A stretch of 64,000 nucleotides of DNA from Datisca glomerata (Eukaryota > Streptophyta > Magnoliopsida > Cucurbitales > Datiscaceae): NCBI GenBank assembly GCA_003255025.1, contig QANY01009007.1:62001-126000 (forward strand), written 5' to 3'. Of this stretch, positions 1 to 64,000 are shown one piece after another (position 1 is the stretch's first letter; the number at the start of each line of letters is the position of its first letter). The notes beneath the pieces were generated by a model, which made no database searches, was not told where the DNA came from, and saw nothing but the letters and a program-made list of their open reading frames with translations. The translations under genes were made by a program, and so were the position numbers.

Positions 1-3000
1 CAGGCATGAAGCTCAATTCATATGAGCAAATATATGAACTGCTACTAGGTTTTTAGGTAACCAGCTGTTTCCTTGCTCAAACTGAAATTTTAAGCTTACA
101 AATCGTTAGCATTTCTGCTGGGGCAGGGCAGGGGCGGCCTCCCCATCCCTACCTCCATATGTCAATCACATCTCCGCTCTATCCTCCATTAAGGATTAAG
201 GAGATACAGGATGAGGATAGAGAATCTCTATTAAGATACGATTATCTACAGGTTCTCGGTCCTGTTCTTTAGGATTAAATTATATGTAGAATTTCTCAAG
301 GTCGGCCTGAGGCGGTGAAGAGAACGAGAAAGAATGAAGAGAAAATGATGGCAGTAAAAGCAATTGAGATGATTTAGGAAAAAAACATAGGAATTGTCTA
401 ATTTGACAGTTAAGTTAGCTAGAGTGTAGTGAGGAATTAAAAAAAAATTAGGGTGTGTTTACTAACTTGAAAAGGTAAATAAAGAGATTGAAACGATAAA
501 GGTCAATGCAAAGGATGGAAGATTTATGTGGTAAGGAATGAGTCTCTATTAGGGTGCGATTAGAATGAGTAAGGGAGGCAATATGTTTGGAAATTAAAAG
601 AAAGTAATTAATTATGTTGTTTAGTTTGAAAGTTTTCTAAGGTATGTAAATAACCGGAATGTGAAGATTGCCTCATTTTGAGGATATCTTAATTCTCCTA
701 AAATTGGGGGTTATTTTCATGCCGGGCATCTCTATTTTTTCTTTCTTCTTTTTACCAAACTATCCTCCATAAATATATCATAACTATCAATAAATATATT
801 TTGATCCAAGGAAAAAATTAAAAATTGAGAATTATATATGTAACATTATTTTAAACAGTCAATCAAAATAAACAATGTAGTTCTCACTATTATATTATAA
901 CATTTTCAATTGTTATCACATAAAGTGATCTTTATTTTTCGGACATAATATTCTCCCACAGTACTATAATCTTGATTATTGAACTGAAAATCATGGGTAT
1001 TTTTCTTATAAGAATTATTATCTTATGTTGCAAATTATATACCACATTAATACACTTGCAGCGGTATTGGTTCGATTGTATGAAAAATATTTGATGAAAA
1101 TCTAAATTACGCATTATAATATAATGGTTTGGTCGAAAAATTAATAAATATCTACGAAAAATAATCTATGGGTAGAATCTATATTTTGTTATTACTTATA
1201 TTAGTCATCTTATTATAAATGAAGTAATTATTATTCATAAAGATTTTTTAGTCTAAAGGTAAAATTGAAATTTGACAATAATGTGCGAAACATCCACTTG
1301 CTTATTGCATCAAAACAAATAAAGTAATCTAACACATTTACCATTAAATTAGAAAATTCTTAAGTGTTAATAAACAAAGTAATCTTAACTTTTCAGGCAT
1401 ATACATTCTCACAATCATATTTCAGCAATCTTATTCCGGAAATCATTTACTCATAATCTTATATCAAATGGCCCCTTAACACGTTTACTTAACCATCAAT
1501 AAAAGAATAATTCATTTGCCATTGATGTGTTTGCTGACCATCGACAAAGGGCAAGAAACATGTACAATTATCAATTTATTCTCTTTTGAAATTATTTAAA
1601 TTCCTAAGAATTTTCTTATAGTTTTATCAAGGTACTTACATTAACTTACTTTGATATTTAACTGATAAATAATTTAAATAGTATATTCCTAAATAAAGAA
1701 TGATTCACATGTCATACAACATAAAAAATAACTCCAAAATACTCCAAATAAAAGTTCAGTCTAGCAATCACAGTCTATCAATCAGATAGTCTAGCAAAAT
1801 ATTACATAATTCATAGTCTAGCAATTTCCATAGTCAAGCAAATTCATCACAAAATATTGATCCAAGAAAATCTTATCTGCTACCCAACGTCTTGGTCCTG
1901 TACATTATATAAAACTTCACAAGACATGCTCCAGCAAATTCTGAACATATTTCTTCTTCTCTGCATTCATTGTAAACATTACCCTCAATAGACTATGTTT
2001 CATTGCTAAAATGTTCGTGTTGGTGGCACGAAATATTTCCAATCTCGTCAAGCCCTCTATATGAATCAGTTCAGTCTTCTGTCTACTTTGAAAGCTAACC
2101 ACCTACTCATCATTAGATGGCATATCAATCAATCCAGCAATGTCTGGAGTAATCTATGCACCATGATTCTAAAATGGCTATTCATCTAATCCCTTTTTAG
2201 AGCTTTCCTTTCTGACCAGTTTTCATTAAGGTAAGTTTGTTATCGCAGGAAGCAACATGTAGTGGAGTGGTTGTTGAGTAAAAGAGATTTCATCATCCCC
2301 AAATAGTCACTCTGTTATAAAGTACATCGGATCACCAACATAATGAATCTGTTGGGATTACTCTATTCTTACTTACTCTTGATAATCATCAGCAGTCCTC
2401 GCATTAGCCTCATCCACACGATCTTAAGAGATTTGATATCACTAGTCGGAGGTAGAATAACGATCACGAGCAGAGCAACCCCTTTGAGCAACAAACAGTG
2501 GATGCAATGAAGAATGAAATGGTTTTCTCGTGGATGAAGAGTGGTTGGGTTTAATTATCGTGGTGAGCTCCACAAAAAATTAGGAAATGTGAAGTTTTTC
2601 CCAACTATTTTGGGTGGAAAGATTTATCCCAAAATCAGTAAAATCTTTACTGATTTTAAGTAGGTCTCAAATCTTTATTTAGCTTTTAGGCTTATGATAG
2701 ATAAAAAGTAGGGAGTGTTTATCTTTGTTCATTGGTAAACATGCCTAGTGTTAGAGTAGGGTTGGCATGGGGTTACAGTTTCAAAATAACATAAATATAT
2801 ATAAAATTTTAAAAAAATATATACTTATTTACCATCACCTCGTGTCTATCACATCACTCATTTATTTACACTCAACTTATTATGATGGAGTCTCGACGAA
2901 TTCAAAAATTTATGAGTGATTTTGACATCCCGCCTCATTTACTATTATAAAATTTTATATGTTTTACCTTTCTATTTGCCTTCAACAATGGTAAGCTATA

Positions 3001-3496
3001 GGTTCAAAACTTTCTACATAAACTAGTGTTGAAAATATTTTGAGAAACACATACAATAAGCTTATTTGTCTGTTGATATTAACATTTTCATGTCATCATT
3101 GGAAGCGCCCCCATTGAGTCGAAAAATTTTCACCCCATTAACTTATGTAATGTAATAATATCATGCTACTAATAGACTCAATCCGTGCTGAAGTGCTAAG
3201 TGCTTGAACGTCATATCATCCTTATTTTCATTCATTCAAAGCAAAAAAAACGAAAGATACTTATATAATAATTCTTAAAAATTTAATGAATAAGGCTTAT
3301 GATAGAATTAAATAAAATTTTGAGATTATAGAGTAAATAACAAGGGTGAAATTTTATTTAAATTTCCTTCAATTTTACATTCTCATCCTCTTGATCCGTT
3401 CAAGATAATTGCATGTCCTCGATGATTATCTAACACATCATCTTAAATATTAATACTAGCAATTATTAATGCTAATTATAACAATAATTTTTCTAA
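1..3496. other. AT-rich intergenic DNA, no gene recognised
   Basis: No open reading frame here resembles a known protein; the longest are about 60 codons with simple composition. The stretch lies downstream of the RFS6-like gene, which is transcribed toward it, so its right edge should hold the 3' UTR; no clear AATAAA was picked out next to the stop at 3497. A pair of imperfect inverted ends (about 451-481 and 2716-2746) may mark an old DNA transposon (see findings). The first 330 bases hold a GC-richer patch with no recognisable feature. Confidence 0.6.
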
Positions 3497-6457
3497 TTAT
3501 AATTCAACTTCAACAACATGAACTCTCTGATTCTCTCCAGGCAATTCATCCAATCTCAAACTAACCAATCCAGACACCGTATCATAAGTAAACTCAACTA
3601 CATTGCCGTCCACGGTACACCTCCTTGGCTTAACCGATGAATATGCTCCAAACTTCCCACACCCTTTCACCTCTATGTAAACCACCCCCACCAATTCCAA
3701 GCTCTGATCCTCCGCTATCTCTCCAGCGAACCCATTTCCTTCCACTTCATATTTCAGCCCCTCGATAGCTCCACCGGCATTGAACATGTTGATCAGTCCA
3801 ATGGGAGCGAAACTGAAGCCAGGAGGCAACTCCTTGATGGGTATAACAGTAAATATGTCGAAGTCGAGGACTTTGAGAGAAACCGGCATGACTGCGTTGT
3901 AAGGAAGAGTGATGAGCTCGCTAGATCGGTGGCAGAAGATGGCACAGTTTCCGTTCCAGTTAAGGTCAGTGGCGGCATCTGAAATGAGATGGACATCACG
4001 GCCTCTTATGAAGCCTGTCAAGGGCTCCTCGGAGTTAGTCTGGTGGAATGTGTTTTTCCTTTCTAAGCTGTTCCAGGCTGCTCCTTGGCAATTGTAAACG
4101 CCTAGTACTCCTGTGTATTTGTTCATGTTCCATATCTTTAATAAGCTGCAAAATTAACAAACAAATCAGTGAGAAAATCCTCTACTTTTTGAAAAACTTC
4201 TTTGAAACTCGAAAATGAGTCTCAATCTGTTTGATGTATTCAAGAAACTAGTATATGTATCCTGACAGTTCGTTTAGATTTTAACATCGATGAAAATAAA
4301 AGTGTCAGATAAAAAATTATTATCAATCATGTTATTCATTTTAGATCATAAAGCTCACCTGAAGCCATCTCGAGCAGGATCAGAGAACAAGCAATCACGG
4401 GTAGGACGGCCAGGTAAGCGTGGTCGGAGAACAGAGCCATCGGGTAAAACCAGCTTCTTCAGGAGCTCAAAATCGTGCTTCCCTGGCGCATCACTGCTCA
4501 AAAAAATTAAGAATTAAATATGTACGCAATTCCCACTTTGCCACAGAAGTAATTATAAGAGTGAAATTTGGAGACAAGTATATATATACCTGACGTAAAT
4601 AGGACCACCGCTGATGGCTCTAGCAGAAGCGTGGTACTCAGCAGCAGGATGAAGGGAGTGGAACATGTCCCAATCAGGCTGCATAAACTCACCCAAGAAC
4701 ACACTGTTGTATGCCACCGCTGCTATGTGTATTGTGTGCGACACCGGATCTCGTGGGTAGAAATCATCCGACGCTCTCACTGCCGCCGTCTGCTTCGAAC
4801 TGTTCACCCCAGGCCACAAAACAATACAACACAATGATAAATACCCAATCATATCAGAAAATCTCTCCATTTCCATAAACAGAAACCAAAAACAAAAAAA
4901 CAAATTTTTTAATATTAATTTTTTTTGGTAGAACAAGAGTGTTCTCCTTCTTTTCACATTGACGAAAACTTGTTTCAAAACAGTAACAATACTTGTACAA
5001 TCATCAAAACATCAATACCTCAGTTTTGTATATCATCAATTAATTACATGCATATAGATTCTAAACTATAACAATTAAACAAAAGCATGGAAAATGAGCT
5101 TAATAACAATATATAAACTATGGGTTTAAGGAATATTGGGGACTTACCAGTAGAGAGCATCAGTATTATGACTCATGCAAGCAATGCAGCCATTATCAGG
5201 GAAATTTCTAGCCACAGAGGCATCAAGTGCTTGATGATACTGCCTAGTCAACTCCACCCTTCCACCCAACCCACCACCAAGTGTTTCCAAAATGCACTGT
5301 ACGTCCACCTTAACCCCATCTACACCTGCAGCCGCCAAATAACTGTGCAGCTCATTGTAAAACCTGTACACATTCTTCGGATTCACCAGCCCCAACCCCT
5401 GCACCGCCATTGCATCCGTCTTCCACGTCGGCTCATTCTCCACCACCCCTTTTGACACCGTTGGATACTTCATCAACGACCCATATTCCTCCATCTCTTT
5501 TACTCCTAGCCTGACTCCGCCCCAGTAGCCAGTAATTGCGTGCCAAACGTAAACGTATTTGAGGCCGTGTTTCTGTTTGGCTATGTTGACTATGTTCTTA
5601 ATCCCCACCGTTGGATCTTCCTTCTTTTGGAACTTTGAGTTTTCTTTTATCCCTGTTAGTCTAAGCAATGGCTGCTGCTCTTTCTTCTCATCCTGGCTGT
5701 TTTCGCCGTCGCCGCCGACGGATTGCCATCCGTCGTCGATTATGACGAACTTCGGCGGGGTTCCACCGGCGGCGAGTGATTCGAGGCCAGTCTCGACGCC
5801 TTCTTGGGTTACTTCCTGGTAAAACGCGTCCCACGTGCACCATCCAAAGTAGTCGAGGATGCCCGGTAGCTTCTTCTCGTGGCGTAGCCGGAATGTCTTG
5901 AGGTGTTGTTTTACGGCCCTGACGGCGTCTGTGATGGTGGCAAAAGGGTCAGTGCCAGCGTGGATGAACAGTGAGTGGGTAAACGACGACGCTTTTGTAT
6001 CTGCGTCTCCACTTTCAAGACAAAGCTCGAGCTCGTCTCGAGGGTTGCCTTGTAAACAGGCTCGGAATGAGCCTTCAATCAGAGGGAGGAAAACGGTGTA
6101 GACGATCTGATTGTCCTCATTCCCATGGTCCGATTCGAGATGGGACCCGCTCTTGGTTTCGACCAGTAAGAACTGAGTCTCTAGTGGAATATCCCCGCCT
6201 CTATCGCCCATCTTCTGGGCCATCCACCATAGCTTGAATCTGAAACACGCCATGAACCGGACGTCGCGTAAGGTCCCCAATGGAACCACATGACTGCTAT
6301 TATCTTCCTCAAAAACCGCACCAAGAAACATTCCCTCCACTGGACCGGAAGACGAACCTGACGTCGCTATTACATTATCTGGTACTCCCGTCAGGATAGT
6401 TCGGTCCTTGACGATGAGTTTCCGGTCGGCGATTCGAACCGCCGGCTTGATGGTCAT
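3497..6457 (-). CDS. RFS6: Probable galactinol-sucrose galactosyltransferase 6-like / alkaline alpha-galactosidase-like protein (RFS6/DIN10/SIP type), 4 exons
   Basis: Seen: exons 6457-5148, 4799-4590, 4493-4359 and 4145-3497, all with GT-AG introns of 348, 96 and 213 bp, each splitting a codon after its second base. The joined CDS is 2304 bp, 767 aa, close to the ~750 aa of Arabidopsis RFS6. The N-terminus MTIKPAVRI and long stretches match RFS6 from memory. GH36 landmarks: IDDGWQS near residues 240-246, KVDVQ at 383-387 (D385 the expected nucleophile), RASDDF at 445-450 (expected acid/base Asp). There is no signal peptide, so it should be cytosolic. Family knowledge: these proteins are assigned to raffinose synthesis (galactinol + sucrose) or alpha-galactoside breakdown; Arabidopsis DIN10 is dark- and sugar-starvation-induced. 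Which activity this one has cannot be told from sequence. No frameshift or premature stop was seen, so it looks functional. Confidence 0.93.
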
Positions 6458-6853
6458 ATCTCCTTTTTCCTCTTTCTCTAGCTTCCGATGATGAGTATTT
6501 AGCCCCTCTCTCTGTGTTTATACAGATTCAACAAAATCTGATTAACTAAATGAAAAGCGAATAAAATGAAAATGTAAATCTCAGAAAATCCAGAGCTCGT
6601 TGATTCACCTTGAAAGCGAACACAGGCAACGGTTGTCTTCTATACTCTCTACAAATTCTAAGACATGAAAAACCCAATCAAAATTCGTCAGCCAAAAGAA
6701 GAAAAAAAAACAAAACCCCTTAATTTCTCGGGAAACAAACAGAAATAAAACGGAGAAACAAAGTTCAAATGGGTGGAGAGAAATAGTACCAGAAGTAGAA
6801 CGGTTATTAGGTGAGCGTAAGTGATTGAGGTTGAACGCAATAAACAAATGCAA
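6458..6853 (-). other. 5' UTR region of the RFS6-like gene, possibly with an intron
   Basis: This stretch lies between the start codon at 6457 and the expected start site about 30 bp below the TATA box. It is pyrimidine- and A-rich on the coding strand. A donor-like AAG/GTGAAT (around 6608) and an acceptor-like TTAATCAG (around 6540) would allow a short leader intron, and other donors are possible further up. A 124-codon frame at 6605-6979 reads through the TATA box and is not credible. Transcript data would settle the leader structure. Confidence 0.45.
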
Positions 6854-6881
6854 TGTGGGTAATCGAAAGAGAGGGCTCGTA

Positions 6882-6888
6882 TTTATAG
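6882..6888 (-). promoter_or_regulatory. TATA box of the RFS6-like gene
   Basis: On the minus strand the sequence reads CACTATAAATACGAG, a good plant TATA box, about 425 bp upstream of the ATG. It fits transcription of the RFS6-like gene starting near 6850. No other TATA of this quality lies between it and the start codon. Confidence 0.6.
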
Positions 6889-7061
6889 TGAGGGATAGAG
6901 AACTGTAACACGATCTCGACACCATTGTTTCCGTCTTCTGGATCTCAGCCTTTTCCTCCTCTTCCTGTTTAGAACCCACTCATCGTCTTCTCTAATCCTT
7001 ATCCAACGGCTCAAAAGTACCCGCCGCCGTTAGCATGTTACTCGTAACGGTGGATCATAAC

Positions 7062-7080
7062 TCCACGTCGGATCCACGTT
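7062..7080 (-). promoter_or_regulatory. Paired ACGTGGA (ABRE/G-box-like) elements upstream of the RFS6-like gene
   Basis: On the minus strand AACGTGGA (7080-7073) and GACGTGGA (7069-7062) occur 11 bp apart, about 180-190 bp upstream of the TATA box. ACGT-core elements bind bZIP factors and are common in ABA-, dark- and sugar-responsive promoters, which suits the DIN10-like identity. Function here is inferred, not shown. Confidence 0.4.
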
Positions 7081-7085
7081 GTTCC

Positions 7086-9640
7086 AATCCGAAAGCTTGG
7101 TTGGTGAGATACGGTAATACTATTCACACAAGATCAATATTATTGACCAAGATACATTTTAAGTTTATTTGAAAAATAAATTGATTATAATTTTTTAACT
7201 TGTTGAATCTAATTCTACCATGTAAATTTATGATATATCATAAATTTGATTAAATTATTCTGACAAATGAGTTTGAACTCGTTTTCTATGAATTAAATGT
7301 ATATTATCTCACACCTACAAATGAGTACTATATTGATCAAGTAATTAATTAATTTTAAATGACATAATGTCTAATTATTTATAAGTCAATATTTTTTAAC
7401 ACATCAAAACATCAATATATAAATTATCGATACATCACTTAAAACAGTATAAAGTGTCGCTGAACATTTTTAATCTCAAAAGTTAACTTGAAATGTGAGT
7501 TATATTCTACACTTATATACTGATTACAAATTTCTTCTAAAATTGATGTATGATATCTCCAGCAATTTAATTAATTATTTGATCATGTTAAAGTATTGAT
7601 TTTAAATACACGTTTTGTTGAGGCTGAATTGATAATGTACCGTGTTGTTGAAGTGTGAGTTATTGTCTTTTAATACGTGATTAAAATGCTGATCTGTGTC
7701 CACGTAGCTTTTTGGCGTCTTTTTGTGAACAACCAACTGCAAGAGACGAAAATCAGCGCTATTGCCAATGACATTCACACACGTGGTAATACAGTTCAGC
7801 ATGTGATCATCAGAAGGATGATATACTTGTCTTGTTAAGCAAAGTTATCCAAAACAAAATTAGGTCCCAAATTCATAGTTTTTGGATAACAATTTACATT
7901 TTTGAGATTTTCGTGGTGGCTAAGAATGGGTTACTGGTTAGCGTAAATGTAATTAAGTTTTAAATTTAAATAAAATTGGTTTTCTTAATTTTTATCTCTT
8001 TCATTTTTAATATAATGACCTGATAATAGATAAATTAAATGATCATGCACTCATTTAAATTTAAACTAATTTTAAATAAATAATGTATCAATTATTTATA
8101 ACTTAGTGTCAATATTTTAATAGGTGATATCATGAACACGTGAATGATTTATATTATCAATTAAAATTTAATCTATAACTTATTCAATCTATAATTAATC
8201 ATAAATTAAGCATTTTAACAATTTAGTCAAATAAATTTAAAACTTATTTATTGGATGCATTAAAAGCTAGATGAAATAACATGTAAAATAGACAACTTCA
8301 ATAATCATTCATGAACTTTGAAATTGACATTTCTGAAAGTACATGAATCATTAAAAATAATTAAAATCTAAAGTTTTAAAAAGGCATTGATCAAAAGTTA
8401 TCAATAAAATCTATTCTTATAATAATTTACATTAACAATATAAAAATATTTTACGGTCTTTAAGCTTTCAACTTTTAAGAATTATTAGATAAATAACACA
8501 CGTACAATACATGTGGTATGTGTGTTTTTTATACTTTGATTACTTCTCATATATAATTTGTCAGTAAAAATAAAATTTTTTAAGAATATACATTTATTTG
8601 TAAATTAAATTAGAATATCATAATTAAAATTATTATGACTTTCATAAATCTTATTCACCAAAATTTCTCTAATTAAATTGATTATTTTAGAAAATCATAT
8701 GTGCACACTCTAAAATATATATTTTTAATTTGATATATGTAATAGATTATTTCTTTAATTTTTATTTGCCAAATGAAAAAAAAAACATATTTTAACTCCC
8801 CATAGAAATTTCCCGATCAGTACGGTAAAATACTAACTTTTGCGCTTCTAGATAAATCTACACCTTCTACCACGCGTTCCAGATGTTTTTTGTAGACATT
8901 CCTATCTACGGCTGGGAAAGCACAGTGGGAAACAAAAAAGTCAACAAAATATATACTGTTTAGACCAAAGTCCGATGCTTTGAGATCCTTGTCTCGAAGA
9001 TATTTTGTTTGCAACAATTTTACCATACACGTGTCTATTTCGGAATTCTATCCCTGTGTGACATGATAATAACTTTCAATTTGGACGCGTTTTGTTTAAA
9101 ATCATTTTAATGTAAACAAAATTTATGTTTTGTATTTAACAAATGTTATTATTTAAAATATATTTTAATGTATGAAAATATTTATAAAAAAATATATGAG
9201 CTAATATTTTTTTAAATGTTTTGACATACAAATGAATATGCTTTAAAATATAAATAAATATTTTTTAAAAAAATATAAGAAATAATTATAACTAAAATAT
9301 TGTTAATCTAAAATAAAAAAACACTAACAAATACCCGTGATGTACTTTAACAAGAACAGAGTTAGCTTGTTATTTATCATTAACCCATTAGCTCAAATCT
9401 GAATTACTCGTATAAGATGATTTTTTCCGATTTTCGTTTAAGTCAGATCTGGATTATTATTTCTTAATTGAACACCCAGACCTTGTGAAGAACAACTAAT
9501 GTTCAGACATAAATAGTAACGTAAAGGCTTAATGATGTCTTCATATTTTCTTTCTCTCTTTTTGTTCATTTTGCCTCGGAACCAAACATAATTGGCATAT
9601 TGATGTCGAAATATCTTGTATTATTAGTTAATAATGCCGT
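7086..9640. other. AT-rich intergenic DNA
   Basis: No coding sequence or transposon was recognised. The 69-codon frame at 8817-9026 (minus) has reasonable composition but resembles nothing I know, and there is no supporting promoter or second exon. The remainder is A/T-rich with many short poly-A and poly-T runs. Confidence 0.55.
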
Positions 9641-9889
9641 TGCATTTTTTTTTGTCAAAAGATAAAAAATACATTAACTAAAAAAATATTACATTAGTAT
9701 AAGGGACATATCACAGGAACTACAAACACAAAATAAATAAAGTCAAACTGAATCTATCACTCTATAAATGTCTCATCAAAGTTGAGATGCTTATTTTTAC
9801 AAAGGAATGACAATCTATCTGTAACCGTGAAAGTAATTTCTTATATATTAAATGATAGTCCATGAGCTTAACTAGAAAGACACTTCTAT

Positions 9890-10510
9890 TTATTTCATGC
9901 AAACACAATAAACAAAAGCTGAAACAACAAGTTTAGAACTTAAAGAAATGCATATCTTCGAGCTATGGTATTGTAGCAACTTCTGAATGAAAGAACTCCA
10001 TGAAAGTGGCATGAAGTAAACATCACACATGTATAGGAGAGGCTCTAGCATCTGTTTAACAAAAGGACATTCATAAAACAAGTGGTGAACAGATTCAACA
10101 CACCCAATACAAAAAAGATAGTTAGGGTTCATAGTATGGTTCCATTTTAAATTCCTGTCTTTAGTGTTAATCTTGTTTAAGAGAACAAGCCATAATATAA
10201 AAGAACATTTTGGAATATGCCCCTTAAACCAAACAATATCACATCAATCAACAGAATCTAGGTGAGCAGAAAGTTGGTTGTCAGTGGCTCTGATTGAGAA
10301 AGTATCATTGCAACTAGCAGACCAACTCCAATGATGTTCCTCTAAAGAGGGCATAGTCATGTTAAGGGTGAAGCCTCTATCCTGAAAATACATTTCAATC
10401 TCACTACTAGGCCAACACCAAGCTCCATGTCTTATGAGCACATAAAGAGGGCAGTTATGATTAAAGCCAGAGTTCCTTACAAAGTCGATGCATGATCTGT
10501 ACAAAGGCCA
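9890..10510 (-). pseudogene. LINE ORF2 C-terminal part with zf-RVT domain (broken)
   Basis: The frame at 10132-9890 contains CIGCVESVHHLFYECPF, the Cys/His pattern of the zf-RVT domain at the C-terminus of plant LINE ORF2 proteins. The preceding frame (10504-10244) continues the same region, out of phase. After the domain the frame reads toward EINRSVF, close to the usual end of such proteins. Stops and frameshifts make it non-functional. Confidence 0.75.
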
Positions 10511-11193
10511 ATAGAATTATCGTTACATATCTTTAAAACATAAAAACGAGCAACTTTTTCCCCTAAGTCTTAAGAGCTTTCTCCAAGACCAGGAAGGACC
10601 AGCCTCCATCTTCATAGTAAACATGGAGTGACCCTTAAACAAGTTGTGTCACACCAGGCAACCCACAAAAAGTCTTTATCCCTCATAACAAGTTCCCAGA
10701 AATGTCTAGATACTGCAACAACATTCCAAGTAGAGAGATCTTTCAAATTTAAACCACCACAATGAAAGGATTACAAACTTAATTCCAAGCAACTTTATAA
10801 CCACCACTCATCTCAGGCTTACCAGTCCACAAAAAATTTCTCAAGGCTGAGTTGATAATCTTCATGATCATTTTAGGCAGAATCAACAAGCTACTCCAGT
10901 AGCTTTGGATAACATTAAGGATAGACCTAATAAGTTGTAACTTACCAGTAAAGGTTAGATGCTTATTCTCACATGACTTAGCTCTTTTAATAATATTGTC
11001 AACTAGGATCAGAATTGATTTTACTAAGTTTTATGGATATTGGAGGAATACCCAGGTATCTTACAATGAGGGTACCTTTAGAGAAACAGTAAGATTGAGA
11101 ATGTTGGCCTGCTCCTCCTCACAAACAGTAGCAAAAAAAAAAAGATAGAACTTTTAGCAACGCTAGGTTGAAACCTGATAGAGCACTAAACAG
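10511..11193 (-). pseudogene. LINE reverse transcriptase, C-terminal segment (broken)
   Basis: On the minus strand just below the inserted element the frame reads FSALSGFNLALLK, then SSIFF and CEEEQANILN, then KGTLIVRYLGIP. These are typical of the RT thumb region of plant LINEs. The reading jumps frame several times. It is the direct continuation of the segment that stops at 13106 on the other side of the insertion. Confidence 0.7.
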
Positions 11194-11198
11194 GTTAT

Positions 11199-13105
11199 TA
11201 TTTGAATATCTCCATAAAGTAACGTGACATAACTATTTATTTGTCTTTAGTTATTTCTCACACATTAGTATTATTGAATTCTTATGAATAAATTGAAAGT
11301 TTTATTTTAAATTAAAGTCCTAGAACTTTCATCAACGAACGAAGAGTGAAGATAGTCACGTCTCCAAATGAACTCTTCTGGGAAAGTTCAGGATGATATT
11401 CGCAGTCTTAGGATCGACTGTGCAATCAAATCTGATTACGACTTTTAGGTTGAACTAATGGATGCCAGTCTTGGGGAATGAGAGTGAAGACTCAAACGGT
11501 TAAAATAGACATGATATGAATATGTTGAATAGACCGGTAACAAATTTGTTTAGAGTCCAAAATTGTTTACCAAGCTCTAAATCTAATTGTTACACCTTAA
11601 GAGTATTTTTGTAATTACTTTTATCATGAGGTGAATACGTAGCTTGACTTAGTTAGTTGTAATCTTTGATATGTCGAATGAGTGAGTTCGAATTGGCGGA
11701 CAATACATTGGCTGTTGGGATTATAATTCAATTAAGTTGAGATTACGTGATTCACAGATATGAAAATTCATGATTCGATTGCGAAAGTAACAATATTACC
11801 TTATGCTTTATTGATGGGTGTGTGGATAAATTAACCTGGCCAGGTATTCAATAAATTGAGCCGTTGATTAAGACTTGTGAATTGTACCAGACAATTCACT
11901 ATTATATTTTTCTTATTCACAGTCAATAAAGGAGTTAAGAAAATAAAACAAAAGGGGTAAAACGGTAATTTTATATTCCACGCTTGTTACTGATATTCAC
12001 GATGGATATTATGTGGACCGTGAAAATAAAAGGGTTTATTTTACACTAACAGAAAACGTAGCGCGCATGAATTGAGAGTTGATTCGGCATCAAATCTATA
12101 GTGAAGTCGTACGATGTCAAGATTAAATAGGTCAGGAATTTATGGATAAATTCGTCGGGTATTTGAATTCTTAGCTTTGTTCATGTAGATCCATTCAATC
12201 TCAGAAATAGCTCATGAGAACATGAATAGAGCAACGAAGAAAATTGGATCAAAATGTGTTTTAGTGTCAAATCATATTTTCTACACTTATATGTGGCGGG
12301 TGATCTCACTTAATTAATTAAGTATGATTATATGTATTAAAATTAATTAATTTATTATTTTCTAATTAATGAATAATTAATAAATAGAAAATTAATTAAT
12401 TAATTGATAATGATAAATTAATTTATCGATCATATTGATGAATCTCGATACAACTCAAACTCTTGGGAATATTCTAATTTTCGGCAATAATAAATATATT
12501 GGGTGAATTTTCATAAATTTAAAGATATATGGATATATTTATAAATATCAAAAATTACATTTTATCAATATCTAATAGTAATTTGATTGCAGATAGATAA
12601 GATAAGATATAGTTGTTTGTTAACAAAATAAAAGAAGAAAAACGTTTTCCCTCTCCCTCCCTATTGTTGCCAAAAATTATGTTGACAGAAAAAAATTTTG
12701 ATTTTTCTTTTTCAATCGTGTTGAGAGTCCACACTCAAATTCCTAAACAAAATTCTCGTGAGATATATTTATGAAATTAATGGATGGTTGTTGTTGGACG
12801 AATTTCACAAATCATTCTTGAGTTCAAGTGCATGATCTGGATCTCGAAGCTTGAAGACCACAAAGAACGCTCAAAGGTATTCCGTTAGTTCAGAAATTCT
12901 CTGATACAAAGTATAGTTGAAAAAAATTGTTTCTAACATTATCTTCTCATTTAATGTCATATATGCATAATCGCGCGTTGTTTGATTTTAATTTATTTAA
13001 TTTGATTAAATAAGTTAATTGGAAATAATTTTGATATTTCGCCCACGAACCGTTATTGGTTCAAACTTATATTTTAATTAATTCCAAAATCAACTAGTCC
13101 CAGCA
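11199..13105. mobile_element. Uncharacterised non-autonomous element, copy 1 (inserted in the LINE)
   Basis: This block interrupts the LINE RT and carries no recognisable coding sequence. It is homologous, in reverse orientation, to 39967-41816: for example the region around 11340-11660 matches the complement of 41340-41650, and 12940-13080 matches 40000-40090. Near-direct repeats GTTAT (11194-11198) and GTTAA (13106-13110) flank it. Read on the minus strand it starts TGCTGGGACTAG and ends near ATATTCAAAT. It could be a solo LTR of an unknown family or another non-autonomous element; I cannot name it. Confidence 0.65.
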
Positions 13106-14590
13106 GTTAAGACCCTCCAAAACAGCCCACGTAGCTTGAGTTGAAACCTTGCAAAAAATCATAAGAGCATCTGCAAAATAAAGGTTAACAATTATGTCCT
13201 TGCACCTCCAATGAAATTAAAATTCTGCAAAGAGATAAGGGGAGAAATTATCTCCCTACCTTAAACCCCCACCTCCTTTAAAAAAACCATGTAACCGTCT
13301 ATTAATATTGTTAGAGTAGGTTACGGTTGAGACACACTCCATGATCCAATCAATGAATCTAGTGGGAAACCTAATACTTTGGAGAACTCACCCAAGAAAG
13401 AACCACCCCACACTGTCATAAACCTTGCGTAACAACCTTGAGCACACATCTGGGTGAGAAAGAGTTTCTGTGATAACCTCTTAAAAACTCTTGAGAAAGG
13501 AGGATGTTGTGTGAGATAACTCTACCAGGAACAATTGAAGTTTTGTTTAAACTAACCAGCCTGGGAAGGGTAGCCCGTAATCTTTTAGCCAACATAGAGG
13601 TAATACATTTGTAGAAAAAATTACAACAAGCAAAATGCTTGAAGTCAAAAACTTTACTATGGTTTTCAACTTTAGGCACTAAAGTGAAAGCAGTATTGTT
13701 GAAGGCTTTCAACAATTCATAAGTATGAAAACACTCTAACACAGCAGCACACACATCATCACTAATAATATGCATGTTTCTCCTGAAAAATGAGCATTAA
13801 ACCATCAGCACTAGGGCCTTTCTATCACTAAAAGAGAAAAAAATATTCCTAACCTCCTCAGCAGTAAAAGGTTGAATCAAATTATCACTTTCAGAAGAAA
13901 TCTTATGAGACAGGAAAACATCAAGAATATCCCAATTAATATTAGGAATAGGCAGTTGTTTATCGAAGAGACCATGATAAAAGTTTATGATCATGCTTTG
14001 AATTTCAAAAGAATCATTAATGATAATACCTTGATGGTTGGTTAAGAAGTTGAACTTTGATCTCCTCCCATGAGCTTTGAAAGCATAAAAAAAGAAGAGG
14101 TATTACCATCACCAAAGTTGAGCCATGAATTTCTGGATTTCTACATGTAGAAGCTTTCCTCAGCTAGCTTCCAAGAGTGAAAATACTTAAAAGCATCATG
14201 AGTAACTTGTTGGGCTACCAAAAGGTCTGGATTGGAGTCTAAGTAATGTTAGGCAGCTTCCAAAAACAGCCTAGCTTCGCATACTCTTCTAGAAATGTCA
14301 CTACAATGAGAGGAATTAAAATTCCTAAAGGCTATCTTAACAACTTTCAATTTCTTTGGAAGCTTGTTCATAGTTGTACCATGAATGTCTAAGTCCCAAG
14401 CTTGTCTAATTACATCGGAAAACCCCACAATATCTGCCCAGAAATTGTAATACTTATAGGAACACTTCTTTGTTGAAGCATCATGGCAGAATTTGAGAAT
14501 ATAAGGGCAGTGATCAGAGTAAGTAGGAAGGGCATGGTAGGTCAGGGAACCAGAAAAAATATTCTACCACTGAGAACTGATCAAAGCCCT
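13106..14590 (-). pseudogene. LINE reverse transcriptase, N-terminal and palm segments (broken)
   Basis: The frame at 13775-13416 contains FTLVPKVENHSKVFDF, FYKCITSMLAKRLR and GRVISHNILLSQE, matching the conserved plant LINE RT start (LIPK, then GR.I.DNILL). Above it, 13994-13797 includes PFTAEEVRNIFFSF and DRKALV, equivalent to the KAPG region just before the RT. Below it, frameshifted, are KVLGFP, FIDWIMECVSTV and ADALMIFCK; the last stands where F.DD is expected. Function is lost. Confidence 0.8.
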
Positions 14591-14599
14591 ATCAATTTT

Positions 14600-15200
14600 G
14601 GTATGAATGCTAGTATTACCCACTTGATGGTTCTACCAAGTGTAATATGAACCTGTAAAATTCAGATCACTCACCTCAATGGAATTCAAATAGCTAACAA
14701 ATTCTTTCATACCCTTATCCCAACTAAAAGAGCCTTTATGTTTCTCATCAGGATGGATAACTTCATTAAAGTCTCCAAGAATGACCCAAGGAGCATAGCC
14801 GAAACCAGCAAGCAACTTCATCAGATCTTCCCACAAAGTCTTTCTAGTATTAGCATGGTTGGCAGCATGGACAAATGTTCAAAGAAACTCTAAAGAAGAG
14901 ACTAAATTAGTAACCTGCAGTGAATCATTTGGCTTGAAGTAGCGATCACAGACACAACAAAAATAGTAAGGTCATATGCAACCCAAATTCTCCCTAGGAT
15001 ATCTTTAGAATAATTGTTGACTGAGTTCCACTTAGGAAAATCAACTTGAATAATTCTATGAAAATGTTTCACTTTCACTCTAGTCTCTAACAGGCCACAA
15101 AGCTTCAAATTGTACCTCCTCATGAAGTTCCTCACCTCTGAATGTTTAAGGGGTTGATGAAATCCCCTAACAATCCATCCTGCTAGGTTTGTTAACATGG
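14600..15200 (-). pseudogene. LINE endonuclease domain (broken)
   Basis: Two frames, 15198-14902 and 14836-14633, make up an AP-endonuclease-like domain. The first starts with GWIVRGFHQPLKHSEV (the W.NVRGL..P.K region) and includes LLETRVK; the second has WVILGDFNEVIHPDEK, the GDFN signature. A frame break lies between them. Confidence 0.8.
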
Positions 15201-15399
15201 GGAAGATTTGGAAAAGGGGGAAGCACTTCCAAAAGAACCACTCTTTGCCTTCAATTTAGCCGCAAGTTTCCTAAGCCTTTTCTTCTGCTAGCACTAATAT
15301 TGTCAGTGGAAGTAGAAGAAGAAAGAGTGTTCATTGAACCAGAATCCTGCCCAATAATAGTGTCTTTCCATTTCTCTACTGGATAAGCTACAATGCATT

Positions 15400-16810
15400 C
15401 CTCATCTATAGGAAGAGCAATATCACATTTCAATGTTCACATCCTCTTCATGAGGGATAGCAGCATTAATCTAGGGATCATCCAAATTACCTGAGTCCAT
15501 TAGCATCCTCAGCTAAATTGTCTGGGAGATTAATAGCCAATCCTGCCTGATCTTCTTTTGTGTTGTTCTTCCTACTGACCTAAGCCCATTCCTGCCTAAC
15601 AGTTTTAACACCCCTTGACTTGGTATGCTTGAGGTTTAGGTTTGGTTCTACAATCGTGTCCATAAATCTAGCAATCTTTGCAAAATTTTAGCATACCCAT
15701 ATACTCAACTTCTATTTTAACATATGAGATGCCAACATGTTCAAGATCATTTCAAGCTCCTTTGGAAAATCAGAAGAAACATCTACCTCTATGTAGACCT
15801 TAGCAAATGAGAGTTTCATCCCACTAGCAATCACAACATCAACATAAAGGGGATTAACCAAAATACTACTAATATTGAAGATTTATTTTTGAGTCAATAA
15901 TATAGGAAAGATGTTCTAGTTTTTCACCCAAACAGGTATCCTGGTCATCTCTTCCTTTGTAAGCTTCATGTGAAGTACCCATTCCTTAAGGACAATAGGC
16001 CTACCAAGAAGGAACCAGGGACCCCATTTCAAAATAGCTTATTTATCTTCTATGGAGTAGAACTTGAAGAAGAAGAACCCTTCATCTTTTGTGCCACTTA
16101 TTTCAGACCTCTACCTCCCCATAATTGAAAACCTGCATGTTTACTATAACTAAAAGAGGAGTCTTGGCTAGAAGTGGCCAACAATGGCGTTGTCCCATGT
16201 CCTCAACCCCTCATGTATGATATCTTCCATAATATGATATTTCCCACTTTTTGAGTCTAGGGTTGGAACCAAAATTTCATTCTGAATGGTAAATAAGACA
16301 TTGCATTGTTTAACCCTATCAACCCATTTGGATTGATCAGGCTCTTTCTTCTGTTCAAGGTGAGTGTCTTTTCCCTGCAAACTATGAACATCACCATCCT
16401 TCCTAGCGAAACAAACAATTTTATAAACTACATTGTCCTTAATGACCTCTTTATTCCATTTTTTACTATTTGCCGCAGAGGGTAGAGGAGGAAATTCATC
16501 CTCCTCCTTGAGATTCCCTTCAAAACTCTTAATAACCTGTTCATCAATCAGGACATTATCATTTTCATTTTTTCCTCCATCAATGTCGGTTTCTAAAAGA
16601 GGTAAGGGCTCTTTAAAATCATTAAGGTTTATTATAATAGCTTTGCATAGGCATCCAGGATCCCGTTTCTTTGGACCGACTGCCTACAAATCAACAAGTA
16701 AAGAATCATCGTGAACCACTCCTTACAATGCCAAATCAGAGTTTATAATAGAGGACACAATTACCAATGGTGTTTCTAACACTAAAAACGCCATGTCTGC
16801 TCTTTTTCTT
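15400..16810 (-). pseudogene. LINE ORF1 region with DUF4283-like domain (broken)
   Basis: On the minus strand near 15850-15720 the sequence reads SGMKLSFAKVYIEVDVSSDF then PKELEMILNMLASHM, characteristic of the DUF4283/zinc-knuckle ORF1 of plant LINEs. Upstream (16380-16168) is QSKWVDRVKQCNVLF, and further upstream an acidic region with EEDEFPPLPSAANS. Many stops and frame changes are present. The start near 16800 is a guess. Confidence 0.65.
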
Positions 16811-19284
16811 CGTAGTAACAAACTCCAAACTATGTCCCAAAACCAATGAAAATCACCATGAGAATTTTTTTTTTCATTTTTTGTTTGGAGTCTTCCTACC
16901 GTTTTAAACATTTGAAATTGAACTCGATCGAATATAATATTTTCTAACATTTATTTAATTTGATTGTATAGTTTTATTTTGTTAAAATTATAATTATTTA
17001 TGACAAATTCAATAAAAAAATGAAAGAATATACCATCTTAATCATAATTTTGATAAATTGACGCGTTAGCTTAGAAGTATTTTTGAAAAGAACAAATATT
17101 TGTCACATAATTGCTGACTAAACAAGTTATGTATTCATATCCATGCCGTAAGTAATTTTGATTAAGTTTAGCTATCATTGCCTTCACTTATCATTAACAT
17201 ACAATGGTTAGGAATAAATGATTAGGGAAAGCAGTCATGATTAGGAATGTATGATTTGCTCCGATAATTATGAAAGTAGATAAGCCATTTTTGTTCATTT
17301 TGAAACGTTAATTAAAAATAATAAGAAAACTATAAGTACCATTTGTGTTTTTCCTAACATAATCAACAGATAACATAATCAACAGAAAGTGCACGTTCAT
17401 GTATGGTATTATTGGATTATCTTACATCAGAGGAGTGGATTAATATGATAATTATGAGATACCATGACTAAATCTCATGGAACCCGGTGCAACGTGATCT
17501 TATAATTTTCTCTACAATACTCAAGTTGTTGAATTAATTTTACAAGACTCAAGTATCGTGAATTTAAAATATTCTCCTCATGAATTGCTCATGTCTCATA
17601 TTTAACATCAAAGACATGCAACTATGTACCTGAGAAGATTTTGACTTTAAAATTAGAATGACATTTACCTGTTAGCCCAAGAATTTCATCACTTGGACCA
17701 ACCTCGCGGAGTTATATTCGTGTATTCTTATAAATTAAACACCATACGTAGACGCTCATTTGACTATGATTTTATTAAATTCTAAGCATGACATGTGAAA
17801 TAGAGTAAGTTTTGATTTATATGGTATACAATTGATAGCCATTAAATTTCAATAAGAATTGCTAGTTCAAAAATCTCGAATAATTTGTAGAAGAGAACTC
17901 TAGATGTTTGTTTTATAAAATTGTGAGACAACAAAAGTAACAACTTTTGTATGATACAATCATGAACAATACATGTTTATACTATCACAAAATACAATCA
18001 TGAACGATACGTTTATATTATCAAACAAAATAAAATAATCAACAACATAGGGATCATAGAACCAAATTCAAAATCGCTATCAAGTCTCAATTTTCATAAT
18101 GGGAGGAGAATAATTCATTTCAATGATTGATTATATAACAATATCATATCAAATTTAAAACATAAAAAATCACATTTAAAAATGGATACGTGTGGGGAGA
18201 TCCTTAAATTGAGATGGTTGTCCCAAATACAGATGAGAATAATCCTTTAGTTTTATGCCTTCTGACAAAGAGTCCCATGTGAGGTGTGATTGATTAATCC
18301 AACTCATCACCAAAAAATTCTAGTTTATAAAATTCAACGTAAAGTGTATTGAAACGACACGATCACCTTGTGTTGGAAAATTTTGACGAGACGTGATGTT
18401 CACTGTATTTCAACCGTTATTTTAGATTTGCATAGTTGAAATCTGTTGATCACATATAATTAATATTTTTTTAATATAGTTAGATTTAGACCGCCAATCA
18501 CAATATAATCGGTATGTTAAAAGGCAAAAAAATTACGGTACAATGAGAGTATCGTATTCCTTCAAGTACTGTATTGACACTTGAGAAAAGTGTAAGAAAA
18601 ACTTATTTTTTTTATTAAATAACAATTTTTCACTTGAGCGAGTATGATAGTCTAAAAGTATCATAATTTTTTCTGTTAAAATGAACATGAGACTATCATT
18701 ATGATTTAAGTCGTTCACATTGAACAAAACTGCACATGTTAACCATTAATTATGTGAGCATAATTGGTTAAGTACTCATACATATATTTAAAAAACGTGA
18801 ATTCGAATCATATCTTTTAATTCCCTTTAAAATTTATAATTTGAGTTTGACAAAAAAAATCATTAGTTATGTGGGCCCTCACATCCAATTGATTGCTTAG
18901 ACGGAAGATACTTTTTTGCCACTTGTTTCTTCTACATCATTTTTAACAAATTGATTTGTGCCACAAACATTACCCGATGGATCATAGTTTATCAAACTAT
19001 TTTAGGGATACTTTTTTTCTTTATTAAAATATCATCAGTTACATTTTAAATCATAAAATTTTAAAAATTGTAATTAGGTATCTGATGTAAAACCTCATTT
19101 TCAGACACCCCTTTAATAACCTTTTAATTTTATTCTATTCCGCTCAAAATTTTCACTAAAAAAACCTTCGAGTTATAAGAGCAAAGGTTAAAGCCAAAAT
19201 TTTGAATAGTTTATAGTGAAGATCGTGAGTCCTCTTTCTTTTCGTTTTGATTGCGGTAACACTGATCCTTTCGTTGATAATGGT
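16811..19284. other. AT-rich intergenic DNA
   Basis: I see no gene, long repeat or clear transposon end. All reading frames are short and compositionally simple. Confidence 0.5.
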
Positions 19285-20473
19285 CTTGTGAGTTTGCTTC
19301 TAATCCGGATCATCGTGAATATTTAATAAAATGGTTGGTATTTGGGCTGTGGAGGATATGGAAAATTAGAAATAAATTCTGTTTTGAAGGGTGGATTATT
19401 AACCCTCTTGATGCAACTTTCAGGTCAATATGCATATGAAAGCATCGGGAGACAAGAGAGATGTGGAGAACAGTGTGGTTGAGACGCACATTGCTTGTCC
19501 TTATATTCGGATGGCGCTTGGAAGGAAGACAATAGTCAGGCGGGTTTGGCTTCGGTCCTTTGAGATCCTATTGGCCATATTCATGGTTTTGGTTCTAAAC
19601 ATTGGAGTCATGTGCTTTTAGGGTTTGTTTGGTAGTCCGTACTATACAGTATTATTTTAGTACTGTCCGATATTTGATAAAAATATGAAGCACGTACTAA
19701 TTAATATGGTGAGACTCTTTAGTCCGAACCACATGAGATAATTTAGTCCCCTCCTAGGAGAGACTACACCGGACTAAGAAAAACAAAACTGTTTTTCAAT
19801 TTATATCTTAAAATAATATTTTTATTAAAATGATTTTTTTAATTTATATCTTATAGGAACTTCACTCACTAACAAAAATAATTTTTGAATTTTTGAAAGG
19901 TGCAAAATTAGTTACTTATAACTTAATTTTACCAATTTTCAAAGTTATTTATTATCTCTTTCTTCCTTTTTTCTGAATTTTGAGAATCTCTCAATCATAT
20001 GAGTGGTTTGAGTAATTATTTATATATTTTAAATGGCTTATTTTATGTATTAAAAATTCAATAAATTTTTTTTTTAATTTTAATGTTTATAACTATAAAT
20101 TATCACTATCTTAAAGTTTACGGGTATAATTGAATTTGCATTTTTACCCAAAAAATAGGGAATTTACGGTGATAGCATGAATTAGATAATTTATATTATA
20201 GTTGAAAATATAAAATAACATGTTAATGAATTTCAAATAAACTTTTGCGGATCAAATCATGATAAATAATTTTACAATCTAAAGCTATAACGTGTCAAAC
20301 AATGTATAAATGCTATAGTTTTCTAACTAATACAGCACCAAACACTGGACATTATTATTTAATCTAGTACAGTACAACCTGAGAGATTTAATGCAATACT
20401 ATCTGGTACTATCCTGACTGCCAAACAAGCCCTTAATGGCTAAAGCTCTTGCTCTTCAATGGGGTTTGGAGGA
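19285..20473 (+). pseudogene. LINE/RNase H-type remnant, split by a Tourist-like element
   Basis: On the plus strand the frames read WRIWKIRNKFCFEGW, then INPLDATFRS, then YSDGAWKEDNSQAGLASVL, then DPIGHIHGFGS up to 19617. The text resumes after the inserted element at about 20433 with MAKALALQWGLEE. These are the W.IWK.RN linker and the RNase H start (D.A, then EAKAL.L..GL) found at the C-terminus of plant LINE polyproteins and in related domesticated RNase H proteins. It is truncated at 20474 by the copia-1 LTR. It differs in orientation and domain content from the LINE at 9641-16810. Confidence 0.65.
19621..20432. mobile_element. Tourist-like (PIF/Harbinger) non-autonomous element with TTA target duplication
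   Basis: The ends are GGGTTTGTTTGGTAGTC on the left and, on the complement of the right end, GGGCTTGTTTGGCAGTC: 15 of 17 bases match. TTA flanks both ends (19618-19620 and 20433-20435), the target duplication of PIF/Harbinger elements. Its 812 bp carry no transposase. Removing it and one TTA rejoins the RNase H remnant on either side. Confidence 0.85.
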
Positions 20474-20978
20474 ATAAACCGTATCTTAAAATCTCAAGAA
20501 CTCATGTTGAACACACCAAGAATTAAATAATAGTAAAAGTGGAAGCGTACCTGAATCCATGACAGTATATCACAATTTAGAGCCGAACTGTTGGCCTTTC
20601 AGATCTACACGATGAGATATTAGGGAGAATAAAATATTTTTCCTTAATCGTGTAACTTGTGGACCATAACCACTTATAGATAACGTATATATTATCTCTA
20701 ACGATTATATATTAGGGAGAATAAAGTGGTTACCTTAATCATGTGACATGAAAATCATAACCACTTATAAATAACATATCTAAAATTTTAGCTCATCACA
20801 AAAATAGAAATTACCCTAAAGTCTTTACACATCAAAATGTCAACAACCTGTCAGATACAATAAAACTCATATCCATAAAACCTTAGCTGGTCACTTTTAA
20901 TTAGGTTTAACCTTATTTGACAGTCTGCAACACATAAATATTCATATATAAGTCTAACGTTGGATTAAGGATCCAACA
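20474..20978 (-). repeat. Copia-1 3' LTR (distal end lost)
   Basis: It is similar along its length to 26355-26859; both carry CATGACAGTA, the ACAGTCTG.AACACATAA block and end (plus strand) in GGATCCAACA. The low-coordinate end breaks at ATAAACCG, where it meets the LINE RNase H remnant. Confidence 0.85.
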
Positions 20979-21483
20979 ATCTCCCACTTGGACTATATGT
21001 GTGACCTTATAATTATGCTTTGCAAAATAACTGAACGAGCTCAAGTTTACTGTCATTACTAAAATGTATCTATAACCAATCCGGTTCATCAATCATTCCA
21101 ACATAGGTTCAAAATAGCATTTGTTACATCAATCGTAACTTAACTCATCAATGGTCACGTATGTCAATACAACTGAATGACATGGATTTTGATGTGGATG
21201 TGTAGAATGAAAATTTCATGTCATGTGATCTTAACACGCCTATTTTTAACTGGTCCACCGAAAACCTTAGTGAGATCAAACCATACCAGAGTTGGAGTAT
21301 GAATTAACCAAAACTTTATTTCTGCAGAAACTACCTCAAAATATCCATAAACTGAAATAACTGAAAGTATGTTTATAAAATAAAGAATTCAAAAATACAA
21401 ACTCCCACTAAAACTGAATATCATCAACCGATATAACACCCATAAGAGTAGTGTGCTCCTGAAACTATTTGGTTCGCAATGCC

Positions 21484-22391
21484 TTAATAAGCGGATCCGC
21501 ATATGGAGTTTGTTTCGACGTGCTCTATAGACAACTGTCCCTTCTGAACTCTTTCCTTAACAATCAGGAAATTGGTGTCATTATACATAAACTTTGTTGT
21601 GCTCCTGTTGTTATTAGAATACAAAAATGCTGACTTACTGTACAAACCTAAGCATACATCAGACTCCCTTCTAGTGAGGCATAGGGAATCTTCTGTATTT
21701 TTTCTCAAAATCATTCTTAAAGCACTGATTGAGACTAAAATTGTCTCCCTTAGCCAAAGAGGTATCACCCAGTTTGTAGTCTTGCATGTCATATCTCTTA
21801 AATACATTTTTGATATAACTCTTTTGTGTTAATCCAAGAGTACCATGAGAACGATCTCGATGTATTTGGATCCCTGATACAAAAAATGCGTCACCAAGAT
21901 CTTTCATCTCAAAATTTTTAGCTAAAAATCTCTTGGTGCCATGCAATAAACATATATCGTTGTTTGTAAGCAAGATGTCATCCACATTAAAACCAAAAAA
22001 ATGTGCTTACTCCCACAGAATTTATGGTATATATATCAACCAAATTTGTCTTAAAACTAAATGAGATGATCACCTGATGAAACTTAAAATACCATTGTCG
22101 AGATGCCTGCTTGAGTCTATAGATAAATTTATTAAGTTTACAAACTTTATTCTTTGGGTCTCCCGACACAAAGTTTTCTAATTGTACCATATAAATTATT
22201 TTTTCAATGTCACCATTGAGAAATGCCATCTTTACATCTATTTGATGCTGCTCAAGATTGAAATGCGCCACCCGCGCCATTGTAATCCTGAAAGAGTATT
22301 TCATAGAAACTCGACAGAAAGTCTCTTTATAGCCAACTCCTTCTTTCTGTGTAAATCCCTTTGTGACAATACGAGCCTTGTATATTTTCAC
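21484..22391 (-). pseudogene. Copia-1 reverse transcriptase (broken)
   Basis: Frames 22391-21987 and 21985-21671 contain ARIVTKGFTQKEGVGYKETF, QIDVKMAFLNGDIEKIIYM and IYRLKQASRQWYFKFH, then VDDILLTNND and QKSYIKNVFKRYDMQDYKLG. These are consecutive conserved copia RT motifs, with VDD standing for Y/FVDD. A frame shift separates the two parts; the RNase H domain beyond is largely unreadable. Confidence 0.85.
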
Positions 22392-22954
22392 ATTACCTTT
22401 TGAATCCCTCTTGGTTTTAAAAATCTATTTGCAACCAATGGGTTTCGCACCTTCTGATAACGGGATAAGATCCTACATATCATTGTCCTTCATGGACTTA
22501 ATTTCCTCATTCATGGCATCGATCTATTTCTAAGAGGTAGAACTCTTTACATGGCTTGAAGGAAGTTGATCGAGTCATCTGCCATCACTCCAATATCTAC
22601 ATTATGTTCTTGGAGAAATACAATGTAATCCTCTGGAACTTTACTTCTTCTCTCTCTAGTGGATCTTCTTAATGGCATATGTTCTTGAGGTGCTAGAGTT
22701 TGTTTTTCTGAAAGAGTTTCTTGATTGTGAGGTTCTTCGATATTATATTGATATGTTGCGTCATGAGCAATGTCAGGAACGATGTCCTGATCAATATTAA
22801 TAACACAGTGGGAATATCAATGTATTCCATTTGCAAGATAAAATCCCTAACTGTATCTCCCACTACAAACTCGGCACCATCAAAGAATCGGGCATTTTCC
22901 GTCTAAAACATCGACCTAGTCGTGGGATCATAAAACTTGTACCTCATGTACCTT

Positions 22955-23420
22955 TCAGAATATCCAACAAAAATAACTCACCATCTTTAAATCCAGTTTG
23001 TTTTCATTAGGCCTATAAGGCCTTGCCTTAGCTGGACATCCCAAAATATGAAAATGCTTTAGACTAGGTTTGATGTCGGTCCAAAGCTCATATGGGGTTT
23101 TTGCAGTCCGTTTTGTTGGTACTCTATTATGGATATATGTTGCAGCCTTAAGTGCTTCACCACAGAGTGATTCTGGTAAGGTATAATGGCTAATCATATC
23201 CATCACCATGTTTGTAAGCCTTCTATTTTGTCTTTTAGCAACACCATTCAAAGTGTACTGTGGGACGATACCACATTCCTCTAGGAATTTAGTAAACGGT
23301 CATGGACGTTGTTTATCCCGAACCGTTATATCTATCATAGTGCTCACCACCACGGTTAGATCTGGCATTTTTTTTTATCTTTTTGTTGAGTTGGTTCTCA
23401 ACTTCAACCTTAAAATTTTT
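22955..23420 (-). pseudogene. Copia-1 integrase C-terminal part (broken)
   Basis: The frame 23251-22955 reads MNGVAKRQNRRLTNMVMDMI, then CGEALKAATYIHNRVPTK and TPYELWTDIKPSLKHFHILG, the usual copia integrase sequence after the catalytic Glu. The upstream catalytic region (23260-23700) is still recognisable at DNA level but heavily damaged. Confidence 0.8.
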
Positions 23421-23992
23421 TAACACATCCAATAACTGTGACTTTTCATGGATGAGATATATGTAGCCATATCTAGAAAAATCGTATGTGAACGTTATAA
23501 AGTATTATTGACCATTCCAAGCAACTGGAGGGAATGACCCACAAATATACGTATGTATAAGTTGTAAAACGTCATGAGTCTTGTTGGCTTCAAATCTCCT
23601 TTTATCGATTTGTTTACCCTTTATGTAATTTACACAAACATCAAAATCTGTGAAATCTAAGGGACCGAGAATTACGTCTGACACAAGTCTCTCTATTCCC
23701 CATATGGAGATATAACCTAATCTTTTGTGTCATGACGCAGCTGAATTCTCCCTGGTTAATTTTCTTTTAGTACCTTATGTACTTAATTGTAGGAATTCAT
23801 TAAATGAAGCTATTATATCAAGTAAATAATGATTATCGAGACCTGATAAAAAACCAGAACCAATCAAATTTGAATCATGAAATAAACCGAATTTTTTGTC
23901 TCCAAAAGAACAAACATAACCAGCTTTGTCCAAAATAGAAATATAAATTGAATTTCGTCTAAAAGACAGTATAATAAAAGTTTCATCAAGAT

Positions 23993-24009
23993 CTAAATAA
24001 AATCCAGTC

Positions 24010-24057
<48 letters not shown>

Positions 24058-24256
24058 CAAATTTCTCTATTGCTTCAACCTCAATTGTCTTGTTACCGTC
24101 CACATAGAAGTATCTTTCAACATCATTTGGCTTTCGACAATTCATGCCACCCTGCATAGACACACTGATGTGAGTTGTTGCACCAAAATGTATCCACCAC
24201 ATCTGTCTAGGAACTGAACTTAAATTAACCTCAGAACAGATCAAATTAAGAAGCAT
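23993..24256 (-). pseudogene. Copia-1 protease region with an internal (TAA)n expansion
   Basis: The frame contains WWIHFGATTHIS, equivalent to the W.iDSGAt.H protease motif with the catalytic Asp replaced by His. It runs into a stretch of 15 tyrosines encoded by the (TAA)n microsatellite. The protease is certainly inactive. Confidence 0.75.
24013..24057. repeat. (TAA)n microsatellite
   Basis: About 15 uninterrupted ATA/TAA triplets lie inside the copia-1 protease segment. On the minus strand they keep the frame open as a tyrosine run. This is probably slippage of a short AT-rich seed after the element died. Confidence 0.9.
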
Positions 24257-24289
24257 AACTTTCTTAGCACGTCAAGCGTGATAGTTGGT

Positions 24290-24942
24290 TCATTGTTTCT
24301 TCCTATGCCCTTCAGCTCCATAAAAGTAAAAACTATTGCCTTTCGGGCCAGCTAGTTTCTTTTGTTGTTTCTTGTGTGGTGTTGTATCCACAACAACCTT
24401 ATCTTTCTTCCTTTTATTTCCCTTGCCCTTATCCTTAGAGATAGAGGCCAGGTAAGCACTCTCTGTCTTATCATGTTTCACTATTTCATCTTCCTGAACA
24501 CAGTTGAGATAAACTCATTCAGAGACCAAGTCTTTTTCTGACAAGTATAGCTCACCTTAAACTGGTTAAACTGTGTCGGATGGATATCAAAACCATACAC
24601 AAGAAAGTCCTCAGAGAGTTCAAGCCTTAGTGCTTTTAACCTTGAAACAATGTGAAACATTTCCGTAATGTGCTTTCTGATATTGGCTTTACCTTTATAC
24701 CTCATTGGAATTAGGTTTGACAAGAGCGTACCAATTTCTGTTTTTCAATTCTTAACAAACCTCTTTTCAATATCTATAAGGAAATCTTTAGTTGTAGTTA
24801 TCTTTTTAGAGAGAGTGCCCATAAATACTTCTGAAATTACCTTCTTCAGGATTAACATAAACATGCGGTTTGATCTCTCACACCTTTCCATATCCCTATT
24901 TTTGTCAGATGTGCTCTTATTAGTAAGGTGAAGGAGAATCAA
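24290..24942 (-). pseudogene. Copia-1 gag (broken)
   Basis: Frames 24942-24745, 24723-24481 and 24481-24290 contain RCERSNRMFMLILKKVISE, IEKRFVKN, HITEMFHIVSRLKALRLE and SLNEFISTVF, then a lysine-rich segment with KKKLAGPKGNSFYFYGAEGH. This matches the copia gag (UBN2-type) layout, ending in a zinc knuckle whose cysteines are mutated. Confidence 0.75.
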
Positions 24943-25439
24943 TCCTTAATGCAAGATCAAGATCCATAACTCCAAGTAATATCAAGAGATTATCTTCCCA
25001 GATTTTGAAGTTTGAGCCATTTAAAACAGGAATTGAATTGATGTTGGTTGTGATATTAGCTAGAGTAATAGTTGAACAGAGAACAAGAAAAAAAAAACAA
25101 TAAGCTCACATAAATCTCAAATAACATTAATAAATTCAAACAAAAATGAACTTTATCTCAAAACACCAGACACTCTATTAATATTTTGACTTTGACAAAA
25201 AATATTAATTTGTAAGTGATGTCTTGGTATAGTAATCAAACACTAATGATAAATAACATATCGAACAAGAAATCTTCATTTGGGCTTATTTATTGTTCAT
25301 ATGTAAAATCGAATAATCATCACGTATTTATTACCACAGAAACACATATAATTCTGTCAAATATTTACCTTCTTTTGTCTACTAAATATTCACATAAGTT
25401 CCTCGTACATATCCTTTATATTTTAAGATAAAATTAATT

Positions 25440-26340
25440 TTCACAAGAGATGTCACTTTGGCGACATGTTGCTTCAATTAATTCATCCCAATATATATAT
25501 ATATATATATATATAACATAACAATGTTAGAATGTAAAATTATACCATAATTAACCTTAATTAATTGATAAATAATTACTTTTACGATCCAAAAAAATTG
25601 TTTTGAAAGTATTTAATCAAATAATTCGTATAACAAAATTAATTTATCAAAATCCATAAAATTAATTTAATAAACTAATGAAACATTTTTTATTTGAAAA
25701 ACAAAATGAAAGGGGTTCCACGGCCCTTCCTTTCACCTACAGCCTTCCCCAAATAATTTTTTTAATTAAAAAAACTGTGAGGGCTGCGAAAACCCCAGTC
25801 ATTCTGAAAACTGGTTGTGGGCTTCAACCACAGCCTTATATATATTTTAAATTATCTTTTAGTTGTGGGCTTGCTCACAGCTTGACCCACATGTTCACGG
25901 GTCATGGGTTGATCGTGAACATGTCAACCTTAGGGTTTTCTTCACCTAAAGGACTGTTAGTCCCTTGTCACCGTGAAACCCTAGGGTTCTTAACCCTTAG
26001 CCGTGGCTGCCTCCTCAATAGCTGCTGCCAAGGCCGCATCTTCCAGAGGTAGTCACAGCCCGCCGCGACTTTCTCTTATAGCCACGGCCAGGCCGTAGCT
26101 CTCCTTGCCGGTGTAACTAGAACATCGCGTCGATCTCCTGCCATTGTCGGCCACTATCGCTGGCCGACAAGCGAATTTAACCAAATATATATATAAAATA
26201 TACCGAAAAATATATCAGTTCTTAAATCTAATATATTTTCAAATAACTATCGAATTTAAGAACTCCAGAACATAACCATATAAACATATAATCATGGATC
26301 TAAAAACTCAATTCTGATTCTCAATGATTCAACGTGAATT
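25440..26340 (-). other. Copia-1 untranslated leader
   Basis: This lies between the primer-binding site and gag. It contains a GC-richer block (about 25700-26170) unlike the rest of the window and an (AT)n run at 25492-25515. No protein was recognised; the 124-codon frame at 25678-26052 (plus) is antisense to the element and unsupported. Confidence 0.5.
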
Positions 26341-26354
26341 GCTTTGATATCATT

Positions 26355-26859
26355 TGTTAGATAAAATCATTATCGGTATAAACCGTATCTTAAAATCTTA
26401 AGAACTCATGTTAAACACATCAATAATCAAAAAACTATTAAAGTGGAAGCGTACATGATTCCATGACAGTAGATCACAATTAAGAACCGAGCGGTTGACC
26501 TTCCAGATATACACGATTCTCTATCAGAGAGTCCTATTTGATTAAGCCTCTGTGTTTTCTCTCTAAGGTTGAGATATTATGGAGAATAAAATTATTTCCC
26601 TTAGTCATGTGATCTTGGAACCATAATCACTTATAGATAACATATTTATTATCTTTTGATATTTTTATCTTAGCCCATCATAAAATAGAAACTATCCTAA
26701 AGTGTATACACATCAAAATGTCCACAACCTATCAGATACATTAAAACTAAAATCACTAAAACGTTAGCTGATAACTTTTAATTGAGTTTAACCTTATTTG
26801 ACAGTCTGTAACACATAATTATTCACATATAAGTTCAATGTTGGATTGAGGATCCAACA
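26355..26859 (-). repeat. Copia-1 5' LTR
   Basis: 505 bp. On the minus strand it starts TGTTGGATCCTCAATCC and ends ATCTAACA, immediately followed by the primer-binding site. TG...CA ends are intact. Confidence 0.9.
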
Positions 26860-26870
26860 CGTAGAGCAGT

Positions 26871-27656
26871 TGAATAGAAATGCTTGTATATTGCAACAGA
26901 AAAATTACAGAATAAAAGTTGATTACAGATTCTTGAATAGAAAATAAATTCAGTAGAGACTTGTGTAGCAACGATCTAAAGATGAATTTCACCCTCCACG
27001 GTTTGCTTGAAGACTAGAGTGAATGTTTCTGCAGGATACAACTACCATGATTGATGATTCAGCAAACAAACGCTTCAATCTCTCTCAGAACACGAAACAA
27101 TATTTCTTTCTCCTTTACGAACTCTCTGGAAAAAATGACTTACTATTTTTTGGACGATTATGCTCTGTATTTATAAATAAGGGTGGCATTTTTCTGAGAA
27201 AACTGCCACCATTCTACACCTTATACGAAGTGTGAGTTTCCAAGTGAAACTACCCTCTTCTCTATCGACATGTGGCAGACAATTTCTCTACAATGGAAAC
27301 CGTCTACCACCCTACGTGTAGTTGAGAGGCAGCAGTTTATGTCTCTTAGCTTCCTTGTCAGGTCATTAAACATGTGGCCAAATGAATAGAGCATCATCTG
27401 AACCGAACCAGATGAAACCGGGTTCAAATCGGGCCGTGCTGAGCTTAGTCCTCTCTCCCCCATAAAATGTGATGTACCCCTTGTGGCCACACCCTAAAGC
27501 CCAAGGTGTGGATTTATAAAGCACACCTCCAACTCTTTCTTAAGTAATGTGAGATTTTTCTTTTAAGCTACTCACTCTTTATTCTTCTTTATCTTCATTC
27601 ACACACAGTTACATAGTCATACTTAGCTTTACTTAATAAGCTCAATTACTCCAACA
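26871..27656 (-). repeat. LTR-like sequence, probably a solo or truncated copia-type LTR
   Basis: On the minus strand it begins TGTTGGAGTAATTGAGC and holds two TATA-like motifs (TTTATAAATCC near 27510 and TTTATAAATAC near 27170). It ends near CTATTCA just before copia-1. No primer-binding site follows and no matching flanking duplication was found, so the low-coordinate boundary is uncertain. The 89-codon frame inside it (27490-27221) is not recognisable. Confidence 0.4.
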
Positions 27657-29318
27657 CCTTTCACCATTTCCCTAGATCAGTCAATGGACGTGCAAATATT
27701 TGCGCAAAATCGAGACGTAATAGGAATCAAGACATATTTCAATTTATTCCTTTCTCTTATGAGTGTACAACTATGGCTTTGAACGTTCCTTTGTAATTTT
27801 TTATAGAGCTAGTTATCTTTGATATGTTAAAAACGGGATGAGAATGAGAATCATTTTTGGACCTTTTTATCCACTTCATATTTTATAATTTTCAAATTTA
27901 CCCTTTCAGTTTATTAATGGTGCATTAATATTAGTTTATTTTTTATTTTTTCTTTTTTATAATGGTGTATATCTTGACTGCTTTAAATTTTATTTATAGA
28001 TATGATAATATTTTATGTTATTTCTTTCTTAAAGAAATATTTAGAGAAAATTAATTAACTAAACAAATTTGGCATGGTTACCGCCTTTTGATTGACCGAT
28101 GTAGGACCAAATTATCACAAAGATGGGAAAGTTTATTGGGTGAGATGACCACAACGTAGCTGCCCCTCCTCTCGTCGATTGCCGCATATAATTTCCCCAA
28201 AGGTAGCCTGTCGTTGGAATTGGATCCCCTATTCTTGGTGGGAGGGTTGGGGCCTTGCAAGGTCGAACACATGGTTGGATTTAGTTGATCCTTGTCGTTT
28301 ACTTAATCTATTGAGATTCTCATTATACATTTAGTTTAGCTTTTTGAATCTAGTTTTTAGTTCAATACCACTATTATTAACTGAAATTAAAGAATTAGTA
28401 GATTTACTTAGGGCAAAATTGGAATGGATTAGGATTGTCAACTTATAATCTATAATTTAATGACCGGGTTGATTATAAGATTATAAGATTATAAGTTCAT
28501 AACATGTTAGGGCAGACCCAAATAAGGCCTATTCATTTTATTTACAGTTAGTACCGATAGTGTCGGACACATGTTGGAACATGGGGTACGCGCCCAATAT
28601 AGAAGCCAATGTAATTGGTGATAGTTTAATTGATGACAATTGAATCGATGGTAAAATATGATTGATATTGTTTGTTGTGCTAGTAATTTATAGATAGTTG
28701 ATGACAATTTATGATTGTTATGTTTGATATATGTATAATTTTATTGTAAGTTTATGAAAAATAACGTTTGAAGTAATTTAACTGCCTACTCAGGGTTGCC
28801 CTTTTTGGAGGGACTCTAGTTGCATTCTACAGTGGTAAATTAAAACTACCAACAAAATATGATTGCTATCAATTTTAAGGATTACTCACAACAAATAAAG
28901 TAATTCAATTGCTATAAAGATTATGAGAGGATTACAGCCTTGAATTACCCATACCAAACATGCCTTAGTTTTATGAATCTATTGGTTAATTTTTTTTAAA
29001 GTTGATTTAGTGTCGCATAGAAGTCGAACTATTTCTTTAGGCTTCATGATTTGATTCCTTCCACTGCATGGGTGTTGTCATATGTTGTCTGTCAAGCCCA
29101 TGATATCCACTTTGTACGCTCAGAACTTTCTACTGCAAAATGATGTATTTCGGGCTTGTACATTGTATATAATATTTTTAATAAATAATGATTAATTTAA
29201 TAAATTTAATTATATAGTTTTCCGTATTAATATAGTTACTAGATTGCCCTCTACTTTATTATTTGTAACTATTTTATTATCTCCCTTTATCTTTCTCTCT
29301 ATCTATTTATAATACTGT
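27657..29318. other. AT-rich intergenic DNA
   Basis: No gene recognised. A short tandem repeat of GATTATAA units occurs at about 28470-28495. The rest is low-complexity AT-rich DNA. Confidence 0.5.
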
Positions 29319-29463
29319 TGATGTCTAAAATCTCTCAACAATACACGTGCTCTCTTTTTGACGACTAAAAATTTGTAGAACACAAATAAAGAATCCAAAG
29401 AACGAGGAGAATCGGGGGTGATTTCCTCGCCTAAAGGCCTCCAATGCTATGTCAGTATCTTGG
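29319..29463 (-). repeat. Distal part of the gypsy 3' LTR, cut off by the hAT element
   Basis: The stretch matches the complement of the end of the gypsy LTR at 54442-55175. For example TTTCCTCGCCTAA and GTCAGTATCTTGG occur here on the plus strand and, complemented, around 55015-55060 there. It stops exactly at the start of the hAT terminal repeat (29464). The rest of this LTR copy is at 39215-39691 in the opposite orientation. Confidence 0.8.
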
Positions 29464-29599
29464 CAAGGGCGGATTTGCCCAAGGATCATGGGGCACGTGC
29501 CCCCCTCACATTTTCATGTACCGTATTTTTTACCTACACTAAACCTAACCCTTTCTATATCTCTCTGTTACTTTTGGTATCATAAAGTAGCCGTCTCTT

Positions 29600-29790
29600 T
29601 CACGATTTCCTCTCTCTCTCTCTCAAGTCCAATCGTAGCCTTTGTCTTTCTCTCTCTCCCAAGTCTCATCGTAGCTAGCATCTCTCTCTCTCTCTCACCC
29701 TCTCTCTCCCTCCCTCTCTCTCTTAAGTCCCACATTAGCCTTTCTACCCTAGCCCTAGTCATCTCTCACTCTCTCTCTCCATCTCAACTA
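29600..29790. repeat. CT-rich simple repeat in the hAT 5' region
   Basis: Runs of CTCTCT interrupted by short CCC and AAGTCC units; polypyrimidine on the plus strand. Open frames across it on both strands are compositional. Confidence 0.8.
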
Positions 29791-30204
29791 AATTACATCT
29801 CTAATTCTTTTTTTATTCTATATATTCTTTAGTTTATATTTGAATTGGTGTGTTCCTCACAAATACTTCTTTGGACATGGATCTCATTAGGTAAGTCTCT
29901 TAATATTTATTTGTTTTACATGTTTGATTTTCATTAATATATTATATTATTTATTTTTTTTGTATCAATTATGTTTAGAAATTAAAAAAAATGTTGAACA
30001 TATACACGCAAAGGCTGTCAAAGTAGCCTGCGTAAACAAGTATGAACTCTAAAATTTAATTATTATGCTCGTTCATTATCATTTGATATTTTATTAAATT
30101 TAAAATTACTACTTTCGTTTATGGTTTTGTTTACTGTATTTCTTATTGTACTTCACTTTGTAAGCATAAATAAAAAAAGTTAGTTTTTACTACTATGATC
30201 TTGA

Positions 30205-32043
30205 AATAGAAATGGAAAGATATTTTAAAATAAAATCGACACTAGAACTGTCTTCGTCAATAGAGAAAAGAACTGCTAGTTCAGAAATTTTGTTTGAAGA
30301 AATTAATTTAGTCCCAGTAGATCCAGACATTCGAATGTTCGAGATCGAGTTCGAATAGCATATTTACAGAAAGGTCCCTGTAAACCTCGAAGACGGTTTA
30401 ATCCAGCTTTGTTCGATGAATATCCAAATTGGTTAGAGTACAACATATCCAAAGATGTTTCATTTTGTTTATGTTGTTACCTATTCAAGCCCGAAGTTGG
30501 AGAACAAGCATGAGGTGACTCTTTTTGTTGGTGAAGGATTTTCAAATTGGAAGAAGAAAGAGAAATTGCAAATTCGTGTTGGAGATCCTAACAGTGCTCA
30601 TAACCAGCTTGGGCTCAATGTGAAAGTCTATTGAACCAAAAAGAATATATTGAGACACGTGTTAATAAACATTCAGACCAAGCTTGAAGTGAATATTGAA
30701 CTCGTTTATGTGCACTGATTGATTGTATCTGATTCCTTTTAAGATTAGGGCTTCCATTTCATAGGCATGACGAATATGAAGATTCAAAGAACCACGTTTC
30801 TTGAACTTTTACGATGGTTATGTGATCACAATAATGATATAAAAGTTGTTTCCTTTAAAATTGCTCTAGAAAATCTGAAATTGATAACACTTGACATTCA
30901 GGATATTGTGAATTGTGTTTCAATTGAGATTGTAAGTACTATTATTAAAAGTATTGGTGACAAGCTATTTTCTATTCTCATTGATGAATCTCGTGACACA
31001 TATTCCTAGGAGCAAATGACTATTCTATTACGTTATGTGGATAATGGTCATATAATTGAATGTTTTGTAGGTATTGTTCATGTCACTAACACTGTTGCTT
31101 TCTCACTTAAAAAAGCTATTGATAAATTTTTTTTAGACATGGATTAAGTATGGACAATGCTATGATGTGGCAAGTAATATGCAAGGTGCATTTAATGGAC
31201 TCAAAGCACTAATTTGAAGGAAAATGAATGTGCAATTTATATTCATTGCTTTGCCCATCACTCCAGTTAGCTCTTGTAGCTGTTGCAAAAATCATGTAGA
31301 CATTACAAGTCTCTTTACTTTGGTTGTTAAGGTGGTGAACATTGTTTGAGGTTCAGCGAAACGTCGTGTCATCCTTCATGATAATACACACTACTGTAGT
31401 TTTTGAAGCTATAAACAATAGTGAGCTTTCTAGTGGACAATGACTAAATCAAGAAATAAGTATTAAATGAGCTGGTGATACATGTTTGGGCTCACATTAT
31501 AGTACTTTGGCTAGCTTAATTACCATATTTCCATCTGTAATAGATGTACTTGAGATCATTATGGAAGAAATACCTAGTTTTAATTAGAAATATGAAGTAA
31601 AAGTTCTACTAAATACAATTAAATCATTTGATTTTGTAATGAACCTACACATGATGAAAAATATATTGGAGATTGCAAGTGATTTGTCTCAAGAATTACA
31701 AAGAAGAGATCAAGATATCGTGAATGCGATGAATTTAGTTAGATTATGCAAAGAAAGGTTGCAGTTGATAAGAGAAACATGATTTGATTCTCAACTTTGT
31801 AAAGTTTATTCATTTTTTGATAAACGTGATATTGAAGTTCCTAGCATGGATGGCATGTTTTTTACTACAGGAAGAAAAAGATGTAACACTCACAACATCA
31901 CTATCGAGTTGAAATATTTTATGTTGTCAATATGCAACTTCAAGAGCTAAACAATCATTTCAATGTGGCCAATACAGAATTGCTTCTTGGTGTTGCATAT
32001 TTAAATCTAAGTGATGGGTTTTCTAATTTGGTAAATAAAAATT
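30205..32043 (+). pseudogene. hAT transposase (TTF-type zinc finger / DUF4371 family), N-terminal and central part, broken
   Basis: From about 30210 the frames read MERYFKIKSTLELSSS, then VGEGFSNWKKKEKLQI and GDPNSAHNQ. These are followed by FLELLRWLCDHNNDIK and KLFSILIDESRDTYS (the DES first-Asp motif), ILLRYVDNGHIIECFVGI, KENECAIYIHCFAHH, and finally LQELNNHF.VANTELLLGVA. These are consecutive signatures of plant TTF-type zinc-finger hAT transposases. Stops and frameshifts are frequent. The last readable residues correspond to the segment just before the dimerisation region, whose continuation is at 41999-41817. Confidence 0.85.
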
Positions 32044-32044
32044 T
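32043..32044. other. Rearrangement breakpoint 1 (hAT to copia-2)
   Basis: On the left is hAT transposase on the plus strand; on the right is copia RNase H on the minus strand, ending after SWSSKTN. The counterparts of both halves meet at 41999/42000 in the opposite orientation. About 20 residues of hAT coding sequence are missing between the two hAT halves; the copia halves miss only a few bases. Placement is good to about 10 bp. Confidence 0.75.
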
Positions 32045-34117
32045 ATTCGTCTTGCTACTCCAAGATATGGCGCCATTGCTTAGCAAGAAAACATATTCAG
32101 ATGTTGATTTACATTCGTCAGGGTCACCACCCCAATCAACATCTGAGTAACCCACTAGATGCAAATCGTTTCCTCGATAACAGAAACATAAATCTGTAGT
32201 ACCTTTAAGGTACCTCAAAATCCTCTTAACAGCTTTCCAATGAGCTTGTCCAAGATTTGACTGATATGAGCTGACTAAACTAACGACATAATAAATATCA
32301 GGACGTGTACAAGATATCGTACATCAAACTTCCAATGGCATTAGAATATGGGACTCTAGCCATGCTCTCTTTTTCTTCTGGAGTCTTAGGACACATTTTT
32401 TACTAAGGATTTCACTCTTTGCTATTAGAGCGTCGATGAGGAGTTTGCAATCTCGCATATTGAATCGTTCGAGTGTTTTCTTAATATATGACTCTTGCCA
32501 CAGAGTAAGAAGTCTTTTTGAATGATCTCGATATATTTTCACACCTAGTGTAAATGTTGCTTCACCCATGTCCATCTCAAAATGAGAAGACAACCATTAT
32601 TTAATGGTAACGCCAAATATTTTATCATTCCCATCCAAAAGGATATCATCTACATACAATGATATAATTAAAAAATTACTCTCAACATGTTTAACGTAAA
32701 CACAATGGTCTTCATCGATCATCATAAAACCATAAAAGGTTATGGCTCTATGAAACTTAAGATATCGTTGTCTAGATGATTGTTTGAGGCCATATATTGA
32801 TCTTAGGAGCTTGCATACTTTGTGCTCCTGGCCTTTTGCAACAAAATTCGCAGGATGTTACATGTAAATTTCTTCATCTAGTTCCTCATTCAGGAAAGCA
32901 GTTTTTACGTCCATCTAGTGTAATTTCAAATCCATCTGGAAAATAATAGCTAAAATTAGACATGTGGAGGCAAACCTAACAACATGTGAAGTTTTTTTCA
33001 CATACTCTATTCCTTCTTGTTTAGTGTAACCCTTAGCTACCAAATGTGTCTTATATCTTTCTATAGATCCATCTTCCTTGCATTTAATTTTGAGAACTCA
33101 TTTGTTCCAAATAGCTTTACGCCTTCGTAGAAGATTAACCAAGTCCCAAACACGGTTTATTCTCATTGTCTCCATTTCTTCTTCCATTGCCTTTAACCAA
33201 TGATTTTTTATAGTTGATGAAAGAGCCTCTTGTACAGTTCTCGACACATGTTCATCATATGGCGTAATCATAAAAGCTTCTCCCCCGATTTCAAAACATC
33301 AACGAGGAATACTTTTACGAGTACTTCTCCGTATATAATCTTCTTACAGATTTGTATCATCAGTCAAAATGTTACTCCCACTCGAAGCAAGGAGATGAGA
33401 CACATTCTCATTCATTTCAGATGTCTGATCCATAGTAACATTAGTGTCAAGATCTTCTATCTCATATAGACTCAGATCTTGACTAGCTTCTCTTTGTTAG
33501 GAAATTCATTCTCTAAAAACATGGCATCTCTTAATTCAAATTCAGTAAAACTTCCATCAAATTGTCCACCAATGAACATGTATCCTTTGGCGTGTTCAAC
33601 ATATCTTATAAAAATGGACTCCTTACCTCTCCGTCCAAGTTTACCATACTTATGAGAAGAATTGTGAACATAATCTGCAGATCCCCAAGGTCGTAGATTA
33701 CTTAAGTCGGGTTTCATACTCGTCCAAAGTTCATATGGGGTGGAAGTTACTGATTTAGAAGGTACACAGTTAAGTAGATATGTAGCAGTAAGCAACGTAT
33801 CTTCCCAATATGAAATGGGTAAGCTCGCTTGTGCCATCATAGACCTTACCATATCTAGAAGTGTTCTATTCCTTCTTTCCGTAACACAATTTGGTTATAG
33901 AGTTCCTAGAATAGTTAGTTGTCTAGATATACCATTTTCATCACATAATTATTTGAATTGATCAGAAAGATATCCACAGCCTTGATATGTTCTTAATGCT
34001 TTTATCTTTTTGTCTATTTGATTCTCCATCAAATTCATAAATCATTTGACGCAGTCCAATGCTTCAGATTTATGGGAGATTAAATAGACAAATTCACATT
34101 ATTTGATATCCTTATGT
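32044..34117 (-). pseudogene. Copia-2 polyprotein, integrase to RNase H (middle part, broken)
   Basis: On the minus strand from 34117: integrase core text ending in VYLISHKSEALDCVK, then NRTLLDMVRSMMAQASLPIS and TPYELWTSMKPDLSNLRPWG (33852-33472). The RT follows with MDVKTAFLNE and YVDDILL near 32640. RNase H has LVGYSDVDWGGDPDECKSTS and ends with NGAISWSSKTN at 32044. The family is the one whose C-terminus and 3' LTR lie at 42000-43801. Stops and frameshifts show it is dead. Its 5' part is absent here and is inferred to be at 59697 onward. Confidence 0.85.
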
Positions 34118-34118
34118 G
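34117..34118. other. Rearrangement breakpoint 2 (copia-2 to gypsy)
   Basis: To the left, copia integrase text on the minus strand fades out near its catalytic-core start. To the right, gypsy integrase starts with EVHEGVCGN on the plus strand. The bases ATGTGAAGTCC can be read as part of either, a short microhomology. The missing gypsy 5' part ends at 57525. Confidence 0.7.
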
Positions 34119-35200
34119 AAGTCCACGAGGGAGTCTGTGGAAACCAAGTGGCGCATGGGCCCTGCACCATAGGCTCAAAAGGCAGGGATATTATTGGCCG
34201 ACGACGGTTTCAGACACTAAGAACTTCGTAAGAATGTGTGACAAATGCAAAAGGACCGCGAACATCCCGCACCAACAACTAGAACCGCTCATCTTCATCC
34301 CAAGTCCATGATCATTTGCTCAGTGGGGGTGGATTTAATCAGACCCCTACCAATGGGGAAAGGCCAGAACAAATTCACCATCATCGCCATAGAATATTTC
34401 ACCAAGTTGGTAGAGGCAGCACCCTTAGCCACCATCACAGAGCACAAGACCATGAACTTCATATGGAAAAACATCATGTGTAGTTTTGGCATACCCAACA
34501 CCATTATCATGGACAACGACAAACATTTCGATAAAGCCAAGTTTAGGTGGACGTGCGAGAAACTCGGGATTAGGCACCTTACCTTTTCACCAGCCCACCC
34601 ACAGTCCAATGGACAAGTAGAAGTAGTCAACAAAACCATCAAGAACAATCTCAAGACAAAATTGGAAGGAAGGAAAGAGCTGTAATTAGACGAGCTCCTA
34701 AACATCATCTGGCTTATAAGACCACTAACAAAACAACAATGGGAGAAATACCCTACAGACTGGTCTTTACCTCATAGGCTCTCATCTTGGTGGAAATAGT
34801 GGTACCCACCCATGGAGTCCAGCAGAACGGCCTGGAGCAAAATGTACGCCAATTAAGGCACAACTTGGATGACCTAGAAGAACTATGGGACTAGGCCAAT
34901 CTGTAAAACGAGTCATACCATGTCACCGCCTCACGATACTACAACTCCAAGATGAAGGTTCTTCAAATTTGGGCGGGTAATCTGGTCCTACGAAAAATAA
35001 AATTCATGGAAGTAGAAGCCCTCAAACATAATAGGGAAGGACCTTATCTGGTAACAGAGGTAATACGGCCATGGACTTATCAAATATAAGACATGGATGG
35101 ACGGGTGTGGCACCTCCTTAGAATGCAAAGCACCTTAAGGTCTATAGCTCGACTAGGCATCAAATATAAAGGCTATTTTCCCAAAAATGAAGACGTCAAA
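34118..35200 (+). pseudogene. Gypsy integrase (zinc finger and core, broken)
   Basis: Zinc-binding region: EVHEGVCGN, then (frameshifted) SGAWALHHRLKRQGYYWPTT and CDKCKR, giving the H-H-C-C set. The core (frame 34245-34685) has QWGVDLIRPLPMGKGQNKF, EYFTKLVEAAP, FGIPNTIIMDNDKHF and SPAHPQSNGQVEVVN: the catalytic D, D and E positions are readable. A stop follows at 34683 and the C-terminal part to about 35200 is broken. Confidence 0.9.
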
Positions 35201-35209
35201 GGAAAAAGG

Positions 35210-35565
35210 TGATGTTCGGCTTGCTCTCTAGCACACCATACAGGAAAATGGATGGTAGCCCGAGCAGAAATGTCTGGCTAGATGTCAAATGAAAAAAGTG
35301 ATATTTGGCTTGTACTCTAACTGGGTAGATGGGAAAAGGGACGCTACCTTGAGCAAAAATGCATGGCTAGACATCAAAGGAAAAAAATGATGTCTTTCTT
35401 GCACTCTAGCTCGTCATACAGGAAAAGGGATGCTAGCCTGAGCAGAAATTCCTAGCTAGATGTCAAAGAAAAAAAATGATGACTAGCTTGCTCTTCAACT
35501 TGCCATGCAGGAAAAAGGAACTAGCCCAAGCAGGAATGCATGTTGGGACATCAAAGGAAAAAGAG
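35210..35565. repeat. Four tandem copies of an 89-bp unit
   Basis: Units start at 35210, 35299, 35388 and 35477, exactly 89 bp apart, each with a TGATNTNNGGCTTGC-like start and a central GGAAAA..GGATGCTAGCC-like block. They lie between pol and the antisense ORF of the gypsy element, a place where Tat elements often carry tandem repeats. Confidence 0.9.
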
Positions 35566-36196
35566 GTATAAACGGTTAGCTCACTAGATGAGAAATAAAC
35601 TCAGTTTGAAGCAGGTCCACACAAATAGACCTTCTACACCAACACCTAAAGTACTCCGAAGGCTACAGAAGGATTGTATGGCTTGACCTCCTTAAAAGAG
35701 GGCAACCCACTCAGAAATAATAGAGATAACCTTACAACCTAGGTCGACATGCATTATTACTTAAAACATTAATGTAACAAGAATGATGAAAGATCAAAGT
35801 GTCATTCAGAACAAGTTAGAACTCGACAATAGTAAAGCTCCAGTTACTTAGGGCTCAATCAAAATTTGAGACCGATGGCCAAGTTAGGTTAAAGGTTATG
35901 ATAGAAGCAAGAAAAGAGATAAAACCATTGAAGAAAACATGTTCTCATCTAAGGAAATAAAGATTACAAATAAAAAAACTAGATAAAAGCTCTGGAAGTG
36001 CTGATGGCAGCCTAAGCGAGCTCTATGGTGGGGGACGGGCCTCCTTGGTTTCACCCAAGGGTAAAGGAGACTCCCTTGCATATGGACCAACCGAAGTAGC
36101 TTTCGAGACCAGAATATGGGGGACAACAGAAAAGAAAGGCTTGGAATTTTTAGAATGAACTAGATCAGGACACTGAGGACGAGGTGAAAGTTCCAG

Positions 36197-38403
36197 AGGT
36201 TAGCTGAGGAAGCTCAGGTCCAATTCAGGATAAGCCTCAACGATCTCATCTCGGTAACTATCATAACCCATGGAGAACTCCAAGAGTAGGGCAACCTTTA
36301 ACTCATGGGACTCTCTAAATTCATTCATACCTTTCACATGGATTTCATACCATCGATCGGATATCTCCTGCAAAGCGGCCTTCGCCAAGCTCAGTTGCTG
36401 ACCAATCTCCCTCTCCCAACTTTCAGCATGAGCAAGCTTCTCCTCCTAAAGCTGGGACTACTCTAACAAGATGCTCTTCTACTGTCGAAGGTTCATGATA
36501 ATCTTATCACAGTTGGTTAGTCAGGCCTCTAGATCCTGACAAATTTCCTGAGCCTGAGAGACCTTAGCCCTAGGCCGAGCCAAATCCTCCTCGAAAACCC
36601 GACCTTCCCGTAATAACACTAAGCTCCTAGATCTCCCCCGTTAGCTGTCCATTAACTTGAAAAAGGGAATCAAACCTATAGGCCCTGTCTACAAGCTCAG
36701 CCTCGCACTTCGAAGTCGCGAGCACCGCAGATAGTGTTTGCATCCAAGGTATGCCCCCTAAAGGCATCAGTAAACTCTGCCTCCGGCAGCTCAAGAAGAT
36801 AAGCCTCATTCCCAAGATCTGTATGTGTAGGCCACCAATTTAGAGCCCCCTCACCTCTTCTTGGGCCCGGTCCCGAGGACCAAGATTCTATGTCCCTTTA
36901 GTCAGGGTCATTGGGGATTTACGATTCTAATCTTGGGGGCCTGACCGGTCAGAACCTAGAGAAACAGACCCAATGAGCTGAGATGAAGACTCATCGACCT
37001 CAGGAATGATTTCCTTGAACTGAGCCCAAGGTTGAGAAGTTAATTAGGATGGTTGGGACAATCCTTTAGGAACTGCATGGTCAATACTATTTCACGATAG
37101 ACCCTACTCGGAAGGAAAAACACGCTTCTTGAGAAGACTTTCGGTGGTCTTCGGAGAAAAAAGCAGGAGTAGAGGATGAAGGGGGAGGTGGAGATGGTGG
37201 TATTGTCCCCGACGCTCTCCGTGGAAAAGTAGATAGAGGCGCACATAAGACCTTACACTCCTTTAACTTCCCTAGCTTTTTAGACTGAATGACCTCCATC
37301 TTCTGCACCTTGACCCCCAAACCTCCACCCGAGATTTGTTCGAAGAAGGATTACCTCCATCCATTTCTACCAGAAATAAAGCAACAACAATAAGATTGCG
37401 GACAAAAAAGAAGCAAAATGATACATAAATAACATCTTCTATGGTTTGAGGAAGGAGTCTCGGGACTCTTAAGACCAAGACTCTCCGAGCTCGAGCCTAC
37501 CGAATGGGCCTTGTCAGGAACCCCAATTGTGAAATTCGCTGGAGGATCTAGATACAATCTAGCCTGGAACAAGGACTTGGATGAGGTTAGGAAACTGAAG
37601 GAATGTTGGTCCACAAAGATCTCAGCAAGATTAAGGATCCGGGTTTGAAAATGGGCATAAAGTTCTTTCAGTTTTTGTCTTCCCCTGAACAAAAAGAAAA
37701 AAAATTAATTCTAAAATTAAGTGTGAGCATGCCTTCTCCCTCTAAGCCAAGATCTCATATGTAGTCTCAAAGTCGTAAGGCATTGAATTCATAAGCTTTG
37801 AATCCCCAAGACAAGACTCATAGGATCAAGAGATCACGAACCATTAGTATTTCCACTCTCTATACAAAGTGGGGATGCCGTTAGCAGGTCTTTTCATACC
37901 TCTTATCCTACCACTAATGTAGTACTAGCCTAGGTCCCGAGAAGGGGCACCTCACTCAATTTCTTAGGAGGGGACTTCAGTTGGAACAAAAAATTTCACT
38001 TCGCCTAGTGAAGTCCTCGCCGCAGTATAGCCTCCACAAGACCCAGCAACCCACCAGGACCCTTCAAGAATTGGGTTGGAGTTGGGCTAGAGTTATCCCT
38101 ATTGAAGTAAACCATTTCCTGATGAAGGGATGCAAGGGAAATTGCAGCCCACCGTCTAGAGCTACCAGGTACAGTCTGGTTCCTGCATACCGCAAGGCAC
38201 TAATTCTTTCACCCGCCTCCTGTAGCCGTAAGTGGATGTAATGTGAGAGATGGTATTTCTTTCGAATGGTGACTAAGTCCTCCTTAGTTAGGGAAGAAGG
38301 ATAGTCATAGCCCCCCTAAACAGTTGTAACTACCGCTTGGGCTCGCACGACATTAAGGATCAACACGGGAACCGACTGTCTCGATCGGCGAGTTTGAATC
38401 CAT
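36197..38403 (-). pseudogene. Antisense ORF of the gypsy/Tat element (putative gypsy-type transposon domain), broken
   Basis: Minus-strand frames start at an ATG at 38403 (MDSNSPIETVGSR). They continue out of frame with KKYHLSHYIHLRLQEAGERI and LQFPLHPFIRKWFTSIGITL, followed by AQLQPNS and RVLVGCWVLWR, a pattern I associate with the putative gypsy-type transposon domain (Transposase_28). Further frames at 37692-37351 and 36388-36200 end with EFSMGYDSYRDEIVEAYPEL. Many stops are present. The protein's role is unknown in general; I name only the family resemblance. Confidence 0.65.
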
Positions 38404-38776
38404 ATGGCTGGTGAAACTCTCCAAAACCCCTAGACAATATGAAAAACCCAAATAAAATTGGAAAAAGAGAAAGGGGAAAAGGAAGGAGAAATGACGTACC
38501 ACACAAGATTCGATAACAGTGAAGAAATTACTGAAAAACCAAAAAGCCGATAATCTCAAGTTATGGTACTTAGCAGCCGACAGAGGGGAAGATGTGGGCC
38601 CGGTAGATGAATGTAAAAGAAAATATTTGGAGGGAATTCTCACGACGAATGGCCCATGGGAAGAAGAAAACTTTTGATTTTGAAGAAAGAATAGATTCGG
38701 GGAAAAACAAAAGTTGTTAAGAAGCTCGTCTCCCTTAGATAGCCAAAAGTGGGAGTTGTGAAGAAGAAAACCACTC

Positions 38777-38783
38777 ATTTATA
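38777..38783 (-). promoter_or_regulatory. TATA box for the antisense ORF
   Basis: The minus strand reads CCTATAAATGAG, about 375 bp upstream of the antisense ATG at 38403. The frame opened across it (38778-38353) therefore probably lies in the leader rather than in protein. Confidence 0.45.
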
Positions 38784-39214
38784 GGCCTTGGAGTAAGAAA
38801 CGATCGGGACAATTGAGGCAATCCAACGTACCAGGAAGCCATCAGTTCACGAACTGACGGGACAAGCTCGAGAAACCAAACGTCACCCACACACTCATTG
38901 ATATGACATGCGACACTTTGGTAGTAGGAGTTATACGGTCCACACCCCTCCTTTACGCGTCATCATTACTACTACTCCCGAGAGGCGACAAATTTCAAAT
39001 TTTAACAAATGCGGGAACGCACGCGCGGAGAATTTCATCTCGAGAGGTATTTGATCTTCCAAGACATAGCTCTTAATGGTACTCATGGTTATTCCCACAT
39101 CAATAGCTTAAAGTAACATAGCTCTTAATGGTTTAAAACATACTTGGGAAATGGCGCATAAGTCTTCGAACCCTGGCAGGCAAGACCTGCACAGAATCCT
39201 TGACTGGGGACAAC

Positions 39215-39691
39215 TGTTATGGGTATTTCCTGGAGATCGATAAAAATAGGACATGTGTCCTAACAGTGCCATGCCCCACCTCCCTGGGAAGCTGGCCCAA
39301 CCTCGACCATAGGTTAGGCGCCATACCTGACCTGACCTCAGCAACCCACGACAAGGGCGAGTCATGTACGGTAGAGCTCATAATGAGAAAGGAATACTCG
39401 TTGAAGATCTGAAAGTCCAGATAACCATCTAACGTCAACACCATCATTACAGTCTAAATGTAAGAGTCGAGGTGGCACCTTTTTCAAGTCATCTCGACTT
39501 TTACGTCAGCTCGGGGGACAAGAACATTAAATGACACCTCCAACTCATCATATCAATAAAGAACCGCCATTCATCGAGACTTCTTTGACATGCTTCCTCC
39601 TCTGAGGCTTCAAGTATAAATACTCCCACTACTCCAAAAGAAGGTAAACAACTCTCCCCTTAGGAAAACTCTGCCAATTTTTTCTTAGGAT
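39215..39691 (+). repeat. Gypsy 3' LTR, proximal part
   Basis: It starts TGTTATGGGTATTTCC after GACTGGGGACAAC, a polypurine-tract-like sequence. It is similar to 54442-55010 but lacks a ~70-bp segment and the promoter duplication found there. One TATAAATA at 39615-39622. It is broken at 39691/39693 by the hAT end; the remainder is at 29319-29463. Confidence 0.9.
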
Positions 39692-39692
39692 A

Positions 39693-39966
39693 CAGGGACG
39701 GATCCAGAATTTTCATTTAGGGCACTTACAATATAAAATAAAATATTTATAAAAAAATGTCTTAAGAATGAAATTATTTTCAATGTTTTTTGTTACATTT
39801 ATAACTGCCCTCGGTGAGTTTTCATATTTTAGAATCATTGCATAATAATCTCATTGTCAATACTATCAAATAAATCTCTCTCAATGTACGCTGTCAAGTT
39901 ATCTTTCATCCATTGATCACTCATATGATTGCGTAAAAGATTCTTGATAATATTCATAGTAGAAAA
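39693..39966 (-). pseudogene. hAT element 3' end with transposase C-terminus
   Basis: The terminal repeat CAGGGACGGATCC is on the plus strand at 39693. Reading the minus strand, the coding part has TFSTMNIIKNLLRNHMSDQW, then IERDLFDSIDNEII and NMKTHRGQL, the hAT C-terminal dimerisation region of TTF-type transposases. It is continuous with 41999-41817 once the inserted element (39967-41816) is removed. Confidence 0.85.
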
Positions 39967-41816
39967 TGTTTGATCGGGTTTTAAAATTTGATAAAAAATT
40001 AATGAACCACGAACGGTTCGTAGGCGGAATATAATTTCTTTTTCAAAACAAATATTTAATCATATTAAATGCAACGATCATACAATTTAGATAAAAGTAT
40101 TGTGAAGAGATATAAACAAGTTTTACCTTTTCTTGTAATGGAGAATTTCTGAGTTGGTAGGATCCAATTTATTGTCTCGTGTTCCTCGTTCTTGAAATTT
40201 ACAGAATTTCAATCGATCTTAACACCTACAACCACTTGTATGATTCGAAAGTATGTCTCGTATGGATATTGTCAGGAATAGAGTGTGGGCTCTCTAAACA
40301 ACTGAGGAAGAAAAAACAAATTTTCTTCTTCCTCACTATGATTTCGGCAGCAACAAGGTAGGGGGAGAGAAGAGAAAAAAATTTTCTTGATATGAATAAT
40401 CACACACTATGATTACGTTAAGCTTAGGTTAACAATGTAACCCTATTGCAATCCCTTATATAATAATTACAGAATTTACACATACACTCCTATATTATAA
40501 ATTGCCGAAATTCACCGCCTCCCTGCACTGTTCTCTGTGATTTTTACATCTCCCTTAGAGCCAATAATGTGTCTGAATTTATCAATCCAAATTGATAAAT
40601 TAAATTGATTCCTATCAATTAATAGATTAATTTCTTTTATTTAATAATTAAAAAATAACAAATTAATTAATTTGAACATTAATCAAGCTCTTCACTAATT
40701 TAGTGATGACACTAATCACATATAAGTTCGGGAAGTGTATCTTGGTCCAAATACGTTTTTGGTCTGACTGATATTGTTTCTCATTCTTGTCATTATGAGC
40801 TACTCCTGAGATCGATTGACCCACTTGAATAAAGTTATGAAATTCAAATACTCGTATCTACATGAATTATTGACATATTTAATCTTGACATCGTACGACT
40901 CCACTATAGGTACGATACCGAATCAACTCTCAATTCAGCGCACTTCATTTTCTGTTGATGCAAATGAACATTTATATTTCATGGTCCACGAAATATTTTA
41001 TGATGTTACCCTTCGTGAATATCAGTAACAAGTTTAGGATGTAAAATTATCATTTTACCCATCTAGTTATTATTTCCTTAACTCCTTTATTGACTATAAA
41101 TAAAAAAGACATATAAGTGAATTGTCTCATATAATTCATAGTGTCTTATTCAATGACTCATGTCATCGAGTATCAATCCTGATTTATTTATTCACACACC
41201 CATCAATAAAGCATAAGGTGATATTGTTGATATTGCAATCTTACCATGAATTCCTTATATGTGAATTTCACAGCTCCAACATAGTTGAATCATGATCCTA
41301 ATAGTCAAGGTATCGTCCGACCATTCGAACTCACTCCTTTGACGTATCAAAGATCGCAAGTAACTAGGTCAAGTTTCGTATTCACCTCAGGATTAAAGTA
41401 ATTACAAAAAATACCTTTAAAGTGTAACAATTAGATTCAGAGCCAGATAAATGACTTTTCTATAAACTCATTTATTACTGGTTTATTCACCATGTCTAGG
41501 TCAACCGTTAGAGTCTCCACTCCCATGCCCCGAGACCGACATCCTTTGATTCAACCAAACAGTAGTAATTTGATTTGATTGTCCAGACGATCCTAAGACA
41601 ATGGATAACTTTTTGAACTATCTTAGAAGAGTTTGTCTGGAAGACCACTTAGTCTTTACTCTTCTTTCGTTGGCAATAGTTCCGGAACTTAAGTAATTAT
41701 AAACACAATTTAATTAAAGAAAACTTGCATTTATTCATAAAATCAGCAACACATAAATGTCATAACTAAATACTCATAAATAGTTATTACACCATATTTT
41801 ATGAACATAATTTCAA
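39967..41816. mobile_element. Uncharacterised non-autonomous element, copy 2 (inserted in the hAT)
   Basis: It is flanked by perfect 7-bp direct repeats TAGAAAA (39960-39966 and 41817-41823). It interrupts the hAT transposase inside the ERVFS(T)MN motif. It starts TGTTTGATCGGG and ends ATAATTTCAA. It has no recognisable protein; the 80- and 70-codon frames inside are not conserved in copy 1. It is homologous in inverted orientation to 11199-13105. Confidence 0.75.
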
Positions 41817-41999
41817 TAGAAAACACTCTCTCTATTGTTAGAACAGGTAGGATTAGTGACAACGTCAACACAAGTACACGAGCGGATAAACTTTGTCTTT
41901 TCTTATCTCAATCATTTTCTGTGCAAGTTCATCAATCCCTTTTAATCCTAAGAACTTGATGTTAGACCGCATATCCATAATATAATTATCAAGTTGATC
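41817..41999 (-). pseudogene. hAT transposase segment upstream of the C-terminus
   Basis: The minus strand reads DQLDNYIMDMRSNIKFLGLK, then GIDELAQKMIEIRKDKVYPL and LTLSLILPVLTIERVFS, the region leading into the hAT C-terminal motif. It begins abruptly at 41999 next to copia-2 and picks up about 20 residues after the hAT 5' half ends at 32043. Confidence 0.85.
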
Positions 42000-42000
42000 C
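41999..42000. other. Rearrangement breakpoint 3 (hAT to copia-2)
   Basis: Reciprocal to breakpoint 1. The left side is hAT on the minus strand, beginning at DQLDNY; the right side is copia RNase H on the plus strand, beginning at IVALSTMEVEF. Joining 32044 (complement) to 42000 gives SKTN followed by IVALSTME, the normal copia order. Confidence 0.75.
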
Positions 42001-42360
42001 TAATAGTTGCGTTATCAACTATGGAAGTGGAATTTATTGTGTGTTTCGCTGCAGTGCAAGAGGCAATTTGGCTTAGAAGGTTTCTGCAACATTTACAAGT
42101 TGTTTCTAGCACATCGAAACCAATGACTTTATTTTATGATAGTTAAGCAATCATCACTTATACTAAAGATCTGAAGTATTATGGAAAAATGATGCATATA
42201 GATACTAAGTATAATTTTGTATGAGATATTATAGTGCAAAAAGAAATAGTGATAAAACATCTCTCTACACATCCAATGACGGCTGATCCTTTGACAAAGC
42301 CAATCCCTAGAGATATTTTTCTAAGCCATGTCAAATCTCTAGGATTGTACAAATTATAAT
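42000..42360 (+). pseudogene. Copia-2 RNase H C-terminus (broken)
   Basis: Reads VALSTMEVEFIVCFAAVQEA, IWLRRFLQHLQVVSS and SKPMTLFYDS, then a stop. It continues with MMHIDTKYNFV, another stop, HLSTHPMTADPLTKPIPRDI and VKSLGLYKL. These are the closing motifs of copia polyproteins (HIDTKYH, ADPLTKPI). At least two internal stops. Confidence 0.9.
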
Positions 42361-43428
42361 ATGATGTGTAATTTTCAGTACATTTTGTATCAATGTTATT
42401 AATTAATGAACTTGATATTGTTCATTATTTTATTTATTTGTAGCATAGAAAACACATATCATGTTTGGATAAAATGAAAATGTATGTCGCCGGGCATAGA
42501 CCGACGTACTCATACAAGCAGTCATCTCAGGCGCTTAAAATGTTTGGAATAAGTGAACAAAGCGTACTTTAATTATGTTGTCGCCTTGACAAAAGGTCCA
42601 GATGAGGTCAAAATATTAATTTATGGATCAACATGATTCCCATGATCATGTAGCATGGATGGTGGATGGGATGTGAGAACTTATTGTAGGCGATATGAGG
42701 AGCGAGCTAGTAAGATCTCGAGCTAGGCGCGAGGAATATTTTAGTATCTGCAACTAAGCTAAGATCCTTATAGTAGTTCAATATAAGTTATAGTATATAT
42801 ACACTTTTTCTATGAAGAGATAACCATTATAGCATGTGATCATACCACATGTGTCTTTTTATGACTAAATAAGAGAAATGTGAGATAGAATCCCTGCTCT
42901 CACATCGTATGAGTCCTTGAGGTACTTTGAAACCTCATTTTGTGCCCTATGTGACTTTCGACTATATAGTGAAGTGATACATAAATGTTACTTTTTTAAC
43001 ATGTTACCTATGGTTATGGTAATTCGACCTAATGGAATATGTCTAGGAAAGTAATTTATTTGAAGCTAAGCTATATATGTAGGGAAGGAAGATTTTTTGT
43101 CTACGTGTGTTCATCGGTCGACCAATTATGTCACCTCGTAGTGGCTAGTACATAATTATGAATACATGTTTTGATTAAGTCAAGCATTGCTCTTGGATGG
43201 ATTAGAGATGTTTGAATTTACGTAACAAATACGTTTGGGGCATAGCGAGACGAGTAGACAGTCTTCAGTTTTGGGGCTGCTATGTTATCCCTAATAGGTT
43301 CATAGCAACTAGCTCTTATATGTGTTCGCGGGTCGCACGATCCATTTACCTGTATGAATTTATTAGTATGTGAATGTTTAATCGTTTGTAATTAAATTTG
43401 TTCTATCCCATCATGTGAGAATGGGAGA

Positions 43429-43801
43429 TGTTGGAAAACTCAGATCTGGGCGCCCACGTTGGGTCGACCTGACCCAGTTTGAAAATGAATGATTGATAAT
43501 TGTTCACATGAAAAACTACCAATGGTGGTTAATATAAAAAACTACCATTAACTTCTATGAAAGTGAACTTCATTTTTTTATTTTTGAGAAGAAAATTCGG
43601 ACCTACGAAAAAACTATAGAGAAAATCATTCATTCAACACTAAAATCACGTTTTCACATACAAAATCAATGGTTATTGGGTTGTGGAACAAGTGGGGAGT
43701 TCGTTTTCGTGATTTTCTACAAGATGCGGCACGTAATTCGTCAATTCAATCCATTTCGCTGCATAATCAAATAAGTATACTTGACTCGATTATTTTCTAC
43801 A
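43429..43801 (+). repeat. Copia-2 3' LTR, followed by target-site bases TATAC
   Basis: 373 bp starting TGTTGGAAAACTCAG and ending TTTTCTACA. The next five bases (43802-43806) are TATAC, the same five that precede the 5' LTR at 59697. It is similar along its length to 59697-60242 apart from an insertion in the latter. Confidence 0.9.
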
Positions 43802-44227
43802 TATACAATATTTTTTGTATAATTTATTCTTTTAATCATCTTTAATATACAAAGATCATTCAAAAAAACTAAATCAAAATAAATGCATGAACCCGTTGTA
43901 GAAATGCATGAAAGTAAGAATTATTATGTAAATAAATACTACATTTTAAAAGTCACTTCTAATTCCATTACATTCCAAAAGTTACAAAAGTGACATTTCA
44001 AAAGTCATTTTCCAATTCACATTTCAAAAGTCACTTTTCAATTGATACATTTTGACACATCTTTATTTGATGAGCAAATAGAAATACATTAATCGTACTT
44101 TTTAAGGACAATTTTAGATTAGTAAAAATGAAGATGGACAAAATTGTGTAAAAAAAATTATTCTCTTCTTTCACCTTTTAATATATTATAGATGGATAAG
44201 TAAAAATACATATCAAATTTACGTAGG

Positions 44228-44254
44228 TCATGCAAAGCACGAGCTATTGCCTAG
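44228..44254 (+). mobile_element. Possible Helitron 3' terminus (plus orientation)
   Basis: Imperfect hairpin TCATGC-AAA-GCACGA, then 8 bases, then CTAG, then a T. Helitrons end in a short hairpin about 10 nt before CTRR and insert between A and T. The 5' end was not identified. Confidence 0.4.
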
Positions 44255-45129
44255 TTTAAAAAATTGAAGAATATTTTGAGCTGTTATTTTATCTTTTGGA
44301 GAGGGGAATGCGGACGACACCAAATATTTTGCTTTTTTTAACATAAAAGTCGTGTGCATAGGTTACTCCATAGATTAGCATCGAGCATTTCCCGAATTCA
44401 CTTACATTTTGTTTGTAGCGCCCCCGACCGCACCTGTGTCGAGCCTAAAACTCAAGCATATCTCATAGATGGAGACTAGGAGTGGGTTTAGACCTAATGA
44501 ACAATTATTAAGGCTTAAACGCATATCACAATATATTAAATACATGTTAAATCATACAACTAAACTAACTGCATGTTATTTTTAGTGATAAATTTTTTCC
44601 CAAATATCAATTGGGTCATGCGGCATTTATCTACTGCAAGTCTACGATCAAGTCCTGTGTGATTTTGAATAGGTCCATTTAATGTTAATAGAAATGAGCC
44701 TTCTACAGGAGTAGCTATATTACAGATACTTAATACAAAATGGACTACAACTTAAATAAACATCAACTATTTATGGACTCACTAAATAGAAAAAAAACTG
44801 TAGCTTCTATTTCTATTATCCTTATCTTCCACACAACATTTAATGAAGATTTTGAAACCCCGTGATCTCTCTCTCTCAACTACTTATAAACAATAAATAT
44901 GTTTTATATGTTATATAACAATGTAACATATTGTATATATATTATAGATGTTACATTTGATAAACAATATAAATTAAATGATATACAAATGTATATGTTA
45001 TATAAATTATATATGCGGGTGTATATAAGTATCTAGCTTATATATAATATATAATTCATATGGCATATACCACAATGTAAATATATATGTTCTAACTTTT
45101 ATATCATATATAACAAATACTTTTATGGG

Positions 45130-45480
45130 TTTATATGACATTTGTGGGGGAGTAATGTATGTGTGTGTGAGAGAGAAGTGTGCGCGTGCGCGCGTGTTAT
45201 GTATGTATAGATATATGTATATATGTATGTGTATACATGTATGTATGTACATATGTATGTATGCATGCATGTATGACATCTAAAGTATATAGCATATTTA
45301 TGGCATCTCTCTCCCCCTTCAGGTCTCTCTCTCTTTCTCTCTCTCTCTCAATAAACACAATAATAACGAGTGGATAGAAACTAGAAAGATGTGTGTGTAA
45401 AGAGGGAGAGAGAGGCGGATGGAGAGATTTGGAGGGTGATAGGGATAGAGAGATTTAAAGAGAGAGATAGAGAGGAGATT
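45130..45480. repeat. Microsatellite cluster (GT, GA, GC, TATG and CT repeats)
   Basis: Successive blocks of (GT)n, (GA)n, alternating GC/GT (45179-45197), (ATGT)n and (CT)n, then GA-rich units. The alternating purine-pyrimidine run could form Z-DNA. Two frames of 90 and 65 codons across it are artefacts of repeat composition. Confidence 0.85.
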
Positions 45481-45490
45481 TTTTGGGATA

Positions 45491-45520
45491 CTAGTCTTTT
45501 ATCACGTGCGTTGCACGTGA
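45491..45520 (-). mobile_element. Probable Helitron 3' terminus (minus orientation)
   Basis: On the minus strand: a perfect 8-bp stem TCACGTGC with a 3-nt loop, then ATAAAAGA, then CTAG at 45494-45491, followed by T. This is the standard Helitron 3' end. The element body would extend rightward; no Rep/helicase sequence and no certain 5' TC end was seen. Confidence 0.55.
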
Positions 45521-47476
45521 TTATGTAAATTCTTCAGAAGTTTTGGACATAAGTAATTATTTAATTACTTTAAATAATTCTAATAAGTGTTCTACGAGAA
45601 AAATACATTTTCATATTTTTTGGGTAGGATTTGAATTATGAACGTAAACTTGCTTATCGGTAAAATCTAACTCAGTGAATTAAATTAGTAATTGTGATGA
45701 TCTAGACTTTCTCAAATAATAAGACATAGCTCATTGGAATAAGAAAGTATATTATAGTTTATGAATATGAAGTAAAATTATAAAATCAGTGAAACAAAAT
45801 ACAATGAGTGAAATTGTAAAAAATTTATAAGAGAGAGAAACCAAATGAGCAATACAAAAATTTAAATACATGTGCGCGCGTGTACATGTAATAAAGGATT
45901 TACAATTACAATAATGATATAAAATGTGATAGGAAAGATAATATGTAATGTAGATAAAAAATAATGTTTAACATTGATTTCATGATAATTAATCTTTAGT
46001 CCAAAAAGTAATGAGATAAAAGATGATTATTTTGACAAAAACTATATTACAGAAGAAAAAAAATGACGGTGACATTATTTTTCATTCCTAATATATTATT
46101 GTTCAAATTTGTCAAAACTTAGATGTGATCTTGAAATAATACGTTGATAAAAAAATATAAATGAAAAACAAATAGAATGGATTGAAGAACAAACATGGTA
46201 TGCTTGAACAACATTCTCAATGATATCTCTAGGTACGGAATTAAGTAAATTAAATATAATCAAGAATTTTGAATCAAGTCAATTGCATATGGACTTCTCC
46301 AGTGCATATGGTAATTGCAATAATCAAAAGATCACATAGCTCTCCTATTTACATATGTTATCAAAAGTATATAGTATAAGAAAAAAATCGGAGATACAAC
46401 TAAGAAATCAAATTAAAGCATAAAAATTGTGATACAAATTTTAAATTGGATGAATCTAAAAGTAAAATACCATAAATAATTCTTGATAAGCACACCATAT
46501 TATATTGAAAAATATGAAGATTAAGAATCAGAAAACCTAGGTAAAAACACGACATGAATCACGAAATATGTGATAAACAATCAATATATGAGTAGATGAA
46601 AGAAAAGAGAAGCAAAGTAAGTGAAATATATGATGGTTTTTTTATACACGGAATGAGAATAGGATGGACTTCACCTGCACTTCTCATTTTATTACTTTGT
46701 TATAGTCATTTCACGTCTATTTATATCACATATTATGTTTAATTATGAATTAATTCAATTTATTGCTAATCCATCAAGAACATAACTTCATGGTTAATGC
46801 AATTATCAGAAGAAGGAATTGAAGAGATTCGGAATTGTGAAGTGAATTAGCTGTAAAAGTATAGAAAACGCAAGAAAGAGATAAACGGGCACATTTATTT
46901 ATAATAAAATAATGATTATCGTAATATAATATAAATAACAGTAATAATTATTGAGCTTTGTATCGAAGTATATTTGAAAAACAATAATTCTTAATTATAT
47001 ATTTATTTTGTCAATACAAATTTCCAATGAAATAAAAGTTTTATATTTAATGGAAGTACTACAATTAACTTCTTGTTTTTTGTCAAGCCTTTAATTCCTA
47101 AATTAACTTGTAAGGGAAAAAGAAGCCATTAGTTGGTACTTTATTTTAAGGACAAAATTGTGTAAGTATGTGAAAATGTTTTTTTATTCTTAGGAGGATG
47201 AATAAAATTATCTAAAAAATGCTTCTTCTTTTTAATTTTCATGTGGATGAATAATAATTACTTTGTATAGAAAATATGTGGGACGTACCATATTAATTGA
47301 TGGGAAAATAAGATAATTAATAGGAACATTATCGTTAAAAAATATTTCTTCAAATTTGGTGCTTTTTATATATGTTATGTTATATAGATTATAATTACTC
47401 TGAATTCAAAAGACGTTATTTGCACAGACATACAAATTGTACTGACTTTTCAGATGACATAATGTTTTTAACATAA

Positions 47477-47945
47477 GGGAAAAATATAATTTACACCATA
47501 AAGTTTGACCATTCGGTAATTTATACCCATAAACTATTTATTTAGTATAAAATATCCTTAAAGTACGAGAATTAGCCATTTACACCCATGTCATCTAACT
47601 TCTGTTAAAATCTAACAGTTTTACATTAAATTGACAAAAAAATTAAACCAATTAAAGTAATTAAATTATAAACTAAAAGACTAAAAAGACAAAAAAAATC
47701 CTAAAACTAAATCCCCTTCCCCATTCCCCCTTCTATTCGGTACCGACACCCTAACCCACCCCCACCATTAATCCCGATCGGTCAACCCCTCAGCTCTGCC
47801 GTTCTTGGCACTCAGCTTCCTCCGCGATTCAACCCTTCGTTCTCATTCTCGCGACTCCTCTCTCTCATGCGTGGGCAGTCTGTCGAAGGTATATTTGGGG
47901 GTTTTGTTTCCTGATTTTTTGGTTCTAATATCGTATATTTAGGAG
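47477..47945. repeat. MULE left terminal inverted repeat
   Basis: It pairs with the complement of about 53570-54058. The outermost GGGAAAAATATAATTTACAC corresponds to TAGAAAAAGATAATTTACAC. The inner end grades into a short tandem repeat, so the inner boundary is approximate. Confidence 0.88.
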
Positions 47946-48125
47946 GATTTCGAAGGTATATTTGGGAGTTTTGTTTTCTGACTTTTTAGTTCTAATATCG
48001 TATATTTGGGGGGGGGGGGGGNNNNNNNNNNNNNNNNNGGGGGGGGGGGGGGGTTTCAAAGGTATATTTGGGGGTTTTGTTTTCTGAATTTTTTGTTCTA
48101 ATATCATCGAGGGGTTTCGAAGGTA
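47883..48125. repeat. ~65-bp tandem repeat at the inner end of the left TIR, containing an assembly gap
   Basis: CGAAGGTATATTTGGG starts recur at about 47884, 47951, 48056 and 48118, each followed by GTTTTGTTT and TTCTAATATCGTA-like text. The third unit is distorted by a poly-G run and the gap. Confidence 0.75.
48022..48038. other. 17-base assembly gap (N) inside a poly-G run
   Basis: Fourteen G on the left and fifteen on the right surround the Ns. The true length of the G run is unknown. The matching 9-bp target duplications on either side of the whole element show the gap is not a misjoin. Confidence 0.98.
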
Positions 48126-48300
48126 TATTTAGAAATTCTGTTTCTGAAGTTTATTGAGGTTTTTATTTTTGTTTCTGAAGTTTTTCGAAGTTTATTGAGT
48201 TTTTGTTTGATTACAAATAGCGTGGGGTTTTGTTTAGATTATTGCAAGTGGTCCATAATTTAGATGTGGAGAAATTTTTGTGCAATTTTTTGTATTTTTC

Positions 48301-50600
48301 AGCAGTATGGTTCATATAAAATTAGAGTTTTATCATGGAGGTAATTCTTTTATGCTCCAATCACTAGGTATGAGGGTGGAGATGTTATCGTGTAATCATA
48401 TGATCCCGATTACTTTTCTTTTGGTAACATCTATGAAATGGCACGATTTTAAGGTTATTTGAATGTCAGAGATGTTTGGTTCAAATATGAAAGGGACGAC
48501 TTTGATGGCCTGAGGTTAATTTTAGATGATGGAGATATTTTGAAGTTGTTGGATGGCATACACAGAAATGGGCATAAGGTCGTTCAAGTATATGTAGAGC
48601 ATAAGGTGGATGATGTTGACTCAAGTCCTCCACTAGCACTACCTACCCCTCCCAATTTGATTGATGCACAAGTAGAGGTAGATGTTAATGACTATACTCT
48701 ATTTGAGTGATGATAATGAGAATGACATAGATTATATTATTAACGAGGATGTGTACGTTGACGAGTCTGAAGATGAGTCTGGGAATGATTTCAGATGATA
48801 GTGATGATGATGACCAAGATGATGGTCGTGAACATGAAGGATTGTATGATGATAGTTCTAAACTCACCGATGTAGTTTCAGATTATGCTGATAGTGATGA
48901 TGTCAGGAGTGCTCATTTATCTACTGATGAGGATAATACGCGTCATCATTATCCTAAATTTCATGATGAGATAGGATTTATGAAACCAATTTATTTGCAT
49001 AAGGGTATGTCATTTAGTTCACACAAGATCTTCAAGAAAGCATTGAAGGAGTATGCAATAAAGAGAGGCTTTGAAAGCACAACTGGTGTGAGACTTCCAT
49101 GTGAATGTTAGCATTCATAAATGCTACAAAGTAAAGACCAAAGCCTTAAAGGTCATTCATAGTGATCATGCAAACCAGTATGCTTTATTATGGAGTTACT
49201 ATGAGGCGATAAGGAAATGAAACCCGGGTTCTTCAATGTTTATTCAGACATATTTACAAATCTTTCAGCTACTATATGTTTGCTTAGATGCGTGCAAGAA
49301 GGGGTTTCTATATGGATGTAGACCAATGATATACATTGATGGCTTCCATTTAAAAAGAAAAAATTGAGGGGTAGTTGTTATGTGCTATTGGCCAGGATGC
49401 TAATGACAACATCTTCCCCATTGCTTATGCTGATATTGAGATTGAGTCAAAAGACTCATATGCTTGGTTTTTTAGTTTGTTATTGGATGATATTGGAGGA
49501 ATAGAGGAGCATGGTTGGAATTTCATATCAGACTTGTAAAAAGCATTATGTAAAGCTTTTGATGACTTGATGTCTATGGTAAGACATAGATTTTGTGTTC
49601 GACACTTAAGCGCCAACGTCACCAAGACTTTTAAAGGAAAAGTTTTAAAGGATTTACTGTGGAGTGCGGCGAGGGCAACAACACTTATTGCATTTTAAAA
49701 ATATATGAATCAAATTCAGGAGATAGATGAAAATGCATATAAGTGGCTCAGTGGTAAGGAGAAAAACACATTTGTAGGCATGCATTTTGCACTTCCATAC
49801 AATGTGACTCAATTGTTAATAACATGAGAGAGATGTTTAATAGTTACATTATGGAGGCTGGAGACAAACCGATTGTTACTTGTATGGAGACGATTCGAAG
49901 ATTGTTAATGAGAAGAATGGTTTCTAAGAAAGAATAGATGTTGGCATATGAGCATGAGATTTGTCCAAGAATTTTGAAGGAGCTTAACAAGTACAAGAAT
50001 GAAGCCATGAAATATATAGTATGTTGGGAAGGTGATGAAATTTATGAATTTGAACATTGCTTCGGGACTAGATTTGTGGTTGACTTGAATTGAAGGAAGT
50101 GTGGTTGGGGCCAATGGAAACTCTCCAAAATACCATGCCCACATGTTATTTTGTGCATACTTGAAAATAGATAAAACCCTAAGGCATATGTGCATGCTTG
50201 TTATAGTAAGGAGACATTCTTAAAGGCATATCAATGCCTTATCAAGCATTTACCGAGCCATGATCAGTGGCAAGAGGCTCCTGGCGAAGATAAAAAAAGC
50301 AACCCTAGGATTAGCAAGAGATGAGTCACTACAAAGAGTGGTAATTATCGAGGATATGATCATAATGCGAGATCATGTAAGGCTCCAAAGATGTAACAGA
50401 AGAAAACTACATCTACACCACAATCACATGCTTCAAGCCAGCCTCAGTCATCTAGAACAAAATTATATGTAGGTTTTCTATTTGGTGATGTTAGTTTTTA
50501 GTTATATCTTGTCATACTAACCATATTTAATTTCAGGTAAGAAGGACCACTTCAAAAAGAGGTGAAAATGTAGTTGGACCATCTGCTTAAACTTATAGTG
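48301..50600 (+). pseudogene. MULE (MuDR-type) transposase, broken
   Basis: Segments in order: a PB1-like N-terminus starting MVHIKLEFYHGGNSFM and continuing DVWFKYERDDFDGLRLILDD; an acidic stretch (DDSDDDDQDDG); and the MuDR DNA-binding region FSSHKIFKKALKEYAIKRGF. The DDE domain has YIDGFHLKRKN near 49340 and FISDL-stop-KAL near 49530, then HRFCVRHLSANVTKTFKGK. The SWIM zinc finger is CGWGQWKLSKIPCPHVILC near 50100-50160. A degraded zinc knuckle follows. At least ten stops or frameshifts occur, so the copy is inactive. Family length is usually 700-850 aa, which the remnant spans. Confidence 0.9.
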
Positions 50601-51568
50601 TTTTGTCAATTTAGGTCTTCTTGTTCATGGATGTAATATTTTGTAAGATTGAACTTTTAGGTACTAATTGATGGATGTAATACTTTGAAATATTGAACTT
50701 TTAGGTACTAATTGATGGATGTAATATTTTGATAGTGTAAATATACCTATTTTGGTGTTATTTATATGGTTGGAATTGGTATTTTGGTGCTGTTTATATG
50801 TCTGATTTGGTATTTTGGTGGTGTTTGTACATATTGGGTATTATTAATCCTATTTGTATTGGTTTAATATAGTGTTAATTGTAGTGGCTGAATGGATTTG
50901 AAGGCTGAAATTTTAATTTTGTACACGTTAATTGTAGTGGCTGAAGATTAAGTTTGCACATTTATGTCTTTTAGGTAGAAAAGAAGTCTTCTTGATATAA
51001 AATTGAATTTTCATACCACATTAATGTTTGTTTTGGGTTTACATGTGTTATATGAATTGTCCTAGAAGAATATAATTTATGCATAAGGATCAATTCAAGC
51101 AAAGTATATGTCCCTTTCTTTCTTATCCAGATTTTCAGCTTTTGCATTCAGAAATCTCGTGACATTTCTATATGAAACTGCAATCTACTTCTCAGGCTAA
51201 GAATAAAGAAGAAAGATTATTGATATTACAAAAGAAATCTCGTTACATTACCATAATAGACAACTAGTCAATTTAAATAAGGAAAATTGATATTGTAAAG
51301 TTACATGGGTAATGAATATTATATTCTATTATCAACATTATGTAATTGTAAAATTATAGAGAAGACTATGAGAACAACACCCAAAATGGATCAAAGTCAA
51401 ATTTCTTTTGCACGAATTTTTTCTTCCGTCTCCTTGATACGCTTTTTACTCAACTTATTCAACTTTCATAATTTTAAAATAAGTTGATATTTATCAACAT
51501 TGCTCTTCACAAGTTCATCCACCATTTGACATTTTTCTTCAATTCCTTGTTCAATTTTTCTACCTTGT
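50601..51568. other. MULE internal non-coding DNA
   Basis: Between the transposase and the GRF ORF; AT-rich. Imperfect short direct repeats of TTTTAGGTACTAATTGATGG and TATTTTGGTG occur at about 50655-50825. No protein recognised. Confidence 0.5.
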
Positions 51569-51901
51569 TTACCTTTCGTAGAAGCCCGGGTATGACTTGA
51601 GTTGATCGAACACACATGGGCGGATTGTCTCAATAAAAATAATCACAATGTTTTCCTTCCTGCAATATAAAAACCAATCAAACTGATGTATAATTTGCAT
51701 CTCATAGCTCAAACAAAATTCATTTAGACAACACACCTCATCATAGTGTTTACATCCCCAAAATCTACTTCCAGGATTGGCATTTGTCCATGATGTTTTC
51801 AATACAACATTGTTGTCACAATAACAAAGCTTATTCGGTATATTTCTATGGAGACAATTATACAAGCCATGAATGTTATCGGACGAGTAACCGAATGACA
51901 T
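51569..51901 (-). pseudogene. GRF-type zinc finger ORF inside the MULE (probably degraded)
   Basis: 110 codons starting MSFGYSSDNI. It contains CYCDNNVVLKTSWTNANPGS followed by RFWGC, matching the GRF zinc finger (C-x-C, T..NPGRRF, then C) seen in many plant proteins, including ones carried by transposons. The later part, FDWFLYCRKENIVIIFIETI, could be a membrane or coiled segment. It runs opposite to the transposase. The DNA coding for the first ten residues is repeated in each 443-bp unit upstream. Whether it is a MULE-encoded accessory gene or a captured gene is undecided. Confidence 0.6.
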
Positions 51902-53620
51902 CTACATAAATGATTAACATGATCAAATTTAGAAAATCACATATGTGAAGCAATATAGATTCAGTAAGTAGTTAAGCGTATAATACCAACTTTTCCTTCA
52001 CTTTTAGACAGGAATATGGGTTCAAATTCAGCTATAGATCAACACAGAAATCAAATTGTAAGAGATACAGACCAACCACTATAATTTAGTTCAAATTCAA
52101 CTATACTTATCAACCACAATCCAGATCTGATGCAGAGAGTCACAAAAATAAGATATATTTCAGCTATAGATCTGATGTAGACAGAAAGCAACTGAAATCT
52201 TGCAAAAGAAGAGGGAATGGGATTAGAAATAGAGATAATCGAAAACCCCCTAAATATAGATGTATTAAAAATAAATAATCAGAAAAAACCCCAAATATAC
52301 CTTCGACAACCACGAATGTTACCGGACGAGTGACCGAATGACATCTACATAAATGATTAACATGATCAAATTTAGAAAATCACATATGTGAAGCAATATA
52401 AATTCAGTAAGTAGTTAAGCGTATAATACCAACTTTTCCTTCACTTTTAGACAGGAATATGAGTTCAAATTCAGCTATAGATTAACACAGAAATCGAATT
52501 GTAAGAGATACAGATCAACCACTATAATTTAGTTCAAATTCAACTATACTTATCAACCACAATCCAGATCTGATGCAGAGAGTCACAAAAATAAGATATA
52601 TTTCAGCTATAGATCTGATGTAGACAGAAAGCAAATGAAATCTTGCAAAAGAAGAGGGAATGGGATTAGAAATAGAGATAATCGAAAACCCCCTAAATAT
52701 AGAGGTATTAAAAATAAATAATCAGAAAAAACCCTAAATATACCTTCGACAGCCACGAATGTTACCGGACGAGTAACCGAATGACATCTACATAAATGAT
52801 TAACATGATCAAATTTAGAAAATCACATATGTGAAGCAATATAAATTCAGTAAGTAGTTAAGCGTATAATACCAACTTTTCCTTCACTTTTAGACAGGAA
52901 TATGAGTTCAAATTCAGCTATAGATCAACACAGAAATCGAATTGTAAGAGATACAGATCAACCACTATAATTTAGTTCAAATTCAACTATACTTATCAAC
53001 CACAATCCAGATCTGATGCAAAGAGTCACAAAAATAAGATATATTTCAGCTATAGATCTGATGTAGACAGAAAGCAAATGAAATCTTACAAAAGAAGAGG
53101 GAATGGGATTAGAAATAGATATAATAAAAAACCCCCTAAATATAGAGGAATTAAAAATAAATAATAAGAAAAAACCCCAAACATACCTTCGACAACCACG
53201 AATGTTATCGGACGAGTAACCGAATGACATCTACATAAATGATTAACATGATCAAAATCACATATGTGAAGCAATATAGATTCAGTAAGTAGTTAAGCAT
53301 ATAATACCAACTTTTAATTCACTTTTAGACAGGAATATGAGTTCAAATTCAGCTATAGATCAACACAGAAATCGAATTGTAAGAGATACAGATCAACCAC
53401 TATAATTTAGTTCAAATTCAGCTATACTTATCAACCACAATCCAGATCTGATCTAGAGAGTCACAAAAATAAGATATATTTCAGCTATAGATCTGATGTA
53501 GATAGAAAGCAAATGAAATCTTGCAAAATAAGAGGTAATGGGATTAGAAATAGAGATAATCGAAAACCCCCTAAATATAGAGGTATTAAAAATAAATAAT
53601 CAGAAAAAACCCCAAACATA
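51860..53620. repeat. 443-bp tandem repeat, about 3.9 units, carrying the start exon of the GRF ORF
   Basis: The marker TCTACATAAATGATTAACATG begins at 51901, 52344, 52787 and 53230: three intervals of exactly 443 bp. Units are nearly identical; the fourth has a 9-bp deletion (near 53255). On the minus strand each unit carries ATG with the MSFGYSSDNI codons followed by a splice-donor-like AAG/GTAT. The last unit runs into the right TIR. Confidence 0.92.
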
Positions 53621-54058
53621 CCTTCGACACACTGCCGAGCATGATGAGAGGGATGAGTCACGAAGGTAGGGTGAGTCACTGAGAATGAGGACGACGGGCT
53701 GAATCGTGGAGAAAGCTGAGATGGGGTTGACCAATCAGGATTAATGGGGGTGGGGGTTAGGGTGTCGGGACTGGGAGGGGGGAAGGGGATTTAACTTTGG
53801 GTCTTTTTTGTTTTAGGTTTTTTTGTCTTTTTACTCTTTTAGTTTAATTTAATGTAATTAGTTTAACTAGTGTTTTTAAAAATTAATATTTTAATTTCAG
53901 TGATTAAAGAAAAAACTGTTAGATTTTAACGAAAGTTAAATGTGAAGGGTATAAATGACTAATTATCATAATTTGGAGGTATTTTATGCTAAAAAAATAA
54001 TTTTAGAGTGTAGATTGTTGAATGATCAAACTTTAAGAGTGTAAATTATCTTTTTCTA
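53570..54058. repeat. MULE right terminal inverted repeat
   Basis: Complement of the left TIR, including the G-rich strand near 53740-53790 (complement of the C-rich segment at 47705-47770) and the terminal block ending CTTTTTCTA. Confidence 0.88.
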
Positions 54059-54067
54059 TTAACATAA

Positions 54068-54441
54068 TTTAACTTAGTGTTATCATAATTTAACATTGTA
54101 TTTTGTTAGCAGGTGATTTTAGAATTCAAAAGACTTAATTTACACAAATGTAGAAATTATAATGACTTTTCAAATGACAGTAGACATCTTTCAACTGCTA
54201 TATTTTGTTTTGGAACTAAGGGATGTTTGTAATTGTAAAATTCATATATTCAGCTCTCAATTAATGCAAGATAGTAGGACAGATGTTAGTAACGTAACTG
54301 CTATATTTCAAATTATTTTGTTTTGCAATTTATCTCTTTAATGTAGTAATGGAAGGACTGATTTGGTATATTTGAAATTAGGTTGGGCATTTTTGTCTAG
54401 AAAATATATATTTTGGAATGCATGCTTTTAGATATAGTAGG
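54068..54441. other. Flank between the MULE and the gypsy 5' half
   Basis: About 60 bases at 54121-54180 resemble 47402-47460 on the other side of the MULE (both start GAATTCAAAAGAC and contain TGACTTTTCA.ATGACA), so the MULE sits between two copies of an older direct repeat. Nothing else recognised. Confidence 0.5.
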
Positions 54442-55175
54442 TGTTATAGGTATTTCTAGGAGATCGATAAAAGTAGGACACGTGTCCCAAAGTGCCACGC
54501 CCTACCGTATGGGAAGCCAGCCAAACCTCAGCCATGAGTCAGGCGCCCTACCCGACTTGATCTCACCAACCCATGACAAGGGCGGGTCAGGCAAGGTAAA
54601 GCTCATAAGGAGCAATGAATACTCGCTGAAGATCTGAAAGTCCAGATAATCATCTAACGCCAGCACCATCATAAACGCCGAAAGTAAGAGTCGACGTGAT
54701 ATCTTCCTATTTGTCCCCTGATTCGGGCCTCTAATCGTCGCCTCCTATATCAAACATGTCTCTTTCAAGTCATCTCAACCTTTACGTCGGCTCGGGGGAT
54801 AAGGGCATTAAATGTTGCCTCACTGCCACAACACTGAGGCTTATTCGGACTCTTGCTTCTGTGAGGCTTCAAGTATAAATACCCTCTCACTGCCACAACA
54901 CTGAGGCTTATTCGGACTCTTGCTTCTGTGAGGCTTCAAGTATAAATACCCTCACTTACTCTATAAGAAAGTAAGCAACTCTCCTCTTAGGAAAACTCTG
55001 TCAAAATGTTACCAAGATACTGACTTAGGTATCAGACGCCCTTAGGCGAGGAAACCACCCCTCGGTTCTCCTTGTTCTTTGGGTTCTCTGTTTGTGTTTT
55101 ATAGATTTCTAGGCCGAGAGTATTTCCATTCGTCAATGGGAGAGCGCATGTATTTTTGAGAGATTTCAAGCATCA
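54442..55175 (+). repeat. Gypsy 5' LTR with duplicated core promoter
   Basis: Starts TGTTATAGGTATTTC and ends AAGCATCA, followed by TTAATGCTGTCTGTGGGA, a degenerate form of the primer-binding region usual in Tat gypsy elements. A 67-bp segment with TATAAATA is tandemly duplicated: TATA boxes at 54874-54881 and 54941-54948. It is the LTR family of 39215-39691 and 29319-29463. Confidence 0.9.
54819..54952. repeat. 67-bp promoter duplication within the gypsy LTR
   Basis: CTCACTGCCACAACACTGAG begins at 54819 and 54886; both units contain TTATTCGGACTCTTGCTTC and GGCTTCAAGTATAAATACCC. The other LTR copy (39215-39691) has one TATA only. Confidence 0.9.
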
Positions 55176-57525
55176 AAAGTTAATGCTGTCTGTGGGATAA
55201 CTTCTTCCTCTAATAAATAAATATAAGCTTACCGGCGACAATCCTAACCGAGTAACATTCTCAGTTTTCTATCATCAAAAGTGAACCTTCAAACAACGAC
55301 GAGTTCAAAATGTGGATCTAAGGTCAAGACAACAAGGGGAGAGCCATGATCGACGAATCAGCCACGGAGCAAGCCTGGGGAAAGCCTATAGAACCATTTG
55401 GATCAGTTACACTTTTGCCGGAACTACCAGAGAGGACAGTCCAAATTGGTTCAATGCTCATTTCCAAGCACAAATAGGAGCTCATAAGGTTCCATCGAAA
55501 TAATAAGGTTGTCATTGCATGGACCCATGAGGAAATGCCCAGCATAGATCGGCGTGTATCATCCACCACCTTAACATTGACCCCAAGCTCAGACCAGTCA
55601 AGCAAAAAATGAGGAGCGTGAATTCAGAAATGGATGAGGCCATTATGGCGGGGTGGGGAAGCTGCTCTCTACAAGATTTACCGGGGAAGTCTAATACCCG
55701 AAGTGGCTGGCCAACGTCGTGTTGGTCAAGAAAACAAATAGAAAGTGGAGGGTCTGCATAGACTTCACAGATTTAAACAAGGTGTGTGCCATAGACAGTT
55801 CCCCTATTCCCCGCATAGACCTACTAGTAGATGCCACATCGGGACATGATCTGCTCAGTTTCATGGACGCATACTTTAGATACAACTAGATCTTGATCCA
55901 TCCACCCGACCAGGAGAAAACCTCATTCATCACCCGTCGAGAAACCTATTGCTACAACATGATACCCTTCGGACTAAAAAAATGTTAGGGAAACCTACCA
56001 AAGGTTAGTGAATAAGGTGTTCGCCGAACAAATATCGAGGAACATGGTGTTGTGTGTGGACTAAATGCTCGTAAAAAATAGAAGGATAACATACCATATC
56101 ACTGACCTCGTTCAAATGATCGACATCCTAATAAAATATAGGATGAAGCTAAACCCCTTAAAATGCACTTTCGGAGTCGGCTTAGGAAAGTTTTTGGGTT
56201 TTATGATCAAGCAGAGAGGGATCAAAGCGAACCCTGACAAGATAAGGGCATTATTGGAAATGGAACCCCCGAGCAACATCAAGGAGGTTTGATGTCACAT
56301 TGGGTGTGTCGCCGCGCCCAACCATTTTATCTTTCAAGCTAAAAATAAATGCCTCCCCTTCTTTAAGAACCTGAGAAAAAATAAGCATTCGAATGGACCA
56401 AGGAGTGCCAGGAAGCTTTTTCAGCCCTAAAAAGCTACTTTCTAAACCCTGTCCGGGAAGTTATTGTCTCTATACTTGGCAGTCTCATAGATGGTTAACA
56501 GTACTGCCGTGGTCTAAATAGGAGATGACTTTGTCCAGAAGCCTATCTATTACATTAGTAAGGCCATGGTGGGGGTATAGAAATGCTACCCAGACTTGGA
56601 GAAAATGGCCCTTGTCCTTGTTACAGTGGTATGTAAGTTTCGTCCATACTTCCAAGCTCACTCCATTCAAGTCCTCACGAGCTCTCTACTCAGGAAGGTC
56701 CTCCAAAAGCATAAGCCTCAGGATGCATAACTAAATGGGCCATCGACCTCAGAGAGTTTGATCTTTAGTTCATCCCTCGAACTGCCATCAAAGGGGAGGC
56801 TGTTGCGAATTTCATCGCAGACATGACGGTAGGCCGTAAAGAAGAAGCGGTGCCCGAAGGAGATCCTTGGACCTTATACATGGATGACGCCTCTAACAAT
56901 ATGGGAAGTGGAGCGGGCATACTGCTTTTGGCCCATAACCAATCCCAGGTTGAGTACGCTCTGCACTTTGGGTTAAAGGTCTCGAATTATGATGCGGAAT
57001 ATGAAGCACTGCTCGGGAACTAAGTTGGCATGGGCTTTTACTGTGCGAACCTTAAGGATCTAGAGTGACTCCCAACTAGTTATCAAACAGATCAACGAGA
57101 AGTACCAGATAAAAGGATGATAATATGGCCAAGCATCTGGCCTAGGCACAGGCCCTCCTTGGAAAGTATGACTCTTACACGATTCAATAGATCCCCCTAA
57201 ATATGAACACCAACGCAGATGCGTTGACCTAGCTGGCCTCAGCCTACGACACCCAGATCAGCAGAACGGTGCGAGTCAAATTCCTCGCCCTTCTAAGCAT
57301 CGACAATGAGGAAGTATTGGAAAAAAGTAAAGCGGAAACGATCCCATCATGGATCACACCTATATTCCACTTACTGGATGAGACCCTTACCCCCTGATAG
57401 GAAGGGGGTCTGAAAGCTCCATCTGAGATCGGCCAACTACGTAATTATCAATGAAACTTTGTACAAAAGAGTTTTTTCATATCCTTACCTGGGGTTCTTC
57501 GCGCATGATGAAGCACTGTACATCA
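55176..57525 (+). pseudogene. Gypsy/Tat pol 5' part: RT, RNase H and start of integrase (broken; gag and protease deleted)
   Basis: RT starts within about 250 bp of the LTR (VQIGSMLISKHK, NKVVIAWTHEEMPSIDRRV), so gag and protease are missing. RT motifs: VVLVKKTNRKWRVCIDFTDL, then NKVCAIDSSPIPRIDLLVDA, FMDAYFRYN, MIPFGLKK, and KYRMKLNPLKCTFGVGLGKF with LGFMIKQRGIKANPDKI (56065-56292). RNase H near 56870-57020: GDPWTLYMDDASNNMGSGAG, LHFGLKVSNYDAEYEALLGN. The integrase N-terminus reads NETLYKRVFSYPYLGFF, then HDEALYIMK, and stops at 57525 exactly where the segment at 34118 would continue. Confidence 0.88.
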
Positions 57526-57526
57526 T
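57525..57526. other. Rearrangement breakpoint 4 (gypsy to satellite)
   Basis: Gypsy integrase ends at ATCATGAAA; satellite sequence begins with AAGTTATGCCC. An AAA microhomology is possible. The gypsy continuation (GAAGTCCACGAG) is at 34118. Confidence 0.72.
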
Positions 57527-59360
57527 GAAAAAGTTATGCCCTCTAGAAGTTGACCTGCGCGTGCAACGATCTGTCTGTTCCATAAATTTGAAAGCTGCAT
57601 TGTTATTGTTTTTGACTCAAAACCCTGTTACACTTGTAGGTTCGTGAATGAACTTCGATTTGATATCTCTATAGGCCACGTGGTTCCACTCGAGTCAAAA
57701 GTTATGTCCTCTGGAATTTGACATGCGCTGCCACGATCCGTCTATTCCAAAAATTCTAAAGTTGCACCGTCCGTTTTTTTGGACTCCAAACTGGGCTGCT
57801 TTATAATTTTTGAAACAAACGGATCGTGACACGCGCAGGTCAACTTCTGGATGGTATAACTTTGACTCGAGTGGAACCACGTGGGCCGTAAGTTATCAAA
57901 TTGAAGCTTATTTAGAGACTACAAGTGTGACTGGATTTACGCGGCGGCCCTGTTTCGAGTTCTAAAAACATGGACGATGCAACTTTAGAATTTCTAGAAC
58001 AAATGGATCGTGGCAAGCGCAGGTCAACTTCCGGAGGGCATAAATTTTTTCTCGGGTGGAATCACGTGGCTCGTAGGATATTGAATCAAAGTTTATTCAG
58101 AGACCTACAAGTAAGAATGGGTTTACCCATTGCAGCCCATTTTTGAGTCCTAAAAATACGGACAATGCTGCTTTACAATTTCTGGAGTAGGTGGATCGTG
58201 GTCGTGCAGGTCAACTTCTGAAATACATAATTTTTTATTCGGGTGGAACCACAATTCAGAGACCTACAAGTGAGACATGGTTTACCCATATCAGCCTAGT
58301 TTTTAGTAAAAAAAAATGGACGATGCAGCTTCAGAATTTCTGCAACAGACAAATCGTGGCATGCGTAGGTCAACTTCGTTGGGCATAACTTTTGACTCGA
58401 GCGGAATCAAGTGGCCTGTAAGATATGAAATCGAAGTTCATTCATAGATCTAAAAGTGTGATTGGGTTTACCCATCACAGTGTAATTTCAAGTAAAAAAA
58501 ACTCAGATGGTGCAGCTTTAGAATTTATGGAACAAACGGATCGTGGCACGCGCAGGTGAACTTCTGGAGGGCATAACTTTTGACTCGGATGAAATCACGT
58601 GGCGCATAGGATATCATATCGAAGCTTATTCAGAGACCTACAAGTGAGACATGGTTTAACCATATCAACCTAGTTTTTAGTAAAAAAAAATGGACGATGC
58701 AGCTTCAGAATTTCTGCAACAGACGAATCGTGGCATGCGTAGGTCAACTTCGTTGGGCATAACTTTTGACTCGAGCGGAATCAAGTGGCCCGTAAGATAT
58801 GAAATTGAAGTTCATTCATAGATCTAAAAGTGTGATTGGGTTTACCCATCACAGTGCAATTTCAAGTAAAAAAACTCAGATTGTGCAGCTTTAGAATTTA
58901 TGGAACAAACGGATCGTGGCACGCGCAGGTGAACTTCTGGAGGGCATAACTTTTGACTTGGATGAAATCACGTGGCGTATAGGATATCATATCAAAGCTT
59001 ATTCAGAGACCTACAGTGTGATAGGGTTTACCCATCGCAGCTTAGTTTTTAGTAAAAAAAAATAGGTGGTGCAGCTTTAGAATTTCTTGAACAGACGGAT
59101 CGTGGCACGCGGAGGTCAACTTCCGGAGGGCATAACTTTTGACTCGGGTGGAATCACGTGGTTTGTAAGATATCAAATCAAAATTTATTCAGAGATCTAC
59201 AAATACAATAGGGTTTACCTGTCACAACATAGTTTTGAGTAAAAAAATATGGATGGTGCAGCTTTAGAATTTATGGAACAGGCGGATCGTGGCACGTGCA
59301 GGTCAACTTCTGAAAGACATAACTTTTGATTCGGGTGGAACCACGTGGCCCGTAAAATAA
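57526..59360. repeat. ~187-bp satellite array with an internal orientation switch and dimer periodicity
   Basis: The landmark GGATCGTGGCACGCGCAGG starts at 57821, 58005, 58193, 58351, 58538, 58725, 58911, 59097 and 59284, giving spacings of 184, 188, 158, 187, 187, 186, 186 and 187. Two more units at 57526-57780 are in the opposite orientation, with the switch near 57790. Units at 58351 and 58725 are alike, as are those at 58538 and 58911, giving a ~374-bp dimer. No ORF of note. Confidence 0.92.
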
Positions 59361-59691
59361 GTATTTTATTCTTTGTATTGTCCTAATAATAATATTTTAT
59401 TCTGTTAACTATCTTAATTATTCTGATAATTTATTTTAATAAAATCACACTATTATGAGTTTGTATATAATATGAATTTCAAAGACTATATGCCTCTTAT
59501 TATACTGATTATGCTATAGTTCATTGCATATTTTACTTTACTAGGTCAATGTTACATACATTGTATGTATCATTTTTAATTAGTATCAATATCATTCATG
59601 AATAAAAGTTTGTATATTTATAATATAATAATAACTAAATATGAAAAACACAATAGATAAAAAAACATCTTATTGTACAGATACTTTTTTA
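59361..59691. other. AT-rich single-copy-looking DNA between satellite and copia 5' LTR
   Basis: No feature recognised. It ends with TATAC (59692-59696), the bases flanking the copia LTR. Confidence 0.5.
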
Positions 59692-59696
59692 TATAC

Positions 59697-60242
59697 TGTT
59701 GGAAAACTCAGATTCGGGAGCACATGATGGGTCTACCCGACCTGGTTTTGAAAATGAATGATTGGTAGTTTTTCACATGAAACTACCGATGGTGGTTAAT
59801 ATAAAAAACTACAATTACCTTCTATGAAAGAGAACTTCATTTTTTATTTTTGAGATAGTCAAGCAGAATTTATAGCGTGTTCGCCTGCAGTGCAAAAGAC
59901 AATTTGGATTAGAAGGTTTCTGCAACATTTACAAGTGGTTTCTAGTGCATCGAAACCAACGACTTTATTTTGTGATAGTCAAGCAGCCATCGCTTATACT
60001 AAATATCCAAACACTTTTTTATTTTTGAGAAGAAAATTCGGACCTATGAAAAAACTATAGAGGAAATCATTCCTCTAACACTAAACTCGAGTTTTCACAT
60101 ATAAAATCAATGACTCTTGGGTTGTGGAACAAGTGGAGAGTTTGTTTTTGTGATTTCCTACAAGATCCGATACGTAATTCATCAATTCGATCTATTTTAC
60201 TGCATAATCAAGTAAGTATACTTGACCCGATTATTTTTTACA
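59697..60242 (+). repeat. Copia-2-family 5' LTR with an internal RNase H fragment
   Basis: Starts TGTTGGAAAACTCAG and ends TTTTTTACA, similar to 43429-43801. It is preceded by TATAC. An extra 175 bp (about 59855-60029) holds a piece of the family's RNase H gene. Immediately downstream TTGGTATTAGAACA (60243-60256) is a degenerate initiator-Met primer-binding site. Confidence 0.9.
59855..60014 (+). pseudogene. Fragment of copia RNase H embedded in the LTR
   Basis: The text parallels 42022-42180. It encodes IRRFLQHLQVVSSASKPTTL, then FCDSQAAIAYTK, without the stops found in the copy at 42000. TTTTTTATTTTTGAG occurs directly before (59840-59854) and after it (60015-60029). Confidence 0.85.
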
Positions 60243-61693
60243 TTGGTATTAGAACATAATCGTGGTGTCTTCGTGCCTAGATAACTGTCGAAGATCTGTT
60301 TCACTAGTATTTATACAATACTAGTTTATATGTTTTGAATTTTGTGGAAAACTGTTATTTAAATTCACTGCCTCCGCCGTAATGAATTTGAGAAACGGAA
60401 CCATAGAATGCCATTCTTGCATAGAGATTAAGTTCGGTTTAGATAGTTTTTTTCTTTCTCTGTAATTTGTACTTGTTTAATTAGGCAGTGGGTTCTTTGC
60501 TTTTTTAATCTATGTAGACATTATGAATCAATGATTCATTGATTTTTTTTATACCAAATCGGGATTAAAAAAGATTATGTTGGATTTTGAGTAATAGTAA
60601 TTAAAGTCGTTTGAAAAATCGATGGCTATAACAATTTTTCAAGTTACTTGATTTTTGAGACTTTGGTTATGTGATTTTTGGCCTTTTAAATTTTTTGGCT
60701 TGTTTTAAATCAATGATTAATCCAATAAAATTTGTTTTAAATTTGTCCCAATTTGAGTGTGTAAAATTGTTTCAAAGACTTCAATACAGTTTTTATGCTA
60801 CTGCGTTTATAATTTACATATTTAAAATGTCTACATCCTTTACGTGAAAAATGGAAGTTATAGACTTGAACACATTGTAATCATTTTTCATGTGGAGAGA
60901 TGAGGGTAGTTAAAAAAAATTGCACTTTTTCCTTGTCATTATTGGGGTTTGCATTTTGATAAAATTACTAATTTGATCATGATAGTTTGCACATGTTTTT
61001 AATTTGATCGTTGTAGTTTAAAAAGTGTCAATTGAGTCATTCTAGTTTACTTAGCATTTTAATATATTTCTTCTGTCACTCTCCATTAACGAACACGTGA
61101 TGTGATATATTAAGTGATGATGTGGTATTAAAATATCATTTTATATTTTCCATCACATATATTATATATTTTATTTTATCAAAAATATATTTTTTACCAA
61201 TTTGAACATCATAATTTACACATATTTTTAATTTGATGATAGTAGTTTAAAAATCTCAAGTTTATTATTATAATTTACATAACGTTCTAATTTTATCATT
61301 CTGTCATTTTTTATTAAAAAATAAATTATAATAATTAATTTAAGAACATGAGATTAATTATTATTTTTTCTTGGATTGCTATTGCATTGATGTTGACTCT
61401 TGATATCCGAATTCTGGGCCTATTTCTGATTGTTTCATAGAGTGGGTTCAAAATTCAATTTCGGTTCTTTCTTCATTCATTAATCGCATCTGTTCTCTAC
61501 TTTTGGACAGAGTTTATTTTACTTCATCAAATCGACTCGTGGTTGTCAATATTTTGGCCAATTTCAGCTGCAAATCACCAAAAGCTCTTTGCTTTTAGTG
61601 AAAATTTAGGACTTAATATATTGTATTATCCACTTTTAGCTTGCTCAAGCTTTTTCGGTTTTCTGTGTACCAAGTAAACACACAAATTGAAAC

Positions 61694-62143
61694 TTGGGTG
61701 TCAACAAAACTCCTCCCCCTCTCTTGAAGCGACCTCCCTCTCCATCGCCTTCCAATTCACGAACCAAGCCCTCCAAAACGACCCCAGAAAAACTAGGCAT
61801 CGACGAGACCTCGCTAGACACCCCGGATCTTGGTCCATTTTTGCCGAAGCTCGCCAGAAATACTATTGCGTCGGGTGAAAATCCTAAGGCGTTGGATTGC
61901 GCCATTAGGGTGTCCAAGTCATTTGAGAGAAGTTCCGGTTCAGGTCTAGAGCTGGCGATGAGCTTGCATGTCGTGGTGGCGATTTACTGTAGCTTGGGGA
62001 CGTTTGAGGACGCAGTTCCAGTTCTGGAACGGTTCGTCGACGTTCTGAATGTCGAATGCGGATCCGATCACGCGCTTGCAAAGTTTTCAGGGTACATGCA
62101 GCTTGGTGATACTTATTCGATGCTGGGCCAGGTGGAAAAATCG
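61694..62143 (+). pseudogene. Captured 5' fragment of a kinesin light chain-related (KLCR) TPR protein gene
   Basis: The frame begins MGVNKTPPPLLKRPPSPSPS and continues TPEKLGIDETSLDTPDLGPF, KLARNTIASGENPKALDCAI, SFERSSGSGLELAMSLHVVV, AIYCSLGTFEDAVPVLERFV and MQLGDTYSMLGQVEKS. This matches the N-terminus and first TPR units of plant KLCR proteins, which link microtubules to the cell cortex. A full protein is about 600 aa; homology stops after about 150 residues and purine-rich sequence follows. The frame is still open to a TGA at 62195, so transcription could give a ~167-aa chimaera. It sits between the TIRs of the Pack-MULE-like element. Confidence 0.85.
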
Positions 62144-62335
62144 AGGGAGGGGAGGGAGAAGGAGGGAGGGGGAGAAATCGTGATGGAGGATACATGAAGA
62201 ATCGAAGATTACCTGCTTGCAAAACGGATGGAAGCTAAGAAAATTGAAGACCTGAAGCAACGAACACGCCGCAAAGTTTCGAGAGAGATGAAGGGGAGGG
62301 GAGAGAGAACCTGATTTTTTACTGAGGGGACAGCT
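62144..62335 (+). other. Unidentified sequence between the KLCR fragment and the right TIR
   Basis: After a purine-rich stretch, the plus frame reads EDYLLAKRMEAKKIEDLKQR followed by TRRKVSREMK, coding-like and helical but unrecognised. It may be a second captured exon. It is GC-richer than the TIRs. Confidence 0.4.
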
Positions 62336-62639
62336 AAAAATATAATATATAAAGTGAAAAATATAAAATAATATTTTAATACTAGATCATCATTTAACGT
62401 ACTAGGTAATGTAATTTTTTAATGTGACACATCATCACTTAATATATTATCTAATGTATCTATTAATGAATAATGACAGAAAAATTATATTGAAATGTTA
62501 ATTAAACTATGATAATTAAATTGAAACTTTTTAAATTACTATGAGCAAATTGATAATTTTTCCTATTCTTTTTATATATAAGTGGTCATCTAATAGTATC
62601 TCCATATATATAAGTTTTTAAAATGATATAAATTATTTG

Positions 62640-63056
62640 TATGCTAGTACAAAAGATGGATTGAGATCCAGATTATGACGGATCATATACTTTGCACACT
62701 ATGGACTTTGTGAGTACAAAATGAATTTACATCATAACATGGTTGAGCATGTAATACATTTGAGTAAAATGTACAACGAAGTGCGAAAAAATGGGCATTG
62801 AAGTTGATATATATGTAAAATTCTTCTCAATTCTTTGTCAGACTCGTGTTATGTAGATAAAGAAGTGATCATGAAAAAGTATACTTCTGAAGAATACAAG
62901 AGTATTACAGAAGATCTCATATCAATAGAGGAACGAAATATACGTTCTGAATTTCACCGATCAGCTATATTATCGCAATTCATAAATCTTAGGAGCGTAA
63001 GGTTGGGCCTTGACGTAGACAAGAAAGGACATATATTAAATGGAGTCTCGTGTTAA
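62640..63056 (+). pseudogene. Possible copia gag remnant
   Basis: Frames include MVEHVIHLSKMYNEVRKNG-like text and the 73-codon frame MSDSCYVDKEVIMKKYTSEE, followed by a charged region. The pattern loosely resembles the EHvl.M..L...L...G....D.f....iL.sLPdsY region of copia gag proteins. Support is weak. Confidence 0.35.
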
Positions 63057-63419
63057 AGTGTTGAACACATTGTGATGTCCCATTTATTTTATACATACAA
63101 TAATTGTTTTTAGCATATTAAGTTGCCATATTTAGTAGTCTTTTATCTTGTGTATGTACTTTTCATGTTATGGTATTAACTAAGTGGAGTTATGATAATA
63201 AGATTAGTATATTCTCATATGTGGAGATATGTTTTAGGCATATAACTAAATAATGATAATCCGAAATTTTGTATGGAAGATGTTTGTAAGCACTGTGAAC
63301 TTTCGATTATATACTCAATATCACATCATCATTGACTTAGTTAAGTTTGCCAAAACTTTAAGGTGTGAATGTGGGTTTTTTCTTTTAAAGTTCTAGTATT
63401 TATATGCGTTGTTGTGTTT

Positions 63420-64000
63420 ATATGACTTCCGCATAAAAAATATAATAGTTGAACTGAACAAGGGTGAGAAACTGAACAGTGATAATTTTGATATTTGACA
63501 TAGAAAAGTTTAGTATATTCTCGAGGAACAAGAAGTTCTGGAAACCCTTGAAAATAATATGAATGAACCTGAAGATGGTACTTCTACTGAATATAGAAAA
63601 TACCAAGAGTCTTATCGTTTATGGAAACGAAAGAATAGCATAGCCTGCATTACGTTGTTGAGCCGCATGCAAGATGATCTTATGTGTGAGTTTGGAAAGT
63701 TTGAAGTTGCCAAGGATATGTAGGATGCTTTAAAAGAGAAAGTTGGTTTGACTTCAACAATAAGACTAAGATAACTCACGATTAAACTTGACATATATAT
63801 GAAGCGTCAGCATCACACAATGAAACAACATTTGAGAGAGATGTCAAACATGATCAAAGAGTTAATGAGTGTTGGGCATGCATTAACTGATGAACAATAA
63901 GTTCAACCCTGTCATTCATTTCCTCCCTCAAAATCAAGAACACATGAAGGTCAACATGACGCACAATGAAAATATAAAAACTTTTAATGACATTACGCGT
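63420..64000 (+). pseudogene. Copia gag (UBN2-type), broken, runs off the window
   Basis: Reads VELNKGEKLNSDNFDI, a stop where W is expected, then ILEEQEVLETLENNMNEPED and SIACITLLSRMQDDLMCEFG. It continues with FEVAKDM, a stop, DALKEKVGLTSTIRLR, then KQHLREMSNMIKELMSVGHA and LTDEQ. Consecutive copia gag motifs with tryptophan-to-stop changes. Confidence 0.8.

Follow-up and report, generated by a model that had tools for sequence, protein, structure and literature searches.

The window, a stretch of 64,000 nucleotides from Datisca glomerata, carries a nest of transposons in which a hAT, a copia and a gypsy element are interleaved (Table 1). The hAT element shows the transposase homology of its superfamily, and its ends, CAAGGGCGGAT and CAGGGACGGAT, are inverted terminal repeats identical at 9 of 11 positions. 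Both of the 8-bp hAT flanks reported by the initial annotation, TATCTTGG and TATCCTAA, can be read, although they agree at only 5 of 8 positions. All seven genomic hAT copies skip the element inserted in the hAT 3′ part. The internal fragment that precedes the LTR is taken by us to be gypsy, on account of the LTR that comes after it and of its motifs. The homology of the copia 5′ part ends at 34089 when judged by proteins and at 34088-34096 when judged by genomic copies.

Table 1. Features of the transposon nest, in window coordinates.
Feature	Coordinates	Strand	Description	Evidence
gypsy LTR 3′ part, outside the proposed inversion	29319..29463	-	29314-29466 aligns to 55180-55009 of unbroken LTR	adjoins other half in 6/6 fetched LTR copies
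hAT target-site copy	29456..29463		TATCTTGG; 5/8 identical to other copy	read from sequence
hAT 5′ part	29464..32056	+	terminal inverted repeat start, DUF4371 transposase to break	Pfam PF14291 E 1.4e-26, transposase homologues, genomic copies
Left join	32050..32056		7-bp microhomology TCTTGCT common to hAT and copia	columns compared with 7 hAT and 11 copia copies
copia 5′ part	32050..34090	-	integrase part, reverse transcriptase, RNase H start	RVT_2 E 1.5e-51
Segment read as inverted	32057..41999		9,943 bp; 32050-32056 assignable to either side	boundaries set by 7 hAT and 13 copia same-genome copies
gypsy internal fragment, integrase onward	34110..39214	+	5′-truncated against copia; start approximate	integrase core rve E 1.3e-6, under Pfam's cut-off
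gypsy LTR 5′ part, inside the proposed inversion	39215..39692	+		aligns to 54442-55004
Other hAT target-site copy	39685..39692		reverse complement TATCCTAA	read from sequence
hAT 3′ part	39693..41999	-	transposase end and terminal inverted repeat, inserted element ~39967-41815	transposase homologues, genomic copies
Right join	42000..42006		7-nt filler CTAATAG, matches neither hAT nor copia	7 hAT and 13 copia copies
copia 3′ part	42007..43428	+	remaining RNase H and region before LTR	genomic copies
copia 3′ LTR	43429..43802	+	end approximate	paired with 59697-60243
Uninterrupted gypsy LTR, same family	54442..55180	+	internal control for empty hAT site	

All three transposons are broken in the orientations given in Table 1. 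As unbroken reference we used other copies of the same transposons within the 678-Mb eudicot assembly that contains the window. At each of the seven hAT places among the matches listed, the element is continuous from 32056 (plus) to 41998/41999 (minus). The spacer between the halves measures 48 bp in six of these copies and 47 bp in the seventh, so that 48 bp of hAT (47 against that one copy) have been lost between the stop at 32056 and the resumption at 41999. At the protein level, both anchors were present in 108 of 120 transposase references, the 12 that lack one anchor being uncounted, and they stand 35 residues apart in 103 of the 108, which agrees with the hAT gap. The copia element is likewise continuous across the break in all 13 genomic copies examined. 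Its match ends at 32050 in 11 of the 13 and resumes at 42006-42012, most often at 42007 (seven copies). Nine of the 11 measured copies have a spacer of 12 nt and the other two a spacer of 11 nt, a loss of ~12 bp. Two copies (L002 and L007), whose alignments begin at another base, were excluded from the left-join columns and from the spacer count. Two of the 13 alignments extend past 32050, to 32041 and 32033; BLAST can overrun by chance. Among copia protein references, 74 of 120 were usable (46 lack one anchor and are uncounted), and the anchors are 11 residues apart in 73 of them.

The gypsy LTR provides a third, independent pair of halves. The uninterrupted LTR at 54442-55180 aligns with 39215-39692 (plus) and then with 29463-29314 (minus), which bears out the opposite orientation of the halves proposed by the initial annotation. 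The two halves are continuous in all six LTR copies fetched from the 15 LTR-type matches listed, 10 of which end at 39693; in one copy (L029) ~25 bp beside the hAT site fail to align. Three pairs of matches (L010/L018, L013/L034 and L015/L035) are identical places, each counted once.

These genomic copies displace the coordinates of the joins given earlier, which were wrong by 6-13 bp. The resumption of hAT at 41999 holds, but its stop moves from 32043 to 32056 by the seven hAT copies, and the copia stop and resumption, formerly 32044 and 42000, become 32050 and 42007. The residues SKTN had been read as copia; the "TN" derives from hAT DNA, and the start of the resumed copia reading is filler. 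What had been described as ~60 bp of hAT missing at one junction is really made up of 48 bp from hAT and 12 bp from copia. A protein-level solution with zero copia loss, a left join at 32044/32045 and ~61 bp of hAT missing was overturned by the genomic DNA copies, against which the equal copia length at the protein level reads as a coincidence. We also applied the same-subfamily check suggested by the initial annotation, by correlating the similarities between halves over 106 hAT and 59 copia references. For the copia halves rho was 0.585, where same-protein references have a median of 0.85, and 34% and 40% of mismatched pairings came at least as high. For the hAT halves rho was 0.211, where the corresponding median is 0.37, and 26% and 61% of mismatched pairings came at least as high. 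Of the 10 best references, the copia halves have 7 in common and the hAT halves 1. The correlations are not distinct from those of mismatched pairings, and we give this non-discriminating test no weight in favour of the inversion; genomic copies match both halves, and this is the better answer to the subfamily question. A PDB search with a short piece returned no match.

A single reversal of 32057-41999 reunites the halves of hAT, copia and gypsy LTR without overlap, in agreement with the unbroken copies of all three, and the ~10-kb inversion proposed by the initial annotation is thereby supported. Since the three elements are split here but continuous in other copies, we read the segment as a real inversion of 9.94 kb within nested transposons, with a probability of about 0.9 from sequence comparison: breaks would have fallen within hAT and copia, and the ends would have been trimmed and rejoined in reverse. 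The chance of sharing at least 7 bp at a random join, as at the left one, is about 0.0007. The right join has no microhomology, and no significant match for its filler was found in nearby sequence (p 0.12 and 0.39). Among the matches listed, 40 in each of four genome searches, from which we judged the uniqueness of the joins, none outside the window spans its junctions. The breakpoints and the adjacent DNA consist only of transposon sequence, in which no evident function was found, and we saw no effect on genes.

The details of the joins are what separates this reading from its alternatives. An assembly may misorient a 10-kb piece or join it falsely within repeats, and here both breaks sit in many-copy elements, while a single short run of N in the window, at 48022-48038, shows that gaps were handled to some extent. 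Yet there is no N at either join, and a simple flip keeps all bases or leaves a gap, whereas 48 bp and ~12 bp have gone, with 7-bp microhomology at one join and 7 extra bases at the other. Repeat-driven misjoins also pair like with like, whereas unlike elements are joined here; this argument was made by the initial annotation, and the losses, microhomology and filler reinforce it. We consider such an artefact improbable. Still less credit can be given to ectopic homologous recombination between inverted repeats, even if it is one of the two routes to plant inversions named in the cited part of a review (PMC7093584). When the 2-kb stretches surrounding the two joins are compared, no inverted match exceeds 12 bp, a length expected by chance (E 0.19), and a pair linking the joins was found neither in the window's BLAST list nor among the inverted pairs listed (25 of 28).

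The presence of hAT at both breakpoints brings to mind alternative (reversed-ends) transposition by the hAT transposase, the process by which the hAT element Ac makes inversions in maize (PMC8225341). However, the Ac-type breakpoints described in the cited part of that study have element ends and 8-bp target duplications. Those of the window, unlike them, are internal to the transposase gene and to copia, with losses and no target-site duplication, and this origin is highly implausible. Replication-based template switching instead of two simultaneous breaks deserves more weight, while remaining unlikely. Events of the MMBIR/FoSTeS type also show microhomology and short filler, as seen here at one join and at the other. 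Against this, the exchange was a reciprocal one in which little was lost; each hAT half occurs once in the window, and the other copia pieces (21417-24020, 59857-60066 and 63436-64000) never terminate at the joins. Overall, the scar does not fit recombination between repeats, nor alternative transposition by hAT, nor the plain flip of a scaffold.

Given a genuine inversion, we think its repair was probably alternative, polymerase-theta-type end joining of two co-occurring double-strand breaks, which fits the small losses, the microhomology and the filler. The history started with the insertion of hAT into the LTR of a 5′-truncated gypsy element abutting a truncated copia, as the anatomy shows. 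Later chromosome breaks would have hit the hAT transposase and the copia RNase H, and trimming of the ends would account for the 48 bp of hAT and ~12 bp of copia that are gone relative to unbroken copies. The freed segment would then have been rejoined in reverse, leaving the 7-bp microhomology on the left and the 7-nt filler on the right. Of the marks of end joining, we see microhomology at the left join and flanking loss in both hAT and copia. Nearby sequence offers no significant template for the filler, so it is the microhomology and the loss that support the polymerase-theta reading. The event was probably neutral, since the breaks fell in transposon sequence.

The cited portions of work on other plants offer points of comparison. 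Polymerase-theta end joining in Arabidopsis produces deletions of larger size, with microhomology and fillers (PMC10923293), and the likeness lies in sizeable deletions, microhomology and filler DNA. Those scars come from CRISPR cuts, whereas that of the window is natural, lies at an inversion and has a pathway deduced from the scar; its 7-bp microhomology also exceeds the average of ~3 bp reported there. The rice pan-genome inversion index (PMC10030860) describes, in the part cited, copia and gypsy DNA as over-represented at breakpoints; of the 100 inversions examined, 59 showed no clear inverted repeat. The present case is similar in having transposons at the breakpoints and, as in many in rice, no clear inverted repeat; the rice inversions were found by genome comparison, whereas this one is read in one assembly with its direction and breakpoints resolved. 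The inversion is clear yet of an ordinary, already known kind; its resolution without an outgroup is unusually good.

A 2020 review states, in the part cited, that the relative weight of the mechanisms of plant inversion is still to be explored (PMC7093584). Our analysis indicates that a single assembly can reveal the repair route of an inversion at base resolution when the break hits multi-copy elements. We tentatively propose that transposon nests could keep a built-in record of how breaks were repaired. If this were true, one assembly and its genomic copies would give the direction, breakpoints, losses, microhomology and filler of past inversions. As genomic copies serve as the unbroken reference, scanning such nests could give a catalogue of repair scars that needs no outgroup, and polymerase-theta joining may possibly emerge as the chief source of small inversions in plants.

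A single inversion of 32057-41999 would, on the sequence evidence, restore three transposable elements: a DUF4371-type hAT transposon, a copia retrotransposon split in its RNase H, and the gypsy LTR that holds the hAT insertion. The initial annotation had claimed a 10-kb inversion on the grounds that the hAT and the copia RNase H each stop and resume in the opposite orientation, and that the LTR halves lie in opposite orientations; all of this was borne out by element copies elsewhere. The evidence was taken from the window letters (bases 62001-126000 of a 587,504-bp contig), then from proteins, and then from element copies in the same genome (677,961,422 bases, 1,358 contigs).

The two ends of one hAT transposase are encoded in the window, with anchors that lie 35 residues apart in 103 of the 108 references having both (of 120 in all). 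Seven genomic hAT copies, which are every hAT place among the matches listed for the right-join query, are all unbroken and lead from 32056 to 41999 (41998 in one) in reversed orientation, across a spacer of 48 bp (47 in one) that is absent from the window. None of the seven carries the ~1.85-kb insert of the window's hAT. Because this element split the gypsy LTR, the gypsy insertion is the earlier of the two; the 8-mers flanking the hAT agree at 5 of 8 positions. The LTR half on the 39-kb side and the reverse complement of the other align side by side on an uninterrupted LTR of this family that the window also contains. The six genomic LTR copies fetched, from at least 15 LTR-type matches, also place both halves adjacent (~25 bp beside the hAT site are unaligned in one, L029).

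The copia element gives the same picture. All 13 genomic copies (seven from the left-join and six from the right-join matches listed) span the break, running from 33.5-34.1 kb down to it and continuing on the 42.0-kb side; three (L003, L006 and L020) have internal gaps distant from the break. Matches end at 32050 in 11 copies and at 32041 and 32033 in the other two, and restart at 42007 in seven and at 42006, 42008 or 42012 in the rest. The spacer missing from the window is 12 nt in 9 of 11 measurable copies and 11 nt in two. At protein level, 74 of the 120 references were usable and 73 of these give a distance suggesting zero loss, but this is a coincidence of length, since 6 bp of hAT and the 7-nt filler replace the lost bases. 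Another LTR of this copia family contains ~156 bp that code for RNase H (59866-60007 is 87% identical to 42030-42171), bounded by a repeat of roughly 16 bp, TTTTTTATTTTTGAGA; they look like a fragment of the element's own gene that its LTR has captured.

Features of the window (window positions)
Position	Strand	Feature
3497-6457	minus	Open frames, galactinol-sucrose galactosyltransferase 6-like (raffinose synthase family) gene; searched part 5144-6457, Pfam E 4.3e-193, top named matches eudicot proteins (85-88% identity)
11202-12430	opposite to insert	73% relative of ~1.2 kb of the hAT insert
21417-24020	minus	Further copia fragment; each of the 120 copia references matches it
29314-29463		gypsy LTR half
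from 30212	plus	hAT transposase end
32050-32056		TCTTGCT, common to hAT and copia
~34090-34110		Copia and gypsy-type integrases, each 5'-truncated, meeting in opposite orientation
39215-39692		gypsy LTR half
~39967-41815		Insert in hAT
from 41999	minus	hAT transposase end
42000-42006		Filler CTAATAG
43429-43802		Copia LTR
48022-48038		17 N within poly-G, the sole N run
51862-53629, 57528-59360		Tandem arrays: 443-bp units, ~95% identity, and units of ~186 bp with an inverted partner at 57528-57799
54442-55180		Unbroken gypsy-family LTR
59697-60243		LTR, same copia family as 43429-43802

Column-by-column comparison with genomic hAT and copia copies resolved both joins. At the left join, hAT identity holds through 32056 and copia identity from 32050, a 7-bp microhomology; the chance of sharing at least 7 bp at a random join is ~0.0007. 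Among the matches listed there, three of hAT type stop at query base 157 (32056), while those of copia begin mostly at 151 (32050; range 134-153). At the right join, hAT identity stops at 41999 and copia identity begins at 42007; the seven hAT matches listed end at query 149-150 (41999) and the copia ones begin at 157-163, mostly 158 (42007). The filler between them fits neither element, and template tests on it were negative.

How could such joins arise? A simple contig flip during assembly would not remove 48 and 12 bp and insert 7, and neither join contains N; among four sets of 40 matches listed, the window alone spans its junctions and no duplicate in either order was seen. For homologous recombination the necessary inverted repeats are lacking: comparing the 2-kb regions at the two joins turned up no inverted match longer than 12 bp, which is chance level. 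Alternative transposition of the hAT does not fit either, since element ends and target duplications are expected at the breakpoints (excerpts of PMC8225341). The main biological rival is template switching during replication. End joining of two breaks would fit the scar, in which 48 and ~12 bp are lost, with a microhomology at one join and a filler at the other. In Arabidopsis, excerpts of PMC10923293 ascribe larger deletions, microhomology and fillers to polymerase-theta joining, and deletions of 1-5 bp, with at most 1 bp of microhomology, to classical joining. The resemblance to the former leads us to favor alternative end joining: two chromosome breaks, in hAT and copia, would have been joined by this route with the segment reversed.

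The hAT and copia insertions predate the inversion. Within the inverted segment, the truncated copia abuts a gypsy integrase region (rve E 1.3e-6, under the Pfam cut-off), and this junction is a further rearrangement.

Plant inversions with transposons at their ends are common: excerpts of PMC10030860 give 1,769 non-redundant inversions in rice, with an excess of copia, gypsy and MULE elements at their breakpoints, a clear inverted repeat missing in 59 of 100 inversions examined. The inversion of 32057-41999 is a well-resolved case of this known kind of event. What makes it useful is that one assembly suffices to read both direction and scar, with no need of an outgroup.
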